Source: a virus. From it: a DNA stretch of 49,515 bases. The stretch lies in the IMG/VR virus record IMGVR_UViG_3300029319_000082, positions 1 through 49,515 of that record; one strand, written 5' to 3'. A program made the translations under genes and the position numbers. Positions 1 through 49,515 of this stretch are shown piece by piece. Position 1 is the first letter of the stretch, and each line of letters begins with the position of its first letter. Under the pieces are notes generated by a model, which worked only from the letters and a program-made list of their open reading frames with translations, was not told the origin of the DNA and searched no databases.

Positions 1-538
1 TAAGAGGACCCTGTGATCTCAGAGGCCTCGGGGCTCCCCCTGTTCCAAGTAATGATGATAAGAAATTTTTCACGGCATCTTTTATTCTAAAAGCCGAACC
101 AGCATAGTTACCCACAGCCGTTTTTGCAATTCGATCTGCATCACCAGACTTAATTGCATCGTCAAGATCTTTAGAAGTAAATGGAGTGGTACTCAGAGTT
201 TCAATTGACGAGGGAACAAACGTGAGATCTGGTCTTTCAATTGCATCTCTCTCATCATCATCACGAACTGGTGGTTTTTTACCGACAACATTTGTACCAA
301 AGTAGTTTTTCTGCGCCTTGACGTTTCCTTGTTTGTATTGCGTGATTGCATTTCCTAGTCTTGTCGCCGAGGCATAAGCAGTTTGAAGAGGGGTCTGTGC
401 CTGTGTCGCACTCAAACTGGACAACGTTTGTTTACCAGCACCAAAACTTGACAGGTCTTGTGAAGACGTTTGAACTTTACCCAATTGATTTTGTCGGTTA
501 CTAAGTTGCTCTGATAATATTTCTTTATACTTCTTCAT
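1..538 (-). CDS. Partial gene, virion-type protein with N-terminal LxE site
   Basis: Open reading frame entering from the left window edge; the C-terminus is missing. It starts at ATG 536-538 (MKKYKEILSEQLSN) and runs 179 codons without a stop. The first ten residues end in ILSE followed by Gln, which fits the [L/I]xE site used by T4-type prohead proteases and resembles the short targeting peptides of many other proteins here. The rest is polar, Ser/Gln/Thr rich and has no recognised domain. It begins ten bases after the stop of the 469-residue gene upstream, with an AAGGA ribosome site. Function unknown; internal head protein is an inference. Confidence 0.7.
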   Translation of the reverse strand, partial: MKKYKEILSEQLSNRQNQLGKVQTSSQDLSSFGAGKQTLSSLSATQAQTPLQTAYASATRLGNAITQYKQGNVKAQKNYFGTNVVGKKPPVRDDDERDAIERPDLTFVPSSIETLSTTPFTSKDLDDAIKSGDADRIAKTAVGNYAGSAFRIKDAVKNFLSSLLGTGGAPRPLRSQGPL

Positions 539-547
539 TAGTTTTCC

Positions 548-1957
548 TTAGATTGCGTATCTTGCTTCAAACCTGAATCCAAAAATGTTTGCGAGTTTCC
601 CCATACCCTTACTGATTAGAACCGCTACAAAAGAAAATACTTTCTTAGCCGCTTTCACTAAAAAGTCTAATGCCTTTTTCACTTTATCTTTTGCCGCGGA
701 ACCAAAAGATTTCAAACGACCTCGAATGCTCTCGTTGAGCATTTGATCCATCTCATAGTCAAATTCTTCGACGAGTTCCGAATACATATGAAACTCCTCT
801 TTGTTCATTTGAAAGTTTTCTTTCAAGTATTTAGGTTCTAGGCGAAACGCCCCACCTCGACCAGTGCCTCGATCTGAGATTCTAAACTTGAATCCACCTT
901 TCTTGAAAAGATCATCGATGTGCTGAAAAATGTCTGCGTAGTAAACATCACCATCTGTGCCACCCCATGCAAACATATGAGTAGGCGAAAACTCTTTCTT
1001 AGTAAATCTGTTTTTGCCAGTAATAAGTTCAGTGAATAGAATTTTTTGCGTCTCGGCAGAGGTCATGAAGTTTGAGATTTCGTTGCTGATCTGCACATCA
1101 AGACCAGACTCATCAAACAATTCTTGTATGGCTTTGATATCTTCGCTGCTTGGTTTCGATGGGTTAAAACCTAATACACGACCAATGACTTTATCAAAAT
1201 CATCAATCTTTGAGCGTAGATCATAAAAGTTTTCTTTTGCCATAGTTTGTTTGACAATCGAGGCAACTCTCTTTGCAAACTTTTTCTGGCGAGGTGTATC
1301 TCTCAAAGTGGCTTGAATCACAGCAGACAACTCATTGTGTTGTGCGGATGCGTATTGTGCGCCTTCTTTTTTCTTCACAGAACAGTAGGAGACACGACCT
1401 TTTTTGATCGCAAAATCTGTTTTTGGTTCGCCGCTTCTCACACCAAACTCACGATAAACATCAGTCAAGTTTGATGGTTTATTATCCCCTGATACAGGAA
1501 ACGCTTCTTTGAATTTACCGTATTTTGATTCGAGGTTGTCTACGACTCTTGCGGCAAGATCAGATGCGGTTGGGTTGTCATTGGCACCAGGAAACTCACT
1601 CTTGTTGTTTCTTCTTTGAATCTCGTTAATGATGTCAACTTCAAACTTAGTGGCATCAACTGCCTTCTTTGTTCCCCCACCGCGAATATTGCTAAACGTA
1701 GATTCAATGGCACTCTTTGACGCAACGATCTTAAAAATATAACCATCTGGTCCACTCATGTGAATGGTCTCAGATTTCTTCGAAGATATGGTTATTGTGT
1801 TGTTTGTCTTTGTAGGTTTCTCAATTTCAAATTGATCACCATCTTTATATCCAAACTCTTCAAGTCTTTTGCCAAGTGCTGTGCCTGTCTTGAGTCCAAC
1901 CTTAACACCGGTACCCGCTTTGTAGTCTGTATCACGTTTTGAAATGATGCTTGCCAA
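548..1957 (-). CDS. Unknown 469-aa late protein with C-terminal LNE site and amphipathic tail
   Basis: Not recognised. I prefer TTG 1957 as start because AGGAG lies 7 bases before it; an in-frame GTG at 1972 would lie upstream of the transcription start predicted from the exact TATAAATA at 1975-1982. The body is mixed alpha/beta, lysine rich, without visible catalytic motif. Near the C-terminus the sequence QMLNESIRGRLKSFG gives a possible prohead-protease site (LNE then Ser), followed by about 50 residues that alternate Lys/Ala/Phe/Val, look amphipathic and end in a hydrophobic stretch (FSFVAVLISKGMG). Cleavage would release a membrane-active-looking peptide. Late expression fits a virion role, but this is inference. 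Confidence 0.75.
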   Translation of the reverse strand: MASIISKRDTDYKAGTGVKVGLKTGTALGKRLEEFGYKDGDQFEIEKPTKTNNTITISSKKSETIHMSGPDGYIFKIVASKSAIESTFSNIRGGGTKKAVDATKFEVDIINEIQRRNNKSEFPGANDNPTASDLAARVVDNLESKYGKFKEAFPVSGDNKPSNLTDVYREFGVRSGEPKTDFAIKKGRVSYCSVKKKEGAQYASAQHNELSAVIQATLRDTPRQKKFAKRVASIVKQTMAKENFYDLRSKIDDFDKVIGRVLGFNPSKPSSEDIKAIQELFDESGLDVQISNEISNFMTSAETQKILFTELITGKNRFTKKEFSPTHMFAWGGTDGDVYYADIFQHIDDLFKKGGFKFRISDRGTGRGGAFRLEPKYLKENFQMNKEEFHMYSELVEEFDYEMDQMLNESIRGRLKSFGSAAKDKVKKALDFLVKAAKKVFSFVAVLISKGMGKLANIFGFRFEARYAI

Positions 1958-1974
1958 GAGATTTCTCCTCACAA

Positions 1975-1982
1975 TATTTATA
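1975..1982 (-). promoter_or_regulatory. T4-type late promoter (TATAAATA)
   Basis: Reverse strand reads TATAAATA exactly, the T4 late promoter octamer recognised by gp55 with gp45 as activator. The start of transcription would fall near 1969, just before the AGGAG of the downstream gene. Confidence 0.6.
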
Positions 1983-2010
1983 CAAAAAGAAAGGCCCCTT
2001 ACGGGGCCTT
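1983..2010 (-). terminator. Rho-independent terminator
   Basis: Reverse strand: AAGGCCCC, loop GTAA, GGGGCCTT, then TCTTTTTG. The stem is a perfect 8 bp with a GNRA loop. It lies 20 bases after the 45-aa gene and just before the late promoter of the next gene, so it separates two transcription units. Confidence 0.7.
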
Positions 2011-2029
2011 GTGAGGAAGAAAACAGTTT

Positions 2030-2167
2030 TTACTTGAGTCGCTTACCATTTCCTGATCGGGAAGTTCTTGCTGAACCTGCCACTTTGACTCGTTTTGATC
2101 TTCGCGTTCTGCCTTGCTTGATCATATTCGAAACATGCTGACTTTCTTGACTTGTTTTGCGTGCCAT
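2030..2167 (-). CDS. Small basic protein, 45 aa
   Basis: Short reading frame beginning ATG 2165-2167 (MARKTSQESQHVSNM) with an AGGAG ribosome site 6 bases upstream and ending TAA 2030-2032. The product is very basic (KQGRTRRSKRVK) with a Ser/Arg-rich end, so nucleic-acid binding is possible but unproven. It is the last gene before the terminator at 1983-2010. Confidence 0.6.
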   Translation of the reverse strand: MARKTSQESQHVSNMIKQGRTRRSKRVKVAGSARTSRSGNGKRLK

Positions 2168-2176
2168 AGTTTTCTC

Positions 2177-2386
2177 CTATCTGGCTCTTGAGTATTCACG
2201 ATTCAAACGACGAACATTTTCTTTGCCTCTTGCGATGATAACTTCACCTGCTGTTTTGTGGCTATAGATCATGCGAGCGACAACTGGCTCAGAGTGTTTA
2301 TCGGCACACTTGACACAGTAGCATGTGTCTGGTACCGCTTCAAGACGAATCTCTGAAATTTCTTCTTGGCAGTCATGACATTTCAT
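2177..2386 (-). CDS. DksA/TraR-type C4 zinc finger protein, 69 aa
   Basis: Starts MKCHDCQEEISEIRLEA at ATG 2384-2386, overlapping the end of the DUF4385 gene by 14 bases. Two CxxC pairs (CHDC near residue 3, CYCVKC about 24 residues later) form the four-cysteine finger typical of the short DksA/TraR family, which in phages and plasmids binds the RNA polymerase secondary channel. The coiled coil with acidic tip found in full DksA is absent, so a transcription effect is only a family-based guess. A longer in-frame start upstream lies inside the DUF4385 gene and adds no conserved sequence. Confidence 0.7.
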   Translation of the reverse strand: MKCHDCQEEISEIRLEAVPDTCYCVKCADKHSEPVVARMIYSHKTAGEVIIARGKENVRRLNREYSRAR

Positions 2387-2840
2387 TTTCTTGCTTTCTC
2401 CATGCTTTATACAATACACGATATTTCGGGTCTTGTCTAGCATCATCATATGCTTTTTTGAAAATTTTTGCTGATTTGGCTTTATCACAAGTCCAATGAT
2501 CTGGCTCTTGTGGCTTTACATTGCCATTCTCATCGTATTTTTTGCCACTACGATGGTTTGCATAGCGTCTTGCCCTTGTCCATCCCATCATGAGAAACTT
2601 ACGTGCCATATCAGCGCCAACAAAGTCACCACGAACAACATAGTCGTGGAACATAGTAGTAATTCGATCCGACGATATCTTGGCGATTTCGGGCGTGCGA
2701 AAACGCCAATGTTGACAAATTTCCGATTTATATGGTTCAACTAACAATACTCCTTGCTCACCTCTACCAATTCGGTAGAGTTCTGGGTTCTCACGAAAAT
2801 CGATATTGTCGTAGTCTAGTGTGTAGTCAAATTCTTTCAT
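2373..2840 (-). CDS. DUF4385 family protein, 155 aa
   Basis: Begins MKEFDYTLDYDNIDFREN and contains GRGEQGVLLVEPYKSE, HWRFRTPEIA, DFVGADMARKFLMMG and RARRYANHRSGKKY, the conserved blocks I associate with DUF4385, a family of unknown function seen in phages and bacteria. Length matches the family. The ATG overlaps the stop of the preceding 32-aa membrane ORF (TAATG), suggesting translational coupling. No biochemical role can be given. Confidence 0.8.
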   Translation of the reverse strand: MKEFDYTLDYDNIDFRENPELYRIGRGEQGVLLVEPYKSEICQHWRFRTPEIAKISSDRITTMFHDYVVRGDFVGADMARKFLMMGWTRARRYANHRSGKKYDENGNVKPQEPDHWTCDKAKSAKIFKKAYDDARQDPKYRVLYKAWRKQENEMS

Positions 2841-2938
2841 TAGGAATTATCCTTTACATACCATACTACAAAGGTAGTCGCTAGTGTCAAGCACAAAAAC
2901 GGTGCGAAACAATAACCAAAAAACTCAAGTAGATTCAT
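2840..2938 (-). CDS. Tiny membrane protein, 32 aa
   Basis: ATG 2936-2938 to TAA 2840-2842; product MNLLEFFGYCFAPFLCLTLA followed by TTFVVWYVKDNS. It is one hydrophobic helix with a short polar end. The start overlaps the stop of the upstream 28-aa ORF (ATGA) and the stop overlaps the start of the DUF4385 gene (TAATG). Coupling on both sides is the main evidence that it is translated. Function unknown. Confidence 0.5.
   Translation of the reverse strand: MNLLEFFGYCFAPFLCLTLATTFVVWYVKDNS
2863..2890 (-). promoter_or_regulatory. Possible sigma70-type promoter inside the 32-aa ORF
   Basis: Reverse strand TTGACA (2885-2890), 16 bp, TAGTAT (2863-2868). The -35 is perfect and the -10 matches 4 of 6. 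It would serve the DUF4385 and zinc-finger genes. It lies within a small ORF, so it is less certain than the other promoters listed. Confidence 0.35.
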
Positions 2939-3021
2939 TTTGTTTTATCCACATATGCTAGAGAAACAAAAAGTAAAAAAACAAAAAACCAAAAAATGAG
3001 AGGCTGTAGAATCCAGTTCAT
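2935..3021 (-). CDS. Tiny membrane protein, 28 aa
   Basis: ATG 3019-3021 to TGA 2935-2937; product MNWILQPLIFWFFVFLLFVS then LAYVDKTK, a single very hydrophobic, aromatic-rich helix with a basic end. Its ATG overlaps the stop of the upstream 33-aa ORF and its stop overlaps the next start. Probably a small inner-membrane peptide; function unknown. Confidence 0.5.
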   Translation of the reverse strand: MNWILQPLIFWFFVFLLFVSLAYVDKTK

Positions 3022-3119
3022 CGGCGACCCCAAAAATCATCAAGAAACCCAGACCCAAAGCAGACGCCAAGAATCAATCCGATTGTGAAACCACCAAGTG
3101 TAAAAATTGCAGTAAACAT
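3018..3119 (-). CDS. Tiny membrane protein, 33 aa
   Basis: ATG 3117-3119 preceded by AAGGAG, ending TGA 3018-3020. Product MFTAIFTLGGFTIGLILGVC then FGSGFLDDFWGRR: a glycine-rich transmembrane helix with a charged C-terminus. Glycines spaced four residues apart suggest helix packing. First of three coupled mini-ORFs. Confidence 0.55.
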   Translation of the reverse strand: MFTAIFTLGGFTIGLILGVCFGSGFLDDFWGRR

Positions 3120-3122
3120 TAA

Positions 3123-3338
3123 TCATAATCTCCTTGAGTATTGACTCATAACTTCACTGTCAGGGTTATCAGTATTTTGCCTTGTGATAGTTATGACGCT
3201 AGTATTGCGAGTCTTACTTTTTTGTTTGCTTGGTGTGCTTTCTCTCCAAGAACTTTTACGAGATCCACCACCGATGCAAACACAAACAATGAAACCGAAA
3301 AAATACAAAAATACCAAACAGACAACTAGAAGTTCCAT
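3123..3338 (-). CDS. Small membrane protein, 71 aa
   Basis: Starts MELLVVCLVFLYFFGFIVCV: an N-terminal membrane helix of about 22 residues, followed by a Gly/Ser/Lys/Arg-rich polar tail ending SQYSRRL. The ATG follows directly on the TGA of the upstream 54-aa membrane protein (TGAATG). No family recognised. The topology (one helix, basic tail) fits an inner-membrane accessory protein. Confidence 0.6.
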   Translation of the reverse strand: MELLVVCLVFLYFFGFIVCVCIGGGSRKSSWRESTPSKQKSKTRNTSVITITRQNTDNPDSEVMSQYSRRL

Positions 3339-3503
3339 TCAAGCCTCTGCGTTTCTTGCTAAAATCATCAGAGGTGCAACCCACAGCCCAACGAAAATTC
3401 CTGAAAGTTGATCGTGGGTGAACCAAAGAGCCACCGAGATGAGAATGGACAGGAATCCTGTAGCCCAACAATATTTTGATAATAGAGAATTTTTCTTAAG
3501 CAT
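3339..3503 (-). CDS. Small membrane protein, 54 aa, two helices
   Basis: ATG 3501-3503 with AAGGAG 7 bases upstream, stop TGA 3339-3341. Product begins MLKKNSLLSKYCWATGFLSI; two hydrophobic segments (about residues 11-27 and 34-49) are joined by a short polar turn containing THDQ. The start overlaps the stop of the 61-aa gene (TAATG). Two helices with a short loop also fit a holin, and a lysozyme lies three genes upstream, but there is no sequence match to confirm that. Confidence 0.55.
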   Translation of the reverse strand: MLKKNSLLSKYCWATGFLSILISVALWFTHDQLSGIFVGLWVAPLMILARNAEA

Positions 3504-3688
3504 TATACGCTCCTTTCATAATAACCTTTTACAGTGCGACGTTCAATGGCCGCTTCGGCATCCTTACGTCCACGACGGGACTTGATTGTGCCCTTGCCCC
3601 ATGCCGAACGAACAACAACATGGCGACGTACGGCAGAGCCTTCTCGCTCTGCTTCAAGATCAAACTGGTCAATCACTCGTTTTGCCAT
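3503..3688 (-). CDS. Small basic protein, 61 aa
   Basis: MAKRVIDQFDLEAEREGSAV, then an arginine-rich body (VRRHVVVRSAWGKGTIKSRR) ending YYERSV. No family recognised. It sits in the coupled chain between the 97-aa gene (stop TAA directly followed by this ATG) and the two-helix membrane protein. The basic charge suggests nucleic-acid binding; that is inference only. Confidence 0.6.
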   Translation of the reverse strand: MAKRVIDQFDLEAEREGSAVRRHVVVRSAWGKGTIKSRRGRKDAEAAIERRTVKGYYERSV

Positions 3689-3982
3689 TTAGGCATCCCC
3701 CATCAACCAACTAAAGAAACCACCAGACTTTTTGGGTTGTGCAACATTTGTGTCATCGAGCAAAGTCACAGGTTCTTCGTTTGATCCTTGCACAATCGCA
3801 AAATACTTTGGAAGATCCTCTTTGTTTTTTTCTGCTCTCTTGGCAGCCCGCTCAAGTTCTTTGTCTGTCAACAGAAGTTGAATGACATCATCCTCTCCTG
3901 GGCCAGCGTCAGACTTGACGTATGTTGCGAAAAAATATTCTTTGTCTGCTGCTCGATGTGCGTTTTTGTTTTCAACTTTCAT
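3689..3982 (-). CDS. Unknown protein, 97 aa
   Basis: Starts MKVENKNAHRAADKEYFFAT. The middle is alpha/beta with IQLLLTDKELERAAKRAEKN, and the C-terminus carries an aromatic motif GGFFSWLMGDA that could dock on a partner or a membrane. The ATG overlaps the end of the lysozyme gene by four bases, so the two are coupled. No family recognised. Confidence 0.65.
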   Translation of the reverse strand: MKVENKNAHRAADKEYFFATYVKSDAGPGEDDVIQLLLTDKELERAAKRAEKNKEDLPKYFAIVQGSNEEPVTLLDDTNVAQPKKSGGFFSWLMGDA

Positions 3983-4449
3983 TTCAATTCATCCTTCACT
4001 TTCTTTACTTTGTTCCAAAACTTTTTAGTTGATTCTTTTTTGTAGCCGTTGGGGCCGCCGTTGTGATTACGAGAAAAATCTTCTTCTGTAGGCTCTCGAC
4101 CGAGACGCTCTTCTGTGGTATAAAGATCTGCGTAGCACAAAACGACCTCTGTTGCATACTCACGATCATAGCACGAGGAATAGTCACCGTCAAGTTGGCA
4201 ATGATTTTTTGCATCAAGCCAATAGGAATAGTGAATCTGATAACAGCCAATTGCATCGCCATTATCGCCAACTGCATCTGGATTGTCATTTGATTCTACG
4301 ATTCGAATGGCACGAAGAAGTTTTTCCAAGTCAATCTGTTTTTCTGTGGCATGACCAATCTTTGGCGTGTTTGTGGCTACCATCAAACGAGGCCAAAGAA
4401 GATAACCTGTCGTTGCCAGAACAACCGTCGCAAAAATACTGTTCTTCAA
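3979..4449 (-). CDS. Destabilase/i-type lysozyme-like endolysin, 156 aa
   Basis: TTG start at 4449 with GGA upstream. An N-terminal hydrophobic segment (IFATVVLATTGYLLW) is a likely signal anchor. The catalytic domain follows: AIRIVESNDNPDAVGDNGDA, IGCYQIHYSYWLDA, CYDREYATEVVLCYADLY, and NHNGGPNGYKKESTKKFW, which match the pattern of destabilase (invertebrate-type) lysozymes that cut peptidoglycan. The Glu in VESND is the likely acid catalyst. The signal anchor suggests export by the host Sec system. Divergent from the P-loop gene at 4485, 35 bases away. Confidence 0.75.
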   Translation of the reverse strand: MKNSIFATVVLATTGYLLWPRLMVATNTPKIGHATEKQIDLEKLLRAIRIVESNDNPDAVGDNGDAIGCYQIHYSYWLDAKNHCQLDGDYSSCYDREYATEVVLCYADLYTTEERLGREPTEEDFSRNHNGGPNGYKKESTKKFWNKVKKVKDELK

Positions 4450-4460
4450 TGTGTATCCTT

Positions 4461-4468
4461 TCTAAATA
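4461..4468 (+). promoter_or_regulatory. Possible late promoter (TCTAAATA)
   Basis: TCTAAATA on the plus strand, one step from the T4 late octamer. The transcript would begin near 4474, just before the GAGGA ribosome site of the P-loop/EF-hand gene. Confidence 0.35.
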
Positions 4469-4484
4469 CTATGGCGAGGAAAAT

Positions 4485-6014
4485 ATGTTTTCATTCAAAA
4501 ATTTCGATAAGCAAAGTCTACAAGAAAAATTAGTAGTTGTCAACAAAGGAAAGAAGGAAGGTCAAGTTATTTTCCTTGCTGGCGGGGCAGGCTCTGGCAA
4601 AGGTTTCGCCATTGACAATTTCATCGCTGCCGAATCATACAAAGTTGTCAACCCAGATGATCTCAAAGTATTGGCACTGAGTCTTGGTAAAAAGAAGCCA
4701 GATGAGTACCCAGAGTATGCAGATCTTGACATGAAGAATCCAGAAGATGTGGCAAAACTACATGCCATTATCAAGGGTAAAGGATTGTTTCCGAAGAAGA
4801 TGTCCATGCTCATGAAGAAAACCGAATCTGGTATGCTACCCAATCTTCTTATCGACAAAACGATGAAAGATGTTGATGATTTTTATGAATTTTTACCAAC
4901 TTTATTGCGAGCAGGATACAAGCCACAAAATATTCACTTGATTTGGGTTCTCACAGACTATCGCATGGCGCTTGTGCAGAATAGAAAAAGAGCCAGAACT
5001 GTGCCAGACAAGATTCTTATCAAGACGCATAAAGGTGCAGCGAGAACCATGCGTGACTATTTCATTCGAAACTACCCGCCAGATATTAATGGAGAGTTTT
5101 ATGTCATCATTGGTGGCCCACAGAACACAGTGTTCTTCTCGAACAACAAAGGCAAAGCATTGAATGGCTCTGATGGTTTGCCTTTCGCTATCAAAGACTT
5201 TAAATACTTCAAACTCAAGAGTGCAGGTAGGTCAAACATTGATAAAGACTCAGAGATTGCAAAAAAGGTTTATGGTCTAGTAGATCAATACGCACCCGAT
5301 TTAAGTGAACAAACGATTCCTCTTTCCACAATCGCTGCCGCCCCATTTGTTGGCCCAGTTTTAGATCGATACGAGTTAGAAGATTTCAATTTTAGAACGA
5401 AAGCGGTAGAAGATCGTCTAAAGCGTCTTGAGGATGAAAGACTAAGAAGAGAACGGGGTGATCTAGGTTTCCCACCAGAGGCAGACACAGATGGAGATGG
5501 GCAACTAAGTGTCATAGAATTTTTTAACTATGTTGATATTATGGCACAAGAACTTGGTATATCTGATGATTTAAAGGCAGCCGTTATTGCGTTGCTCACT
5601 GGTCGCCCACCAGGACCAAAAGGCTTACTGGCTTTGGCGTCTGCATCGAATCGCAAAAAACTCAAAAAACTACTCAAAAGAATCAATAAAAGATTCAACG
5701 GTGGTAGAGGGTTAGGTTTACCATTTGAGATTCCAACTGAACTACCTGAACTACCGAGCCTACCGAACATAGGAAATATTTTCAAAGAAGAAAAAACTAC
5801 ACCAACCGGTGTAGCACCTTACTTTTATGTAAGACCAGATTACAGTGATGTGGAAATTGATCCAGAACTCAGAGATTTTTACATAAGAATGATTTCCGCG
5901 ATTCTTGAAAGGGAACGTAAATCTAAATTCAGAGTTGTAAAACCTACAGAGGTTGCACCAGAGTTAGACTATGATCCATATGATCCACCTATGGGCACAA
6001 AACCTATGAGTTGA
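4485..6014 (+). CDS. P-loop (zeta-toxin/kinase-like) protein with EF-hand, 509 aa
   Basis: ATG 4485 follows GAGGA by four bases; the longer in-frame extension upstream is antisense to the lysozyme gene and is rejected. Residues 25-45 hold a Walker A loop (LAGGAGSGKG, about 31-40) like zeta toxins and small nucleotide kinases; PNLLIDKTM and IHLIWVLTDY follow as the expected core strands. Residues 334-346 read DTDGDGQLSVIEF, a textbook EF-hand calcium loop (D1, D3, D5, G6, L8, E12). The C-terminal third is Pro/Lys rich and disordered. It is the only plus-strand gene in the left 29 kb. An early SLQEK could be a prohead-protease site. Substrate unknown; a virion-carried kinase is possible. Confidence 0.7.
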   Translation: MFSFKNFDKQSLQEKLVVVNKGKKEGQVIFLAGGAGSGKGFAIDNFIAAESYKVVNPDDLKVLALSLGKKKPDEYPEYADLDMKNPEDVAKLHAIIKGKGLFPKKMSMLMKKTESGMLPNLLIDKTMKDVDDFYEFLPTLLRAGYKPQNIHLIWVLTDYRMALVQNRKRARTVPDKILIKTHKGAARTMRDYFIRNYPPDINGEFYVIIGGPQNTVFFSNNKGKALNGSDGLPFAIKDFKYFKLKSAGRSNIDKDSEIAKKVYGLVDQYAPDLSEQTIPLSTIAAAPFVGPVLDRYELEDFNFRTKAVEDRLKRLEDERLRRERGDLGFPPEADTDGDGQLSVIEFFNYVDIMAQELGISDDLKAAVIALLTGRPPGPKGLLALASASNRKKLKKLLKRINKRFNGGRGLGLPFEIPTELPELPSLPNIGNIFKEEKTTPTGVAPYFYVRPDYSDVEIDPELRDFYIRMISAILERERKSKFRVVKPTEVAPELDYDPYDPPMGTKPMS

Positions 6015-6016
6015 AA

Positions 6017-6089
6017 TAGTCCCACCGGGATTCGAACCCGGACTGGATGGATTTTAAGTCCACTGCCTCTGCCGTTGGGCTATGGGACC
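6017..6089 (-). tRNA. tRNA-Leu (anticodon UAA), short variable loop
   Basis: Cloverleaf on the minus strand: acceptor GGTCCCA/TGGGACT, anticodon stem GTGGA/TCCAT with loop CTTAAAA (anticodon UAA), T arm CCGGG-TTCGAAT-CCCGG. The variable loop is only CCAGT (5 nt), unusual for leucine. CCA is not encoded (3' end is a single A). Confidence 0.85.
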
Positions 6090-6093
6090 TGAA

Positions 6094-6167
6094 TGAGAGT
6101 GATAGGACTCGAACCTACAACAACAAGAACCTAAATCTTGCGCCTCTGCCAATTGGGCTACACTCCC
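6094..6167 (-). tRNA. tRNA-Leu (anticodon UAG), short variable loop
   Basis: Acceptor GGGAGTG/CACTCTC, anticodon stem CAAGA/TCTTG with loop TTTAGGT (anticodon UAG, reads CUA), T arm GTAGG-TTCGAGT-CCTAT. The variable loop is TTGTT (5 nt), again lacking the long arm normal in bacterial tRNA-Leu. Confidence 0.85.
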
Positions 6168-6184
6168 GCTACCCTCCGAAGGAA

Positions 6185-6257
6185 CGCTCTCGGCAGGATT
6201 CGAACCTGCAATCTACTGATTAGAAGTCAGTTGCATTATCCGTTATGCTACGAGAGC
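6185..6257 (-). tRNA. tRNA-Arg (anticodon UCU)
   Basis: Acceptor GCTCTCG/CGAGAGC, anticodon stem ACTGA/TCAGT with loop CTTCTAA (anticodon UCU, reads AGA), T arm TGCAGG-TTCGAAT-CCTGC. AGA is a frequent arginine codon in the phage genes of this window, so this tRNA would supplement the host pool. Confidence 0.9.
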
Positions 6258-6263
6258 CTAAAA

Positions 6264-6635
6264 TTATTCTTTAGTCAATGTTAGTTTTTGTGTTGTCGCT
6301 GGATCAGGCATCACCAGATTTGAGTACCACTTTGTGACAGCCTTTTCATACTGCTCAACAAACTCATCGGTGACTGGGCAATACCAATTCACCTTATCGA
6401 CACTGATACAAACGACACCATCTTTTTCAATGTGATCAATCCATGGTAGCAACATCATTGGTGATTGAATATCTTTTCGCAAAATAATTGCCACGTTTTT
6501 CAATTTGACATCATTGAATGATGAATCGTCTAACTGAACAGGTAGATTTTCAATATCTTCCTGTGTTGCCAATTCTGCAACCAAATTCTCTCCTGTTGCG
6601 AGGCAGACATTAATAAACTTACGCTCTTCGCTCAT
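6264..6635 (-). CDS. Unknown protein, 123 aa
   Basis: Starts MSEERKFINVCLATGENLVA; the ATG overlaps the stop of the MAGKGD protein (ATGA). The N-terminal 80 residues look like a small beta-rich domain (INVCLATGENLVAEL, KLKNVAIILRK, MMLLPWIDH, GVVCISVDKVNWY), reminiscent of an Sm-like barrel, but I cannot confirm this. The C-terminal helix is followed by a Thr-rich tail. It lies between tRNA genes in one transcription unit. Confidence 0.7.
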   Translation of the reverse strand: MSEERKFINVCLATGENLVAELATQEDIENLPVQLDDSSFNDVKLKNVAIILRKDIQSPMMLLPWIDHIEKDGVVCISVDKVNWYCPVTDEFVEQYEKAVTKWYSNLVMPDPATTQKLTLTKE

Positions 6636-6838
6636 TGTTTTTTCCTTTCTGTATTTGATTGATCCACTCCCTGACGTTTACGCTTGTTGTTGGTAGTGGT
6701 TTTCTTTTTCCTTTGAGATACGCTTTTTGCATTTGATGATGCGTTTCTTTTCCTGTGCTTAACACCGAATACCCTTTCCCAATTTTCATCCCATTTCTTT
6801 TGGTCAACTTGTCTGTAAGTATCACCTTTTCCAGCCAT
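6632..6838 (-). CDS. Small MAGKGD-type phage protein, 68 aa
   Basis: ATG 6836-6838 preceded by GGAG; an upstream extension would run into tRNA-Thr and is rejected. The start MAGKGDTYRQVDQKKWDENW matches a short N-terminal motif common in small phage proteins of unknown role (MAGKGD...W..NW). The rest is Lys/Arg/Asn rich and probably disordered. It follows tRNA-Thr on the same predicted transcript. Confidence 0.7.
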   Translation of the reverse strand: MAGKGDTYRQVDQKKWDENWERVFGVKHRKRNASSNAKSVSQRKKKTTTNNKRKRQGVDQSNTERKKQ

Positions 6839-6850
6839 TTTTTCTCCAAA

Positions 6851-6922
6851 AGCCAACGAGAGGATTCGAACCTCCAACCTGTTCATTACAAGTGAACTGC
6901 ACTGCCGTTGTGCTACGTTGGC
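6851..6922 (-). tRNA. tRNA-Thr (anticodon UGU)
   Basis: Acceptor GCCAACG/CGTTGGC, anticodon stem GTTCA/TGAAC with loop CTTGTAA (anticodon UGU, reads ACA), T arm TGGAGG-TTCGAAT-CCTCT. Its 5' end is 8 bases after the -10 box of the promoter at 6931-6958, so it is the first product of the operon. Confidence 0.9.
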
Positions 6923-6930
6923 ATGTCATA

Positions 6931-6958
6931 ATTATAGTCTCATGTTTTATGTTGTCAA
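6931..6958 (-). promoter_or_regulatory. Consensus sigma70 promoter of the tRNA operon
   Basis: Reverse strand TTGACA (6953-6958), 16 bp, TATAAT (6931-6936): both boxes perfect. The -35 overlaps the stop codon of the DNA polymerase gene. It should drive tRNA-Thr, two small genes and three more tRNAs early with unmodified host polymerase. Confidence 0.8.
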
Positions 6959-9525
6959 GCGAAAAGATCTTCGAGTGTAGTTTTTCTTTCGTGACTCCAA
7001 CCAACACTTTCTAGAATAGTTTTGATCGGATCGATAAACGCTTTTTCAAACTGCGTATCGTAGTCAATATATTTTTGAAGCCCAAACTCTTTTGGTAAAT
7101 CAGAAGGAAAAGCAATCACTTTCTCTGGTGTTGGGTTTGGGACTTTGAGCATCAAGAACTTCACTTTGTCACCCTCACGAATCATCTCGTACTTGCGTGT
7201 CAGTTTATGCTTTCTCAGCATGTGATTGTAAATCAGGGCACCTTTCACAGCGATCGGTGTGCCTTTCGCAAAGATGTTTTTGTCATCATCATACTTTTGC
7301 AATCCATTTACGCTTCGCGGGAAAGCAACATCGACTGCTTCAAGGGAAACAAACTCATCTCTAAACTTTTCAATATAATCAATCACCTGATCTTCGTCTG
7401 TTGTGAGAATCAGACTGATACACTCTTTCAGTTTGTCACGAACCACTTGTGGTGTCGATGATCTTGTCGTTTCAATGCCCATGATCTTGAGTTTGGGTTT
7501 TGCATAACGAACACCTTCAGAGTCATGCACTTGAAGAATATATCTTTTCTTTGCAGTCCAGATACCTTTATCGGCAATCACTTCACGCTCCATAACCATT
7601 TTGTTTTCGTAAGCGTTCATCATCTCGGCAAGTTCGTCATACTTCTTTTTCATGAACGGTTGAATGATCTCGCGGGACACTTTGTCGAGATAGTTGATCT
7701 TCTCTTCTTTGGTTTTGTTTGCACAAAACTTGTCAACTACTTTTTCAAGACGAAGATAGATTGAGTCTGTGTCAGATGCAACCACATAATCGTAATCTTC
7801 TGTGCCTACAATCTTGTTCAAAAACTCGTTCATGTGTTTCGCAATCCATCGAATTGAAAGTTGACCAGAGCAAGTGATCGCTTCGGCAAGATCGATATCA
7901 TAGTATCTAAAGTATTTGTTGCCGAGGGCACCGTAAGCAGAGTTTAGAGCAATCTTCAATGCCATCTGCCTCATGTCCCACTTTGATATTTCACGATTGA
8001 GTTTGCTCGTGTATCCAGCACGACCTAAAGATAACATGTTCTTGTTTGGTAAATCTTCAAGTTCTTTCTGTGCTTCAATCATCTTTTTCTTTGATGACTT
8101 TCGATCAACATACATCTTCGACATAAGTTCTGGTAAGAAACCACGAACGTCTTTGCGATAGCAAGTACCATTTGCAGCGACGGAGTGACCTTCACGTTTA
8201 AACTCATCAAGTTTTTCGTGACACTCTTTCCAGTAAGCATCTGGGCTTGCTTTCAAGAAGTTGTCAGGACCCATACCGAATCTCTCATCTGCACTCTTTT
8301 CAATCTTCGTTTCTGGACTAATATTGTATTGCATGATCAAGTGAGGATACAGAGAGTTCAAGTCAAACGAGACAACCCAATTATGAAAACCAACAACAGG
8401 CTCTTTCACATAAGCACCGATCAAAGGTGTATCATCAATAGGCCCACCCTTGAGTGGAATGATAATGTTCTTATCACGAAGATGGTTGTAGATAATCGTA
8501 TCCCACATTCGCACTTGCGAGAACACATCTTCAACATTGATCTTTGCCATGTAAGCCATCGAACAATGAAGTTTGAGAAGTTGCATCTTCTCATCCAAAC
8601 TCTCAACGAGTTCAACATCTTTCACGTTGTATTCTACAAACTTTTGAAAGTCATTCTTGTAGAAGTCAGCCATGCTGTCATACTCAGAGTAATCAAGTTT
8701 CTTTTGACCGAGTTCAACAAAGGCGATATGATCTAGTTTGTAAGACTCTTGTGTTGTAAGGTTGTATTTGCGATACAGTTCAAGATAGTCTGCCGAAGAG
8801 ACACCGATGTATTCATACACGGAGTGATCTTTGTTCATCATGCGAATCGTCTTTTTCGCAACGACTTTCCATGGTGACAACTTACGCATAGCGTTCACAC
8901 CAAGAATCTTTTCGATGCGATTACCAAGATATGGAAGGTCAAAGAATCGAATGTTCCAACCTGTCACAATATCAGGTGCTTGCTCATGCCAGTGTTCGAC
9001 AAACGCAAGAAGCATGTCTTGTTCATTGTCGAAGACATGACACTCTACATTTGGAACATCAAACTGCCCGACACCGAATGTGTGTGTTTCTTTTTTGTTA
9101 CCGAGGACATACTTGACGGTGATGACATTCACGGACTCGTTCGGGTCAGACACGTTTGGAAAACCATATTCACATTCAGTCTCAATGTCGATGTAGGCAA
9201 CTTTCATTCGCTCAAGCGACCAGTCAACATCACCCTTGAAGTTGTCTGAGATATACTGAAACTTCCAGTTCTCATTACCATACACTTCGAAACCAGATAC
9301 GTTCGCATACTTTTCGATATAGTCTTTCATGCTTCTCATGTCACCAGCGGTGAATGGTTGAAGAAACTTACCTTCGAGACTTTGATACTCTGTTTTCTTT
9401 GGTGATGGCACAAAAACTGTGGGGGAGAAGTCCCTGTATTCAGAGAACCTCTCCCCCTTGCTATTCACACCACGGAATAGAATTTTGTTTGAGTGAACCG
9501 CAACGTGCGTGTAGAATTCTGTCAT
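6955..9525 (-). CDS. 43: Family B DNA polymerase, gp43-like, 856 aa
   Basis: Replicative polymerase with 3'-5' proofreading. Exonuclease motifs: AYIDIETE (Exo I, about residue 110), NIRFFDLPYLGNRI (Exo II), and DFQKFVEYNVKDVEL (Exo III). Polymerase motifs: SFDLNSLYPHLIMQYNIS (motif A), KIALNSAYGALGNKY (motif B), VVASDTDSIYLRLE (motif C, DTD). Length is close to T4 gp43 (898). The ATG overlaps the stop of the 71-aa membrane ORF by four bases. It is the last gene of the 45-44-62-regA-43 series and ends inside the promoter of the tRNA operon. All catalytic acids appear present. Confidence 0.97.
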   Translation of the reverse strand: MTEFYTHVAVHSNKILFRGVNSKGERFSEYRDFSPTVFVPSPKKTEYQSLEGKFLQPFTAGDMRSMKDYIEKYANVSGFEVYGNENWKFQYISDNFKGDVDWSLERMKVAYIDIETECEYGFPNVSDPNESVNVITVKYVLGNKKETHTFGVGQFDVPNVECHVFDNEQDMLLAFVEHWHEQAPDIVTGWNIRFFDLPYLGNRIEKILGVNAMRKLSPWKVVAKKTIRMMNKDHSVYEYIGVSSADYLELYRKYNLTTQESYKLDHIAFVELGQKKLDYSEYDSMADFYKNDFQKFVEYNVKDVELVESLDEKMQLLKLHCSMAYMAKINVEDVFSQVRMWDTIIYNHLRDKNIIIPLKGGPIDDTPLIGAYVKEPVVGFHNWVVSFDLNSLYPHLIMQYNISPETKIEKSADERFGMGPDNFLKASPDAYWKECHEKLDEFKREGHSVAANGTCYRKDVRGFLPELMSKMYVDRKSSKKKMIEAQKELEDLPNKNMLSLGRAGYTSKLNREISKWDMRQMALKIALNSAYGALGNKYFRYYDIDLAEAITCSGQLSIRWIAKHMNEFLNKIVGTEDYDYVVASDTDSIYLRLEKVVDKFCANKTKEEKINYLDKVSREIIQPFMKKKYDELAEMMNAYENKMVMEREVIADKGIWTAKKRYILQVHDSEGVRYAKPKLKIMGIETTRSSTPQVVRDKLKECISLILTTDEDQVIDYIEKFRDEFVSLEAVDVAFPRSVNGLQKYDDDKNIFAKGTPIAVKGALIYNHMLRKHKLTRKYEMIREGDKVKFLMLKVPNPTPEKVIAFPSDLPKEFGLQKYIDYDTQFEKAFIDPIKTILESVGWSHERKTTLEDLFA

Positions 9526-9737
9526 TTATCTTCCTGATCGAGTTTTCGTTTTAGAATCTTAATCTCCTTTGTGTTTCTTGTCAAGTCTGCATTCAAAGAA
9601 TTTATTTTATTTCTAGTTTCGTTCAAACTCTCCACAAGTTCTTCACGAAGTTCGAAGATTCGATTGTTGATCGACCTTCTCACCACATATAAAATCACAC
9701 CGTACAATACAGCAAATAAGCAAAATCCAACAATCAT
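9522..9737 (-). CDS. Small membrane protein with coiled coil, 71 aa
   Basis: MIVGFCLFAVLYGVILYVVR is an N-terminal transmembrane helix, followed by a basic RRSINNR and a predicted coiled coil (ELREELVESLNETRNKINSL then NADLTRNTKEIKILKRKLDQ). Coupled by ATGA overlaps to dUTPase upstream and DNA polymerase downstream. An N-in membrane anchor with a coiled coil could tether a partner to the membrane; no family recognised. Confidence 0.65.
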   Translation of the reverse strand: MIVGFCLFAVLYGVILYVVRRSINNRIFELREELVESLNETRNKINSLNADLTRNTKEIKILKRKLDQEDK

Positions 9738-10255
9738 TTTCCTGTGCTCCCCATTCCACCGTCACGACCCTCTACTGATTCTGGTCGTGTGTCGGTTCTT
9801 TCAATATCATATTTCAAATTCTGAATCAATTCGCCCTGACAAATTCTGTCACCATGGAATATCTTCACTCTTTCAGTAGAGTCATTTTTCAACAGAATGT
9901 ATGTTTGTTCACGATAGTCAGCATCAATCACAGCCTCTTGATTTGCAAGAACCATACCAACCTTGAGAGAAAGACCAGAGCGTGGGTGAATACGAATCGA
10001 GTGACCTTCAGGTATATCAAAGATCAAACCTGTTGGTATCACCATTCGATCACCAGGATCTGCAATCAAACAAAACTCATCGTGGATGTCTAACTTTCCA
10101 CAATGCTTTTCGATTCGCTCATTTGTTTTAGTATACACCGTGACTTTTCTTGCGTCTGGTCCAAAGTATGCTTTGAGATCAAAACACGCTGACCCTGGTG
10201 TTGCAAAGATTGGATCAAAGACCCTATCAGTCATTCTGTAGTATTTAAGTTTCAA
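9734..10255 (-). CDS. dut: dUTPase (dUTP diphosphatase), 173 aa
   Basis: Converts dUTP to dUMP and PPi, keeping uracil out of phage DNA and feeding dTMP synthesis. The trimeric dUTPase motifs are present in order: ATPGSACFDLKA (I), HPRSGLSLKVGM (II), NQEAVIDADYREQ (III, with catalytic Asp), HGDRICQGELIQ (IV), RDGGMGSTGK (V, glycine-rich arm). An insertion of about 30 residues between motifs I and II (YTKTNERIEKHCGKLDIHDE) makes it longer than the usual 150. Start is TTG 10255 after AGGTG. Coupled to the 71-aa membrane gene and DNA polymerase downstream. Confidence 0.93.
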   Translation of the reverse strand: MKLKYYRMTDRVFDPIFATPGSACFDLKAYFGPDARKVTVYTKTNERIEKHCGKLDIHDEFCLIADPGDRMVIPTGLIFDIPEGHSIRIHPRSGLSLKVGMVLANQEAVIDADYREQTYILLKNDSTERVKIFHGDRICQGELIQNLKYDIERTDTRPESVEGRDGGMGSTGK

Positions 10256-10285
10256 TATTCACCTCATCATTAAACAGGACACCTA

Positions 10286-10310
10286 TATTTAGAGACACTA
10301 TTTGATAGTG
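10286..10310 (-). promoter_or_regulatory. Possible late promoter plus small hairpin upstream of dUTPase
   Basis: The 83-bp gap holds TCTAAATA on the minus strand (10286-10293) and a perfect hairpin CACTAT-TTG-ATAGTG (10296-10310). In plus orientation the hairpin is followed by GCCTAGGC and T-rich sequence. It could mark a processing site or a weak terminator; function uncertain. Confidence 0.3.
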
Positions 10311-10338
10311 CCTAGGCTTTCTTTTTTGATTTAAAAAA

Positions 10339-11001
10339 TTATCCTGAGCCTACGCCGCCACTACCAGAGCCTCTTCTCAGAATGTCTCTAGTTCGAGTAG
10401 TTATACGATTCGCAACTCCTGGGTACAATTGATCAAATTTTATTGGATCAACGACTATGATACCATCAATGTTTGAGTTTGGTAAAAATAAGATGTCGCC
10501 ATTCAAATCTCTTACTGTGATCGTTGCGTCACCGAGGGGTGTTGTATATCTTCTGATTTGTGATAGATCAGTATCAACAACATCAATTGCAATATTGCCA
10601 ATTAGAATATTTGGATTTTCTGGTTGCTGCACAATTTTAGTAATTCCACCGTAAACATCACCAGCAACAGGTTGACCTTTTGTTTTGATCACAACGATCT
10701 GCCCTCCTTTGAGTGCGTTTGGATCGTTATTATGAATCGTAATCAACTGCCGATATAGTTTCTTCGGATCACCACCTATCGGTATAGTTTCCTGAACAGC
10801 CTTTAAAAGATCATCAATTGAATTTGTTGGAACAATATCCGATCCTCTGAACAACTTGAGCAAGTCGTCCACTTTACTTCGAACCAACTTACCTCCTGCT
10901 TTACCAAGACTGGATATAGTTTTAAAAGGGCCCTCATTGAGTGCATCTCTGTATCCAGCCTCGTAGGCTTCTCGTATCATTCTCTGTTGACGTTTGTTCA
11001 T
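10339..11001 (-). CDS. Capsid-targeted-type protein, 220 aa
   Basis: The N-terminus carries the helix module EAYEAGYRDALNEG ending at LNE then Gly, a fitting prohead-protease site at about residue 23. Removal would leave a mature protein beginning GPFKTISSLGKAGG. The mature part includes a beta-rich segment (KGGQIVVIKTKGQPVAGDVY, ILIGNIAIDVVDTDL, LGDATITVRDLNGDILFLP) and ends in a Gly/Ser tail (RRGSGSGGVGSG). The fold of the mature part is not recognised. ATGA overlap with the upstream gene of the same type. Confidence 0.75.
   Translation of the reverse strand: MNKRQQRMIREAYEAGYRDALNEGPFKTISSLGKAGGKLVRSKVDDLLKLFRGSDIVPTNSIDDLLKAVQETIPIGGDPKKLYRQLITIHNNDPNALKGGQIVVIKTKGQPVAGDVYGGITKIVQQPENPNILIGNIAIDVVDTDLSQIRRYTTPLGDATITVRDLNGDILFLPNSNIDGIIVVDPIKFDQLYPGVANRITTRTRDILRRGSGSGGVGSG
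10933..11001 (-). repeat. Targeting-module coding repeat, divergent copy
   Basis: First 23 codons of the 220-aa gene; protein similar to the other modules (REAYEAGYRDALNE) but DNA clearly diverged. Confidence 0.6.
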
Positions 11002-11471
11002 GGCAGGTCATCCAATGGATTATTTATGTCTGGTAGATCGCCTGCCTCTTGACGAAGAATCTCACGGTAGTAGTTGATTTTCTGTTCAGGTGGCAAATTT
11101 TTTCCAATTGTGTTCACATTGTCTATGATTTCTCTACCGTCGTTTCCCAATTGATCTATTATTTCGCCCTCTAGATCATCTATTCTATCTTGAAGATTTG
11201 CCAAATATCTATCTTCTGCTGCCGTCAACTTATTCGGCCCGAATGGATCATCAGTTCTTGAGATGTTGCCTCTCTTAAACACCGGCTCTGGAGGATCTAG
11301 AGGTTTCAGTTTGAATTTTTTCTTTGGCACTGGGACATTACTAACTGTTTTACCACCCCTGAATAATCCCCTCAACGCTGCGAGAATACCTCTCAAGAAA
11401 TTCTCATCCAAGGCCTGGTAGTAACCCTCTTGGTATGCCTCTTTGATCATTTGTCTTTGTTCTGGTGTCAT
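10998..11471 (-). CDS. Capsid-targeted-type protein, 157 aa
   Basis: N-terminal module MTPEQRQMIKEAYQEGYYQA then LDEN, predicted to be cut after LDE. Next comes FLRGILAALRGLFRGGKT, an amphipathic basic helix that recurs in sister proteins (GIxxALRGLFKGxKT at 22674). The remaining sequence is helical and ends in the short acidic tail NNPLDDLP. No enzymatic motif. It overlaps its neighbours by one to four bases. Confidence 0.75.
   Translation of the reverse strand: MTPEQRQMIKEAYQEGYYQALDENFLRGILAALRGLFRGGKTVSNVPVPKKKFKLKPLDPPEPVFKRGNISRTDDPFGPNKLTAAEDRYLANLQDRIDDLEGEIIDQLGNDGREIIDNVNTIGKNLPPEQKINYYREILRQEAGDLPDINNPLDDLP
11021..11028 (-). promoter_or_regulatory. Possible late promoter (CATAAATA)
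   Basis: CATAAATA on the minus strand, 19 bases before ATG 11001. It lies inside the coding end of the upstream gene, so chance occurrence is possible. Confidence 0.25.
11403..11471 (-). repeat. Targeting-module coding repeat, copy 1
   Basis: First 23 codons of the 157-aa gene. The DNA is nearly identical to copies at 18862, 19318, 22574 and 23088 (shared core aaggcctggtagtaaccc in four of them, read on the plus strand). Confidence 0.8.
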
Positions 11472-12433
11472 TATCCTGCCCCTGCGTTTTTTAGTTCACG
11501 AACAATACTTTCAATTTCTCTTGCCAAACCGCCGCTATGATCTCTCAGTCTCACGCTATCTACATTTTCAAAGGGGGAACTGAAATATGGTGGGGCTCCT
11601 CTTTGGGAAAAGAAAACTCTTGCCTGTCCATCTTTCGTGATAACTATGCGATGCCCTGTTTTGTCTTGATAATTACTGATTAGGCTGTTCAGCCTTTTCG
11701 TAAGATTTTTTGTTTTTGTTGCCTTTGTTCCTCTCGTTACCGCACCAGTCATAGGTAGTAGTTTAGTGAATAATCTAGCAAGAGAACCAAAACCTTCTTG
11801 CATTTCCTCTCTGTCATTCATTTTTTCATCATTCGACATTGTGAGAAATGGTGATACGGTGTCAATCATATCTGCTGCCATTGACAATAAGGTTTGTTGA
11901 TCGTCTGTATCCATTTTACCGAACGGTGGAATAAATCTACCCACAACCGTCATGAGAAGTGGCGACTTCAAAAGCGTGTCAGAAATATTTGCACTTCCTC
12001 TTGTCAACTTCATGAGTGTTTTTGCGAAGAGTGGTTTCGATGCAAGTTTTTCTGCATACCTGCGAAGTTTGTCTAGTCTAATTTCGTCAAGTTGTTCTGC
12101 CTTGCCAAGTTTACCCTTTTTCTTTTCACCAGATGCACGCTTCAACATACCTCTGGCAGTGAGTCGGGCAGCAGCAGTTGAACCCACAACCTTCATTGCC
12201 TTTTTATAGTCTACATCCGAGAGATCACCATAACGATCACGAAGTTTAGCCTTCGCTTTATCGAGGTGACTCTTCATCTTCTTGCCTTTATACTTTAGAT
12301 CTTTCTCGTTGATTGTAGATTCTGGCACACAGTTAGGCACCATTCGGTTGCCTTTCTTTTTCATACCGACTTGCTTGTAGCCTTTCCAGCAGGCTTCGTT
12401 GAGATCTTCGACTAGGTGTTTGTATCTTTTCAT
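11471..12433 (-). CDS. Head-type protein with CWKGYKQVGMKKKG motif, 320 aa
   Basis: Begins MKRYKHLVEDLNEACWKGYK; LNE then Ala at residue 13 is a likely prohead-protease site, and the following CWKGYKQVGMKKKGNRMVPN has a form I associate with proteins of marine T4-like phages, possibly head or core components. Further candidate sites are INEKD, QLDEIR and EMQEGFGSL. The middle is Lys-rich and helical (KSHLDKAKAKLRDRYGDLSD); the C-terminal 100 residues hold a compact beta unit (HRIVITKDGQARVFFSQRG). The many sites suggest a scaffold-like or multi-part precursor. ATGA overlap with the upstream poly-Glu gene. Confidence 0.75.
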   Translation of the reverse strand: MKRYKHLVEDLNEACWKGYKQVGMKKKGNRMVPNCVPESTINEKDLKYKGKKMKSHLDKAKAKLRDRYGDLSDVDYKKAMKVVGSTAAARLTARGMLKRASGEKKKGKLGKAEQLDEIRLDKLRRYAEKLASKPLFAKTLMKLTRGSANISDTLLKSPLLMTVVGRFIPPFGKMDTDDQQTLLSMAADMIDTVSPFLTMSNDEKMNDREEMQEGFGSLARLFTKLLPMTGAVTRGTKATKTKNLTKRLNSLISNYQDKTGHRIVITKDGQARVFFSQRGAPPYFSSPFENVDSVRLRDHSGGLAREIESIVRELKNAGAG

Positions 12434-13515
12434 TGTTTTCTTTTTCTACCTAACTCAAAAAGAATCACCAGAATGATTATTCCTATGAGTGACCCCGGCT
12501 CTGGAATAGGAACACCTGCCATTTGTGTTGGCGGTGCAGCATCCTCTGATGTTGACCCCTGATCTTCTTCGACGACTACTGGCCTCATAACTGGATCGCT
12601 TGGTATGTAATCTTCAACTATGATCTCGGGTGTATCTGGTTGTCTTGAGTTCATTATCACAGGTATTGACTCTATTAGGTTTGGTGTCGATTCAATGATC
12701 CAATCATCTACCTCTCCCGCTGCTATATCTTCAAGCACTAAAGCCAGTACCTCTGGATCTGTTGTTATGGGCAGATCCATCGTCATCTCTTGTGGTGGTG
12801 AGGGAGATTCAGACTCTTCTTCTTTTTCCTCTTCCTCTTCTTCCTCTTCTTCTTCCTCTTCTTCTTCCTCTTCTTCTTCCTCTTCTTCCTCTTCTTCCTC
12901 TTCTTCCTCTTCTTCCTCTTCTTCGCTCTCTTCTTCGTTTTCTTCTTCATCGGATGGTTGTTCGTCTTGTGGTGTTTTCTTACCAGCACCAGCGGCCGCA
13001 GCGTCTCCTACAACGCCGCTCATATCAAGACCAGAACCTGAACCTGAACCTGAGTCAGATCCTGAACCGCTTCCAGACGCCATACTAACAGACCCGTCAA
13101 GACCACCAGCATCACCAGCACCTCCGCCACCACCACCTGATCCTGGGATGTTTCCATTCATCAAGTCTTGAACAGACTCATTCAGACCCATGATTTCTTC
13201 GATTGCTTCTTTACCGATAACAGTGCCAGCGACCGAACCACCGATTGTCAGACCGGTGATCTTTTTCTTGAGCAACTCAATTTCTTTGCTTCGACCTTGG
13301 TGAGCCTCTTGCTTCGCTTCGTATGCGGTGTCAAGTTCTTCACGAAGTTTTTCTTGTCTCTCTTCGCAACGCTCTAACGCTTCCCTGAGATCTTGCTCTC
13401 TCTCTTTAGCGTGATCTATTCTGTCACTTTGGCGTGCCCTCAGACAGTCTTCAAGTTGCTTCTTGAGATCTTCAAATTCATCACAATTGCAATCTTTGTC
13501 CTTACCCTCTGCCAT
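12430..13515 (-). CDS. Poly-Glu protein with PEP-CTERM-like C-terminus, 361 aa
   Basis: ATG 13515 overlaps the stop of the upstream 79-aa gene (TGATG). Order: acidic/basic coiled coil (about residues 10-85); a glycine-zipper hydrophobic stretch (TGLTIGGSVAGTVIG); LNES, a possible protease site; Gly/Ser-rich linker; a run of about 35 Glu (about 197-233); a folded-looking segment; and a C-terminus VPIPEPGSLIGIIILVILFE then LGRKRKQ. That end has the PEP motif, hydrophobic helix and basic tail of PEP-CTERM proteins, which bacterial exosortases process. No N-terminal signal peptide is seen, so true PEP-CTERM sorting is doubtful. It could simply be a tail anchor. Confidence 0.75.
   Translation of the reverse strand: MAEGKDKDCNCDEFEDLKKQLEDCLRARQSDRIDHAKEREQDLREALERCEERQEKLREELDTAYEAKQEAHQGRSKEIELLKKKITGLTIGGSVAGTVIGKEAIEEIMGLNESVQDLMNGNIPGSGGGGGGAGDAGGLDGSVSMASGSGSGSDSGSGSGSGLDMSGVVGDAAAAGAGKKTPQDEQPSDEEENEEESEEEEEEEEEEEEEEEEEEEEEEEEEEEEEEEEEKEEESESPSPPQEMTMDLPITTDPEVLALVLEDIAAGEVDDWIIESTPNLIESIPVIMNSRQPDTPEIIVEDYIPSDPVMRPVVVEEDQGSTSEDAAPPTQMAGVPIPEPGSLIGIIILVILFELGRKRKQ
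12819..12928 (-). repeat. GAA/GAG microsatellite encoding poly-Glu
   Basis: About 110 bp of almost pure GAA/GAG triplets (ttc/ctc on the plus strand), with short GAAGAG sub-repeats. Prone to slippage, so its length probably varies among relatives; in-frame changes only alter the Glu run. Confidence 0.9.
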
Positions 13516-13754
13516 CACTTGCCTTTCAGAATATCAACAATTTCATAGCCTCTGCGAATGAGTCCAGCAACAGCACCACGATTGGTTACGATTTCAAATT
13601 CACCGGTTCTAGTCTGTTGCATTATTGCCACAAAGTCTTTTTTACCTAGATATTTATCGGCCTGCTGTTTGGTCATTTTGTAGTCTTTAAACTTAGCCTT
13701 CACTTCAGATAAAGCGTGAACGGCCTCAGAAATCAATAGTCTTTGGTTGCTCAT
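13515..13754 (-). CDS. Small protein with N-terminal LxE site, 79 aa
   Basis: ATG 13752-13754, inside the end of regA. MSNQRLLISEAVHAL gives ISE then Ala at residue 10, a possible short targeting peptide. The mature part is a compact alpha/beta unit (KDFVAIMQQTRTGEFEIVTN, AGLIRRGYEIVDILKGK). No family recognised. Coupled by overlap to regA upstream and the poly-Glu gene downstream. Confidence 0.65.
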   Translation of the reverse strand: MSNQRLLISEAVHALSEVKAKFKDYKMTKQQADKYLGKKDFVAIMQQTRTGEFEIVTNRGAVAGLIRRGYEIVDILKGK

Positions 13755-14160
13755 CAATCTTTTTTCCTATGTTGTATTTCGCTTCAAGTGTCCAATCATC
13801 TTTTTGTGCGAAAGGCAATATTTTGATTTGTGCGATAGAGGCACAAGGATCTTTGATCTTATCTTTGTCAACCACATTCACCAACCCCCACTCTTCGAGA
13901 AGTTGAACAATTCTATTTCTTCTTGCAATATCATCCTCTGGTACAGAGGATTCTTTTCCATCAAGAATAAAGAGTTCTTTGAAATGAACGATATAATACT
14001 TTCCTCGCTTATGGAGGATGTGGCATGACTGCCAAAGTTTGTTTTCTTTTCTGGAAGATATACCGATGCGTGTGAGCGTTTCTTTGATCTTCAAGAACGC
14101 CTCTTCATCTGGGAGGGTAACCTCAACCAGACTATCTACCACATCATTTACATTTAACAT
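13726..14160 (-). CDS. regA: RegA translational repressor, 144 aa
   Basis: T4 RegA binds early phage mRNAs at their start regions and blocks translation. This protein shows the same run of sequence: EAFLKIKETLTRIGISSRKE, LWQSCHILHKRGKYYIVHFK, ELFILDGKE, RRNRIVQLLEEWGLVNVVDK and the terminal block DDWTLEAKYNIGKK. The start is ATG 14160 with GGAG 7 bases upstream; the longer frame to 14205 is not conserved. It lies between gp62 and (distantly) gp43, as in T4. The C-terminus is about 20 residues longer than in T4. Confidence 0.92.
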   Translation of the reverse strand: MLNVNDVVDSLVEVTLPDEEAFLKIKETLTRIGISSRKENKLWQSCHILHKRGKYYIVHFKELFILDGKESSVPEDDIARRNRIVQLLEEWGLVNVVDKDKIKDPCASIAQIKILPFAQKDDWTLEAKYNIGKKIDEQPKTIDF

Positions 14161-14185
14161 CCGATATCTCCATTTGATTTCCAAG

Positions 14186-14193
14186 TATTTATG
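14186..14193 (-). promoter_or_regulatory. Possible late promoter (CATAAATA)
   Basis: CATAAATA on the minus strand in the 61-bp gap between gp62 and regA, 25 bases before the regA start. Could give late expression of regA and the downstream head-type genes. Confidence 0.4.
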
Positions 14194-14221
14194 AAAACCA
14201 ACCAATGAAGAATATGGTGTT

Positions 14222-14602
14222 TTAGTCGCTCACACCTTTCAAGTGTTGGCGTATAGATTCGATTTGTGAGTCGTTAAGAGTCTTTTTTATCTCTTCTGCC
14301 TTGACTCTAGAGCATCTGTAGTGCTTCGCCAATAGGGCTAGATCATCATCATTCTCTGATTTGTGCCACTTGCTGAATCGCTTTCCCTTCGTCAGAGCAT
14401 GACGATAGAAGTCGTACTGCATACGCTTGTCAATGTGCGTATGCTTATTCATTTCATTGGCGAGCAGCACACCGTCTGTATGATACGATAAAGAGCGGTT
14501 TATGACGAATGGGACGTATGCTTTGTTCATGACTTCTTCGTTTTCGCCAAACAGATCATTCTTGCCAAAGTTTATGCTATTGAGTATATCACCAAGATTC
14601 AT
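14222..14602 (-). CDS. 62: Clamp loader small subunit, gp62-like, 126 aa
   Basis: Partner of gp44 in loading the gp45 clamp. Recognised from MNKAYVPFVINRSLSYHTDG (equivalent of the conserved PFxxNxxLS region), TKGKRFSKWHKSE (T4 has PRGKRYGKWAK) and LALLAKHYRCSRVKAEEIKK, plus its place next to regA. Shorter than T4 gp62 (187), as in many marine relatives. The ATG overlaps the stop of the 250-aa gene. Confidence 0.85.
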   Translation of the reverse strand: MNLGDILNSINFGKNDLFGENEEVMNKAYVPFVINRSLSYHTDGVLLANEMNKHTHIDKRMQYDFYRHALTKGKRFSKWHKSENDDDLALLAKHYRCSRVKAEEIKKTLNDSQIESIRQHLKGVSD

Positions 14603-15351
14603 GCCAAAACATTCCCTCCACCGCCAAAATCTATGTCTGGCAGATCATTGTTTTCGATTGAGATAATCATTTTCACTGGTATCTCGACCCAGTTTTCACC
14701 GTCAAAGAAGTTGTCGATCAGAAATGAATCACATGGATTCTGTCCATGAATCCTTCCTTCTGGTGGTGTCTTTTCGGTGTGTATCAAACTCACCTCTTTG
14801 ATCTCACCATTCAAATCTTCATACTTCACAGGAACAGGGCCCTCTTCTTTTCGTAGCGTCGATCTTATCCATTCACCCAACAAAACTTCTGGTACGCGAG
14901 TCTGTGCAAAAACCAGAGACATCACACCCATTGGTCCTGACATGAACTGTGTGGACAAATAATCAATACGTTCTTCAAAAAATTCTTTTCGTAGTGAATT
15001 GCATTTGTTCACAAACTCGGTGTAAGAGTATTCTTTGGACATGTCCCACACCTCTTTGAGAATGGACTCTTGCTTTTGTGTATAATTATCAAACTCCGAT
15101 GATTTGCAATAATCGTCCAAATCGTCAAGTGTGACTTCATCACGGTCGAGTGTATTTGCAATCATCTTGCCGTAGTTGATTGTAATTCGATCTTCAAGTG
15201 TCAAGGTGCTTTTGGGTGAGTCGGCTTCGATAGGTTCAATACCAGCATCTCCGAGGAGTTTATTGATGTTGTCATAAAACTCCTCAATGTTATGTTTCTT
15301 TTTAAGAAGGTGAACTTCTATGGATAGATCGTATACGCTTTCAATCGTCAT
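14599..15351 (-). CDS. Unknown protein, 250 aa
   Basis: Not recognised. MTIESVYDLSIEVHLLKKKH begins a mostly helical N-terminal half with acidic stretches; the C-terminal half is beta-rich and ends in DLPDIDFGGGGNVLA. The last lines (NWVEIPVKMIISIENNDL) look like a small sandwich, and a structural (baseplate-type) role is possible. It lies between the gp44-ugd pair and gp62. There is no clear ribosome site; an AATAAATA at 15357-15364 would place transcription start exactly on the ATG. Confidence 0.75.
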   Translation of the reverse strand: MTIESVYDLSIEVHLLKKKHNIEEFYDNINKLLGDAGIEPIEADSPKSTLTLEDRITINYGKMIANTLDRDEVTLDDLDDYCKSSEFDNYTQKQESILKEVWDMSKEYSYTEFVNKCNSLRKEFFEERIDYLSTQFMSGPMGVMSLVFAQTRVPEVLLGEWIRSTLRKEEGPVPVKYEDLNGEIKEVSLIHTEKTPPEGRIHGQNPCDSFLIDNFFDGENWVEIPVKMIISIENNDLPDIDFGGGGNVLA

Positions 15352-15356
15352 GATAA

Positions 15357-15364
15357 TATTTATT
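15357..15364 (-). promoter_or_regulatory. Possible late promoter giving a leaderless mRNA (AATAAATA)
   Basis: AATAAATA on the minus strand ending 5 bases before ATG 15351. With T4 spacing (+1 six bases after the octamer) the transcript would start at the ATG itself. It overlaps the end of the ugd-like gene. Confidence 0.3.
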
Positions 15365-16205
15365 TCTTGACCGCAGATTCACTCTCTGCCCAATCCCAAT
15401 TATTTCTGTATTGCATATTGTCTGTCCACACAGATCTCAAAACCCCCGATGAAATGCCATGCTTGTCTAAAGTTTTGATCATCGCATTTACATCCTTTGG
15501 AAAACATGTTCCGCCAAAGCCATAGTCACCATCAGGTCCAGGTACCTTTGTATGTGAATTACCAATTCTAGGGTCTGACAAAACACCGTCAAGAATATTT
15601 TCGTATTTCATATCAAGTTTTTCACTGAGCAGTTTTACTAGATTGAAAAACATGACCTTTGTAGCAAGAAAACAATTTGCACTATACTTCACCAACTCTG
15701 ACTCATTTGAGGACATCGTATAAACAGGAATGTTAGGAAAGCAATTTTCAAAAAGTTGTCTAACCATGACTAAACATTTCTCGTGACTGTGTTCTGGTAA
15801 ACCAATCACGGTTCTATCTGCGTTTACAAAATCCTGATTTGCATTAGCGGCAGTCAAGAACTCTGGGCAATGAACCAGATTTTTTAGATCATATTTCACA
15901 GCCAACTCATTCGTTGTCCCAACAGGCACGGTAGACTTTAGTATCACAACTTGATCCTCTAGAAAATATTTACCTATTTCTTTTAGGCAATTTTCAACGA
16001 TACTCAAGTTTGCTTCACCACCAGTCTCCTCAACCATTGGTGTAGGTAAACAAACAAAGATATATTTACATCCCATGACTTCTTCTAGTGTGTTTTTAGA
16101 CAATTCTGGTTTCAGATCGTACACCAGAGGAAGTTTATTTGCAAAGCCATACGCTACAGCCCCACCCACAAAACCATTACCTATAATTCCTATTTCACCT
16201 TTCAT
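15360..16205 (-). CDS. UDP-glucose/GDP-mannose dehydrogenase family, 281 aa
   Basis: NAD-dependent oxidation of a nucleotide sugar to the uronic acid. Rossmann motif IGIIGNGFVGGAVAYGF at the N-terminus (GxGxxG form), CKYIFVCLPTPMVEE, VVILKSTVPVGTTNELA, HCPEFLTAANA, SNESELVKYSANCFLATKVM with the conserved Lys, and FGGTCFPKDVNAM with the catalytic Cys. At 281 residues it stops after the central domain and lacks the C-terminal UDP-binding domain of full-length Ugd (about 390-430), so substrate choice is open. RBS GAGAGGA. Inserted between gp44 and gp62, where T4 has no gene; probably serves surface-sugar synthesis. Confidence 0.85.
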   Translation of the reverse strand: MKGEIGIIGNGFVGGAVAYGFANKLPLVYDLKPELSKNTLEEVMGCKYIFVCLPTPMVEETGGEANLSIVENCLKEIGKYFLEDQVVILKSTVPVGTTNELAVKYDLKNLVHCPEFLTAANANQDFVNADRTVIGLPEHSHEKCLVMVRQLFENCFPNIPVYTMSSNESELVKYSANCFLATKVMFFNLVKLLSEKLDMKYENILDGVLSDPRIGNSHTKVPGPDGDYGFGGTCFPKDVNAMIKTLDKHGISSGVLRSVWTDNMQYRNNWDWAESESAVKK

Positions 16206-16215
16206 CTTATCCTCT

Positions 16216-17163
16216 CTATTTGAATTGTGAACCCATCATGATTTCTGTGAGAGCGGCAACAAGATTAATTTCTTGATCAACCACAAACGCAGACTTGTAT
16301 TGATACTCAGCCAGGATTAGAATCACACTAGGCACTGATCCAGGTTCTACAAACTCTGATACCTGATCATAGATCTTTCGAAAGATTCGTGTTTGGTCAT
16401 TGTCAATATTATCAACAACCCACTTACGCATTGATTTGAAGTCTTTCTTTTTCATGTGATCCATAAGATCGTTGACCGAGACATCAGAGAAGTTGACCAA
16501 GATACCTTCGTCGATTGTACCTGACTGACCATATCGTTGCACCTCATTCAATACACGCCGCCAGTCTGGTGCATGACGTTGAACAAGTTTTACCAGAACA
16601 CGATCATCGTACTTGATACTCTCTCCATCAAGAATATTTCTCAGGCGAACAAAGAAGTCAGCACTCGCTTTCTTCTTGTCGCTGGCGTTGAGTTTGAAGT
16701 CAATCACGGAACAGCGAGAATGCAGAGGTGCGATGATTCGGTTCTTGTAGTTGCATGTGAAAATGAAGCGACAGTTTCGACTGAACTCTTCAATAAATCC
16801 ACGCAACGCTGGTTGTGTTGATTGTGGGTTTAGATAATCAGCCTCATCGAGAATAACAACCTTACTTTCACCACCAAGCGAAACCGTGCTTGCAAAGTTT
16901 TTGATCTTTGTGCGAAGAGTATCGATGCCGCTCTCTTCGGATGCATTGACGAACAAATACTCTTGATTCATCTCATCGCAAAGGGCGCGAGCAACAGTGG
17001 TCTTTCCGCAGCCTGCACCACCCGCAAGCAGTAGGTTCTGCATCTTGCCACTATCCACGATAGATCGAAAAACATCCTTCACCGCAACGGGAAGGATGCA
17101 ATCTTCGATCTTTCTCGGTCGATACTTTTCGACAAACAAAGATTCTTCGAATTTACTTTCCAT
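16216..17163 (-). CDS. 44: Clamp loader large subunit (AAA+), gp44-like, 315 aa
   Basis: ATP-driven opening of the gp45 ring. MESKFEESLFVEKYRPRKIE starts at ATG 17163, inside the end of the gp45 gene; a longer frame to 17187 is not conserved. Walker A LLAGGAGCGKTTVARAL (about residues 47-54), Walker B KVVILDEADYLNPQ with DEAD, sensor 1 FIFTCNYKNRI, and the SRC motif APLHSRCSVIDF that supplies the arginine finger. Length matches T4 gp44 (319). Confidence 0.96.
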   Translation of the reverse strand: MESKFEESLFVEKYRPRKIEDCILPVAVKDVFRSIVDSGKMQNLLLAGGAGCGKTTVARALCDEMNQEYLFVNASEESGIDTLRTKIKNFASTVSLGGESKVVILDEADYLNPQSTQPALRGFIEEFSRNCRFIFTCNYKNRIIAPLHSRCSVIDFKLNASDKKKASADFFVRLRNILDGESIKYDDRVLVKLVQRHAPDWRRVLNEVQRYGQSGTIDEGILVNFSDVSVNDLMDHMKKKDFKSMRKWVVDNIDNDQTRIFRKIYDQVSEFVEPGSVPSVILILAEYQYKSAFVVDQEINLVAALTEIMMGSQFK

Positions 17164-17827
17164 ACTTTGTATCAGGCTCCAAAGCAATCCAATAGGTTAC
17201 GGGAAGTGTTTTGTGTTCAAACTGTGCAACTTGACGCTCACAGATACTTACCTTGTAATCACCAGGAAGCAACTTAAGATTTTCAACTTTGAACAACATC
17301 GAATAACTTTCTTCATCGGCACACTCACCGACAGTCACGCTGTAATCGTTTGACGTAGGATCTTTCTTGTCAAACACACGAAGTCGGCTTTCACCATTAC
17401 CTGTCTCAACAGCGAGATCAGGAAGGGCAAGCGTAGATGCCGCCTGTGTCAACTTACCAAAATTGGTTTGTGTGAGATCAAACTCAATCACAAATTCTGG
17501 AAGATTGATGTCTTTGGTAGGCACGGTAAGCAAAGACGGATCGGCATAGTAATACTTGACCGAGTTCGTTTTGCCACTCTCAGAGATTGTCACATACTTG
17601 TCTTCAAAGTTGAAGATTGGATCGGTGAACAAATTGACCGTCGCAAGAAACTTGTTGAGATCCCACACACCAAACTCGACAGGAAAATCTTCTGTCACAT
17701 GAGACTCAACCAAAACGTTTTTCACAGGCGAGATAGTCTTGACCATGTTGCCTGGTTTGATCAAGACATTTGAATTGATACTCGCAAAGTTTTTAAGAAT
17801 AGCGAGCGTGTCATTAGAAATTTTCAT
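17153..17827 (-). CDS. 45: Sliding clamp, gp45-like, 224 aa
   Basis: Processivity ring of the polymerase and, in T4, activator of late transcription. Starts MKISNDTLAILKNFASINSN, as T4 gp45 (MKLSKDTTALLKNFATINSG), and continues with VEFGVWDLNKFLATVNLF; length matches T4 (228). It has a proper promoter and an AAAGGAG ribosome site. Presence of gp45 gives meaning to the NATAAATA late-type elements elsewhere in the window. Confidence 0.96.
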   Translation of the reverse strand: MKISNDTLAILKNFASINSNVLIKPGNMVKTISPVKNVLVESHVTEDFPVEFGVWDLNKFLATVNLFTDPIFNFEDKYVTISESGKTNSVKYYYADPSLLTVPTKDINLPEFVIEFDLTQTNFGKLTQAASTLALPDLAVETGNGESRLRVFDKKDPTSNDYSVTVGECADEESYSMLFKVENLKLLPGDYKVSICERQVAQFEHKTLPVTYWIALEPDTKYGK

Positions 17828-17853
17828 TCACATAAACTCCTTTAGTTTCACAC

Positions 17854-17881
17854 ATCATACAGTAGAAAAATTTCTTGTCAA
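17854..17881 (-). promoter_or_regulatory. Sigma70 promoter of the sliding-clamp operon
   Basis: Reverse strand TTGACA (17876-17881), 16 bp, TATGAT (17854-17859), followed by a leader of about 20 bases with AAAGGAG. Expected to drive 45, 44, ugd and the genes after them. Confidence 0.75.
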
Positions 17882-18154
17882 TCAGTTTTTAGGACTTTCT
17901 AGTTGAGTTCTTCCTTCAATATTAAGAATGTTGCCACTCCCAAGAACACAACCTTGCAAAGCCTGCCCAACACGAAAAGCACTTGTGGCCAGATTTTGCA
18001 AATTTCTTCGAAGCACATTTTTTTGTGCTTTGCTCAAGGCTTGTTCTGCCATTTCATCAATGATCCATTCACCATCTTTTTTTGTGGCAAATAGAACATC
18101 GTTCAGTAGCATTTGTTCTGCCTGAATTACGATTTTATCATCATTTACGGGCAT
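17882..18154 (-). CDS. Unknown protein, 90 aa
   Basis: MPVNDDKIVIQAEQMLLNDV starts a short beta-alpha segment; the rest is helical and basic (EQALSKAQKNVLRRNLQNLA) with a Gly/Asn-rich end. No family recognised. It ends inside the -35 box of the clamp promoter, so it belongs to the preceding transcription unit with the 75-aa gene. Confidence 0.6.
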   Translation of the reverse strand: MPVNDDKIVIQAEQMLLNDVLFATKKDGEWIIDEMAEQALSKAQKNVLRRNLQNLATSAFRVGQALQGCVLGSGNILNIEGRTQLESPKN

Positions 18155-18165
18155 GTCTCAGCCGA

Positions 18166-18393
18166 TCAAATGTCTGGATATTTGATTGCTTCGAGTTTTT
18201 TTGCGACAAAGGTTTCTGAGAAGGTTTCGCTTGCCTCGCCGTTAAAATCTCCGCTCTTACCATTCACGACACCTTCTTCATAAGCCTCTTTGATAAGTTG
18301 ACGAAGTTCTTCGTATGTTTTGTTGACTGCATCGGTGACGTTCTTCGAAACAGAACCTCCACCAAATCCAAAGCCTCTAGTTGTAGATACCAT
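18166..18393 (-). CDS. Small protein with internal EAYEEG helix, 75 aa
   Basis: MVSTTRGFGFGGGSVSKNVT is Gly-rich; residues 28-45 read YEELRQLIKEAYEEGVVNGK, a relative of the targeting module of the neighbouring genes but without the LxE end. FNGEASETFSETF follows. It may be a decayed or differently used member of the family. A CATAAATA element lies 42 bases upstream. Confidence 0.6.
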   Translation of the reverse strand: MVSTTRGFGFGGGSVSKNVTDAVNKTYEELRQLIKEAYEEGVVNGKSGDFNGEASETFSETFVAKKLEAIKYPDI

Positions 18394-18434
18394 ACTTCAT
18401 TCCTTTCATAATTATTATGTGTAAAGTATACAAC

Positions 18435-18442
18435 TATTTATG
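18435..18442 (-). promoter_or_regulatory. Possible late promoter (CATAAATA)
   Basis: Minus strand GCATAAATAG in the 81-bp gap upstream of the 75-aa gene. The same ten bases recur at 23572-23581 before another gene of this family. Confidence 0.5.
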
Positions 18443-18474
18443 CGTTTTGCAAAACTTTTCTCAGGCTTTTTCAA

Positions 18475-18930
18475 TTAAGGGTCTAGACCAGGCAGGTCAT
18501 CAAATCTTGATCCTGTTGCAGTGCCAAAGTTATCAAAAAACGATGGATGACGCTTCATCAATTTTAAGATAGCCTGGTTATTCGTCAATTCACCAGCCTG
18601 CACTCGATAAAAAAGATCATCAATTGACGCTCCTATTTTATCCACAATATCGGAAGCGGTTGGTCCTAGGTCCTGATAATAGTTGTCTACGTCTGTGTTG
18701 AGACTATTCAACAATCTATCAAAAAGAATATCTGCCTGCTTCTTAAATGCGTTAGCATCATTAGGTTCTGGAAGTTTACCACCAAAGTTTATCAATCCTC
18801 TTCTTGTTGCTTTACCACCCTTAAAAAGATTCTTGAAGAATCTAATGGCACCACCCAAACCCTCATCCAAGGCCTGGTAGTAACCCTCTTGGTATGCTTC
18901 TTTGATAAGATTTCGCTGTTCTGGTGTCAC
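18475..18930 (-). CDS. Capsid-targeted-type protein, 151 aa
   Basis: I place the start at GTG 18930, 7 bases after GAGGA, because this aligns with the sister proteins (TPEQRNLIKEAYQEGYYQAL then DEG); a GTG at 18948 is also possible. Cleavage is predicted after LDE. Then comes GLGGAIRFFKNLFKGGKATR, an amphipathic basic helix shared with the next gene (GVGGFFRFLRSLFKGGDAV). The C-terminus ends in the acidic tail SRFDDLPGLDP. No enzymatic motif. Confidence 0.75.
   Translation of the reverse strand: MTPEQRNLIKEAYQEGYYQALDEGLGGAIRFFKNLFKGGKATRRGLINFGGKLPEPNDANAFKKQADILFDRLLNSLNTDVDNYYQDLGPTASDIVDKIGASIDDLFYRVQAGELTNNQAILKLMKRHPSFFDNFGTATGSRFDDLPGLDP
18862..18930 (-). repeat. Targeting-module coding repeat, copy 2
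   Basis: Coding DNA of the first 23 residues of the 151-aa gene, nearly identical to copies 1, 3 and 4 although the downstream halves of the genes are unrelated. Confidence 0.8.
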
Positions 18931-18948
18931 TGATGTTTCCTCACTCAC

Positions 18949-19386
18949 TTAGGGTAGGTCGTCGAAGCCAATTTTACCTATGACACCTGGTGGATCAATA
19001 AATCTCTTAAAGTCATCAAACAAATAACCGATGCCAAACTCGTCAAGAAGTTTCATGATTTCATCATCGGTGAATGGTCTTCCTAAAAGTTTCTGTCTTT
19101 CATTAAGGACTATCTCAACTGCCTTCATTAGACTTTGTTCGATACTAGAATCAAAAACTTGTTCGGGGGCTAGATCGCCTCTCAAAACGGACTTGGCATT
19201 TTTTGTTATTTGTTTGTCCATTTTCTTTGCAAGATTTTTGGCAGCAGACACGCTATCACCGACCGCATCACCACCTTTGAACAGACTCCTCAGAAATCTA
19301 AAGAAACCACCCACACCTTCATCTAAGGCCTGGTAGTAACCCTCTTGGTATGCCTCTTTAATTAGTTGTCTTTGTGATGGTGTCAT
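18949..19386 (-). CDS. Capsid-targeted-type protein, 145 aa
   Basis: Module MTPSQRQLIKEAYQEGYYQA then LDEG, followed by GVGGFFRFLRSLFKGGDAVG. The mature part is helical (KKMDKQITKNAKSVLRGDLA, SLMKAVEIVLNERQKLLGRP, TDDEIMKLLDEFGIGYLFDD) and ends GFDDLP, the short tail also seen at 10998 and 18475. It shares design but little sequence with its neighbours outside the module. Unknown function; presumed internal head protein. Confidence 0.75.
   Translation of the reverse strand: MTPSQRQLIKEAYQEGYYQALDEGVGGFFRFLRSLFKGGDAVGDSVSAAKNLAKKMDKQITKNAKSVLRGDLAPEQVFDSSIEQSLMKAVEIVLNERQKLLGRPFTDDEIMKLLDEFGIGYLFDDFKRFIDPPGVIGKIGFDDLP
19318..19386 (-). repeat. Targeting-module coding repeat, copy 3
   Basis: First 23 codons of the 145-aa gene; carries the shared core seen in copies 1, 2 and 4, with the PSQRQL variant also used at 23484. 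Confidence 0.8.
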
Positions 19387-19389
19387 TTT

Positions 19390-19989
19390 TTATCCCATTG
19401 GTGTGTCAATATCAATGTCGTCTGCGTCATCTATTTGTTTTTTAAGGCGATCAATCAGATCATCAAGCGGGACATCAAGATTATCATCTACCACATCAGT
19501 TGTGCCTGGTAACTTACCTTTCCTGATCGACTTTCGAATCTTGTTACCGATATCACCGGCCTTTGGTTTCGGTGTTTTACCAAGGCCAAGTCTAGAAGCC
19601 AATATATTCTCGTCTGTCACGGCTCTAATCAATGCTTTTGCGATTGCTGCTAGATCGTCAAGGCCTTCATTCATATGATCATACGATTCGTGCATTGATT
19701 CCTTCTTAGGCTTCTTCTTGAGTTTACCTTTGATACCTTTTTTAGCACCCGCAGGAACTTTTGCCCAGAGATCTTTATCGGCAGTCTTTTGTGTTTTACC
19801 ACCTGTCAAGAAAGAGTTGACGCGAGCGAATGCCCATTGATGTTGTCCGATACCAGGTCTGTGGCCACCTGTCCAAGCAGCCATACCTCGATCATACACC
19901 TTTTTCAAAATGCCGTATGGGACACCAGTTTGTTTTGATTTATTTTCAAGGCCTTTAACCTTCTCTGTGATTAGAAATCTGTAGTTCAT
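19390..19989 (-). CDS. DUF5824-like phage protein with acidic tail, 199 aa
   Basis: ATG 19989 overlaps the stop of the 727-aa gene (TGATG). MNYRFLITEKVKG contains ITE at residue 9, a possible cleavage site. Residues 17-60 (GVPYGILKKVYDRGMAAWTG, GHRPGIGQHQWAFARVNSFL) match what I recall as DUF5824, a small phage domain of unknown role. DHMNEGLDDLAAIAKAL includes MNEG, another possible site. The C-terminus LIDRLKKQIDDADDIDIDTP is nearly the same as the tails of the 23166 and 32828 proteins. Confidence 0.75.
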   Translation of the reverse strand: MNYRFLITEKVKGLENKSKQTGVPYGILKKVYDRGMAAWTGGHRPGIGQHQWAFARVNSFLTGGKTQKTADKDLWAKVPAGAKKGIKGKLKKKPKKESMHESYDHMNEGLDDLAAIAKALIRAVTDENILASRLGLGKTPKPKAGDIGNKIRKSIRKGKLPGTTDVVDDNLDVPLDDLIDRLKKQIDDADDIDIDTPMG

Positions 19990-22172
19990 CAATCGTCGTC
20001 CTTTCCGAACATTTTGTCGTATGCCTTAGTATATTTAGACTTCTCGCCCTTGCCAGCATACTTCTTATCAACTTCTGTGGGCTTGTATCTGCGAGGGTCG
20101 TCTTTGTCATATTTTTTACGGGCTTTGATCTCGGCTGCTTTTTGTTTTGCATCAGCCTTTGTCATTCTCGAAACATACTTTTTCGGCAGTCCAGTTTCTT
20201 TATCTTCTGGTGACTTCTTGATTCTGCCGCTCTTTGTGTAATACTTTGTGCCTTTTGGATTCTTGCCCTTCTTCTTATCATCTTCATCTTCGTTGAGTTC
20301 GATCAACCAGAAGTTGGGATCAGTTGATTCGCTCTGCATGACTTGTGATTCAAGATAGTCACCAACCGTGTCAAGTTTACTTGTGGCGATTGTGAGTTTA
20401 TCTGTGAGCCATGATGGAAGAGAGGCATGAGGATTCATGCAGCAAAGAATTTTGTGAATCTTTTTCAATGAGACAAGGTTCATCATCACCTTGTTTTTTG
20501 CTGACGGTACATCTTCGTGGCCACTTTCTTGAATCACTCTTTGCTCTTTGATAATATTCATATCTTTCAAGATAGTTGCCATGTCACCTTGTGCTAAAGA
20601 AATATTACCATCTCTATTGAACAGTTTGTATTTCATACCACGTGGGTTTTCAGGGTTGACAAGAATAATGCGTCCGACTTTCGACTTACCGACAATGCGA
20701 TGTCCGCTAGTCACTTTCAGAACGATAGGCTTACCACCACTATGCATAAAGTTACCAAAGTTGACTTCGATCTCGCTACCTTTTTTTAACTTATCGTATA
20801 TTTTTTTAGCCTTTTTTTGATCCATTGATTTGACCTGTTCCTTGAGAACTTTTGCTTTGCCATCCACATTTTTCACTGTGGCGATACGCTTTGCGCCTTT
20901 TGCTTTGAGAATCTTTTCGAAAGGCCCGTTTGGTAAGGTGACTGTGGTATACACTCCCTTTTTCTGAAAATCGACAGATCCCACTTTTTTTCCTGACGGC
21001 CTTTCTGCTGAGGTACGCATCGTTCTCTTTGATCCTGATCCTGGAATTAGATAGATTGCAACTTCACGACCCTTGTCTCTTGTTGGGTGAAACTTGACAC
21101 TCTTTACAGCGTCGGTGAGGCTATCGAATTCAACTTGTGTTCGAATCTTTTGCTCATCAAGAGGATTATACTCAGACTCTTTGAATGCAATCACTCTCGC
21201 ATCGACTCCTTTAGCCCCCCGCGCCCGAACATCCTTCTTGACAAGATTTTTTCCTGTCATAGGACCACCTCGCTGTGCCGCTTTGGTTACATAGTGGCTG
21301 TCTTCAAGTGGTTCTATAATGAACTCAAGCATTTTATCTGAGTAAATCATGATGAGACCGTCACCCGATTCACCAAACTTTTTCAGATCTCTCATCATAC
21401 TTCGAAACTGTTTTTCCATACCAAACTTCTTGATCAGAGGCATGTAGTCTCTTGTGTTTCCGAATGTCTTCACAATTGAACCTTGCTCATCAAGTTGCAC
21501 AGATTCTCTGATGTCCCGAATCACGAACTTTCTGGGCTGTGGTTGTTTTTTCAAAAACTGCTTTGCGTCTGCGACATCTGTAGGACCATAAACAACCTCA
21601 CCTGTTCTGCGGTTGATAACATAAGTTATTTTTTTCTTTCTACTTTCGTTCACACTTTCTTTCATCAACTCATCGTGGTTTTTGATTGCGTATGCCTCTG
21701 CGTCAGATTTTTTCTTGAACAATTTGACCTCTCGACCCTTGATATCAAACACACAATACATTCCAGGATTCTTTTTACTCAACGCAACATGTTTTCTTGG
21801 ATCCATATCCTTACCCTTCTTATCGTGTTTATCTTCGCTCATGCATTCATCGCATCCACAACCTTCACCGACGCTTTCGACTTTACCCTTTTTGAGAAGT
21901 TTCGAAACAGGCTTATCCTTCTCCCAGAACTTGCAAGACCAATAACCAGGTGTGGTTTTGTCGGTCTTTTGATCGCAGTTGTGCCTCGCACGAAAGTTTT
22001 TGAGTCTCTCAGGATCATCTCTTTTGATTGACAGATTAGGATCGCCAAACTCGACCTTGATCACATTACCCGTCTTTGGGTTTTTGACATACACACCAAA
22101 CTTCTTTTTAGAGCCTGACGGCAATCTAAAAGGGTCGTTTAGTTTGACTTCTTTACCTTCGTACTCTGCCAT
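19989..22172 (-). CDS. Large modular head-type protein with repeated LxEQ sites, 727 aa
   Basis: The N-terminal 80 residues (FGVYVKNPKTGNVIKVEFGD, DDPERLKNFRARHNC, GYWSCKFWEK) form a conserved Cys-containing phage domain. Then a CGCDEC cluster, a Lys-rich part, and several small globular pieces separated by strings that fit prohead-protease sites: VQLDEQGS, NPLDEQKI, KVLKEQVK, IIKEQRVIQESG, IELNEDED. The last 80 residues (KYYTKSGRIKKSPEDKETG) are basic. No catalytic motif. The pattern suggests a precursor cut into several peptides during head maturation. A similar plan occurs in the 415-aa protein at 37202. Confidence 0.7.
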   Translation of the reverse strand: MAEYEGKEVKLNDPFRLPSGSKKKFGVYVKNPKTGNVIKVEFGDPNLSIKRDDPERLKNFRARHNCDQKTDKTTPGYWSCKFWEKDKPVSKLLKKGKVESVGEGCGCDECMSEDKHDKKGKDMDPRKHVALSKKNPGMYCVFDIKGREVKLFKKKSDAEAYAIKNHDELMKESVNESRKKKITYVINRRTGEVVYGPTDVADAKQFLKKQPQPRKFVIRDIRESVQLDEQGSIVKTFGNTRDYMPLIKKFGMEKQFRSMMRDLKKFGESGDGLIMIYSDKMLEFIIEPLEDSHYVTKAAQRGGPMTGKNLVKKDVRARGAKGVDARVIAFKESEYNPLDEQKIRTQVEFDSLTDAVKSVKFHPTRDKGREVAIYLIPGSGSKRTMRTSAERPSGKKVGSVDFQKKGVYTTVTLPNGPFEKILKAKGAKRIATVKNVDGKAKVLKEQVKSMDQKKAKKIYDKLKKGSEIEVNFGNFMHSGGKPIVLKVTSGHRIVGKSKVGRIILVNPENPRGMKYKLFNRDGNISLAQGDMATILKDMNIIKEQRVIQESGHEDVPSAKNKVMMNLVSLKKIHKILCCMNPHASLPSWLTDKLTIATSKLDTVGDYLESQVMQSESTDPNFWLIELNEDEDDKKKGKNPKGTKYYTKSGRIKKSPEDKETGLPKKYVSRMTKADAKQKAAEIKARKKYDKDDPRRYKPTEVDKKYAGKGEKSKYTKAYDKMFGKDDD

Positions 22173-22192
22173 TTTATTTCCTTAAATTGAAA

Positions 22193-22642
22193 TTATCCTG
22201 GAAAGTCTGGATCAAAACCATCAAAGTCGTCCATAGCGCCATCTATGTCAAGATCATCTGGATCAAGACCAAGTTCATCAGCAAAATCATTCATTCTTTT
22301 TCGTCTTTTCAGATCACCTATCAATCTGTCTAAAGTTATATCTTTGGATAGCATGTCATCGACCTTACCAACATTAATGGTTCCACCAACACCATACTTG
22401 TCTTTCATGAGTTCAGGAATGTCTGGAATTTTATAATCAAGGTCATCTACTCGATCTAATCGTTTACTAACATCATCTATCTTGTTAAGAATATCACCGA
22501 CGCCGGTTGTAGGAGGGACCCTGGTAGCAGTCTTGCCACCCTTGAGAAGTTTCGCTAAAAGTGAAAAGAAACCCTCATCTAAGGCCTGGTAGTAACCCTC
22601 TTGGTATGCTTCTTTGATCATTTGTCTTTGTTCTGGTGTCAT
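22193..22642 (-). CDS. Capsid-targeted-type protein, 149 aa
   Basis: ATG 22642 aligns the module (MTPEQRQMIKEAYQEGYYQA then LDEG) with its sisters; a TTG 15 bases upstream is possible. The cleaved form would begin GFFSLLAKLLKGGKTATRVP. The remainder is rich in Asp/Leu repeats (DDVSKRLDRVDDLDYKIPDI) and ends in a very acidic tail (LDPDDLDIDGAMDDFDGFDP). No enzymatic motif. Acidic tails recur in the family and may mimic or contact DNA-binding surfaces; that is speculation. Confidence 0.75.
   Translation of the reverse strand: MTPEQRQMIKEAYQEGYYQALDEGFFSLLAKLLKGGKTATRVPPTTGVGDILNKIDDVSKRLDRVDDLDYKIPDIPELMKDKYGVGGTINVGKVDDMLSKDITLDRLIGDLKRRKRMNDFADELGLDPDDLDIDGAMDDFDGFDPDFPG
22574..22642 (-). 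repeat. Targeting-module coding repeat, copy 4
   Basis: Coding DNA for the module of the 149-aa gene; almost the same as copy 1 at 11403. Confidence 0.8.
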
Positions 22643-22673
22643 TTTTGTTCTCTTCAAAAGTTGGGTTGTAAAG

Positions 22674-23156
22674 TTATAAATCTATACCTGGAATATCAGG
22701 ATCACCATCAGGGAACCCAGGACCTATTTGGGGACCAGACCCACCCCCAGGTCTACGTCTGATGGGAAGATCTTGAAAAAATGTTTTCATTGCAAATAGA
22801 AAATCGTTTTCTTGTATTACACCTTGCCTATACAGGGATAAAATTCTCAGATAATTTTCTATTTGATCCTCTGGTAGTAAGTAAAGTCTATTGTTAGCGA
22901 TCCATTGAATGATTTCGTCGGTAGACGCACTCATTCCAGGAAATGGACTTCCACTGCCTATGTTCAGGATGCCTCTTCTTTTTCCTCGAAATAAACCTGG
23001 GACTCTTTTAGTTTTAGGAGCCTTAGAAGCAGTCTTAGCACCTTTAAACAACCCCCTCAACGCTGAGATAATACCTTTTAAAGATATCTCATTCAAAGCA
23101 CCATAATAGCCCTCTTGGTATGCTTCTTTGATCATTTGTCTTTGTTCTGGTGTCAT
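22674..23156 (-). CDS. Capsid-targeted-type protein, 160 aa
   Basis: Module MTPEQRQMIKEAYQEGYYGA then LNEI, then SLKGIISALRGLFKGAKTAS, close to the segment after the cut in the 10998 protein. The middle has a small helical domain (STDEIIQWIANNRLYLLPED then QIENYLRILSLYRQGV). The C-terminus is Pro/Gly/Asp rich (GFPDGDPDIPGIDL). RBS AAGGA. Unknown function. Confidence 0.75.
   Translation of the reverse strand: MTPEQRQMIKEAYQEGYYGALNEISLKGIISALRGLFKGAKTASKAPKTKRVPGLFRGKRRGILNIGSGSPFPGMSASTDEIIQWIANNRLYLLPEDQIENYLRILSLYRQGVIQENDFLFAMKTFFQDLPIRRRPGGGSGPQIGPGFPDGDPDIPGIDL
23088..23156 (-). repeat. Targeting-module coding repeat, copy 5
   Basis: First 23 codons of the 160-aa gene; same as copy 1 for the first 17 codons, then the YYGALNE variant. 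Confidence 0.75.
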
Positions 23157-23165
23157 CGTGTTTCC

Positions 23166-23552
23166 TTACCCGATTGGTTCGTCCAAATCAATATCATCTG
23201 CGTCATCTAATCGTTTTTTCAAGGCATCAATCGCATCATCGATTGGGGTATCAAGATCTGGGTTTTTTGGATTGAATAGTCCTTTTTTTGACTTTCTGAG
23301 AATCTCTGACCGTCTTTTCATCACATTTCCCATATATTTACTTCCCTTTACCTCTTTACCTGTGGCTGGATCAATTATGTTACCCTTTCTGTTGAGGGTG
23401 AAACCTTGTTTTTCTAAATTCATTTCCTTAGCGACCTTGGCGGCAAGTCTTTTAAGAAACCGCAACGTAGTTCGTGATGGTGCCTCGTTCAAAGCACCGT
23501 AGTAACCCGCTTGGTATGCTTCTTTGATAAGTTGTCTTTGTGAAGGGGTCAT
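23166..23552 (-). CDS. Capsid-targeted-type protein, 128 aa
   Basis: Module MTPSQRQLIKEAYQAGYYGA then LNEA; LNE followed by Ala is the best match to the T4 gp21 site in the set. The mature part is basic (TTLRFLKRLAAKVAKEMNLE, GKEVKGSKYMGNVMKRRSEI) and ends with the shared tail DALKKRLDDADDIDLDEPIG. Only about 105 residues would remain after cutting. A terminator and a CATAAATA element lie just upstream, so this gene begins a late unit. Confidence 0.75.
   Translation of the reverse strand: MTPSQRQLIKEAYQAGYYGALNEAPSRTTLRFLKRLAAKVAKEMNLEKQGFTLNRKGNIIDPATGKEVKGSKYMGNVMKRRSEILRKSKKGLFNPKNPDLDTPIDDAIDALKKRLDDADDIDLDEPIG
23484..23552 (-). repeat. Targeting-module coding repeat, copy 6
   Basis: First 23 codons of the 128-aa gene; PSQRQL start as in copy 3 and GALNE end as in copy 5, as if formed by exchange between copies. 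Confidence 0.65.
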
Positions 23553-23572
23553 ACATTATCTCCAGTTATGTC

Positions 23573-23580
23573 TATTTATG
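23573..23580 (-). promoter_or_regulatory. Possible late promoter (CATAAATA)
   Basis: Minus strand GCATAAATAG directly after a terminator and 20 bases before ATG 23552. The position between a terminator and a head-type gene makes this one of the better late-promoter candidates. Confidence 0.55.
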
Positions 23581-23608
23581 CAAAAACAGCACCCAATCGG
23601 GTGCTGTT
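23581..23608 (-). terminator. Rho-independent terminator of the 23.7-26.5 kb operon
   Basis: Minus strand AACAGCACCC, loop GATT, GGGTGCTGTT then TTTG: a perfect 10-bp stem followed by Ts. It closes the unit that starts at the promoter 26522-26550. The 66 bases between it and the stop at 23675 show no further structure. Confidence 0.85.
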
Positions 23609-23674
23609 CTGGTGACTTCACTCTCCGTCACTAGGAAAGCCATTTTAGTGACTTGGCATGTCTCACTCTACCTT

Positions 23675-24046
23675 TCAGTCATGATCTTCTGACCAATCTT
23701 CGTAGTTGCCATCAGAATCGGTAAACTCAATGTGAGTATCCTTGTCGTTGTCATCAAAAACCAATGGTTGAAAACCAAGACTTGCGATCTTTTTAACAAG
23801 TGATTTGATTCTAGGCTTGATGTAGTATTCGTATTCATTCAATTCTTCGTCGGTAAACCAACCAACAGGCTTGTCTACCATCACGACAGTTCGACAGACC
23901 ATCTCAAGAATCAAATCGCCAACATTTGTCACCTCTTCATTTGACCAAGTAGAGCCATCTTCTGCTTCGAAAAGGCGTTCGATTTGAGGGAGCATACGAA
24001 TAACTTTGTTCATTTGATCTGACGTTGCGGTTGTTCGAAAGGGCAC
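23675..24046 (-). CDS. Unknown acidic protein, 123 aa
   Basis: GTG 24046 is preceded by AAGGAG with 7-base spacing; the longer frame to 24085 lies inside the upstream gene. Begins (M)PFRTTATSDQMNKVIRMLPQ; helical first half, then an acidic Asp-rich C-terminus (FDDNDKDTHIEFTDSDGNYE). No family recognised. Last gene of its operon. Confidence 0.65.
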   Translation of the reverse strand: MPFRTTATSDQMNKVIRMLPQIERLFEAEDGSTWSNEEVTNVGDLILEMVCRTVVMVDKPVGWFTDEELNEYEYYIKPRIKSLVKKIASLGFQPLVFDDNDKDTHIEFTDSDGNYEDWSEDHD

Positions 24047-24057
24047 AGTTTTTCTCC

Positions 24058-24552
24058 TTACTGATAGCCGTTGTAGCGATACCATTCTTCATTCGAAGCG
24101 ATGGTGTTAAGATTATCCAATGACTCTCGCCCCAAGCAGGTTGAGAGATTGACGGTCACGTCCCCGTCATTGTTGAAGTTAAATGTTCGCTGTCCAGGAA
24201 TATCTTTTTGACAGCCTGTTTCTTTGCAGCAATCTGTGTCACAGACTTTTTGATTGTTGAATGAGTCACGAATATCTTGAATCCATGGCCAAAGATTATC
24301 GAGAAGATAATCATGCTCAACATCATCGGTGATGGTTTCCCAAACGTCAGTATCACGAAGAATCTCAACACTTGAGACGATTGGCGTTTGCATGATGTCA
24401 TCACACCACGAAAGACGAATCTTGCACATGCTTGCTGGGTTAGAGCCAGGATAGAAGTAGCCAGTGAAAGTCACATCCGACAGTGCGTAAGACACACACT
24501 CTTTGTCTGCTGGATCGCAAACATCCATGTAGATTTTTTCTTTGTCAGTCAA
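24058..24552 (-). CDS. Unknown Cys-rich protein, 164 aa
   Basis: TTG 24552 with GGAG 7 bases upstream. Contains a cysteine cluster VCDTDCCKETGCQKD (about residues 103-117) and further Cys at CDPADKECVS, suggesting metal binding. The end has beta-type sequence (RTFNFNNDGDVTVNLSTCLG). The N-terminus overlaps the end of the 129-aa gene. No family recognised. Confidence 0.65.
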   Translation of the reverse strand: MTDKEKIYMDVCDPADKECVSYALSDVTFTGYFYPGSNPASMCKIRLSWCDDIMQTPIVSSVEILRDTDVWETITDDVEHDYLLDNLWPWIQDIRDSFNNQKVCDTDCCKETGCQKDIPGQRTFNFNNDGDVTVNLSTCLGRESLDNLNTIASNEEWYRYNGYQ

Positions 24553-24934
24553 GAGTTGTCTCCTTTTGTTTGCTCTTTACTCTCTCAATGATACCCTCAT
24601 CTGTGCATTTGTCAAGTTCTTCTTTCGAAATTCTTCTGAATCCTTGATGATAGAATTGGCGCCAAAGATCTCTGGCCTGTGATATTTTCCAAGAGGCAGC
24701 ACGCTTGCCAGAGACTGTTCTTTTCTTTGCTTGTGCAGGCACAGGGGGTTTTCTTTCGAGGATGCTGAAATCGGAAATGATAACCTCTTCGTCATCATCC
24801 CACTTCACGAAACCTCGAACTTGGAGTTGTTCCCAGTCTTGGCGATAATTAGGCCCATGAGGATAATCAGGTCCTGATGCATCAGTGGTTGCCCAGTATG
24901 GCGTATATTTCACAAGGTAATATTCGTTCTTCAT
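24545..24934 (-). CDS. Unknown protein, 129 aa
   Basis: MKNEYYLVKYTPYWATTDAS opens a Tyr/Trp-rich beta segment (VRGFVKWDDDEEVIISDFSI). The C-terminal half is basic and helical (KKRTVSGKRAASWKISQARD then LWRQFYHQGFRRISKEEL). No family recognised. ATGA overlap with the upstream gene. Confidence 0.65.
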   Translation of the reverse strand: MKNEYYLVKYTPYWATTDASGPDYPHGPNYRQDWEQLQVRGFVKWDDDEEVIISDFSILERKPPVPAQAKKRTVSGKRAASWKISQARDLWRQFYHQGFRRISKEELDKCTDEGIIERVKSKQKETTLD

Positions 24935-25491
24935 GATGTTGTGTAAGCCGGGTTGAAAGACTTTCGTGGCCGTCTACCGCGAGCAGGCTTGAGAACGGTC
25001 TCCAAGGCTACGTTGGTGGGATTGTAGGGCATACGAAAATGGTCAGTGGACGACCTGAGGTCAGCCGGTTGCCGATTTGACACCATGACTTGAAAAAGAT
25101 TTTTGTCTCGTTCTCTATCCATAGAAAGCATAGTACCAGGTCTCCAGCCGTTGACTGGCATTCGACGCCAGAAGTCTCTCACATTTTTCAGTGTCATATA
25201 TCGAAACTCTGCGCCACCGAAGCGACCCTCTTGCACAAGAATCTTTTGCATGGGTCTATTTTCCCAATTGCGATGAAACCAAAAGATCTTTCTGGCTTCA
25301 CGAGGAACATAACTGAGTTGGCTTGTTCTATACATTTCAATTGGACCATCAAGATCAAAACCCATCCAAGTGAAGATGCGAGCATCAAGATGCGCCTTCT
25401 TGCATTCGATCCGATCTTCAATCGAAAACGACATGAGGCCTTGCATTTTCTCTTCAAGCATTTTCTTTTGAAGGGTCTTTGTTTCGTTCAT
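24931..25491 (-). CDS. Unknown protein, 186 aa
   Basis: ATG 25491 overlaps the stop of the upstream gene (TGATG). Trp/Arg-rich central region (IFWFHRNWENRPMQKILVQE, FRYMTLKNVRDFWRRMPVNG) and a basic C-terminus (LKPARGRRPRKSFNPAYTTS). No motif of a known enzyme. Possibly nucleic-acid binding. Confidence 0.65.
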   Translation of the reverse strand: MNETKTLQKKMLEEKMQGLMSFSIEDRIECKKAHLDARIFTWMGFDLDGPIEMYRTSQLSYVPREARKIFWFHRNWENRPMQKILVQEGRFGGAEFRYMTLKNVRDFWRRMPVNGWRPGTMLSMDRERDKNLFQVMVSNRQPADLRSSTDHFRMPYNPTNVALETVLKPARGRRPRKSFNPAYTTS

Positions 25492-25859
25492 CAAAAGGGT
25501 GGCTCCTCTGCGCCTTGTTTGCCTTCAGTGGCGATGCTCAACAATTGTCCGAAACCCGTCTCGGCAAACTTTCGCATATCGACCAGGCTCTTTGTTGCTG
25601 GATACCAAACGTCGATATCATCAGAGCCTTCAAAGTCGCCTTCTGAGTTCGACTTGAACACCATAGTCTCATTGACCTCGTACCGCTCGTCTGTTTGTTT
25701 GACTCGCATGCGAGAGGAAGAGACAACAACGTGCATCGGATTCAAGCCATCTGGCTCATAAGACCAAAGAGTCTGGTAGATCCATGACCCTTTATCATCC
25801 ATCTTCTCATTCTTCAAAGTTCTCACAAACTTCATTGGCTCGTTCTTTGTTTCTTCCAT
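25491..25859 (-). CDS. Unknown protein, 122 aa
   Basis: MEETKNEPMKFVRTLKNEKM, then a beta-rich domain (SWIYQTLWSYEPDG, HVVVSSSRMRVKQTDERYEV) with an acidic loop (NSEGDFEGSDDIDVWYPATK). No family recognised. Coupled by one- to four-base overlaps to both neighbours. Confidence 0.65.
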   Translation of the reverse strand: MEETKNEPMKFVRTLKNEKMDDKGSWIYQTLWSYEPDGLNPMHVVVSSSRMRVKQTDERYEVNETMVFKSNSEGDFEGSDDIDVWYPATKSLVDMRKFAETGFGQLLSIATEGKQGAEEPPF

Positions 25860-26455
25860 TATTGAATTCGCTCCATTTCCTCAGCGGGTTTCATTCGTTC
25901 TGAGTAGTCGGTCAACCATTCATTCACAGGCACCCAACCATGCTTGACGTTTGCCTTCCAGATCTCATGACAAGCACCCGCAGAGGCTTTGTGAAAAGAA
26001 CCAACGATGTCAAAATTGCCAGGGCTAATGTGCATTCTCTCATCGCCCCATGAGTAAACCTTGACATCATACAGCATCGTACCCGTTGAGTCTTTTTCAG
26101 TCTCCGTGAAAGTCATCACACGAAAAGTGCGAGGGTTGAACATGGCCTGTGTGTATGGATCGACGGGTCCCACTCCATAACGTGGGTAAGCCATACTCAG
26201 TTCGTGCCAACCTTCGAGATATGCGAAAATTTTACCGAGTTCTTTTTCGAGTTCAGCAGGATTCTGACAGCCGCGTGGTGGCACATCGGTTGTCAATTGA
26301 TCGTTATCTCTTTCCCATTCAGGTCTTGAGTATTCTTTCAATCGGGTATACTCTGACTCTGAATGCCAACGAGATCTATCGTCCGAATTGAATTCACGAA
26401 AGTAGTTCTCGGCGGCTTCTTCAAGAAAGGTTGTGTGAAGGTCGTGTTCGTTCAA
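25859..26455 (-). CDS. Unknown protein, 198 aa
   Basis: Start TTG 26455. The sequence is acidic, Trp/Tyr rich and soluble (FREFNSDDRSRWHSESEYTR, AYLEGWHELSMAYPRYGVGP, MLYDVKVYSWGDERMHISPG). No family recognised. First sizeable gene after the promoter at 26522-26550. Confidence 0.65.
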   Translation of the reverse strand: MNEHDLHTTFLEEAAENYFREFNSDDRSRWHSESEYTRLKEYSRPEWERDNDQLTTDVPPRGCQNPAELEKELGKIFAYLEGWHELSMAYPRYGVGPVDPYTQAMFNPRTFRVMTFTETEKDSTGTMLYDVKVYSWGDERMHISPGNFDIVGSFHKASAGACHEIWKANVKHGWVPVNEWLTDYSERMKPAEEMERIQ

Positions 26456-26550
26456 GAGTCACCCTTGTTTGAAAGCATGATGTAGAGAAAGGCAGAGAAG
26501 CCAAGAAGGTTCAGTGAAAGAAGGATAGTCTCAATCTCTGAATTTGTCAA
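26452..26550 (-). CDS. Possible tiny membrane peptide, 32 aa
   Basis: Frame ending TGA 26452-26454, overlapping the next start. A TTG at 26550 would give TNSEIETILLSLNLLGFSAF then LYIMLSNKGDS, one hydrophobic helix. There is no good ribosome site and the proposed start coincides with a -35 box, so it may be untranslated leader. Confidence 0.3.
   Translation of the reverse strand: MTNSEIETILLSLNLLGFSAFLYIMLSNKGDS
26522..26550 (-). promoter_or_regulatory. Sigma70-type promoter
   Basis: Reverse strand TTGACA (26545-26550), 17 bp, TATCCT (26522-26527). Transcription would start near 26515, about 60 bases before the first gene, and run to the terminator at 23581. Confidence 0.5.
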
Positions 26551-26670
26551 GGCAAAAGTTTGAGGGGCCGAAGTAAAAATGGGGAAATCCAGTCTTGGGG
26601 TTGGAGCGGCTTTTTTTGCCACGATTTTTTGTTTCCGCCCTATGTCAGTCCATAGAGTTGCTCGTCGAAG

Positions 26671-26743
26671 TGCTTCGGGAGGGGCTCGAACCCTCAACTT
26701 ACCGGTTAAAAGCCGGTTACTCTACCAATTGAGTTACCAAAGC
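26671..26743 (-). tRNA. tRNA-Lys (anticodon UUU)
   Basis: Acceptor GCTTTGG/CCGAAGC, D arm ACTC/GAGT, anticodon stem ACCGG/CCGGT with loop CTTTTAA (UUU), T arm GAGGG-TTCGAGC-CCCTC, discriminator A, no encoded CCA. It stands alone, 20 kb from the other tRNAs. The rest of the 26551-26786 gap shows no other gene I can support. Confidence 0.9.
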
Positions 26744-26786
26744 CGAGTGCGTTTTTCTCGCAGACGCACCCCTGCGGCGATGAAAC

Positions 26787-27062
26787 TTAGGCCACAGGCT
26801 CAGGCTGTGGGACAGACTCGGCAGCAGGTTCGCTTGCCATGACCTGTTCTGGCTCAGCAGCCAGTTCAGGGATCGAGTAGACGCCCTTAGAGACGCGACG
26901 ATCAGAGTCTTTCATAAGCCATCGAGGAAGAGTATGACCCGTAGCCTCTCGAACAGCGAGGCAGTCAGCACGGGTCATGGTGTCTTGGCTGAAGCCCGCA
27001 GTACGAGCAGCAGCGACAAAGGAAGTGATTTGTTCAGTAAGGGGTTGTGAGTTGCGTGGCAT
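26787..27062 (-). CDS. Paralogue of the AAA+ protein's N-terminal domain, 91 aa
   Basis: ATG 27062 follows GAAGGAG; the longer upstream frame is not conserved. The domain TRADCLAVREATGHTLPRWL then MKDSDRRVSKGVYSIPELAA aligns with residues 25-65 of the AAA+ protein at 27604 (LTRQQVKDVAAKHGVTLPRW, RASRGVYMLP). Both then run into an Ala/Pro/Glu linker, where this one stops. It may bind the same partner as the ATPase and regulate it. The helix-turn layout also allows DNA binding. Confidence 0.75.
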   Translation of the reverse strand: MPRNSQPLTEQITSFVAAARTAGFSQDTMTRADCLAVREATGHTLPRWLMKDSDRRVSKGVYSIPELAAEPEQVMASEPAAESVPQPEPVA

Positions 27063-27099
27063 ATTAAATGCTCCTTCTAAAAGTGGTGTGAAAAAGTGT

Positions 27100-27312
27100 T
27101 CAATACAAACCGGGTTGTGCGTCCCAGTAATCGTGTGGATCAGAGTAGTCGTCTTCGAGTTCGTAGACTTCGCCAAAGTAGGCATCGTCAACATCGTCTT
27201 CGAGATCTTCGTCCTCTGGATCATAGTTCATTGGATCGTTGGCATCGAGGGACATCTCGTCGTCGAGAGTCTCGTATGGGTTGTAAGAATGTCGGTCGTA
27301 GTTGCCTTGCAT
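27100..27312 (-). CDS. Very acidic small protein, 70 aa
   Basis: MQGNYDRHSYNPYETLDDEM, then a stretch dominated by Asp/Glu/Tyr (DPEDEDLEDDVDDAYFGEVY). ATG two bases after the stop of the upstream gene, with no strong ribosome site, so coupling is likely. Strong negative charge could mimic DNA; that is only a guess. Confidence 0.6.
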   Translation of the reverse strand: MQGNYDRHSYNPYETLDDEMSLDANDPMNYDPEDEDLEDDVDDAYFGEVYELEDDYSDPHDYWDAQPGLY

Positions 27313-27314
27313 AG

Positions 27315-27599
27315 TTAGATTTTACCCTCGGATTGGTCTGTGTCAAGAAGATTTTCAGAATTCAGAATATAATTTTTCTGAATCCACGTGTCGGATGCTG
27401 CTTCGGCTTCTTCGCGGGTGGCGTAAACGACCACCTTTTTGAGGCTTGCAGAGGACTCTTGGCGAGTCAGAAATTGAACCACATAGTGGCCAGAGTGGCC
27501 ATCGTACTCGATGGCCGCGTCGGCTTTCATCGTCACAGGAGCACCCCCATGACGATGAGCCAACGGTTCTCTTGAAGGGTCTGGTTGAGAAGTCGCCAA
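27315..27599 (-). CDS. Unknown protein, 94 aa (start uncertain)
   Basis: The core is MKADAAIEYDGHSGHYVVQF, LKKVVVYATREEAEAASDTW, an alpha/beta unit like small modules that pair a strand with an AREEAEAA helix. TTG 27599 is the first start; an internal ATG before KADAAI is also possible. Unknown role. Lies between the AAA+ gene and the acidic ORF in the GC-rich block. Confidence 0.6.
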   Translation of the reverse strand: MATSQPDPSREPLAHRHGGAPVTMKADAAIEYDGHSGHYVVQFLTRQESSASLKKVVVYATREEAEAASDTWIQKNYILNSENLLDTDQSEGKI

Positions 27600-27603
27600 T
27601 ACA

Positions 27604-28959
27604 TTAGAAGGGCGACTCCTCAGTGGCTACCCACTCGTGGCGAGAGAAGAATTCTTTCGCCTCGTCGCTGGCGTTGTCGAGGTCGATACCCCAAGTTTTG
27701 GTATCGGGCTCCCAGCGGGCGCCGAACGACTTGGCCTGATCTTTTTGATCATAAGGCACGCGGGCAGAGATTTTGCCTGAGGCGACACGCTCAGACTCAG
27801 TGGGCTCAGATTGAGCCGGAACAGTCTGGGCATCAATCTTGGTGTAGAGGTCGCGGAACGCCTCTTTGGTTTCTTGATCGAAACGGGCAGTAGCCATCTC
27901 GACTGACTTCATGCGGTCGCCGAAGATAGCGAACGCGCCGACGACATGCTCAAGGCGTCGAGTGGTGATGATCTCACCTTCGCCGCTCTCGAAGTAAAGT
28001 TCTCGCGTGGTCTCAGCCCACTTCGAGAGGCAATCAGCGAAGTTCTCATCGTCGCAGCCAAGATTTTTCATCATGCCGCGAACGATTCGGCGCTCAGTGA
28101 TGCGAGAGGGATACTCTTGCTCAAGGCACACTGGGAAGCGGTCGAGCGAAGCCTCGTTCATAACGTTGGCGCCGATGAATCGACCAGTCTCGTCGCCTTG
28201 CCCCTTAGTGTTGGCAGTAGCGACAACGGTGAAGCCAGCAGCAGGCGTGATGATTTCATTGATTCGCTTGATCAAGAAGGGCTTGCCTTCGAGGACAGGC
28301 TGAAGACACATGGTCTTCGGCGTGGCTTGATCGTACTCGTCAAGAAGCAACACAGCGCCGCGACGGGCTGCGAGGGTGACAGGACCATCTTTCCAGATCG
28401 TCTTGCCATCTTCGAGAACAAACGAACCGAGAAGTTCATCTTCATCGGTCATGTTGGTGATGTTGACGCGGAAGCATTCGCGTCCGAGAGCCGCACAGGC
28501 TTGCTCGATCATCGTGGTCTTGCCGTTGCCAGAAAGACCAGTCACGAACATCGGGTAGAAACGGTTCGAAGCAAGAACCGTACGAACATCGTCGAAGTGA
28601 CCGAACGGAACATAGTTCGGAATCTTCGCAGGCACAGTCTGGCCCGCAATGGACGACATGACCGAGACGGTCGCATCGGACTGAGCCATCTCAACAACGG
28701 GAGCAGGGGCAGCAGGGGCTGGAGCAGCCACTGGTGCAGGAGCAGCCGGCGCAGGCGCAGAAGCCTGGTCGGCAGTCGGAAGCATATAGACGCCTCGGGA
28801 TGCTCGATACTGCTCGTCATTGAGCAACCAGCGGGGAAGAGTCACGCCGTGTTTAGCGGCGACATCTTTCACTTGCTGGCGAGTAAGAGTAGAACCCGAC
28901 CCGAAGCCCTCAGCCGCAGCAGCAGTCAAGAATTCGGATCGATCAACAACTTTAGGCAA
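27604..28959 (-). CDS. MoxR/CobS-like AAA+ ATPase, 451 aa
   Basis: TTG start 8 bases after GGAG. Domain 1 (residues 1-65) is the LPRWL-type module also present alone at 26787. An Ala/Pro linker follows. The AAA+ core has Walker A VTGLSGNGKTTMIEQACAAL (about residue 140), Walker B AVLLLDEYDQATP, sensor 1 FTVVATANTKGQG and EASLDRFPVCLEQEYPS. The end (VPYDQKDQAKSFGARWEPDT then KTWGIDL) resembles DUF5710, a small domain of phage and mobile-element proteins. MoxR-type ATPases act with VWA proteins to insert metals or remodel complexes; the divergent VWA gene fits. CobS-like genes are known in T4-like cyanophages. Confidence 0.85.
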   Translation of the reverse strand: MPKVVDRSEFLTAAAAEGFGSGSTLTRQQVKDVAAKHGVTLPRWLLNDEQYRASRGVYMLPTADQASAPAPAAPAPVAAPAPAAPAPVVEMAQSDATVSVMSSIAGQTVPAKIPNYVPFGHFDDVRTVLASNRFYPMFVTGLSGNGKTTMIEQACAALGRECFRVNITNMTDEDELLGSFVLEDGKTIWKDGPVTLAARRGAVLLLDEYDQATPKTMCLQPVLEGKPFLIKRINEIITPAAGFTVVATANTKGQGDETGRFIGANVMNEASLDRFPVCLEQEYPSRITERRIVRGMMKNLGCDDENFADCLSKWAETTRELYFESGEGEIITTRRLEHVVGAFAIFGDRMKSVEMATARFDQETKEAFRDLYTKIDAQTVPAQSEPTESERVASGKISARVPYDQKDQAKSFGARWEPDTKTWGIDLDNASDEAKEFFSRHEWVATEESPF

Positions 28960-28995
28960 GGTTGAGTCTCCTTCAAGAGAAAAGCGAGAATGTCG

Positions 28996-29012
28996 GGGGC
29001 GACAATCGCCCC
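28996..29012 (-). promoter_or_regulatory. Leader hairpin of the AAA+ mRNA
   Basis: GGGGCGA-TTG-TCGCCCC on the minus strand: a perfect 7-bp GC-rich stem about 30 bases upstream of the GGAG of the AAA+ gene. Could modulate translation or stability. Confidence 0.5.
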
Positions 29013-29024
29013 GTCACATAGGCC

Positions 29025-29052
29025 ATCTTACCATCTGTTTTGCGATCTGCAA
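29025..29052 (-). promoter_or_regulatory. Sigma70-type promoter of the AAA+ gene
   Basis: Reverse strand TTGCAG (29047-29052), 16 bp, TAAGAT (29025-29030); the leader then includes the hairpin and the ribosome site. Confidence 0.55.
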
Positions 29053-29130
29053 GTCGATTTAGACGAATTTTAGCATTTTATCCAGATTTTTTGGCATGTG
29101 CGTTTTTACGTCAAAAATCGTGTTTTTTTG

Positions 29131-29163
29131 CGTCAAAAGCCAGTTTTTTTGGCTTTTTTGACG
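29131..29163. repeat. Inverted repeat CGTCAAAAGCC / GGCTTTTTTGACG
   Basis: Two oppositely oriented copies of the TTTTTTGACG element with GCC/GGC inner ends and a T-rich loop, forming an imperfect hairpin (two extra T in one arm). It could be an operator or a bidirectional terminator. Confidence 0.5.
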
Positions 29164-29198
29164 TTTTTTACTTGTTTTTTGTCAAAAAGATGGTACCA

Positions 29199-29212
29199 CG
29201 CGGGCGCCCGCG
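29199..29212. repeat. Perfect 14-bp palindrome CGCGGGCGCCCGCG
   Basis: Directly follows the palindrome TGGTACCA and stands in otherwise T-rich sequence. Typical of a dimeric repressor site; no such repressor is identified in the window. Confidence 0.6.
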
Positions 29213-29243
29213 CCCGTTCATCCCTCCCCCTTTTTTGACGCTC

Positions 29244-29265
29244 TCTGTTAGGGGTCTGTTAGGGT
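29244..29265 (+). repeat. 11-bp direct repeat TCTGTTAGGGG / TCTGTTAGGGT
   Basis: Two head-to-tail copies about one DNA helical turn apart, 45 bp before the -35 of the VWA promoter, where an activator or repressor could bind on one face. Confidence 0.5.
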
Positions 29266-29309
29266 ATCCAAAAAATCTGGAGAAAATGTCGATTTTTCGC
29301 ATTCTGCAC

Positions 29310-29337
29310 TTGCCAGCGTCGATTTGCATGGTATAAT
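29310..29337 (+). promoter_or_regulatory. Sigma70 promoter of the VWA gene, leaderless arrangement
   Basis: TTGCCA (29310-29315), 16 bp, TATAAT (29332-29337). Only six bases separate the -10 box from GTG 29344, so the mRNA should start at or within a base of the start codon. Confidence 0.65.
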
Positions 29338-29343
29338 GGATGC

Positions 29344-31734
29344 GTGACTGATCGACAAAGACATTCGAAAGATATGCTCGCCCGCTTGCTTGCGGGTGAG
29401 AATTTGACGGTCGTGCATAACGGTGAAGCCGAGACGGCATCGTTCGATCTCCAGAATCGAACGCTTACGATGCCCGTCTTGGCTAATATGACCCCTGAGG
29501 TTTACGACCTGTTCGTCGGCCACGAGGTGTCTCATGCTCTTAATACTAAACTCGACGAGTGGAAACAAGGTGTCGAGCAAGTCTCCGGTGGCGTCAAATC
29601 GCTGCAAGGTCTCGCTCATTCCTGCCTCAACATCGTCGAGGATGTTCGTATTGAGCGCCTGATTCAAGCCCAGTTCCCTGGGCTTCGTCGTTCGTTTGTG
29701 CATGGCTATCGGGCCCTTTGGGCGCAGGACTTCTTCGGTGCTTCCGAGAAAGACTTGTCGCCTGAGGGCATTCACCTTCTCGACCGACTCAACATTCACT
29801 TCAAGGCTGGCGCCCAATCGGGCGTTCAGTTCTCTGCTGATGAGCAAGCCTGGCTTGATCGTTTCGACGATCTTTCGACCTGGGCTGATGTTCAGTCGCT
29901 GGCTCAAGACCTGTTCGACTTTTCGAAGCAAGAGCAAGACCAGCCTGAGACCCCTCAAGATTCATTCGAAGGCGACGATGACCAGGGCGAGTCTGCCCCT
30001 GGCTTCGAGTCCGATGACCAAGACGATCAAGAGTCTGGTTCGGGTGACGATGAGGGCGACACTGGCGAGCAAAGCGGCGACGAGTCAGGCGAAGGCTCCG
30101 ACGAGGGCGAAGAGACCAAGGGCGACGGCTCGATGGATTCTGCCGACGAGGCAGAAGACGACGGTTCGAATGCCGAAGGCGAGTCTCGCCAGACTCAACC
30201 TGACGACCCTGAGTCTTCCGAGACTGACTCGGGCAGCACCGAAGAGAATGGCTCAGGCGCTTGCGACGAACCAGGCTGGACTCAACGGCACTTCAATCAA
30301 AAATTGAAGGACATCGCTTCTCAGTCTCAGCGTGGCACTGGCAATATCGAATTGCCCGAAGCCAATCTTGATCGCATTGTCGTGCCGTGCGAAGAATTGC
30401 ACGCCAATCTCTTCCAGCACTGGTCTTCTCGCAAGGTTGACCTCGCTGCTGGCGAAGCGGCTTGGGACCGCGTCAACAAAGGCGCTGTTGGCACGATGGT
30501 CAAAGAATTCGACATTCAAAAAGCGGCTGACGAGTGGCGACGAACCGAGACGGGCAAGACTGGCCTTCTCGACATGAATCGTCTCCACGAGTATCGCTTC
30601 AATGACGATATTTTCAAGACCCGCACGACCGTTCGTGATGGCAAGAATCACGGCTTCGTGTTCTTCATCGACTGGTCTGGCTCGATGGATAACGTCATGG
30701 CTGATACGCTCGACCAATTGCTGAATATGATTTCGTTCTGCAAGCGTGCTGGCGTTCCTTGTGACGTTTACGCCTTCGCCGACAAGCGTGTGCATCGTGA
30801 CCCCTGGGCCGATGCCGAGCAGAGCGGTCATGATTTCAAGAATTGGGTGTCGGCCTACAGCGGCTCTCGTACTCACCGCTTGTGGCATCTCGCTTCGACT
30901 GACCTCAAGGGTCGCAAGTGGCAGGCGATGTTCCGCAACCTGATCGCTGTTCGTGATTCGTTCATGGACACCGAATGGGGTGGCTACGCTAAGAACTCCT
31001 ACATTCCTCGCTTCAATGCGGCTCGCCCCTCATACTTGGGCTTGACTGGCACTCCTCTGCAAGAATGCATGGTCTGTGCCGTTTCTCTGGTCGCTCAGTT
31101 CCAAGAGCGTCACGGCGTCCAAGTCATGAATACTGTGTTCCTGACTGACGGCGACGGCTGCGATTCCTTGTATTACAAAGGCGATCTCGGCTACGAAAAC
31201 GATGCGGTTCTCGTCGATCCCAAGACTCACAGGCAGTACCCCGTCAACTCTAAGGGCAAGTCGATGGGTCGCGAGGCTTACAAGAACATGGATGATGCTC
31301 TGCTGGCGCTGTTGAAAGACCGCACTGGCTGTAACCTGCTCGGCGTTCGGGTCACTCATGAGTCTCTGACTTCGAAGAAGACCAAGGCTGCCCTGAATGA
31401 TGTCGTGAACGATACTGACAATGGCTTCACCTGGGACATCCCGTGTGAGTTCCGTCAAGCCCTCAAGAACATCGATCCCAAGATGGCTGCCAAGCGTGCC
31501 AAGAGCATGCTCGACTTCGGCTTCTGCGAGTCTGGCTGGTCTGGCTTCGATACCCACTTCATCGTCGCTGGCAAGAACCTGAAAATCGACCAGACTGACC
31601 ACATGGGCAATCTGGGTGCGAACGGCAAGAAGGTTACCCTGCGTTCTGCCAAGTCGGCGTTCAAGAAGTCTCTTGGGGGTAACAAGGCTGCGAGAATGTT
31701 CGCTAGCCAGTTCGTTGCTGCCATCGCGTCCTGA
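29344..31734 (+). CDS. CobT-like VWA protein with HExxH N-terminal domain, 796 aa
   Basis: The N-terminal 200 residues contain FVGHEVSHALNTKLDEW (HEVSH, about residue 60), a metallopeptidase-type motif like DUF2201_N proteins. A long acidic Gly/Asp/Glu/Ser linker follows (about residues 200-310), as in CobT. The C-terminal half is a von Willebrand A domain with MIDAS signature FFIDWSGSMDNVM (DxSxS, about residue 440) and FLTDGDGCDSLYYKG. Partner of the divergent MoxR/CobS-like ATPase by family precedent. No ribosome site: GTG 29344 fits a leaderless mRNA; ATG 29374 is an alternative start. GC content is higher than elsewhere (58% in one 60-base sample), a sign of separate origin. A strong terminator follows. 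Confidence 0.85.
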   Translation: MTDRQRHSKDMLARLLAGENLTVVHNGEAETASFDLQNRTLTMPVLANMTPEVYDLFVGHEVSHALNTKLDEWKQGVEQVSGGVKSLQGLAHSCLNIVEDVRIERLIQAQFPGLRRSFVHGYRALWAQDFFGASEKDLSPEGIHLLDRLNIHFKAGAQSGVQFSADEQAWLDRFDDLSTWADVQSLAQDLFDFSKQEQDQPETPQDSFEGDDDQGESAPGFESDDQDDQESGSGDDEGDTGEQSGDESGEGSDEGEETKGDGSMDSADEAEDDGSNAEGESRQTQPDDPESSETDSGSTEENGSGACDEPGWTQRHFNQKLKDIASQSQRGTGNIELPEANLDRIVVPCEELHANLFQHWSSRKVDLAAGEAAWDRVNKGAVGTMVKEFDIQKAADEWRRTETGKTGLLDMNRLHEYRFNDDIFKTRTTVRDGKNHGFVFFIDWSGSMDNVMADTLDQLLNMISFCKRAGVPCDVYAFADKRVHRDPWADAEQSGHDFKNWVSAYSGSRTHRLWHLASTDLKGRKWQAMFRNLIAVRDSFMDTEWGGYAKNSYIPRFNAARPSYLGLTGTPLQECMVCAVSLVAQFQERHGVQVMNTVFLTDGDGCDSLYYKGDLGYENDAVLVDPKTHRQYPVNSKGKSMGREAYKNMDDALLALLKDRTGCNLLGVRVTHESLTSKKTKAALNDVVNDTDNGFTWDIPCEFRQALKNIDPKMAAKRAKSMLDFGFCESGWSGFDTHFIVAGKNLKIDQTDHMGNLGANGKKVTLRSAKSAFKKSLGGNKAARMFASQFVAAIAS

Positions 31735-31765
31735 GAGAAACTCGACAACTGAATACAGTCACGAA

Positions 31766-31792
31766 GTCCGGCAGAGATGCCGGGCTTTTTTT
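31766..31792 (+). terminator. Rho-independent terminator after the VWA gene
   Basis: GTCCGGCA, loop GAGA, TGCCGGGC, then seven T. An 8-bp stem with a GNRA-type loop. Confidence 0.9.
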
Positions 31793-32006
31793 AGGTTTTT
31801 TGACTTTACGATCCACGGCCCGTGCAACCGACTCGGTGAAAAATTGAGGCGCCTGCGAGGTCAGATGGTGATTGGCTCAACTAAATATTCACAGGTGAGT
31901 CTCCAACGGACACCACGCTGGAATCATTTTTATTGGCGTTTTAAAAAGGGATTCCATACTAAACACCCCTACTTACCCCCCTACATTTACACAAAGGATT
32001 TACATT
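31793..32006 (+). other. Non-coding gap before the plus-strand late cluster
   Basis: About 210 bp without an ORF I can support. It holds ACTAAATA (31880-31887), a weak late-type octamer, and ends with AAAGGA before the methyltransferase ATG. The base composition falls back from the GC-rich block to the AT-rich phage average here. Confidence 0.4.
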
Positions 32007-32576
32007 ATGCATCGAGTAAAAGAAGAAGTAAAAACACTCAAAGAGAAATTTGAAACACCACTCAATTGCCTTGAGACAGGCACTATTCGTTCGTATCATG
32101 AGAAGCATGAAAGCACTCGCCATATCTCTGAAACTCTTGGTGATGATGGTCACTTGAAGTCTCTTGATATTGAACCGAAGCACATTGAGGTGTCGAAGAA
32201 TATTTGTGGTGATGTCAAGAATGTTTCATGGATTGAATGCGACTCTTTGAACTATTTGAAAGAAGATGAAGACGAGTATCACTTTGTTCTTCTTGATAGT
32301 GTAAACGATCCATGGCACATCATGAATGAGTTTAAGTTGATTGCGAATCGTGTGCATGAAGGTGGCTCGATTATGGTTGATGATGCAGGCACTGATGCGT
32401 ATGGCAACTATCAACCAACAGGCGAAAAATTTCAAGCCAAGAAGGGCTGGGCTGTTTGTGATTGGTGCAAATCGAATGATGTAGATTGGCAAATTGTTGT
32501 TGGTGGTCACTCTTATCAGGTGTTGATTCCCGTGACGAAGAAGAACAAAGATAGATTTCAGCAATTCAATAAATAG
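32007..32576 (+). CDS. Class I SAM methyltransferase-like protein, 189 aa
   Basis: Resembles the Methyltransf_24 type: LNCLETGTIRSYHEKHESTR (motif I region), HLKSLDIEPKHIEVSKNICG (acidic residue that would bind the SAM ribose), YHFVLLDSVNDPWHIMNEFK (motif IV), GGSIMVDDAGTDAYGNY. The glycine-rich loop of motif I is reduced to ETG, so activity or substrate is uncertain. RBS AAAGGA. First gene of the plus-strand cluster. Confidence 0.75.
   Translation: MHRVKEEVKTLKEKFETPLNCLETGTIRSYHEKHESTRHISETLGDDGHLKSLDIEPKHIEVSKNICGDVKNVSWIECDSLNYLKEDEDEYHFVLLDSVNDPWHIMNEFKLIANRVHEGGSIMVDDAGTDAYGNYQPTGEKFQAKKGWAVCDWCKSNDVDWQIVVGGHSYQVLIPVTKKNKDRFQQFNK
32568..32575 (+). promoter_or_regulatory. Possible late promoter (AATAAATA)
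   Basis: AATAAATA overlapping the stop of the methyltransferase, 25 bases before the next ATG. Confidence 0.4.
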
Positions 32577-32600
32577 GTTGTAAGGCATGAAGGAGCCAAC

Positions 32601-32663
32601 ATGAACTTTAGACAACAATTACAAGAAGCATACGAAGCAGGATATAGATCTGGCTTGAATGAA
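32601..32663 (+). repeat. Targeting-module coding repeat, plus-strand copy A
   Basis: First 21 codons; differs from copy B at 32828 in only a few bases, while the genes downstream are unrelated. Confidence 0.8.
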
Positions 32664-32816
32664 CAATCTGCTGGATCAGGTGCTGCACCACCATTTCAAC
32701 CACCATTTGTTAATTCAACAGCACAGGCAAGAGCCAGACGCGCCATTCGCATCAGAAAGATGATGAATCTATTTAAGAATTTGATGGCCTCACCGGTGGG
32801 CCCAGGTCTCGATTAA
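32601..32816 (+). CDS. Capsid-targeted-type protein, 71 aa
   Basis: Module MNFRQQLQEAYEAGYRSGLN then EQ; cleavage after LNE would leave a 50-residue peptide starting QSAGSGAAPPF. The peptide has a Pro-rich start and a basic amphipathic helix (RARRAIRIRKMMNLFKNLMA). Its small size and charge resemble a DNA-associated internal peptide. The module DNA is nearly identical to that of the next gene. Confidence 0.7.
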   Translation: MNFRQQLQEAYEAGYRSGLNEQSAGSGAAPPFQPPFVNSTAQARARRAIRIRKMMNLFKNLMASPVGPGLD

Positions 32817-32827
32817 AGGAAACTAAC

Positions 32828-32890
32828 ATGAACTTTAGACAGCAATTACAAGAGGCATACGAAGCAGGATATAGATCTGGCTTGAATGAA
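32828..32890 (+). repeat. Targeting-module coding repeat, plus-strand copy B
   Basis: First 21 codons of the 213-aa gene; near-identical to copy A 227 bp upstream. Confidence 0.8.
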
Positions 32891-33469
32891 CAGGACGTAT
32901 ACAAGAGACCTGCGAGAGTCTCTGCATTGGGTGGACAAAAGTTTCACGCTATCGTAGATAGTAAGGGTGTTATCGTCGCTGCTGGCTTGACAGAAAAAGA
33001 AGCCAGAAAGAAAAAGAAGTTTGGTCAGAAGGTGATGGAACTGCCTGGTGCAAAAGTCGGGCAAGTGATCAAGAAAGAAGCATACGAAGCAGGCTATGAG
33101 TCTGAATTGAATGAGGGCGTATTGAGTGGTATTTTAAGACTTGCAAGACTTCTTGGCATGGCTGACAATGTACCATTAAGCGGTGCGAAAGGTACGGTTA
33201 AAAAATTTAAAGCAAGGAAGAACTACCTAGACCGCGACGTTGCAGGTGATGTTCTCGTTCCTGCACCAGAAGGAGGAGTGAAGATTGGCAACCCAGACAC
33301 CACTGCACCCCCACCACAATCAGTTGATGATGTCATTGGTGATCAGCCACTCGATACACGAAAAGCACGGTATCGCAATCCCGTTCGATTAACGCCAGAT
33401 GAGATCAGAGATTTGGCTGATCGCCTGAAAAAACTAGCAGATGATGATCTAGACACACCAATAGGATAA
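32828..33469 (+). CDS. Capsid-targeted-type protein with two targeting modules, 213 aa
   Basis: Starts with MNFRQQLQEAYEAGYRSGLN (then EQ) and carries a second copy at residues 81-96 (IKKEAYEAGYESELNE, then Gly). If both are cut, a 75-residue basic spacer (RVSALGGQKFHAIVDSKGVI, EKEARKKKKFGQ) and a 117-residue product are released. The C-terminus LADRLKKLADDDLDTPIG is the acidic tail shared with the 19390 and 23166 proteins. Best example of a module array inside one chain. Confidence 0.75.
   Translation: MNFRQQLQEAYEAGYRSGLNEQDVYKRPARVSALGGQKFHAIVDSKGVIVAAGLTEKEARKKKKFGQKVMELPGAKVGQVIKKEAYEAGYESELNEGVLSGILRLARLLGMADNVPLSGAKGTVKKFKARKNYLDRDVAGDVLVPAPEGGVKIGNPDTTAPPPQSVDDVIGDQPLDTRKARYRNPVRLTPDEIRDLADRLKKLADDDLDTPIG
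33068..33115 (+). repeat. Internal targeting-module copy
   Basis: Codes IKKEAYEAGYESELNE in the middle of the 213-aa protein; GAAGCATACGAAGCAGG is identical to part of copy A. Confidence 0.75.
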
Positions 33470-33472
33470 CAC

Positions 33473-33937
33473 ATGCACATACAACAACGACTACTACTTG
33501 AACAAGAAAACGGAATGAAGTGTCCGCCAGCGACAAAGGATCTTGAACTCAACACCAAGAATCGTGATGCAACGATCAAGAAGTTTAATTATGGTCCGTT
33601 AAATGTCGATGAGCCTGGCGACTACTGGGAAAAGATCGCCAAGTATTGGAAGACAACAGTAAAGGCTGCAAAGTCATCGCTTTGTGGCAACTGCATCGCC
33701 TTTGACATCTCACCTCGTATGAAAGATTGCTTGCCTGGTGACACGTTCGACAAAGATGGCGAACTTGGCTACTGCTGGATGCATCACTTCAAGTGCCACT
33801 CAGCGAGAGCATGTCACACATGGGCAAAAGGTGGCCCAATCAAGAAAGATAGTGAGTCAGAGGCTTGGCAAAAGAAGGCTGGTCTTGATGAAAGCACAAA
33901 CCTCATTCAACTTACAGTCAACTCGTTAGGAATATAA
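33473..33937 (+). CDS. Cys-rich marine-phage type protein, 154 aa
   Basis: MHIQQRLLLEQENGMKCPPA: LLE then Gln at residue 10 may be a short targeting site. The body has eight cysteines in patterns CPPATKDLELNTKNRD, LCGNCIAFDISPRMKDCLPG, LGYCWMHHFKCHSARACHTW, which suggests a metal or Fe-S site. I have the impression of similar unannotated proteins in marine phages, but cannot name a family. It follows the double-module gene by four bases. Confidence 0.75.
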   Translation: MHIQQRLLLEQENGMKCPPATKDLELNTKNRDATIKKFNYGPLNVDEPGDYWEKIAKYWKTTVKAAKSSLCGNCIAFDISPRMKDCLPGDTFDKDGELGYCWMHHFKCHSARACHTWAKGGPIKKDSESEAWQKKAGLDESTNLIQLTVNSLGI

Positions 33938-33939
33938 CA

Positions 33940-34278
33940 ATGAATTACGAACAACTACGAATCGCTATGAATGCATACGAAAAGAGGGTGCAACTCGAAG
34001 AGGCCTACAAAGAAGGTCGGCAAAGAGCCATCGAAGAGGGTATTGGTAAACTTGCTGGTTTTGCGCCAGCGTTTAAAACTCTTTTGAGAACATCGAAAGG
34101 CAAAAAACTTAAAAATGTGGTAAAGTTGAAGAATACTTTTGCTGCAAACAGAGAGGCTCTCGTTCAGGCAGATAAAGTTCGAAAAGCAGTTGAAGCCTCG
34201 GTCGGTAGAAAATTGACCAACAAAGAGATGGAAGCCCTTCTTCGCTACATGGCTGAAAAAGGCATTCAAACACCCTGA
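33940..34278 (+). CDS. Head-type basic protein, 112 aa
   Basis: MNYEQLRIAMNAYEKRVQLE, then EAYKEGRQRAIEEGIGKLAG, a variant of the module (EAYxxGxxxxIEEG) placed at residues 21-35, so the cut would be IEE then Gly. The mature part is Lys-rich and helical (SKGKKLKNVVKLKNTFAANR). No enzyme motif. Confidence 0.65.
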   Translation: MNYEQLRIAMNAYEKRVQLEEAYKEGRQRAIEEGIGKLAGFAPAFKTLLRTSKGKKLKNVVKLKNTFAANREALVQADKVRKAVEASVGRKLTNKEMEALLRYMAEKGIQTP

Positions 34279-34283
34279 TCATC

Positions 34284-34505
34284 ATGTTATCTTTCATTGA
34301 ATATCTTGAAGAAGATGTAAGAAAGATGCCAGGCGGTGGCTTTGGTGTCTATGCTGATAAGTTTGTCAAGACAAAAAGTGGCAAGCGAAAGCGTGTGCTA
34401 ACTAAGACGGGCAAACATCGCAAAGAACTCAAGAAGGTTTACAAGAACAAAAAAGACGCGAATGACTACATGGCAGCCATCATGATTGCAAAGGGTGGTG
34501 GATGA
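34284..34505 (+). CDS. Small protein with T4 internal-protein-like leader, 73 aa
   Basis: MLSFIEYLEEDVRKMPGGGF: the first ten residues have the MxxFxEYLxE form, like the T4 internal-protein leader MKTYQEFIAE. The rest is highly basic (KTKSGKRKRVLTKTGKHRKE then LKKVYKNKK), as expected of a DNA-associated head protein. Confidence 0.7.
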   Translation: MLSFIEYLEEDVRKMPGGGFGVYADKFVKTKSGKRKRVLTKTGKHRKELKKVYKNKKDANDYMAAIMIAKGGG

Positions 34506-34822
34506 AATCATTTCTCGAATATCTCACAGAGGGCAAGCGTATACCCAAGACTCGCAAGAATCAAGACCCTGATACGCATAGCGACCTCTACACTGATGAG
34601 AATCCAAAAGGCACGATTCATGGTCTTGGTTTCAAAGATGTCAAGACAGCCGAAGCGTCAGTCAAAAAGATTGAAGCATCGAATCGAACACATGCACACA
34701 AGGTGCAAGCCGCAATTGCAATGGAGCAAAGAGCAAGGGTGATGGGCAAGAAAGCCGAAGCGGCTGTGTATCGTAAATACATTGAGAAGATGAAGAAGAT
34801 TACGAAAGAGAAAAACAAATGA
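34502..34822 (+). CDS. Small protein with T4 internal-protein-like leader, 106 aa
   Basis: MKSFLEYLTEGKRIPKTRKN: LTE then Gly at residue 10 is an excellent gp21-type site. The body (HSDLYTDENPKGTIHGLGFK, AHKVQAAIAMEQRARVMGKK) is a conserved-looking domain that I believe occurs in other phages, without known function. ATGA overlaps on both sides. Confidence 0.75.
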   Translation: MKSFLEYLTEGKRIPKTRKNQDPDTHSDLYTDENPKGTIHGLGFKDVKTAEASVKKIEASNRTHAHKVQAAIAMEQRARVMGKKAEAAVYRKYIEKMKKITKEKNK

Positions 34823-34881
34823 ACTTCAAACAACAACTACAAGAAGCCTATGAGGCTGGGTACAGGCAATCTCTACAAGAG
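34819..34881 (+). repeat. Targeting-module coding repeat, plus-strand copy C
   Basis: First 21 codons of the 154-aa gene; protein close to copies A and B, DNA more diverged. Confidence 0.65.
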
Positions 34882-35283
34882 GCTGTCGATGATGCCTACG
34901 AGGCCTATGAACGAGGCGAGATCAATGAAGAACAACTCGATGAGATTGTTGGCCTCATAACCAGAGGAATTTCTGCCATTCCTAAAATTGGTAAAGGATT
35001 GAAGAAGGGTTATGATTTTGTAAGAAAATCTTTTAGAAGACCAGTCAAGAAGAGAGGAACACCAGGAGTGACTCAACACTTAGATCCAAACACTGGTCTT
35101 CCTAAACCCGCAGGCCCAGACTATTACCCAACGGGTCACGGTCGCCCACCATTCCCCGGTGATACGAGATCACCACAGGGAGTTCTTGATGATAGACGAA
35201 AAATAGGACGATTTATTGATCCTCCTGAACCTCCTACCGACTATGATCCCTTTGACCCACTAGGACCATTGCTAGATCCCTAA
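34819..35283 (+). CDS. Capsid-targeted-type protein, 154 aa
   Basis: Module MNFKQQLQEAYEAGYRQSLQ then EA (LQE then Ala), followed by a second acidic helix DDAYEAYERGEINEEQLDEI with a second LDE. Then a basic segment (GLKKGYDFVRKSFRRPVKKR) and a Pro/Asp/Gly-rich end (PPEPPTDYDPFDPLGPLLDP). No fold recognised. Confidence 0.7.
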   Translation: MNFKQQLQEAYEAGYRQSLQEAVDDAYEAYERGEINEEQLDEIVGLITRGISAIPKIGKGLKKGYDFVRKSFRRPVKKRGTPGVTQHLDPNTGLPKPAGPDYYPTGHGRPPFPGDTRSPQGVLDDRRKIGRFIDPPEPPTDYDPFDPLGPLLDP

Positions 35284-35297
35284 ACAAGGAAAACGAA

Positions 35298-35582
35298 ATG
35301 ACACCAGAACAAAGACAACTTATTAAAGAAGCGTATATGGAAGGGTACAATGAGGCGACCCATCTTAGCGATGAAGAACTTGAGGAGGCCATTGGTCTCA
35401 TGCCCATCTTAGCGACATTGGGTCGAGGAGCGTTGGCGTTCGGTAGAAGACCAATTGTTAGTAAAACTTTAGGTGCCTCAGGGGTCTATGACTCTGGATC
35501 ATTTATCATGAATAACGCACCAGCAGTTGGTAAGGCAATGACGCCAAAGGGTCCTTTCCCTGGTGGTTACAGACCATTCTAA
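35298..35582 (+). CDS. Head-type protein, 94 aa
   Basis: MTPEQRQLIKEAYMEGYNEA: the minus-strand type of module (TPEQRQ) on the plus strand. The end differs (THLSDEELEEAIG), so the likely cut is after LEE before Ala. The mature part is small and Gly/Pro rich (LMPILATLGRGALAFGRRPI), with a possible hydrophobic helix. RBS AAGGA. Confidence 0.65.
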   Translation: MTPEQRQLIKEAYMEGYNEATHLSDEELEEAIGLMPILATLGRGALAFGRRPIVSKTLGASGVYDSGSFIMNNAPAVGKAMTPKGPFPGGYRPF

Positions 35583-35595
35583 GATAGGAAAACAA

Positions 35596-36036
35596 ATGAA
35601 ACCACCTAGTAGAAAATCATGCTACAACTTTCGCGTCACCGAAGTTGCAAGAGTTGTTGACGGTGACACAATCGACGTTGTAATTGATCTCGGCTTTGAT
35701 CTGTCAAAGAAAGAGCGTGTGCGTGTTGCAGGCGTTGATACACCAGAGAAGAGAACAAGAGACCTCGAAGAAAAGGCTCTCGGTCTTGATGCAACAAACT
35801 GGCTCAAAGACAAACTCGAAAGTGCCATATCAGGCGAAGATGATCTAGTCATTCGCACTGAACTTGATGGCGGCTTCGGTAAGTATGGTCGTCTACTCGG
35901 TTGGCTGTATGTCGGTGACGCTGATGTATCTCTGAATGAGCAAATGATCGAAGAGGGCTACGCATGGTCGTATGATGGCGGCACAAAGAACAAGAACTTT
36001 AGCGAACTTCTTGAAAAGCGTGGATTAAATAAATAG
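35596..36036 (+). CDS. Staphylococcal-nuclease-like (SNase/TNase) protein, 146 aa
   Basis: ATG 35596 with AGGA upstream; the longer frame lies in the previous gene. SNase OB-fold motifs: EVARVVDGDTIDVVIDLGFD, RVRVAGVDTPEKRTRD (Arg and Glu of the active site), FGKYGRLLGWLYVGD (second catalytic Arg), LNEQMIEEGYAWSY. Length fits the family. Calcium-dependent cleavage of DNA or RNA would be expected; host DNA breakdown is one possible use. It has no targeting module, though it sits among genes that do. Confidence 0.9.
   Translation: MKPPSRKSCYNFRVTEVARVVDGDTIDVVIDLGFDLSKKERVRVAGVDTPEKRTRDLEEKALGLDATNWLKDKLESAISGEDDLVIRTELDGGFGKYGRLLGWLYVGDADVSLNEQMIEEGYAWSYDGGTKNKNFSELLEKRGLNK
36028..36035 (+). 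promoter_or_regulatory. Possible late promoter (AATAAATA)
   Basis: At the end of the SNase gene, 30 bases upstream of the next ATG. Confidence 0.4.
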
Positions 36037-36065
36037 ATTTAGTCTTTCAAAACAAGGAACAAAAA

Positions 36066-36128
36066 ATGCATTTTAGACAAAAACTACACGAAGCCTACGA
36101 AGCAGGCTATAGATCAGGACTCGTTGAA
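36066..36128 (+). repeat. Targeting-module coding repeat, plus-strand copy D
   Basis: First 21 codons of the dockerin-like gene; retains EAYEAGYRSGL exactly. Confidence 0.65.
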
Positions 36129-36530
36129 CAATCTCCCCCTGGCTCACCAACGTCACCATATCGGGTGCCAGAATTTCCAAGATGGGATCAGATAGTAGGA
36201 TTCATGGAGGTTTTGACGTATTACCCACCAGATCAACAAGGACCCTACGGACTAATGTACGACTACAATGGTGATGGTGCAGTTGATCAGTTTGATCTTG
36301 AGTTTGCCAGGGCGATGGCAGAATTGTATCCTAACAGAGTGTTCACGGCCTTTAATCAACCCCAAGGCGTCTATCAACAGTGGTTTATAACCACATACTC
36401 TCGTCCGTTACCACCAAGAAGAATACCAGACCCAAGACTATCAGGAAAAATGAAGAAGAAGAAGAGAATGCAAGGACCATATGAACCAGGTGGCGGCAGA
36501 CCATTTGGGCCAGGCGGTCAAGGCTCTTGA
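36066..36530 (+). CDS. Capsid-targeted-type protein with dockerin-like calcium loop, 154 aa
   Basis: Module MHFRQKLHEAYEAGYRSGLV then EQ (LVE then Gln). Residues 66-77 read DYNGDGAVDQFD followed by LEFARAM, the form of a single dockerin/EF-hand calcium loop (D-x-N-x-D-G-x-V-x-x-x-D). Full dockerins have two such repeats; only one is seen. The remainder is Pro/Gly/Tyr rich, ending in a Gly-rich basic tail (KMKKKKRMQGPYEPGGGRPF). Calcium could stabilise the protein in seawater. Confidence 0.7.
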   Translation: MHFRQKLHEAYEAGYRSGLVEQSPPGSPTSPYRVPEFPRWDQIVGFMEVLTYYPPDQQGPYGLMYDYNGDGAVDQFDLEFARAMAELYPNRVFTAFNQPQGVYQQWFITTYSRPLPPRRIPDPRLSGKMKKKKRMQGPYEPGGGRPFGPGGQGS

Positions 36531-36536
36531 TAAATA
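36529..36536 (+). promoter_or_regulatory. Possible late promoter giving a leaderless mRNA (GATAAATA)
   Basis: GATAAATA ends 5 bases before GTG 36542, so T4-type initiation would be at the start codon. Confidence 0.45.
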
Positions 36537-36541
36537 CTTGA

Positions 36542-37171
36542 GTGCCTAAACTCAATGAGAATGAAAAGAAACTTTTCGATCTAGTCGAGAAAGACTGTAA
36601 AAAATATAATATAGACTTTGTTCGCTCAAGGCACAAGTCCGTAAACACCGGAGACTCAGGTAGAGTGTCCGGTTTTTTCGATGAGCAAACCTTGAGTGTT
36701 GCTCTCAAATCATACAATTGGGTGCATATTCTGGCACATGAATACTCACATCTACGTCAGTGGGTTGAAAAGGATGAAACATACACCGCAAAAAATCGTG
36801 ACGGTTCTTGCCCTATCGTGACTTTCACCAACTGGGTCAACGGTGTTGAAGATAATGCTGATCTGGCACTTGAGGCCACAAAGAAAGTCATTGCCCTTGA
36901 GAGAAATTGTGAGATGCGAGCGTACAAACTACTCAAGAAGTATAGTCTGGTGAAGAGTAAGGCAGAGAAGATTGAATACAAACAACTGTCGAATGCCTAT
37001 CTCTACTCGCACTGGGTTTCGCATAAACACAAGTTATGGCCTAAGTCTGGCTGGTCAAAAAAGTTAGACTACAATGTGATACCAAAATCGTTTCGTTGTG
37101 AGCCACACCTCAGAGACAACAAGAAAATACACAAGCACATTTTACAAAGCCTCAGAGGCGAAATAGAATAA
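36542..37171 (+). CDS. HExxH metallopeptidase-like protein, 209 aa
   Basis: WVHILAHEYSHLRQWVEKDE gives the zinc motif HEYSH at about residue 66. A downstream Glu or His should be the third ligand (candidates in NGVEDNADLALEATKK and LERNCEMRAYKLLKK, where a Glu three residues before Arg is typical). Helical throughout. No ribosome site: it probably relies on a leaderless late transcript. Substrate unknown; a virion-assembly or host-protein protease are both possible. Confidence 0.7.
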   Translation: MPKLNENEKKLFDLVEKDCKKYNIDFVRSRHKSVNTGDSGRVSGFFDEQTLSVALKSYNWVHILAHEYSHLRQWVEKDETYTAKNRDGSCPIVTFTNWVNGVEDNADLALEATKKVIALERNCEMRAYKLLKKYSLVKSKAEKIEYKQLSNAYLYSHWVSHKHKLWPKSGWSKKLDYNVIPKSFRCEPHLRDNKKIHKHILQSLRGEIE

Positions 37172-37174
37172 ATA
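37167..37174 (+). promoter_or_regulatory. Possible late promoter (AATAAATA)
   Basis: At the end of the metallopeptidase gene, 27 bases before ATG 37202. Confidence 0.4.
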
Positions 37175-37201
37175 GTGTATGAACAAATATAGGAATTACG
37201 C

Positions 37202-38449
37202 ATGAGATACAATCCCAATGATCTACCTTATCTTCGAGAAGCAGCCATGCATCAAATCAGCGAAGATGCTCAATCATTCGAAAACCTAATCGAGCAAGAT
37301 GCAAGAGACTCCTCTTCTAGAGTTAACGTCACATTCGTTGCAGATGCCGATCAGAGATCATATGAGAATATCACTCGCGACCCCGCACTCAAAAAACTGC
37401 CAGGTTTTCTTGGTCTCGGTAAAACAATATTTCGCCCCAGAAAGGGAAAGGCTGAATTCACCTTTCGTGCAGCCAACAAGTTATCTAAAGTTGGCATGAA
37501 TAAAAAGGATGAAGGGAAATTCAAGAAGTTGCTCAAGAAGCACGGCTTGAAATTGGTTGATACCATCTATGAAGGTTCTAAGAAACTTGATGAGCAAGGA
37601 CCTCTTGGTGGAGGTCTTACAAATCCAACTCTTCCATTTTTACCTCAAGTTGCCCAGAGACAAAAAACAGGAAGATACCGTACTGGCCGTCGAGAAATTG
37701 GTCGTCGAAGACCAGCACCTGGACTTGTTAATCCTGGTGGTCCCCCAATTCAATTTGAAGGACTAGCAGCCCGTGACGAGGGATATGAAATGAGAGGCCT
37801 TGGCTCAAAAGGGCTGAGGAATATGAAAGTATCCAAAAAGGTAAACGCTGAAAAGGTAAGAGAGGTTTTGACATCTGCAAGAATCCCACACAGCATGGTG
37901 ATGGGAACAATCAGAGTCCCTGAGAGATTTGTTAAACTTGCAAAGAAAAAACTTGATAATGCCTTTGGTGGAATGTTTCAAAAGAAAACTGGCTTCAAGA
38001 TTTCGGGAACTTTGAAAGAAGATGTGCATCTTGATGAAGAAATAGCAGCCCGTGACATACAAGGCATGATCAAGGGTTTGAACAAGAAAGCCAAGCAAGA
38101 GATTGCAGGTGTTCTGAATGACATGAACCTCAGTGGTTACGGCGACTACGAAGCAAGAGCAGACAACGTTCACAAATTCAAACCCAAAGATTTGCTTAAG
38201 GCGATGAATAAGGTAATGAAACTTGAAGAGAAAAAACTACCTACCGCAAGAAAGATCGTGAGTGGTCTTGGTGATGCAGACGGACCATTCACAGTGGTCG
38301 TGATGAAGAACAACAAAGTGATTCATCAAGAGTCAACGAAGTTTGCAAAGATGTTGCCTGCTATCGTCAAAGAACTGGCTAAAGAAATGCCTAACACCAC
38401 AATCGGCATCGAAAATAGAACTGGACAACTTGTGAAAGTCTTCAAATAA
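37202..38449 (+). CDS. Modular head-type protein with several LxE sites, 415 aa
   Basis: Candidate prohead-protease sites divide it into pieces: NLIEQDAR (about residue 34), KLDEQGPLGGG (about 134), HLDEEIAARD (about 279). The piece after the first site is a small alpha/beta domain (VNVTFVADADQRSYENITRD); the second is Pro/Arg rich plus a domain (SARIPHSMVMGTIRVPERFV); the last has two short units (IKGLNKKAKQEIAGVLNDMN; GPFTVVVMKNNKVIHQESTK). Together with the 727-aa protein it suggests precursors processed in the prohead. The start codon ATG follows AGGA. Confidence 0.7.
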   Translation: MRYNPNDLPYLREAAMHQISEDAQSFENLIEQDARDSSSRVNVTFVADADQRSYENITRDPALKKLPGFLGLGKTIFRPRKGKAEFTFRAANKLSKVGMNKKDEGKFKKLLKKHGLKLVDTIYEGSKKLDEQGPLGGGLTNPTLPFLPQVAQRQKTGRYRTGRREIGRRRPAPGLVNPGGPPIQFEGLAARDEGYEMRGLGSKGLRNMKVSKKVNAEKVREVLTSARIPHSMVMGTIRVPERFVKLAKKKLDNAFGGMFQKKTGFKISGTLKEDVHLDEEIAARDIQGMIKGLNKKAKQEIAGVLNDMNLSGYGDYEARADNVHKFKPKDLLKAMNKVMKLEEKKLPTARKIVSGLGDADGPFTVVVMKNNKVIHQESTKFAKMLPAIVKELAKEMPNTTIGIENRTGQLVKVFK

Positions 38450-38463
38450 GGAAAATAAAAAAA

Positions 38464-39030
38464 ATGAGTAATCAATACTGGAAAAATAAAATTCAACTCA
38501 AAGAAGCCCGTGAAAGGGAGCAACAATACCTTTTGACAGAGGGTCCGTTGAGAGGTCTCGCTCAACTTGCTCAAACGATCACTGATCCTAAAGTTGCGGC
38601 AAGGTTGAAAAACTTGTTAAAAAATGTTTTGGGACCGATTGCCAATACTCCTCGACCTGGTGGCTTTTCAATGAAAGTCAAACCCAAAGGCCTTCTCAAG
38701 ACTGGAGTAAGAACCGTTACAATATCTCAAGAACAACTAGATCGATTGCAAGAAATCTTAGGTCCTGCCCTATTCGAAGAATTTATGACAGTGTTGCAGC
38801 AATTCCTTCGAAGAGGCGGAGTCATGGATAATCCTACAGGACAAGGAGTCAACACTTTCCCACGTTATGTCATAGAACTACTCAAAGGTAAATACATGAT
38901 TGACTCACCAGGTCTACCAAAGAGTCTTTCAAACATGCCCGAAATGGGAACACCTGGAAGCAAGGCTTTTGGGCAAGACTATAATGCTATCATGGAAATA
39001 TTATACAAAGTCTTAGGTGACATTATCTAA
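38464..39030 (+). CDS. Capsid-targeted-type protein, 188 aa
   Basis: MSNQYWKNKIQLKEAREREQ then QYLLTEGPLRGLAQL: LTE then Gly at about residue 25 is the predicted cut, and the mature start GPLRGLAQLAQ echoes the sister proteins. The rest is a helical domain (ISQEQLDRLQEILGPALFEE then FMTVLQQFLRRGG) with a flexible end. Unknown function. Confidence 0.7.
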   Translation: MSNQYWKNKIQLKEAREREQQYLLTEGPLRGLAQLAQTITDPKVAARLKNLLKNVLGPIANTPRPGGFSMKVKPKGLLKTGVRTVTISQEQLDRLQEILGPALFEEFMTVLQQFLRRGGVMDNPTGQGVNTFPRYVIELLKGKYMIDSPGLPKSLSNMPEMGTPGSKAFGQDYNAIMEILYKVLGDII

Positions 39031-39035
39031 CCCTG

Positions 39036-39233
39036 ATGAAAACATTTCTCGAATATCTAAATGAAAGGAAACTCTCAGATACAGAACTCAAGTATCGTGA
39101 GAGGTATGTCAAAAAATTAAAACCTAAATTAAAAGACTTTCAGAAACGATATGGTAAAGAAGATGGTAAAGGTGTGATGTACGCAGTAGCAACAAAAATG
39201 GCAAAGAAAAAATACGACAAGGAAGATAAATGA
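39036..39233 (+). CDS. Small protein with T4 internal-protein-like leader, 65 aa
   Basis: MKTFLEYLNERKLSDTELKY: leader ending LNE then Arg. The C-terminal half YGKEDGKGVMYAVATKMAKK is a short conserved-looking helix with a KGVMYAxATKxA pattern that I believe is common in small phage proteins. Very basic overall. Coupled to the next gene by ATGA. Confidence 0.7.
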   Translation: MKTFLEYLNERKLSDTELKYRERYVKKLKPKLKDFQKRYGKEDGKGVMYAVATKMAKKKYDKEDK

Positions 39234-39568
39234 AGAATTTTAAAGAATATCTCGAAGAACATAATCACTGGGCAGCACTTCGAAGAGCCTTAGAAATTCA
39301 AACAGGCGCGCCGCAGTTTAGCCCGCAAGCCGCCGCGTTGTGGAGTGATTATGTTTCAACCTTGTCTGACGCAGAGTTCATGGACATGCTGGCATATCAA
39401 AGAAAAACTGGTAACATAGTCATACCAGACGAGTTCGATGCGAGAATAAGAAAAATAGGAAAACAAATTGACTCGGCCATCGCGGTTGCTGGCTCAAGTG
39501 CAAGAACACCAAAACAAAGAGCCAGCGTCATTAGAAGAATACTTAGGTCTGTTGGTAGAATTTTCTAA
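39230..39568 (+). CDS. Small protein with T4 internal-protein-like leader, 112 aa
   Basis: MKNFKEYLEEHNHWAALRRA: leader ending LEE then His, a weaker cleavage site. The mature part is helical (AALWSDYVSTLSDAEFMDML) and ends basic (RTPKQRASVIRRILRSVGRI). No family recognised. Confidence 0.65.
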   Translation: MKNFKEYLEEHNHWAALRRALEIQTGAPQFSPQAAALWSDYVSTLSDAEFMDMLAYQRKTGNIVIPDEFDARIRKIGKQIDSAIAVAGSSARTPKQRASVIRRILRSVGRIF

Positions 39569-39579
39569 CACGATCAAAT

Positions 39580-39591
39580 CATAAATAAATA
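39580..39591 (+). promoter_or_regulatory. Possible tandem late promoter (CATAAATAAATA)
   Basis: Two overlapping NATAAATA octamers (39580-39587 and 39584-39591) in a gap, 24 bases before ATG 39616 with AGGAG between. Confidence 0.6.
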
Positions 39592-39615
39592 CTGAAACTC
39601 ATAGGAGAAACAATA

Positions 39616-40077
39616 ATGCATTGGAGACAACAAGAAATGCTCTTTGAGCAAAGAGAAGCCCTGAAAGAGCAGACTTCAGCCACGAAGAAGCGTAAAAAAG
39701 ATCGTGATGATGATGAGAGATTATCTAGAAAGAATCCAAGAAGAAAATTTGGTAACGATGCAATAATAAAAATGGCCCCACCAGTGACACCTGGTCGCAA
39801 ACCATCTTTCAAAAGAGAAGGTGTGCATTCTAAGAAAGAAGGCATGCATTCTAAAAAAGAAGGTAAGCATCTGAAGAAAAAGGCTGAAAGCCATTGCGAA
39901 GCCTATGCTGAAGCATACGTTCGTGGTGTCGAGCAGGCTCTGTCAGAGAAGCGAAGAAAGGATCTTTTACCTGAGGGAGAACCAGGACCAAGACCATTTA
40001 AGAGAAGAGATCTAAGATTGCAACGTCAAGGTCAAAGCGTTAAGCCAACAACAAGAGCCAAAGCGCCTAAACGATAA
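39616..40077 (+). CDS. Basic head-type protein, 153 aa
   Basis: MHWRQQEMLFEQREALKEQT has MLFEQ and LKEQ, both possible cut sites. A module-like helix occurs late (CEAYAEAYVRGVEQALSEKR, about residues 94-113), then LLPEGEPGPRPFKRRDLRLQ. A short run repeats three times: VHSKKEGMHSKKEGKHLKKK. Strongly basic, so DNA binding inside the head is plausible. A terminator follows. Confidence 0.65.
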   Translation: MHWRQQEMLFEQREALKEQTSATKKRKKDRDDDERLSRKNPRRKFGNDAIIKMAPPVTPGRKPSFKREGVHSKKEGMHSKKEGKHLKKKAESHCEAYAEAYVRGVEQALSEKRRKDLLPEGEPGPRPFKRRDLRLQRQGQSVKPTTRAKAPKR

Positions 40078-40101
40078 ACACTGATGCATTTTTCTCGAAA
40101 G

Positions 40102-40126
40102 AAGCCGACCTTGAGTCGGCTTTTTT
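40102..40126 (+). terminator. Rho-independent terminator
   Basis: AAGCCGAC, loop CTTGA region, GTCGGCTT then TTTT: a perfect stem followed by a T run. The next late promoter begins immediately after. Confidence 0.85.
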
Positions 40127-40134
40127 CATAAATA
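40127..40134 (+). promoter_or_regulatory. Late promoter candidate right after a terminator (CATAAATA)
   Basis: CATAAATA adjoining the T run of the terminator, 22 bases before ATG 40157. This terminator-promoter junction parallels those at 1975-2010 and 23573-23608. Confidence 0.6.
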
Positions 40135-40156
40135 AACTTTGAAACGAGACATTTCT

Positions 40157-40423
40157 ATGGCAGATACAAAATCGCAGCATAAACCCCTCATGATTGGTCT
40201 TTCTTCTACATGGGTTCTAACGATTCTAGGGTTTGTGTGGACCACGAGTTCAACAAAAGCATCATTTGAGAGCAGAATTAACGCTCTTGAAACCCAGGTC
40301 ATGGAAGCAAAAGACCGAATTGAAAAAACAGAACTTGGTCAAACACAGATTCTCACAGATTTGGCACAGATCAAAACAGATATACTGTGGATTCGCAAAC
40401 TTCTCGAAGAAAAAAACGACTAA
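40157..40423 (+). CDS. Membrane-anchored coiled-coil protein, 88 aa
   Basis: ATG 40157 (MADTKSQHKPLMIGLSSTWV): one transmembrane helix (about residues 12-28, LMIGLSSTWVLTILGFVW), then a long coiled coil (ASFESRINALETQVMEAKDR, LTDLAQIKTDILWIRKLLEE). Resembles small phage membrane proteins such as some holins or spanin-like factors, but no specific match. Confidence 0.65.
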   Translation: MADTKSQHKPLMIGLSSTWVLTILGFVWTTSSTKASFESRINALETQVMEAKDRIEKTELGQTQILTDLAQIKTDILWIRKLLEEKND

Positions 40424-40425
40424 TT

Positions 40426-40827
40426 ATGTTTGAGGGTCTTCGGCGACTACAAATGAAGATCGGTGGTCAACCAGTGATGCTAGAGATCGCTGCGTCACCA
40501 TCAAAGAGACAAGTCGGACTCATGCATCGCACAGGTTTGCCAAAGAATCATGGTATGCTGTTCTCTTTTCCCGATGAAGGTAGCAAGATCTTCACAATGA
40601 AAAACTGTAAGATGGACATGGACATCGTATCAATGGATCGAAACGGTACTGTCTTTGACATCTCGCATATGTTTCATCCAAGAACAAAGAGCATGAACAC
40701 AGAACACTTTATAGATGGACCTCTCAAGTTTGCGATTGAGTTTCCTTTTGGCACAGCAGATAGTCTTGGCATCAAACTTGGCGACATGCTACCCATACGC
40801 AAAGAGATTGAAATTATAACTATCTAA
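40426..40827 (+). CDS. DUF192 family protein, 133 aa
   Basis: ATG 40426, two bases after the previous stop. Contains RQVGLMHRTGLPKNHGMLFS, FTMKNCKMDMDIVSMDRNGT, and a C-terminal LGIKLGDMLPI, the three conserved blocks of DUF192, a small beta-barrel family present in many bacteria and T4-like phages with no settled function. Length normal. No targeting module. Confidence 0.88.
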   Translation: MFEGLRRLQMKIGGQPVMLEIAASPSKRQVGLMHRTGLPKNHGMLFSFPDEGSKIFTMKNCKMDMDIVSMDRNGTVFDISHMFHPRTKSMNTEHFIDGPLKFAIEFPFGTADSLGIKLGDMLPIRKEIEIITI

Positions 40828-40830
40828 AAA

Positions 40831-40838
40831 CATAAATA
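40831..40838 (+). promoter_or_regulatory. Possible late promoter (CATAAATA)
   Basis: In the gap between the DUF192 gene and the His/Glu-repeat gene, 31 bases before ATG 40870. Confidence 0.5.
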
Positions 40839-40869
40839 CCATCACCTATTGATCAACAGGAGAAAACAA

Positions 40870-40932
40870 ATGAACTTTAGAGAACAACTTAGCGAGGCTT
40901 ACAAAACCGGCTACAATCAAGGACTACAAGAA
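40870..40932 (+). repeat. Targeting-module coding repeat, plus-strand copy E
   Basis: First 21 codons of the His/Glu-rich gene, the most divergent plus-strand copy (EAYKTGYNQGLQE). Confidence 0.6.
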
Positions 40933-41145
40933 CTTTATGCTGGTGCCCACGAAGGCGCCCATGAAGAAGAAGAAGGCTATCATGAAGAAATGGACGAGAA
41001 GGCTCTTGCAGAACTCGGTCGCATGATGATTCGTGCTGGTATGCATGAGATGGATCATGAAGAAGACGAAGGCTACCACGAAGGTATGCATGAGATGGAT
41101 CATGAAGAAGACGAAGGCTACCACGAAGGTATGCGTAGATTCTAA
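40870..41145 (+). CDS. Capsid-targeted-type His/Glu-rich repeat protein, 91 aa
   Basis: ATG 40870 after AGGAG. Module MNFREQLSEAYKTGYNQGLQ then EL (LQE). The mature part is made of His/Glu/Asp runs (AGAHEGAHEEEEGYHEEMDE) and two identical 15-residue repeats MHEMDHEEDEGYHEG. Such H/E/D-rich sequence may bind divalent metals. Last gene of the plus-strand cluster; it ends four bases from the convergent methyltransferase gene. Confidence 0.7.
   Translation: MNFREQLSEAYKTGYNQGLQELYAGAHEGAHEEEEGYHEEMDEKALAELGRMMIRAGMHEMDHEEDEGYHEGMHEMDHEEDEGYHEGMRRF
41038..41133 (+). repeat. 45-bp perfect tandem repeat
   Basis: Two identical 45-bp units (41038-41082 and 41083-41127) plus the first bases of a third, each coding 15 residues. 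The identity implies recent duplication. Confidence 0.9.
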
Positions 41146-41148
41146 ACC

Positions 41149-42750
41149 TTAGGGTTTCCAGAAAACAAAAACCGGCTCGTATTTGAGATATTGGCCATTC
41201 ACTTTGCAATAGTTCTTGCACTTGGGAATGCCGTTCTCATCGAGTCGGTTTTGTCCTGGCATAGATGCCATTGCCATCTTGAGAAAGCCCTTATATTTCA
41301 TACCGAGTGACTCAAGAATATCTTTCGAGTCTTTCTCAAGTGGCATATATTCTTTGCCCATGAGAATGTCTGCAATATTCCAGAGCAGATATCTTTGCGG
41401 TCGGAGATACTCAACCGCCGTCTCAAGCGTTGGTCGCAAGAACCCGTCTACCCACCCCTGATAGCCTGGATAACGCTGATACGACTGTTTATCGTCGTTA
41501 GCGTAGCCCTCACGGTTGAAGTATGGAGGTGATGTGAATACGAGATCAAGTTTACCCTTGTGCTTTTGAAAGCCAGGGTTGTTCTTGATATCTTCTGCAC
41601 ACTCATCGTAAGTTTCAAACGTATTGGCATCACTGAAAATACCATTGCCGCGATATGTGTTATCGTTGAAGAACTTGGCAAGATAGTCGTATCGACTCAT
41701 GCCCTCTTCAGGGATTTGATTTTCTGGATTAGGGTCTGTACCAATATAGTGAACCCGACGATCATCCCGTACAGACATAGCGCCAAGAATGCGACCACCC
41801 CAACCGGAAGATGGATCATAAATGCGAAGAACTTCTTGATCTTTGACATGCTCAGTAAACCTTTCATAAAGATACTTGGCAGTCATTGGTGGAAAGTTTA
41901 CTGCCACTTGAATGTAACCAATCTTGAATGCAGTGAAGCCTTTCGGAAAGATCTTCTGCCCAAGTTTGTATAGACGCAGAATGTAAACGTGATCTGGTTT
42001 CAGATCGTTCACATCAATGTTTGCAATTTGTCGATCAGTAAAACAACCACGATCATGTAGGGTCTTGACCTGTTCGGCTGACAATGAAAGTTGCTTCGAT
42101 TGATCAACACGATAGTAGCCTGTTGATAATCCTTCAGACTCTTCTTTCTCGCTCAACCAATAATCGTAACCCATTGACTCCATGAGTTGTTGATTCTGAC
42201 AACACTTCTCACAGAAATCAAAACCACTGTCGGCACTGATGATATTCGATGGGTCACCAAGTTTCATGGTATGACTATAATGATAAAAACTATCACGCTT
42301 GAAGTGCCGTTGACTGCCTTTGACCATTCGCTCAAGGTACTTGTCATCAGAGAACATATCATAGACAGAGTGACCATCACTCTTTGCATTGTAGTTGATT
42401 CTTGCTTTCATCATTGTCGGAAAGAACTGATCAACTTCGGTGCCTGCTCTCGCCGTGTTGAGAATGACATCGTTCTTTCTCTCGAACGAGCAACCAAGTT
42501 GATCGGTGTGTTCAAACTTGTGAACGGGGTGTGACGAAAGCGAGTTGAAAGTCTTGATGATTTTTTCTTCGTCTGCACCAGAGCGAGGCGCACAACCATA
42601 ATTGTCCCATGACTCAATAAGTTTTTTGCGATAGTCAATCACCCATTGCCGAAACTCAACATCATTCATATCAAGAAGATTCTCAAAGAACACATTGACT
42701 TCAGAGTTTAGAACGTGTGTATTTTTTTCGAAGAAATATTTTTTCATCAT
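41149..42750 (-). CDS. Large DNA methyltransferase-like protein (SPPY type), 533 aa
   Basis: SAM-binding motif I IYDPSSGWGGRILGAMSVRD (about residue 320) and catalytic motif IV DLVFTSPPYFNREGY (about residue 405) fit a beta-class N4-cytosine/N6-adenine methyltransferase. The N-terminal 300 residues are an unrecognised extension with paired cysteines (FCEKCCQNQQ) that may read the target. No restriction partner is visible, so a protective or regulatory role is likely. ATG 42750 overlaps the stop of the SprT-like gene. Confidence 0.8.
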   Translation of the reverse strand: MMKKYFFEKNTHVLNSEVNVFFENLLDMNDVEFRQWVIDYRKKLIESWDNYGCAPRSGADEEKIIKTFNSLSSHPVHKFEHTDQLGCSFERKNDVILNTARAGTEVDQFFPTMMKARINYNAKSDGHSVYDMFSDDKYLERMVKGSQRHFKRDSFYHYSHTMKLGDPSNIISADSGFDFCEKCCQNQQLMESMGYDYWLSEKEESEGLSTGYYRVDQSKQLSLSAEQVKTLHDRGCFTDRQIANIDVNDLKPDHVYILRLYKLGQKIFPKGFTAFKIGYIQVAVNFPPMTAKYLYERFTEHVKDQEVLRIYDPSSGWGGRILGAMSVRDDRRVHYIGTDPNPENQIPEEGMSRYDYLAKFFNDNTYRGNGIFSDANTFETYDECAEDIKNNPGFQKHKGKLDLVFTSPPYFNREGYANDDKQSYQRYPGYQGWVDGFLRPTLETAVEYLRPQRYLLWNIADILMGKEYMPLEKDSKDILESLGMKYKGFLKMAMASMPGQNRLDENGIPKCKNYCKVNGQYLKYEPVFVFWKP

Positions 42751-43076
42751 TTGCCTTTCCAGTATTCGTCTGCCAATTTGTATTGACGTTTCTCTGCTTC
42801 CTTTTCACCGTCACCTTTCCACACACCTGTTTCCCATTGTTGCACATGAACGAGTTCGTGCATCACGGTAGCAACAAAGTCACGAAGAGATTGGTTGGTG
42901 CATACTTTGATACGATACTCACCTTTACAAATTTGTTCTGCTTCACCCCAACAATTCATATTGTGTAGCGGGTGAACGTAGACTTTTATTTCTGTTAGAT
43001 CGTGTCTCGTAAGGAACCATTCAACAATATTTAGGATTAATTTCTTCGGTGATTCTGTCTCTAATACTTTTATCAT
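42747..43076 (-). CDS. SprT-like HExxH metallopeptidase, 109 aa
   Basis: ATG 43076 overlaps the helicase stop (ATGA); the longer frame lies inside the helicase. Zinc motif VATVMHELVHVQQWE (HELVH, about residue 72), with EKEAEKRQYKLADEYW downstream likely giving the third ligand (Glu). Short SprT-type proteases in eukaryotes act on DNA-protein crosslinks; the location next to helicase and methyltransferase would fit a DNA-linked role, but this is inference. Confidence 0.75.
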   Translation of the reverse strand: MIKVLETESPKKLILNIVEWFLTRHDLTEIKVYVHPLHNMNCWGEAEQICKGEYRIKVCTNQSLRDFVATVMHELVHVQQWETGVWKGDGEKEAEKRQYKLADEYWKGK

Positions 43077-44446
43077 ATGTTCCACCCATCAAAGTTTCCT
43101 TTCTCAAACTTGCTGTCGAGACCACCAAGATTTTCTTGTGGTGCAGGTGTGAGAGTTGTCTGTGCTGAATCTTCAAGATTGTAGAATGACATCTTCGACT
43201 TGTCAACACCGATCACAAACTTTTTGTTCGTGTTTGGATCGCCATAACGATTCTTCAATTGCTTCACCATGATCTGACCAAGTTGCTCAAGTTCATCTGT
43301 GGTGATCAAGGCAAACATAAAGTCAGCCGTTGCTGGCAAACCAAACGACTCAGAGGTATCTTCGAGACTCACATCAGTATTCGAGAAGCCTGTTCGATTC
43401 GTTTGCGTTGCGGTAACAATAGGTAGGTTCATCTCTACTGCGAGGCCTCTAAGTTCTTCTGCAATCGCTTTGATGAAAGTGTAAGAGTTCACAGACGATC
43501 CTGCTTTGAACCTTGCAGAGGCACAGATGTTGAGATAGTCAACAATGACCACATCAGGCACAAAGTTTCTCTTGAGTTTCAACTCTTCAAACAAAGACCG
43601 AAAGTGCATGACGTTTGCCGAAGCGGTCGGATACTCTTTCACGATTAGGCGACCACTAACATTCTTCATCGCCCGCTTAAGTTTGCGATCATACATTTCT
43701 TTCGGCAAGGTCTTGAGTGTGTCGAGTGTGATGTTCATCATGTTTGCATCGATACGTTCTGCGATTCTTTCTTCTGCCATCTCGCAGGTGATATACAAGA
43801 CTCGTTTGTTTTGTTTCAGGCATGAGGTTGCGAAGTGACACAAGAACATAGACTTACCGACACCAGTGCCAGCCATGACCACGTTCAGAGTTTTGTTTGG
43901 AAGACCGCCGTTTGTGATCTTGTTCATCAGATCAATATCAAACTCGGTTCGTGTTTCAACACGATGATAAAAATCAAACCGCTCATCAGAATCTTCTTCA
44001 TAATCGTGACCGACATGAGTATCAAAAGAGATAGCGAGAGCGTCAGAAAGAATCTGAGGTATCGCAGTCTCACCTTTTTCTTTGTCTTGACCATCGATGA
44101 TGGCAATCGAGTTCATGATCGCATTGTAAACGGCTTTATCTTTACAGAAAGTTTCTGATTCTTTGAGAAGCCATTCTGTATTTGGTTCACCATCACCAAG
44201 GTTGTTGATGATACGAACACAAGTCTGATGCACCGACTCGTTTAGATTTTTGTCTTTGTCGAGGGCGATCTTCAATGCGTCTTGCGTTGGCAAGGCGTTG
44301 AATTCTTCAACGAAGTTTTTGATGGTCTTGAAAACCACACGCTCTGACTCATCGAGAAAATATTCGTCTTTGAGAAATGGCAGAGTCTTGCGGCAATATT
44401 CGTCATTCAAGACCAGATTAGAAAGAATAATTTGTTCAACACTCAT
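43073..44446 (-). CDS. 41: Replicative DNA helicase, gp41/DnaB-like, 457 aa
   Basis: Hexameric 5'-3' helicase of the replication fork. RecA-type core: Walker A LNVVMAGTGVGKSMFLCHFA (about residue 190), H1a RVLYITCEMAEERIAERIDA, Walker B PDVVIVDYLNICASA, H3 LPIVTATQTNRTGF with the sensor Gln, H4 IMVKQLKNRYGDPNTNKKFV with arginine finger. The N-terminal domain (MSVEQIILSNLVLNDEYCRK) is of the gp41 type. Length as T4 gp41 (475). No ribosome site precedes the ATG; the promoter spacing predicts a leaderless mRNA. Confidence 0.95.
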   Translation of the reverse strand: MSVEQIILSNLVLNDEYCRKTLPFLKDEYFLDESERVVFKTIKNFVEEFNALPTQDALKIALDKDKNLNESVHQTCVRIINNLGDGEPNTEWLLKESETFCKDKAVYNAIMNSIAIIDGQDKEKGETAIPQILSDALAISFDTHVGHDYEEDSDERFDFYHRVETRTEFDIDLMNKITNGGLPNKTLNVVMAGTGVGKSMFLCHFATSCLKQNKRVLYITCEMAEERIAERIDANMMNITLDTLKTLPKEMYDRKLKRAMKNVSGRLIVKEYPTASANVMHFRSLFEELKLKRNFVPDVVIVDYLNICASARFKAGSSVNSYTFIKAIAEELRGLAVEMNLPIVTATQTNRTGFSNTDVSLEDTSESFGLPATADFMFALITTDELEQLGQIMVKQLKNRYGDPNTNKKFVIGVDKSKMSFYNLEDSAQTTLTPAPQENLGGLDSKFEKGNFDGWNI

Positions 44447-44452
44447 GCAGAC

Positions 44453-44480
44453 ATTCTACACCTGCACACAGAAACTTCAA
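44453..44480 (-). promoter_or_regulatory. Sigma70-type promoter of the helicase operon, leaderless arrangement
   Basis: Reverse strand TTGAAG (44475-44480), 16 bp, TAGAAT (44453-44458), then six bases and ATG 44446. The same six-base gap occurs at the VWA promoter. Confidence 0.5.
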
Positions 44481-44489
44481 GTAAAAAAA

Positions 44490-44783
44490 TCATATCTCTT
44501 CAATTCTTTTTGTCTTGTCACAGATCAACAAATCGTAGTGTGGTTTTTCACCAACAGATAAATTGTGGTACTTGCAACCCCAGTTATCAAGTTGTGCTTT
44601 TGTGGTTTCATACCAGTCTATTTTTGTCACAGACCCTCTGGCCGTGTAATATGTGATTTGATTGCCTTCGTCAAACAGCCGATTTATTTTTTCGATGTTC
44701 TCTTTGATTGGCATAGCCAAATTATACTCGCGTTTGCCATCATAGTAGCAAATGGTCTCGTCGATATCAACATAGATAATCAA
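44490..44783 (-). CDS. HAD-superfamily phosphatase, 97 aa
   Basis: MIIYVDIDETICYYDGKREY: motif I DxDxT with both catalytic Asp; QITYYTARGSVTKIDWYETT carries motif II (Thr) and the downstream cap-less core; EKPHYDLLICDKTKR gives motif III/IV residues. At 97 residues it is a minimal HAD fold of the capsule-biosynthesis phosphatase type. Last gene of the sialic-acid operon (ATGA overlap), so a sugar phosphate such as Neu5Ac-9-P or ManNAc-6-P is a plausible substrate; this is inference. Confidence 0.82.
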   Translation of the reverse strand: MIIYVDIDETICYYDGKREYNLAMPIKENIEKINRLFDEGNQITYYTARGSVTKIDWYETTKAQLDNWGCKYHNLSVGEKPHYDLLICDKTKRIEEI

Positions 44784-46546
44784 GGTAATTCACCATCCAA
44801 GATAAAATTAAGTTCTTTCAATAATTTTTTTGAATTATGTTTTGACAAACCATGATATTCAATTGCTTGAGAAATGTTTTCCTTGAAAGCAGAAGAACAA
44901 GATGAACAATATAATCCATATCTTCTCATTATGGCATCGGATTTAGGATATTTTTTGAGTAGATGACTCACATTCATATTCGAAATTTTACAATCTATTT
45001 TTTTACCACGTTTCAAATAGTACGGTGATTGTAGCAATCTCCAAAAGTTTTGATTGTATTCACCAGTTCGCTTCATCTTACACCAATACCCAATGTGTGC
45101 TTCATCCCATGAAACATCATTGGTGATAATCTGTTGTAGTATCTCAATTGGTACGTCTATCTCTAAGTTTGGTTTTGTTTTTTTACCTATGAATAACTCA
45201 CCATTTTCAACGTAAAAGAAACAGCCGTTCAGTCTCACTTGTATATTTTCACAATGAACTATCTCTGGCGTGTTGTTTAGATTCAACAAGTATTTCTGCA
45301 ATTCACCAACATCGACCGCACAAGGCTCGGGATAAAATTTTGCAAACTCATCAAGATTGAAAAAGTGTCTACGACCATTATAAATTTTTTGTTTAGTTTG
45401 TTCACCGTACACGCGAAAGAAGTTACCGCTCATACTATTCCATGACTCGCCTGGTAGTATGTCGATAACCTGATGCTCAACAAGTTTTTGTTTCACATCC
45501 ATAATAGTGTTTTTACCAACTCTCAGGTCATAATCCTCATGTCGTGGATGTTGTAGTCTAAAGTGAGAGGCAAATGGTAAAAGAAACTTTGCCTGATACA
45601 TTTTCATGGCTTGTCTTAGCATCTCTATCGTGCCATGTTTCACTCTCTCATAGTATTTGTCTTGTTCATCATCAGTCATGTCCCAACACAAAGGATAACC
45701 AGACGCACCTGGTGAGAATGACGAACACAAAAGGTCTATGGGAGGTAGATATTTTTTTATCTTATGATTTACACCAGCATCATTAATGTTCAGTATGTTG
45801 AAACCATCAACGTCGATGTGAACGATGCTATCATTCCAAACACTCTCAGGTTCATAGCAAGTGATTTTTATTTTATCATTGATGTCATAACTTTTGCCAA
45901 AAGAAACTGGTGTGAGATTAGTAAAGCCTAACTTCACAAGTTCGTTTTCAATTCTCTTGTTTGCAAAGTCAGGAAAGTATATCCTAGTTTCTTTTGAAAA
46001 TTGTATCAAAGTATTTTTATGAAAGTGATCTGAGTGTTCATGAGAGATCCAAATTATGTCGGGATCTAACTGACTCACCTTTACTTTTGGTTTCGGGTGA
46101 TGGGCCCACGAACCATAAAATGCTGGCCCGTCTAACCATGGATCTGTAAGTATTGAAAATCCTTCATGCACAATCTCTAGGCAAGCATGGGCATGAACCT
46201 TGAAGTCTATGTCAATGTCTGACGATTTTTCAGACTTGAATCTTCTCTCGATTGTGGTATTTAATTTTTTTAGATCGACGAACAATTTATTATCTTTGTT
46301 GATCAGTTCTGTTTTGAATAGTGTTTGGTTCTTTATGTTCATGCACTCACCGCTCAAGTCAAACTTCCACTGATGAACAGGACAAACAAAAGAGTCATCA
46401 CATAGATTAATCTTAGCACCTTGGTGTGGGCATGTCGTCGATAGAAGTTGATATGAATTTTCATCTTGAACGATATAGAAAGAGTCACCTTGTATGTTCA
46501 CCAGGTGTGGACATTGAACATCACTCACATTTATCAACTCATGCAT
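44780..46546 (-). CDS. Rieske plus metallo-beta-lactamase protein, CMP-Neu5Ac hydroxylase-like, 588 aa
   Basis: ATG 46546 inside the end of neuA. N-terminal Rieske [2Fe-2S] site: TTCPHQGAKINLC and SFVCPVHQWKFDLSG (CxH and CxxH). The middle is a metallo-beta-lactamase fold with WISHEHSDHFHKNTLIQF (HxHxDH), preceded by ILTDPWLDGPAFYGSW. This pairing is that of CMAH, which turns CMP-Neu5Ac into CMP-Neu5Gc using cytochrome b5-type electrons. The C-terminal 60 residues (LLKKYPKSDAIMRRYGLYCS then SCSSAFKENISQ) resemble DUF1858, a redox disulfide domain (CSSC). Neighbouring neuA supplies the expected CMP-sugar. Confidence 0.82.
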   Translation of the reverse strand: MHELINVSDVQCPHLVNIQGDSFYIVQDENSYQLLSTTCPHQGAKINLCDDSFVCPVHQWKFDLSGECMNIKNQTLFKTELINKDNKLFVDLKKLNTTIERRFKSEKSSDIDIDFKVHAHACLEIVHEGFSILTDPWLDGPAFYGSWAHHPKPKVKVSQLDPDIIWISHEHSDHFHKNTLIQFSKETRIYFPDFANKRIENELVKLGFTNLTPVSFGKSYDINDKIKITCYEPESVWNDSIVHIDVDGFNILNINDAGVNHKIKKYLPPIDLLCSSFSPGASGYPLCWDMTDDEQDKYYERVKHGTIEMLRQAMKMYQAKFLLPFASHFRLQHPRHEDYDLRVGKNTIMDVKQKLVEHQVIDILPGESWNSMSGNFFRVYGEQTKQKIYNGRRHFFNLDEFAKFYPEPCAVDVGELQKYLLNLNNTPEIVHCENIQVRLNGCFFYVENGELFIGKKTKPNLEIDVPIEILQQIITNDVSWDEAHIGYWCKMKRTGEYNQNFWRLLQSPYYLKRGKKIDCKISNMNVSHLLKKYPKSDAIMRRYGLYCSSCSSAFKENISQAIEYHGLSKHNSKKLLKELNFILDGELP

Positions 46547-47166
46547 TTGCTCACCAGATTCCAATCTTCTTCGGTATCTATTTCTAAAGATGAAAGTTCA
46601 CTCATCACTACAAAGCCAACTGAACCATCATACAAACATTTATTTTTCTCAAATGACTTTTTTGTTGTGACGTAGAAAGCACCATTTTCTGAAAATGTCT
46701 TAGAAAGTTTTTGTGTTCTTGGTCGACCATAACGCATGAAGTTTATTGGTTTGTTAGTGTGATCCCACAGATACTCAGCCCTCTCAACCACAGAAATTAC
46801 ACTATCATAATCTTGTTCTCTCAAAGTATCAAAACCACTCTTCAAGTCTTCGCCTGTCAACATAGGCGTTGTCGCCTGAACACAAGCAAACTCATTCACA
46901 CCATCAACGATGTCTAAGAAATGCTCAATCGAATCCTCTGTTCTCGATACATCGGTCGCTAAATGGCTTGGTCTTTTTACAACAAAGGCGCCATATCTCT
47001 CTGCGACATCAGCGATCTCAATTGAGTCTGTGCTAACAAAAACATCATCGGTAACCGAAAGGGAAGTTTCTATCGCATAAGATATGAGTGGCTTTCCATT
47101 TAGTTCTTTGATGTTCTTGTTTGGTATTCTTTTCGAACCACCCCTTGCGGGTATAATCACTTTCAC
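46534..47166 (-). CDS. neuA: CMP-sialic acid synthetase (acylneuraminate cytidylyltransferase), 210 aa
   Basis: Activates a nonulosonic acid with CTP. The signature MKVIIPARGGSKRIPNKNIK (nucleotide-binding R-x-G-S-K) is followed by LNGKPLISYAIETSLSVTDD, VFVSTDSIEIADVAERYGAF, SRTEDSIEHFLDIVD, and ACVQATTPMLTGEDLKSGFD. Length is close to other short NeuA proteins. Overlaps the methyltransferase gene upstream and the CMAH-like gene downstream. Confidence 0.93.
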   Translation of the reverse strand: MKVIIPARGGSKRIPNKNIKELNGKPLISYAIETSLSVTDDVFVSTDSIEIADVAERYGAFVVKRPSHLATDVSRTEDSIEHFLDIVDGVNEFACVQATTPMLTGEDLKSGFDTLREQDYDSVISVVERAEYLWDHTNKPINFMRYGRPRTQKLSKTFSENGAFYVTTKKSFEKNKCLYDGSVGFVVMSELSSLEIDTEEDWNLVSKCMS

Positions 47167-47939
47167 TTTTTTGCCTCTACAAAAACACTATAATGTTTTT
47201 GTGCAACACTATCTTTATTTTTCTCATCAAAATTCTTAAAAATTTCATAATCAGATTCGTTATATTTCTTTTTTTGTGCGTCTTTGAAACCAACTTTTTC
47301 CATAATGTTTTTTATCTTTTCAAAGTTCCACCAACTAACATGATTACCAGCAATTTGTTTTTGTAAATGTAAGGCTCTCTCTTGGCATGCATCAGTAAAG
47401 AAGGTCAAAGCGTCCTCTTTACTCTTTGTTTTTAGGATTTTTTCAATCTCAGGTTCTCGAAAAACTTCGACACCTTTAGTGATACGTGCCAGATCAGAGT
47501 TTCTTTTTGAGTATGGTGACACATTACTCGCTACAATAAAAACTAATTGCTCACCCAGACCGAATGAACGGAAGAACTTTTGTCTTCCATCAGGATGTGG
47601 AAACACCCAACTGGTAAGGTACTCCTTGTCACCATCCACGTACGCTTTATAAAGTTTATCACTATCAGGGCATGTCACACGAAAAACACCACCAGGTTCT
47701 AACATTCTGTAAACCTCTTTGAATGTTTTCTCTACAAACTCATCAGAGATATGCTCGATGGTGTGTGATGTATAAGCGGCCGTAAGGGTATTGTCACCTA
47801 ATGCAATTGCCTTATCACTCATCAGGTCATGAGGCACATCTATTTTTGCCTGCTCATTAGAATAGCGAGTTGATGGATGATCCAAATTCAACCAACCATC
47901 TTCACGAAAAGAGTTTGATCCAATATTTAACGCGGTCAT
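47163..47939 (-). CDS. Class I SAM methyltransferase, 258 aa
   Basis: MTALNIGSNSFREDGWLNLD is motif I (NIGS replaces the GxG loop) and the acidic D of LNLDHP binds SAM; AAYTSHTIEHISDEFVEKTF is motif III/IV, and YRMLEPGGVFRVTCPDSDKL the LxPGG turn of Methyltransf_11 enzymes. Within a sialic-acid operon it may O-methylate the sugar. ATGA overlaps with both neighbours. Confidence 0.85.
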   Translation of the reverse strand: MTALNIGSNSFREDGWLNLDHPSTRYSNEQAKIDVPHDLMSDKAIALGDNTLTAAYTSHTIEHISDEFVEKTFKEVYRMLEPGGVFRVTCPDSDKLYKAYVDGDKEYLTSWVFPHPDGRQKFFRSFGLGEQLVFIVASNVSPYSKRNSDLARITKGVEVFREPEIEKILKTKSKEDALTFFTDACQERALHLQKQIAGNHVSWWNFEKIKNIMEKVGFKDAQKKKYNESDYEIFKNFDEKNKDSVAQKHYSVFVEAKK

Positions 47940-48781
47940 AGGTCTCCTTTAAATTTCTTGCGAGCAGAAATCTCACAATCTAAAATAGTCTTTTCTGCCT
48001 TGCCCATCGCCTTCTCAACACTTCGGATAGATTTGATAACTCTTTCTAATCCTGTAGGTTCAAGGGAAGATGATTGGTCTGATCCCTTCATTGTTCTATC
48101 GAGCGTAAAGTGTCTTTCAAACCAGGTTGCACCAAGACCTATCGCAGCACACTCAATCGCACCACTACCTTGAATATAATGACCACTCAGACCGATATTT
48201 GTTCTTTTATGATAGTACCTATTCTTGAGAGTTCTCAATACGTTTAGGTTGACATCTTCTTCTTTACATGGGTATGCGGAGGTACAATGCATAATCGTCA
48301 ACTCAGAGCCAGTCAAACAATCAACTGCGGCATCTATCTCTTCAATGGTTGACATACCAGTAGAGAGGATAATAGGTTTGTTGAATGATCGAATAACCTT
48401 CAACAACTCATGTTTGCTTACCTCAGCCGAGCCGATTTTGAATAGGTCAGCCCCAAGATCAAACATCAATTCGGCACTAGCCTCATCGAATACGCTGGCA
48501 AATAATTTTATGTCAATCTCTTGTGCGTAGTCAAACAACTCTTTCCATTGATCTTTTGAAAACTCTAGGGCTTCTTTATGCTCACCGTAAGTTTTACCAA
48601 AACTATTCGGGCTATCATATGGCTTTGCATACTGCTCTTTCGTCAGGCATAGTTTCGGTTCACGTTTCTGCCCTTTCGCATAGTCAGCACCACAACGTTT
48701 TGCGATCAACATCATCTCTTTCATAAGATTTAAGTCACCTTGATGATTGATACCAATTTCAGCAATCACGTTCGCTTTCAT
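47936..48781 (-). CDS. neuB: N-acetylneuraminate synthase, NeuB-like, 281 aa
   Basis: ATG 48781 overlaps the stop of the epimerase gene. Condenses ManNAc (or a related sugar) with phosphoenolpyruvate. Barrel motifs: NVIAEIGINHQGDLNLMKEM, ADYAKGQKREPKLC, FASVFDEASAELMFDLGADL, FKIGSAEVSKHELLKVIRSF, KPIILSTGMSTIEEIDAAVD, IMHCTSAYPCKEEDVNLNVL, GATWFERHFTLDRTMKGSDQ, all typical. It ends after the barrel and lacks the C-terminal SAF (antifreeze-like) domain of full NeuB (about 345 aa). That missing domain normally completes the neighbouring active site, so activity is not certain. KGQ replaces the usual KFQ. Confidence 0.9.
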   Translation of the reverse strand: MKANVIAEIGINHQGDLNLMKEMMLIAKRCGADYAKGQKREPKLCLTKEQYAKPYDSPNSFGKTYGEHKEALEFSKDQWKELFDYAQEIDIKLFASVFDEASAELMFDLGADLFKIGSAEVSKHELLKVIRSFNKPIILSTGMSTIEEIDAAVDCLTGSELTIMHCTSAYPCKEEDVNLNVLRTLKNRYYHKRTNIGLSGHYIQGSGAIECAAIGLGATWFERHFTLDRTMKGSDQSSSLEPTGLERVIKSIRSVEKAMGKAEKTILDCEISARKKFKGDL

Positions 48782-49407
48782 AATACACACAGCCTCTCTG
48801 TTATTAAATGTGGTCTTGTTATCGCTGAGCCAACAACTACGGCATGGGCTCCAAGATCAAATGCTTTCTTAACTTGTGATCTTTCCCAATATCTACCCTC
48901 TGCTAAAATAGGAATGTTCGTAGAAACTAATTCCTCTAATAATTTATAATCAGGTTCTTCACTGTATTTACAGTCTTTTGTGTAACCACTTAGTGTCGTT
49001 GTAAGACACTCACAACCACTCTCGATGGCGGACTGTGCCTGATCAAAATTAGAAACATCACCGATCAACTTTACACCCTCTTCGTGCATTCTTTTGATAT
49101 GCCCGTAACCAGATCGACCAGTCGCATCAACAGCAACATAATTTGCACCAGACTCCACAAGACTCATCGCATCAACAAAAGATGGTGTAATACAAACGCT
49201 GCCATCTTCATGCTCACCTTTAGTTAAGCCAATAATAGGATGATCTACTCGTTTTCTTACCTCATAGACAGAGGCACAACCTCTGATTCTTAGTGCCACA
49301 CAACCACCTCGTATCGCCTCGTTTGCAAACTTGTAAACATCTTGCCATGCGAAACTACTACCAGGTTCTATTTGACAAGAAACTATTAACCCTTTTGGTA
49401 TATTCAT
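48778..49407 (-). CDS. nanE: NanE-like N-acylglucosamine-6-phosphate 2-epimerase, 209 aa
   Basis: TIM-barrel of the NanE type: GLIVSCQIEPGSSFAWQDVY, ANEAIRGGCVALRIRG, HPIIGLTKGEHEDGSVCITP, SLVESGANYVAVDATGRSGY, GCECLTTTLSGYTKDCKYSE, IPILAEGRYWERSQVKKAFD, AHAVVVGSAITRPHLITERL. NanE interconverts ManNAc-6-P and GlcNAc-6-P; here it would run toward ManNAc to supply NeuB. IGLTKGEHEDG in place of the usual IGIxKRD is a small deviation. First complete gene of the cassette on this window. Confidence 0.9.
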   Translation of the reverse strand: MNIPKGLIVSCQIEPGSSFAWQDVYKFANEAIRGGCVALRIRGCASVYEVRKRVDHPIIGLTKGEHEDGSVCITPSFVDAMSLVESGANYVAVDATGRSGYGHIKRMHEEGVKLIGDVSNFDQAQSAIESGCECLTTTLSGYTKDCKYSEEPDYKLLEELVSTNIPILAEGRYWERSQVKKAFDLGAHAVVVGSAITRPHLITERLCVL

Positions 49408-49515
49408 GAATCACTTTCTATGATCTCGGATAATTTTTCATCTACAATTATACGATCAGAATTGCTTTTGTAAAGTTCTAAAAAGTATTCAAACGATTTT
49501 TTTTCTGCGTCACCA
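49404..49515 (-). CDS. Partial gene, C-terminal end only
   Basis: Frame entering from the right edge; last 36 residues end FLELYKSNSDRIIVDEKLSE then IIESDS, stop TGA overlapping the NanE start (ATGA). Too short to identify. The overlap implies it belongs to the same operon. Confidence 0.6.
   Translation of the reverse strand, partial: GDAEKKSFEYFLELYKSNSDRIIVDEKLSEIIESDS

Follow-up and report, generated by a model that had tools for sequence, protein, structure and literature searches.

The window, 49,515 nucleotides of viral DNA (IMG/VR virus record IMGVR_UViG_3300029319_000082, positions 1 to 49,515), carries a pair of divergent genes that code for a CobS-like MoxR ATPase and a VWA protein. 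By profile match, the pair is phrog_249 and phrog_459, two known families of T4-like (Kyanoviridae) phages. Our best reading, held tentatively and at a little less than an even chance, is that the two proteins form a MoxR-type remodelling motor that would act on phage replication/recombination complexes. On this reading the two genes code for an ATP-driven machine that usually goes under the wrong label of vitamin B12 genes. In ocean viromes, cobS regularly enters the count of B12 auxiliary metabolic genes; for the cobS of T4-like phages, what is described here speaks against a B12 role and favours one in DNA machinery. The main features are as follows (positions in the window):

16216-17187, minus strand: gp44 clamp loader
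17153-17827, minus strand: gp45 sliding clamp
26670-26743, minus strand: tRNA-Lys (TTT), left boundary of the block
26787-27062, minus strand: small protein, stand-alone copy of the CobS N-terminal domain
27100-27312, minus strand: very acidic ORF of 70 residues
27315-27599, minus strand: ORF of 94 residues
27604-28959, minus strand: CobS-like MoxR AAA+ ATPase, 451 residues
28960-29343, both directions: control region between the CobS and VWA genes
29025-29052, minus strand: predicted CobS promoter, TTGCAG-16-TAAGAT, TGG before the -10
29310-29337, plus strand: predicted VWA promoter, TTGCCA-16-TATAAT, TG before the -10
29344-31734, plus strand: VWA protein, 796 residues
31763-31788, plus strand: intrinsic terminator 3' of the VWA gene, right boundary of the block

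Domains of the two proteins

The ATPase matched phrog_249 ('porphyrin biosynthesis') over residues 105-389 (9e-98), as well as AAA_5 (3.5e-19) and DUF5710 (1.4e-8). It consists of an N-domain (residues 8-59), an AAA+ region (about 110-377) with the Walker A (GLSGNGKT) and Walker B (LLLDE) motifs, the DUF5710 region (about 397-440) and an acidic C-terminal tail ending in ...TEESPF. The AlphaFold2 model (mean pLDDT of 84) matched CbbQ2 (Z 25.7) and NorQ (Z 24.1), the next unrelated AAA scoring around Z 17. No profile match to CbbQ_C (PF08406) was found in this protein, and the fold alignment reaches residue 377. The order of secondary-structure elements in the model suggests that the N-domain may be wHTH-like, a reading backed by neither a profile nor a fold match. 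The small protein at 26787-27062 shows tblastn-level similarity to the CobS N-domains of relatives, and independent copies of this domain occur beside cobS in other phages.

The C-terminus of the ATPase fits the pattern of an SSB tail (DDDIPF-like), with acidic residues followed by proline and an aromatic residue at the very end. An SSB-like tail was present in 18 of 54 non-redundant CobS members and in 1 of 661 other ORFs; at 55% clustering, half of the 20 CobS proteins (10/20) ended in an acidic stretch followed by P[FWY], where shuffled tails would lead one to expect 0.05. Two thirds of the family are without the PF tail. We also considered the tail as a copy of that of phage gp32. The gp32 of S-SM1 ends in ...KLAEED and has no PF tail; thus, the CobS tail is no copy of the phage SSB in S-SM1. 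The AAA proteins of the plasmid elements described below are also without an SSB-like tail, which counts against the motor reading. New here are the likeness of a phage CobS C-terminus (...EESPF) to the bacterial SSB tail, with its enrichment in the family; a sub-variant that has a DUF5710 tail on CobS, stand-alone copies of the CobS N-domain and twin inverted promoters; and the recurrence of the GC block, described below, in a phage whose VWA protein is only 32% identical.

The VWA protein matched phrog_459 ('peptidase') over its whole length (residues 7-795; 5.5e-155). Its N-terminal HExxH domain (residues 1-198) contains HEVSH at residues 60-64 and a second motif, N96xxE99D100xR102I103; an acidic disordered linker (residues 202-307) follows, and the C-terminal VWA domain has a full MIDAS (DxSxS-T-D: D443/S445/S447, T570 and D602). 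The MIDAS metal site and HExxH are conserved across VWA homologues. The preliminary description had singled out HEVSH as a sign of a possible peptidase role and named its loss in homologues as counter-evidence; we found HExxH in 135 of 135 full-length homologues, including all 49 that had not been retrieved by that motif. Among the invariant columns are H60, E61, H64 and the downstream acidic E99, a pattern that would suit zincin-type ligands, and a peptidase role is predicted. A fold search with the whole VWA model listed no zincin, the list being filled by VWA-domain matches, among them the NorD VWA (Z 16.1). Two low-confidence insertions in the modelled VWA domain (about 481-510 and 541-560) are candidates for a finger that enters the pore of the ring. 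Pfam, NCBIfam and PADLOC made no call for this protein, and PDB sequence searches with the protein or its profile gave chance or low-complexity matches only, plus a weak match to the CobT linker. A single-sequence pattern search of IMG/VR found no close relatives of either protein.

The block and its place in the genome

Annotated phages that infect cyanobacteria, SAR11 or Ochrobactrum have the pair flanked by gp46/47 on one side and gp45/gp44 on the other, and the VWA and CobS genes are close together in 137 fetched loci and in the window. That a CobS-like gene is known in T4-like cyanophages, as stated in the preliminary description, is correct: phrog_249, with its phrog_459 partner, belongs to the Kyanoviridae replication cluster, and cobS is among the core genes of cyanophages (PMC3037559). 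The window keeps the order CobS-gp45-gp44 in the same direction (gp45, phrog_223, 3.6e-74; gp44, phrog_168, 1.8e-117), with about 10 kb and added genes between CobS and gp45. The divergent arrangement of the ATPase and VWA genes was also as described; it is the VWA gene that is inverted relative to T4-like marine phages, CobS still lying upstream of gp45.

In sliding windows, the block at about 26.5-32 kb has a G+C content of 0.50-0.57, against 35-47% elsewhere in the window. On the left flank (0.38-0.47) the rise is gradual, from about 23.5 kb, and at the right edge there is an abrupt drop to 0.42 at about 32 kb. The deviant composition first noted from two short samples, against which uniformity in a sliding-window analysis was to speak, was thus borne out, and so was the different codon choice. 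GC3 is 0.61 in the CobS gene and 0.64 in the VWA gene, and in genes outside mostly 0.27-0.48, with a few reaching 0.55. A-ending codons are avoided in both genes (ACA, 0/76 Thr; AGA, 2/70 Arg; TTA/CTA, 0/90 Leu) and common elsewhere (0.42, 0.45 and 0.23, respectively; Fisher P < 1e-9 each). We dropped the idea that this avoidance is tied to the phage tRNAs only; since it covers A-ending codons in general, a match to those tRNAs is unspecific. The block runs from the tRNA-Lys gene to the terminator, an 11-pair stem followed by a T run. Starting it at 26787, as before, encloses the ATPase/VWA pair but also takes in the three small genes. Of these, the 70-residue ORF has a separate promoter (TTGACA-16-TAAAAT) that ends 6 nt ahead of the ATG, and the 94-residue ORF matched no family at the curated cut-off.

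The control region carries two diverging sigma70-like promoters that share the motif TTGC-N14-ATGG-TANNNT, both copies lying within an extended inverted repeat, and also bears TTTACGTCAAAA-type repeats. The exact motif has five matches in 1.93 Mb, all at CobS/VWA genes, and both promoters of the window match it exactly. The VWA promoter has 11/12 consensus matches; because the GTG start is just 6 nt past the -10, the VWA mRNA is probably leaderless. The CobS gene starts with TTG at 28959, with AAGGAG as its ribosome site. We also considered an origin of replication between the two genes: exact DnaA-type boxes (TTATCCACAA) lie between them in contigs G001 and G003 and are absent in the window, and the strand-skew switch tracks gene direction, so that no origin is claimed.

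Recent transfer of the block from a GC-rich donor would account for its composition, and the tRNA gene that borders it on the left and a G+C excess of 13-15 points over the rest, the largest among 103 loci, would fit such an event. However, CobS is richer in G+C than its surroundings in 103/103 loci, all relatives showing a smaller excess, and contig G001/L022 has the same architecture with a GC block of its own (0.52-0.60 at about 33-44.5 kb, the neighbouring 9-33 and 44-65 kb being mostly at 0.39-0.50). As this phage shares only 32% identity in the VWA protein and 48% in CobS, its block argues against recent transfer, as do the conserved place of CobS upstream of gp45 and the lack of an integrase among the genes scanned. 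Host-like codon choice of early genes would explain the composition equally well. We regard recent transfer as improbable. With CobS GC-richer than its surroundings in all loci measured, and the block turning up again in a distant relative, the composition is weaker evidence of foreign DNA than it appears to be; the GC-rich island is deviant but no isolated oddity, being a known phage pair at a fixed place in the replication cluster.

Possible function of the pair

Related pairs of an HExxH-VWA protein and a NorQ-like AAA protein adjoin ssb, bet and exo in an R391-like element, in an IncC plasmid and on a chromosome of Idiomarina, and another such pair is found near an exonuclease in pCAR1. 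That relatives lie beside replication/recombination genes hints at a role in DNA machinery, not vitamins; the gene neighbourhood itself names no target. We infer complex formation, motor action, target and peptidase activity as follows. A hexameric ring of the CobS-like ATPase would hold one VWA protein, as modelled on NorQ/NorD, with the VWA domain plugging the ring. ATP hydrolysis would turn this domain against the N-terminal HExxH domain and stretch the acidic linker, thereby pulling on a target bound at the MIDAS metal site. The most likely target would be one of the phage's own replication/recombination complexes, which would be opened, assembled or dismantled, and possibly the HExxH domain clips or metallates the client. 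The ring may be brought to DNA, or to proteins with affinity for SSB tails, by three parts of CobS: the wHTH-like N-domain, DUF5710 and the C-terminal peptide that resembles an SSB tail.

According to the usual annotation, CobS (and CobT) would be auxiliary cobalamin genes that raise host vitamin B12 synthesis. The family names 'porphyrin biosynthesis', 'CobS' and 'CobT', and distant profile matches to CobS and, for the ICE relative, to Pfam CobT agree with this. Yet the window CobS scored 76 bits against TIGR01650, whose cut-off is 558, the CobT model TIGR01651 found no match in the window record, and none of 13 phage records, of which seven were complete-genome entries and the window record a fragment, contained CobN (TIGR02257). 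Moreover, the pair occurs in phages of SAR11, which is not known to make B12, and S-SM1 encodes a class I RNR, independent of B12. Raised B12 synthesis is thus very improbable; of the CobS/CobT likeness proposed earlier, a CobS-like MoxR ATPase with a VWA partner stands, whereas by curated tests the two are not the CobS and CobT of B12 synthesis.

It also seems possible, although unlikely, that the pair is a metal-insertion chaperone that serves in the maturation of a metalloenzyme of the phage or its host, such as ribonucleotide reductase or the numerous 2OG-Fe(II) oxygenases of these phages. The nearest folds, NorQ and NorD, are iron inserters (PMC13036017), and Kyanoviridae have 2OG-Fe(II) oxygenase genes near the pair and nrdA/nrdB elsewhere. 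In the loci read, however, no metalloenzyme gene was tied to the pair, and the IncC, R391-like and pCAR1 relatives adjoin recombination/nuclease genes instead. Alternatively, the HExxH domain could cut a host protein unfolded by the AAA+/VWA parts, making the pair a host- or defence-directed protease expressed early from host-type promoters. The invariant HExxH and downstream glutamate, the sigma70-like promoters with a possibly leaderless mRNA, and a codon usage unlike that of the rest of the phage would all suit this. Against it, peptidase activity is a prediction, PADLOC gave no match of note, and the replication-cluster position is conserved across phages of unrelated hosts, suggesting a phage-intrinsic target; we consider such a protease quite unlikely.

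Returning to the remodelling motor, a wider proposal, which we put forward as doubtful, would be that a single DNA-linked machine, a MoxR ring with a VWA-HExxH lever, is common to T4-like phages, SXT/R391-type elements and IncC plasmids, is recruited via SSB-like aromatic C-terminal peptides and remodels or clips replication/recombination complexes. The 'CobS' and 'peptidase' of hundreds of marine phage genomes would then be its misnamed parts.

Comparison with known systems

With the Kyanoviridae phrog_249/phrog_459 pair, known from T4-like cyanophages and pelagiphages, the window shares families, full-length matches and a neighbourhood upstream of gp45/gp44. It differs in that its genes are divergent, not tandem, and 13-15 points GC-richer, its VWA protein is only about 30% identical, its CobS carries DUF5710 and an extra copy of the CobS N-domain stands alone. 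The aerobic cobaltochelatase CobN-CobS-CobT is distantly related through CobS and has a similar two-protein scheme, but the phage pair is without CobN, far under the CobS cut-off and unmatched by the CobT model. As judged from the models, the pair is closest by fold to NorQ/CbbQ and NorD, not to cobaltochelatase, NorQ/NorD and CbbQ/CbbO being the closest solved folds for both proteins. NorQD works by a MoxR-VWA motor mechanism and inserts iron into nitric oxide reductase (PMC13036017); in NorD, as in the phage protein, an N-domain is followed by a disordered linker and then by a C-terminal VWA domain with MIDAS (PMC9976466). In contrast, the phage VWA N-domain has an invariant HExxH (a feature stated for the phage side alone), no nor or rubisco genes accompany the pair, and Pfam CbbQ_C is not matched.

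A literature search that covered few subscription journals found nothing on DUF3150, nor on phage cobS with MoxR and VWA. The module of SXT/R391-type elements and IncC plasmids, a CobT-like VWA protein with an AAA partner next to ssb-bet-exo, has DUF3150 and other partners not seen in phages, its AAA protein has CbbQ_C and no PF tail, and sequence identity to the phage pair is low. Nevertheless, it shares with the phage pair HExxH, the NIxEDVRIE motif, the acidic linker, the VWA domain, and a NorQ-like AAA, and it is set among DNA recombination genes. A like pair on these elements would tie the question to the recombination of conjugative elements.

The CobS-VWA pair and its GC-rich block

The preliminary description had claimed a GC-rich island with different codon choice, carrying a divergent pair of genes for a MoxR/CobS-like ATPase and a CobT-like VWA protein with an HEVSH motif. 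The features concerned are:

26670-26743, tRNA-Lys gene, adjoining the start of the block
27604-28959, minus strand, MoxR-clade AAA+ ATPase (CobS; phrog_249 at 9e-98) with a C-terminal DUF5710 domain
29344-31734, plus strand, VWA protein (phrog_459, named 'peptidase', 5.5e-155 over its whole length)
31763-31788, terminator, just before the right-hand drop in G+C

The composition profile of the window was not uniform, as G+C was 0.50-0.57 at about 26.5-32 kb, against 0.38-0.47 to the left and 0.35-0.46 to the right. On the left side G+C climbed gradually from about 23.5 kb, and on the right it dropped abruptly just past the terminator. GC3 was 0.61 and 0.64 in the cobS and VWA genes, against mostly 0.27-0.48 elsewhere in the window, so that the claim of a compositional island with its own codon choice holds. 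ACA, AGA, TTA, CTA and like A-ending codons were nearly absent from both genes, and four of the five tRNAs of the window (Leu-TAA, Leu-TAG, Arg-TCT and Thr-TGT) decode exactly these four codons. Because the avoidance extends to A-ending codons generally, this correspondence does no more than hint at genes composed for the unaided host. Among 103 loci measured, CobS exceeded its surroundings in G+C in all 103 and VWA in 76, with mean differences of +5.6 and +2.1 points, respectively; the window was the most extreme.

No Pfam or NCBIfam match was found for the VWA protein. The HEVSH motif is indeed present, at residues 60-64, and in an alignment of the window protein with those of seven annotated phages H60, E61, H64, N96, E99, D100 and R102 were invariant, as were the MIDAS residues D443, S445, S447, T570 and D602. 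HExxH occurred in 135/135 full-length homologues; one retrieval route used HExxH itself, and the fair set is the 49 reached through CobS alone, in which HExxH and NxxEDxR were each found in 49/49. We conclude that the CobS-VWA module is real and well conserved.

By tblastn, the VWA protein matched 463 of 50,697 phage records, nearly all of them cyanophages and every one below 60% identity; CobS matched 607. The order gp47, gp46, VWA, CobS, gp45, gp44 was found in S-RIM4, HTVC008M, Ochrobactrum phage OC, P-SSM2, S-SRM01 and S-SM1; in Mosig the pair also lies ahead of gp45 and gp44, and the stretch covered there has other genes in front of the pair. Both genes were on one strand in 132 of 138 rows having the two within reach, a count that takes in a fragment of the window itself (L001). 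In the window, CobS lies about 10 kb upstream of gp45 and gp44, with RegA and gp43 beyond. Since CobS still lies ahead of gp45 and gp44 and shares their orientation, it keeps the ancestral position, and it is the VWA gene that has undergone inversion.

Two further contigs share this design. In L022/G001 the pair is divergent, CobS has a DUF5710 tail (2e-9) and is adjoined by two stand-alone copies of its N-domain, and G+C is 0.52-0.60 over about 33-44.5 kb, with mostly 0.39-0.50 at 9-33 and 44-65 kb and about 0.3 in the first 7 kb. In L091/G003 the pair is also divergent, and a DUF5710-like ORF (just below cut-off in a stand-alone scan) directly follows CobS. That the block is common to the window and G001 despite identities of only 32% (VWA) and 48% (CobS) argues against its recent transfer. 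The CobS N-terminal domain was also found as a separate copy directly upstream of cobS in the tandem-type phages L095, L102, L106, L113, L121 and L141.

Many proteins on either side of the block, at 22193-23552 (minus strand), 32601-33469 and 34819-35582 (both plus strand), have near-identical N-terminal leaders of 20-25 residues, MTPEQRQMIKEAYQEGYYGALNE or MNFRQQLQEAYEAGYRSGLNEQ, that end in LxE. In T4, internal head proteins have a capsid-targeting leader with a cut site for the prohead protease, which these leaders recall.

The control region between the genes

The intergenic region holds two diverging promoters that follow a single scheme, TTGC-N14-ATGG-TANNNT, in which a spacer of 16 bases separates the -35 element from a TG-extended -10. 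The exact pattern matched twice in the window, both times between CobS and VWA, and five times in 1.93 Mb of fetched loci, always directly before VWA or CobS and always in one of three divergent, GC-rich phages; the pattern was derived from four of these five, and its independent part is the fifth (L091) together with the absence of others. In all three phages the VWA start codon lies 6 to 9 bases past the -10, which makes the VWA mRNA probably leaderless. The CobS-VWA intergenic stretches are extended inverted repeats, each exceeding all 60 shuffles, and coupled expression of the two genes is a fair reading.

Several other features were seen here. At 27312-27346 and 29310-29346, two block genes begin 6 bases past a near-perfect -10 box, as leaderless mRNAs would. 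Exact DnaA-type boxes (TTATCCACAA) occur between CobS and VWA in G001 (41573) and, in tandem, in G003 (738 and 749), with no others across this 31-kb contig; the exact box was not found in the corresponding region of the window, which has only TTATCCAGA at 29078. A TTTTTACGTCAAAA-like repeat is present three times at 29098-29187, plus one inverted copy, and TTTACGTCAAAA is common to the intergenic regions of the window and G003.

Genomic setting and C-terminal tails

When genomes were scanned with the phage profile, it picked up bacterial proteins that combine HExxH and NIxEDVRIE with an acidic linker and a VWA domain and are adjoined by a NorQ-like AAA protein. The gene order is RecT/Bet, YqaJ exonuclease, AAA, DUF3150, VWA, RadC on an Idiomarina chromosome; ssb, bet, exo, AAA, DUF3150, VWA, radC in pR997 (L260); and AAA, ssb, bet, exo, DUF3150, VWA in an IncC plasmid (L261). 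Judged by their gene order, the Idiomarina and pR997 elements are presumably SXT/R391-like. With the phage pair near gp46/47 and gp45/44 and the plasmid pairs near ssb-bet-exo, both versions are set among replication or recombination genes. That the pair acts on phage replication or recombination is a possibility we put forward tentatively.

The bacterial SSB C-terminus is DDDIPF, and many phage CobS proteins end similarly (TEESPF in the window, EEEAPF in S-RIM4, PDDIPF in L142). Such tails were found in 18/54 CobS proteins of a set below 70% identity, against 1/661 other ORFs of the same loci, and in 10/20 at 55% identity, where shuffled tails gave an expectation of 0.05. The tail persists after linkers that differ in length, and in the window it also follows the DUF5710 addition. 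Whereas many of the phages carry an SSB-like tail on CobS, the plasmid/ICE modules have ends sharing two or three aromatic residues on several neighbouring proteins: SFYF (exo), SFYF (DUF3150) and NYYF (another protein) in pR997, and TFYW (exo), GSYY (bet), DYFF (DUF3150) and DHFF (a further protein) in IncC. Together, these sequences suggest putative docking peptides of one DNA-linked system. A protein at 25491-25859 (minus strand) also ends in a tail of the CobS type, GAEEPPF, and a stretch homologous to it (35% identity) lies downstream of CobS in G003.

Predicted folds and relation to known MoxR-VWA systems

A role of the pair in B12 synthesis is highly improbable. The CobS equivalog model gave the window ATPase 76 bits against a cut-off of 558, the CobT model had no match in the window record, and CobN was absent from 13 phage records, seven of them complete-genome entries. 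S-SM1 moreover encodes a class I ribonucleotide reductase, and SAR11 phages carry the pair.

The pair is instead very probably a MoxR-VWA motor. For the CobS model (mean pLDDT 84), Z was 25.7 with CbbQ2 (2.4 A over 261) and 24.1 with NorQ (2.3 A over 250); unrelated AAA proteins came next, with Z near 17. Residues 8-59, modelled with high confidence as helix, strand, two helices and hairpin, may follow what we read as a winged-helix order; no profile match supporting a winged helix was found for them. For the VWA model (mean pLDDT 72) the top match was the NorD VWA domain (Z 16.1, 4.2 A over 260), with midasin a close second. In NorD, a disordered linker joins an N-domain to a VWA domain at the C-terminus (PMC9976466), an order that NorD has in common with the phage VWA protein. 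NorQ twists NorD, leading to iron insertion into the target (PMC13036017); by analogy, the phage ATPase would twist its VWA partner, as NorQ does NorD.

Follow-up and report, generated by a model that had tools for sequence, protein, structure and literature searches.

The internal proteins of coliphage T4 are host-takeover and anti-restriction factors that are injected into the cell. In the T4 genome (NC_000866) both IPII and IPIII begin MKTYQEFIAE, as the original prediction had stated for IPIII, and IPI begins MKTFKEF. In amber-suppressor mapping of IPIII, residues 4 and 7 proved to serve targeting and residues 8 and 10 processing, and the decapeptide alone suffices for packaging of a foreign protein, as shown for T4 IPIII only (PMC9026906).

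We compared these leaders with those encoded in a window of 49,515 nucleotides (positions 1 to 49,515 of IMG/VR record IMGVR_UViG_3300029319_000082) from an uncultured marine phage related to T4. It had been proposed that four small basic proteins, encoded on the plus strand from 34284, 34502, 39036 and 39230, share a leader of the form MKxFxEYLxE (type B), and that a second motif of the same gene cluster, EAYxxGY (type A), is a targeting signal too. An ORF check recovered all four genes with the expected N-termini (Table 1), their products having 65–112 amino acids, 7.9–12.7 kDa and pI 9.8–10.0. ATGA overlaps at three junctions (34284 with 34502, 34502 with 34819 and 39036 with 39230) support these ORFs as real, coupled genes. 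All four leaders retain F4, Y7, L8 and E10 and end at residue 10 in a gp21-type [LI]xE site (LEE, LTE, LNE and LEE); the predicted P1' residues are D, G, R and H, and T4 prefers A. The bodies showed no similarity to one another, and none of the proteins could be firmly assigned to a Pfam family.

Table 1. Leaders, bodies and late promoter cores in the window. A slash marks a putative cleavage site.
Positions	Strand	Feature	Remarks
1..538	-	short leader MKKYKEILSE/Q	gene runs off window end
10339..11001	-	type-A leader protein	sites at residues 11 and 23
10998..11471	-	type-A leader protein	
11471..12433	-	MKRYKHLVEDLNE/ACWKGY.. protein	CWxGY module
13515..13754	-	short leader MSNQRLLISE/A	partial G004 homologue starts MLTFKCFLKE/S
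18475..18948	-	type-A leader protein	
18949..19386	-	type-A leader protein	
19390..19989	-	short leader MNYRFLITE/K	G004 homologue starts MNFFEG/K, following sequence 88% identical
22193..22642	-	type-A leader protein	
22674..23156	-	type-A leader protein	
23166..23552	-	type-A leader protein	
23573..23579	-	late promoter core	upstream of type-A gene 23166–23552
32569..32575	+	T4-type late promoter core ATAAATA	upstream of plus-strand leader cluster
32601..32663	+	type-A leader MNFRQQLQE/AYEAGYRSGLNE/Q	sites at residues 9 and 21
32828..32890	+	type-A leader	21 residues identical to those of 32601; internal EAYEAGYESELNE/G around residue 85
33473..33937	+	short leader MHIQQRLLLE/Q	
33940..34278	+	variant-leader ORF	[LI]xE at residues 21 and 33
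34284..34313	+	type-B leader MLSFIEYLEE	ORF 34284–34505; predicted cut after E10, LEE/D
34314..34505	+	basic body of ORF 34284, 63 aa	whole protein 82% identical to L441 orthologue
34502..34531	+	type-B leader MKSFLEYLTE	ORF 34502–34822; predicted cut LTE/G
34532..34822	+	basic module KRIP..HSDLYTDENPKGTIHGLGF.. of ORF 34502	modelled three-helix bundle at residues 47–105, extended arm before it
34819..34881	+	type-A leader MNFKQQLQE/AYEAGYRQSLQE/A	
35298..35582	+	ORF with type-A-like leader MTPEQRQLIKEAYMEGY	
36029..36035	+	late promoter core	upstream of 36066
36066..36128	+	type-A leader MHFRQKLHE/AYEAGYRSGLVE/Q	before EF-hand-like body
37168..37174	+	late promoter core	upstream of 37202
38464..39030	+	variant-leader ORF, IQLKE/AREREQQYLLTE/G	sites 12 apart
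39036..39065	+	type-B leader MKTFLEYLNE	ORF 39036–39233; predicted cut LNE/R
39066..39233	+	basic body of ORF 39036 (RKLSDTELKYRERYVKK..)	76% identical body in G004 4647–4937
39230..39259	+	type-B leader MKNFKEYLEE	ORF 39230–39568; predicted cut LEE/H
39260..39568	+	basic body of ORF 39230	54% identity to L441 orthologue, 110 aa including leader
39581..39591	+	double late promoter core	upstream of 39616
40870..40932	+	type-A leader MNFREQLSE/AYKTGYNQGLQE/L	

Alignment of the type-B leaders with IPIII places F4, Y7, L8 and E10 opposite Y4, F7, I8 and E10, so that they correspond at each of the mapped positions. Literal identity is 3–5 residues in 10, rising to 6–8 once the conservative pairs F/Y, Y/F and L/I are counted; the near match that had been claimed thus holds for residue class and spacing but not for the letters themselves. 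BLASTP of the window proteins found no significant match between the type-B bodies and those of the T4 internal proteins. By body homology they would not belong to the IPI, IPII or IPIII families, though they are small and basic and have late promoter cores. The window contains 15 T4-type late promoter cores (ATAAATA), where 5.0 were expected, and each of them lies on the strand that is coding in that segment.

We conclude that the four decapeptides are very probably capsid-targeting sequences of the T4 internal-protein type, cut by an S77 (gp21-type) prohead protease, with the bodies kept in the head. Late in infection the small basic proteins would bind the prohead core through the aromatic residues 4 and 7, and a gp21-type (Peptidase S77) protease would then cut after E10 at the [LI]xE site. 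The leader peptide would leave and the basic body would stay with the DNA inside the head, and would probably enter the next host cell by injection. Packaging, cleavage and injection are inferred for the proteins of the window itself. Since no head gene or protease was found in the window or in its 51 kb record, the cutting enzyme is deduced from relatives; the head-gene contig of the close lineage was not found, a DNA polymerase search returning only two other fragments (99% identity).

Chance expectations were taken from shuffled N-termini of the 69 window genes. The type-B leader was observed four times (0.002 expected), EAYxxGY 13 times (0.01), an [LI]xE ending at residue 10 seven times (0.88), and a pair of [LI]xE sites with a spacing of exactly 12 residues 14 times (0.28). 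The other short leaders of the original prediction, at 1–538, 13515, 19390 and 33473, are all present and end in [LI]xE. In IMG/VR, a degenerate DNA pattern for MKxFxEYLxE matched at least 119 stretches, and a scrambled version with the same fixed codons matched 20 in the whole collection. The MKxFxEYLxE pattern fixed F4, E6, Y7 and E10 and nearly fixed L8, which leaves only the free positions informative; the constancy of F4, E6, Y7 and E10 among the matches was dropped as evidence, because it is circular. At the free position 3, T or S occurs in 23 of 34 type-B groups among the IMG/VR matches listed, as in T4. The sister contig L441, found via a module-boundary search of the 39036 family (10 relatives, which is few), encodes orthologues of 34284 (MKSFIEYLNE/D, its leader differing only at residues 2 and 9), 39036 (MKSFIEYLDE/R) and 39230 (MKRFKQYLSE/D). 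The leaders of these three pairs differ by eight replacements, every one of them at position 2, 3, 5, 6 or 9, whereas positions 4, 7, 8 and 10 are unchanged (P = 0.003).

EAYxxGY is probably a second leader, to judge by its sequence one with two cuts 12 residues apart, because two [LI]xE sites stand at exactly that distance in nearly every type-A copy and because a type-A gene lies directly behind gp21-gp22-gp23 in a distant relative, L138. Otherwise unrelated type-A proteins share similarity in the leader only, and the second site, LNE/Q, equals the maturation site of the L138 capsid protein (ALNE/QAQ). As a targeting signal, EAYxxGY is thus plausible, though less secure than the type-B leader. 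We regard it as possible, if somewhat doubtful, that MKxFxEYLxE alone is the capsid-targeting sequence, EAYxxGY being either a repeat that binds the core or resembles a scaffold, or else a small domain kept on the mature protein. The motif is longer and more conserved than such a signal needs, it also occurs internally in the 32828 protein, and related acidic repeats adjoin the protease gene in the jumbo contig G001; the nearly constant spacing of the paired sites, the shared maturation site and the gene next to gp23 argue against this. A close type-A pattern (MTP.QR..IKEAY) had one IMG/VR match, and a looser one was then used; tblastn of the 25-residue leader against isolate phages gave no credible match. 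A candidate leader swap between 36066 (type A) and four genes of contig G019 (MKSF..[FY]L.E) was rejected, the match being a 24-residue EF-hand-like stretch (best E-value 3e-4).

Could the type-B leader instead be a docking helix for another late structure (tail, baseplate, membrane or chaperone), which is not removed and in which [LI]xE merely marks the helix end? This is unlikely. Proteins with the type-B layout do occur in virions of related phages, in line with capsid targeting: cyanophage protein GC190, which begins MKKFSAFLNE/A in S-SM1, was detected in S-SM1 virions by mass spectrometry (PMC3037559), and gp282 of PA5oct, whose homology to the commonest leader-B family extends from residue 1, is annotated as an ESI-MS/MS structural protein. 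Such detection does not by itself separate head from tail, a point in favour of the docking helix. Moreover, gp282 begins MKSFRDYYDAS, with no clear [LI]xE cut site, and adjoins tail tube, head closure and terminase genes. Against a docking helix, L8 and E10 are constant in orthologues while residues 6 and 9 change, and the layout equals that of the proven T4 signal.

The module boundaries bear on the same question. The leader is a module separable from the folded body rather than part of it, as the boundaries show and as the 34502 structure model suggests. The 34502 module has at least 586 relatives in IMG/VR and is preceded either by a short leader, as in L276 (MKTFKEFTE/A; compare MKTFKEFT of T4 IPI), or by large unrelated domains. 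In 51 of 62 distinct tails (22% expected) the junction has a Glu no more than four residues away, even after a large unrelated upstream domain. Among these junctions P3 is I, F or L in 33 of 57 and P1' is A, S or G in 36 of 57, the usual form being [ILF]xE/[ASG]. The Glu is missing from ORFs that begin with a 34502-type module (SSM2_109, MSNPRIP; L301, MANKRIP), which also speaks against a docking helix. Likewise, the body of 39036 recurs in G004 (4647–4937) fused behind a different module, with similarity beginning at NE/RKL. In the AlphaFold model of 34502, the only protein modelled, residues 1–10 are predicted to be disordered (pLDDT about 50) and to lie outside the helical bundle, the body being folded; the leader therefore does not appear to belong to a stable domain, the finding that would have counted against the original prediction. 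A fold search of this model against the PDB gave no significant match (best E-value 0.94).

Capsid targeting by the type-B leader also accords with its spread over unrelated proteins. The IMG/VR matches listed include 106 type-B leader proteins, whose bodies form at least 30 unrelated groups, among them nucleotidyltransferase-like, HAD-like, J-domain-like and zinc-binding ones. In G006, a T4-like contig with gp13 to gp23 plus S77, five tandem genes start MKTFK[EQ]Y[LI]xE and have different bodies. That the leaders are the remnant of a recent gene duplication, left without a special role on paralogues with diverged bodies, is highly improbable: clustering of the genes and the near identity of some leaders, as in G006, would fit it, but the four window bodies are mutually dissimilar, body homologues in other phages carry different leaders or none, and the same leader stands on the enzyme-like and other bodies just named. 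Of the leader-B contigs with a length of at least 40 kb, 9 of 16 encode S77, compared with 2 of 25 controls (Fisher P = 0.001), a comparison confounded by the size and common T4-like ancestry of the contigs; among those of at least 90 kb, 7 of 9 encode S77. It also occurs in L138, adjoining the type-A leader gene. The capsid protein precursors of G006, L138 and S-SM2 have LNE/A, LNE/Q and IAE/Q, respectively, at the place of the LTE/A maturation site of T4.

Perhaps marine T4-like phages load their heads through a modular cargo system in which two or more leaders, MKxFxEYLxE and the doubly cut EAYxxGY among them, are exchangeable. In such a system a basic module would either stand alone after a tag or be joined to others in GC119-type proteins diced by S77 at [LIF]xE, and dozens of small proteins would be carried into the host; we put this forward tentatively, as something close to an even call. 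To our knowledge, the bodies of the T4 internal proteins diverge too fast for homology searches to recover their relatives. A leader rule makes such proteins findable: within a single 50 kb window it points to some twenty candidates for packaging and, in marine T4-like and some jumbo phages, to many unrelated cargo families, some enzyme-like and most annotated as hypothetical. If true, it would offer a direct test of which of the uncharacterized genes of the ocean's commonest large phages enter the host as infection begins, and would supply new tags with which proteins could be loaded into phage heads.

Among known systems, the head propeptides of giant phages (SPN3US gp45, gp47, gp53 and gp54; phiKZ) are N-terminal too and are removed by a prohead protease, and the first 15 residues of SPN3US gp53 and gp54 are identical on diverged bodies (PMC5694885). 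They are, however, usually much longer and have another cleavage motif (AxE, SxE). GC190 (S-SM1 SSM1_190, P-SSM2 PSSM2_194) resembles the window proteins in its leader, which in its other form reads MKSFSQFLTE/T, and in its presence in virions, but differs in its enzyme-like CTP_transf_like (cytidylyltransferase-like) body of about 390–430 amino acids, and it has no leader-bearing homologue in the window. Cyanophage GC119 (S-SM2 SSM2_109; PHROG 727) holds the 34502 module in its N-terminal part, a CWxGY module embedded behind LDE/AGKKCWPGY, DUF192 and other pieces which are separate ORFs in the window, with LxE-like sites at several joints. Unlike them, it is one long protein beside gp16/gp17 with no N-terminal leader. 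Another S-SM2 protein, SSM2_108, does begin with such a leader, MKTLKQFLKE/T. The closest likeness is to the capsid-targeting sequence of T4 IPI, IPII and IPIII (and Alt): ten N-terminal residues of the form M-K-x-[FY]-x-E-[YF]-[LI]-x-E, borne by small basic proteins with unrelated bodies and late promoters, and an S77 protease in relatives bearing the leader. The differences are the low literal identity of the window leaders, carriers that are more numerous and varied, the second leader type in the window, and the large proteins in which the wider group also strings the same modules together.

The four open reading frames do begin as originally predicted when read from the window sequence (see table; a slash marks a predicted cut site), and the products bearing this MKxFxEYLxE leader (leader B) are, as claimed, small and basic (65-112 aa, computed pI 9.8-10.0). 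No body similarity was found among the four, or to T4 internal proteins. In the deposited T4 genome (NC_000866), which was used for the comparison, IPII and IPIII start with MKTYQEFIAE/A and IPI with MKTFKEF..TITE/A. The proposed near-match to IPIII holds throughout in residue class and spacing, but literal identity is just 3-5 of 10 residues. Ten residues suffice as a capsid-targeting sequence (CTS) in T4, targeting depending mainly on residues 4 and 7 and processing on 8 and 10 (review of L. W. Black's work, PMC9026906); in all four window leaders these positions are filled by F, Y, L and E.

Features of the window and of contigs from related phages
Location	Strand	Feature	Details
Window 34284	+	Leader-B gene	MLSFIEYLEE/D
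Window 34502	+	Leader-B gene	MKSFLEYLTE/G
Window 39036	+	Leader-B gene	MKTFLEYLNE/R
Window 39230	+	Leader-B gene	MKNFKEYLEE/H
Window 33940, 38464		Variant type-A leaders	12-residue spacing kept
Window 32828-33469		Second, internal type-A motif copy	EAYEAGYESELNE/G at about residue 85; divides the protein in two, like a small polyprotein
Window 35563-36036		Staphylococcal-nuclease-like ORF (PF00565)	Within leader cluster; no recognisable leader
Window 40435-40827		DUF192	Free-standing ORF
L143 7989-10115		Cyanophage GC119	DUF192 fused with 34502 module, CWxGY module and DUF6321
L143 7564-7992		S-SM2 SSM2_108	CTS-like leader MKTLKQFLKE, then TNSVGNGGYTSAGGQTVAGYD
L236 4851-6254		Capsid protein (gp23) of the same phage	TNAVGNGGYTSSGGQTVAGFD, nearly copied by TNSVGNGGYTSAGGQTVAGYD, just after putative cleavage site
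Window 12430-13515, 40870-41145		Extended run of Glu with Gly/Ser repeats; His/Glu/Met repeats (YHEGMHEMDHEEDEG)	Window and L441 differ
Window 44780-49407	-	Sialic-acid gene cluster (Pfam)	594-aa Rieske + metallo-beta-lactamase protein; CMP-sugar synthetase-like cytidylyltransferase; methyltransferase-like ORF; NeuB; NanE
L048 6982-7578 and relatives		Very common leader-B family, with PA5oct gp282	About 190 aa
L127 (G001) 6074-8560; G001 236-239 kb		MNYEELFLEGYYDALNE carriers	Different bodies
G019 22963-26667		Four tandem ~300-aa genes	MKSF[KL][RQ][FY]L[KNS]E leaders; EF-hand-like D-x-N-G-D-G repeats

Among the N-termini of the 69 window genes, 0.002 leaders of this type would be expected (20,000 shuffles), against the four observed. 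The corresponding DNA pattern occurs in at least 119 stretches in IMG/VR, and a scrambled control in 20 across the whole collection. Among the matches listed, the 106 leader-B proteins that reach 50 aa have bodies of about 30 unrelated groups, the largest with 73 members. At position 3, left free by the pattern, 23 of 34 groups have T or S, as T4 does. The sister contig L441 carries orthologues of three of the four genes (leaders MKSFIEYLNE, MKSFIEYLDE and MKRFKQYLSE), in which 8 of 27 leader positions (residues 2-10) are replaced, all at 2, 3, 5, 6 or 9, and none of 12 comparisons at positions 4, 7, 8 and 10 (P = 0.003). This alignment is an independent sign of selection on the latter positions.

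Leader B is a separable module. The body family of 34502 has at least 586 IMG/VR relatives; in the best 80 the module is preceded either by a short N-terminal leader (MKTFKEFTE/APRIP, MKTFLEFLAE/SNPRIP and MKTFKQYIKE/APRIP in L276, L277 and L268) or by the end of a large unrelated domain. Of 62 distinct cases from these 80, 51 have a Glu no more than four residues from where the module begins (22% expected), with I, F or L at P3 in 33/57 and A, S or G at P1' in 36/57. ORFs that start with the module lack this Glu (S-SM2 SSM2_109, MSNPRIP; L301, MANKRIP), so the residue does not just belong to the module itself. The 39036 body sits behind a CWxGY module in contig G004, similarity beginning at the same NE/RKL junction, and in L316 the junction between a 39036-type body and the 34502 module reads KE/ESNPRIP. 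The view that the leader is not part of a stable folded domain was borne out for 34502, the one protein of the four checked: in its AlphaFold model (45 sequences) residues 1-10 have no secondary structure (pLDDT about 50) and residues 47-105 form three helices (pLDDT above 90).

Thirteen window genes carry the EAYxxGY (type-A) leader under a strict pattern. In nearly all of these leaders a pair of [LI]xE sites is spaced by exactly 12 residues (at positions 9 and 21, or at 11 and 23), in the forms LQE/AYEAGYRSGLNE/Q and IKE/AYQEGYYQALDE/G; this spacing occurs in 14 window genes versus 0.28 expected. BLASTP similarity to relatives' proteins often stops at the leader end. In contig L138 a type-A gene directly follows gp21-gp22-gp23, and in the 306 kb jumbo contig G001 MNYEELFLEGYYDALNE is common to several proteins, two of the carriers being close to the gene for Peptidase S77, the gp21-type prohead protease. 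We take the type-A leader, with less confidence than leader B, to be another head leader, one cleaved at two sites. The G019 array lies directly downstream of relatives of type-A leader genes.

Peptidase S77 is encoded by 7 of 9 leader-B contigs of at least 90 kb, and by 9/16 of at least 40 kb versus 2/25 control contigs (Fisher P = 0.001, confounded by length and ancestry). Putative capsid-protein maturation sites (LNE/A in G006, LNE/Q in L138, IAE/Q in S-SM2; LTE/A in T4) are of the same kind as the leader ends. The cyanophage protein GC190, detected in purified S-SM1 virions (PMC3037559), starts with MKKFSAFLNE/A, and its P-SSM2 counterpart with MKSFSQFLTE/T. PA5oct gp282, annotated ESI-MS/MS in its record, shares homology with the commonest leader-B family, starting at residue 1 and covering 92% of gp282; its leader (MKSFRDYYDAS) has no [LI]xE site. 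S-SM2 GC119 is annotated 'similar to S-SM1 protein', a note otherwise marking known virion proteins in that stretch of the genome, which suggests that it too is in virions. Genes of the very common L048 family are flanked by head closure/terminase small subunit-like genes on one side and the large terminase on the other, and many have a late-promoter-like ATAAATA within about 10-15 bases upstream; their mRNA may be nearly leaderless.

The window represents 49.5 kb of a 50.9 kb IMG/VR record whose DNA polymerase shares 48-50% identity with the polymerases of Synechococcus T4-like phages; no T4-type head genes were recognisable in the window. Within the sialic-acid cluster, the 594-aa protein resembles CMP-Neu5Ac hydroxylase in architecture; such a gene would be unusual on a phage. 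ATAAATA is the core of the gp55-dependent T4 late promoters. It occurs 15 times in the window versus 5.0 expected, each time on the strand that is coding in that segment, and lies upstream of 32601, 36066, 37202, 39616, 40870 and 23552, among others. From these promoters, leader-B proteins would be made late. Judging by the T4 experiments and the conserved positions, they probably bind the prohead core through their aromatic residues and are cut after E10 by the S77 protease; the basic body would stay with the DNA and probably be ejected into the next host.

As a principle the CTS is already known, and cargo swapping by T4-like phages through the CTS has been proposed (PMC9026906). In a mostly open-access set of papers we found none describing a CTS in marine T4-like phages; that review alone joined cyanophages with capsid targeting, and no paper on capsid-targeting sequences dealt with marine phages in its title or abstract. 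What is new is that the leader extends across many cargo families, that there is a second leader with two sites, and that the same modules are found either alone behind a tag or strung together with joints marked by Glu. Contig G006 combines a full gp13-gp23 block, including S77, with five tandem leader-B genes of unrelated bodies (MKTFKQYLEE, MKTFKEYLEE three times, and MKTFKEYIRE), an arrangement that recalls the ip genes of T4.
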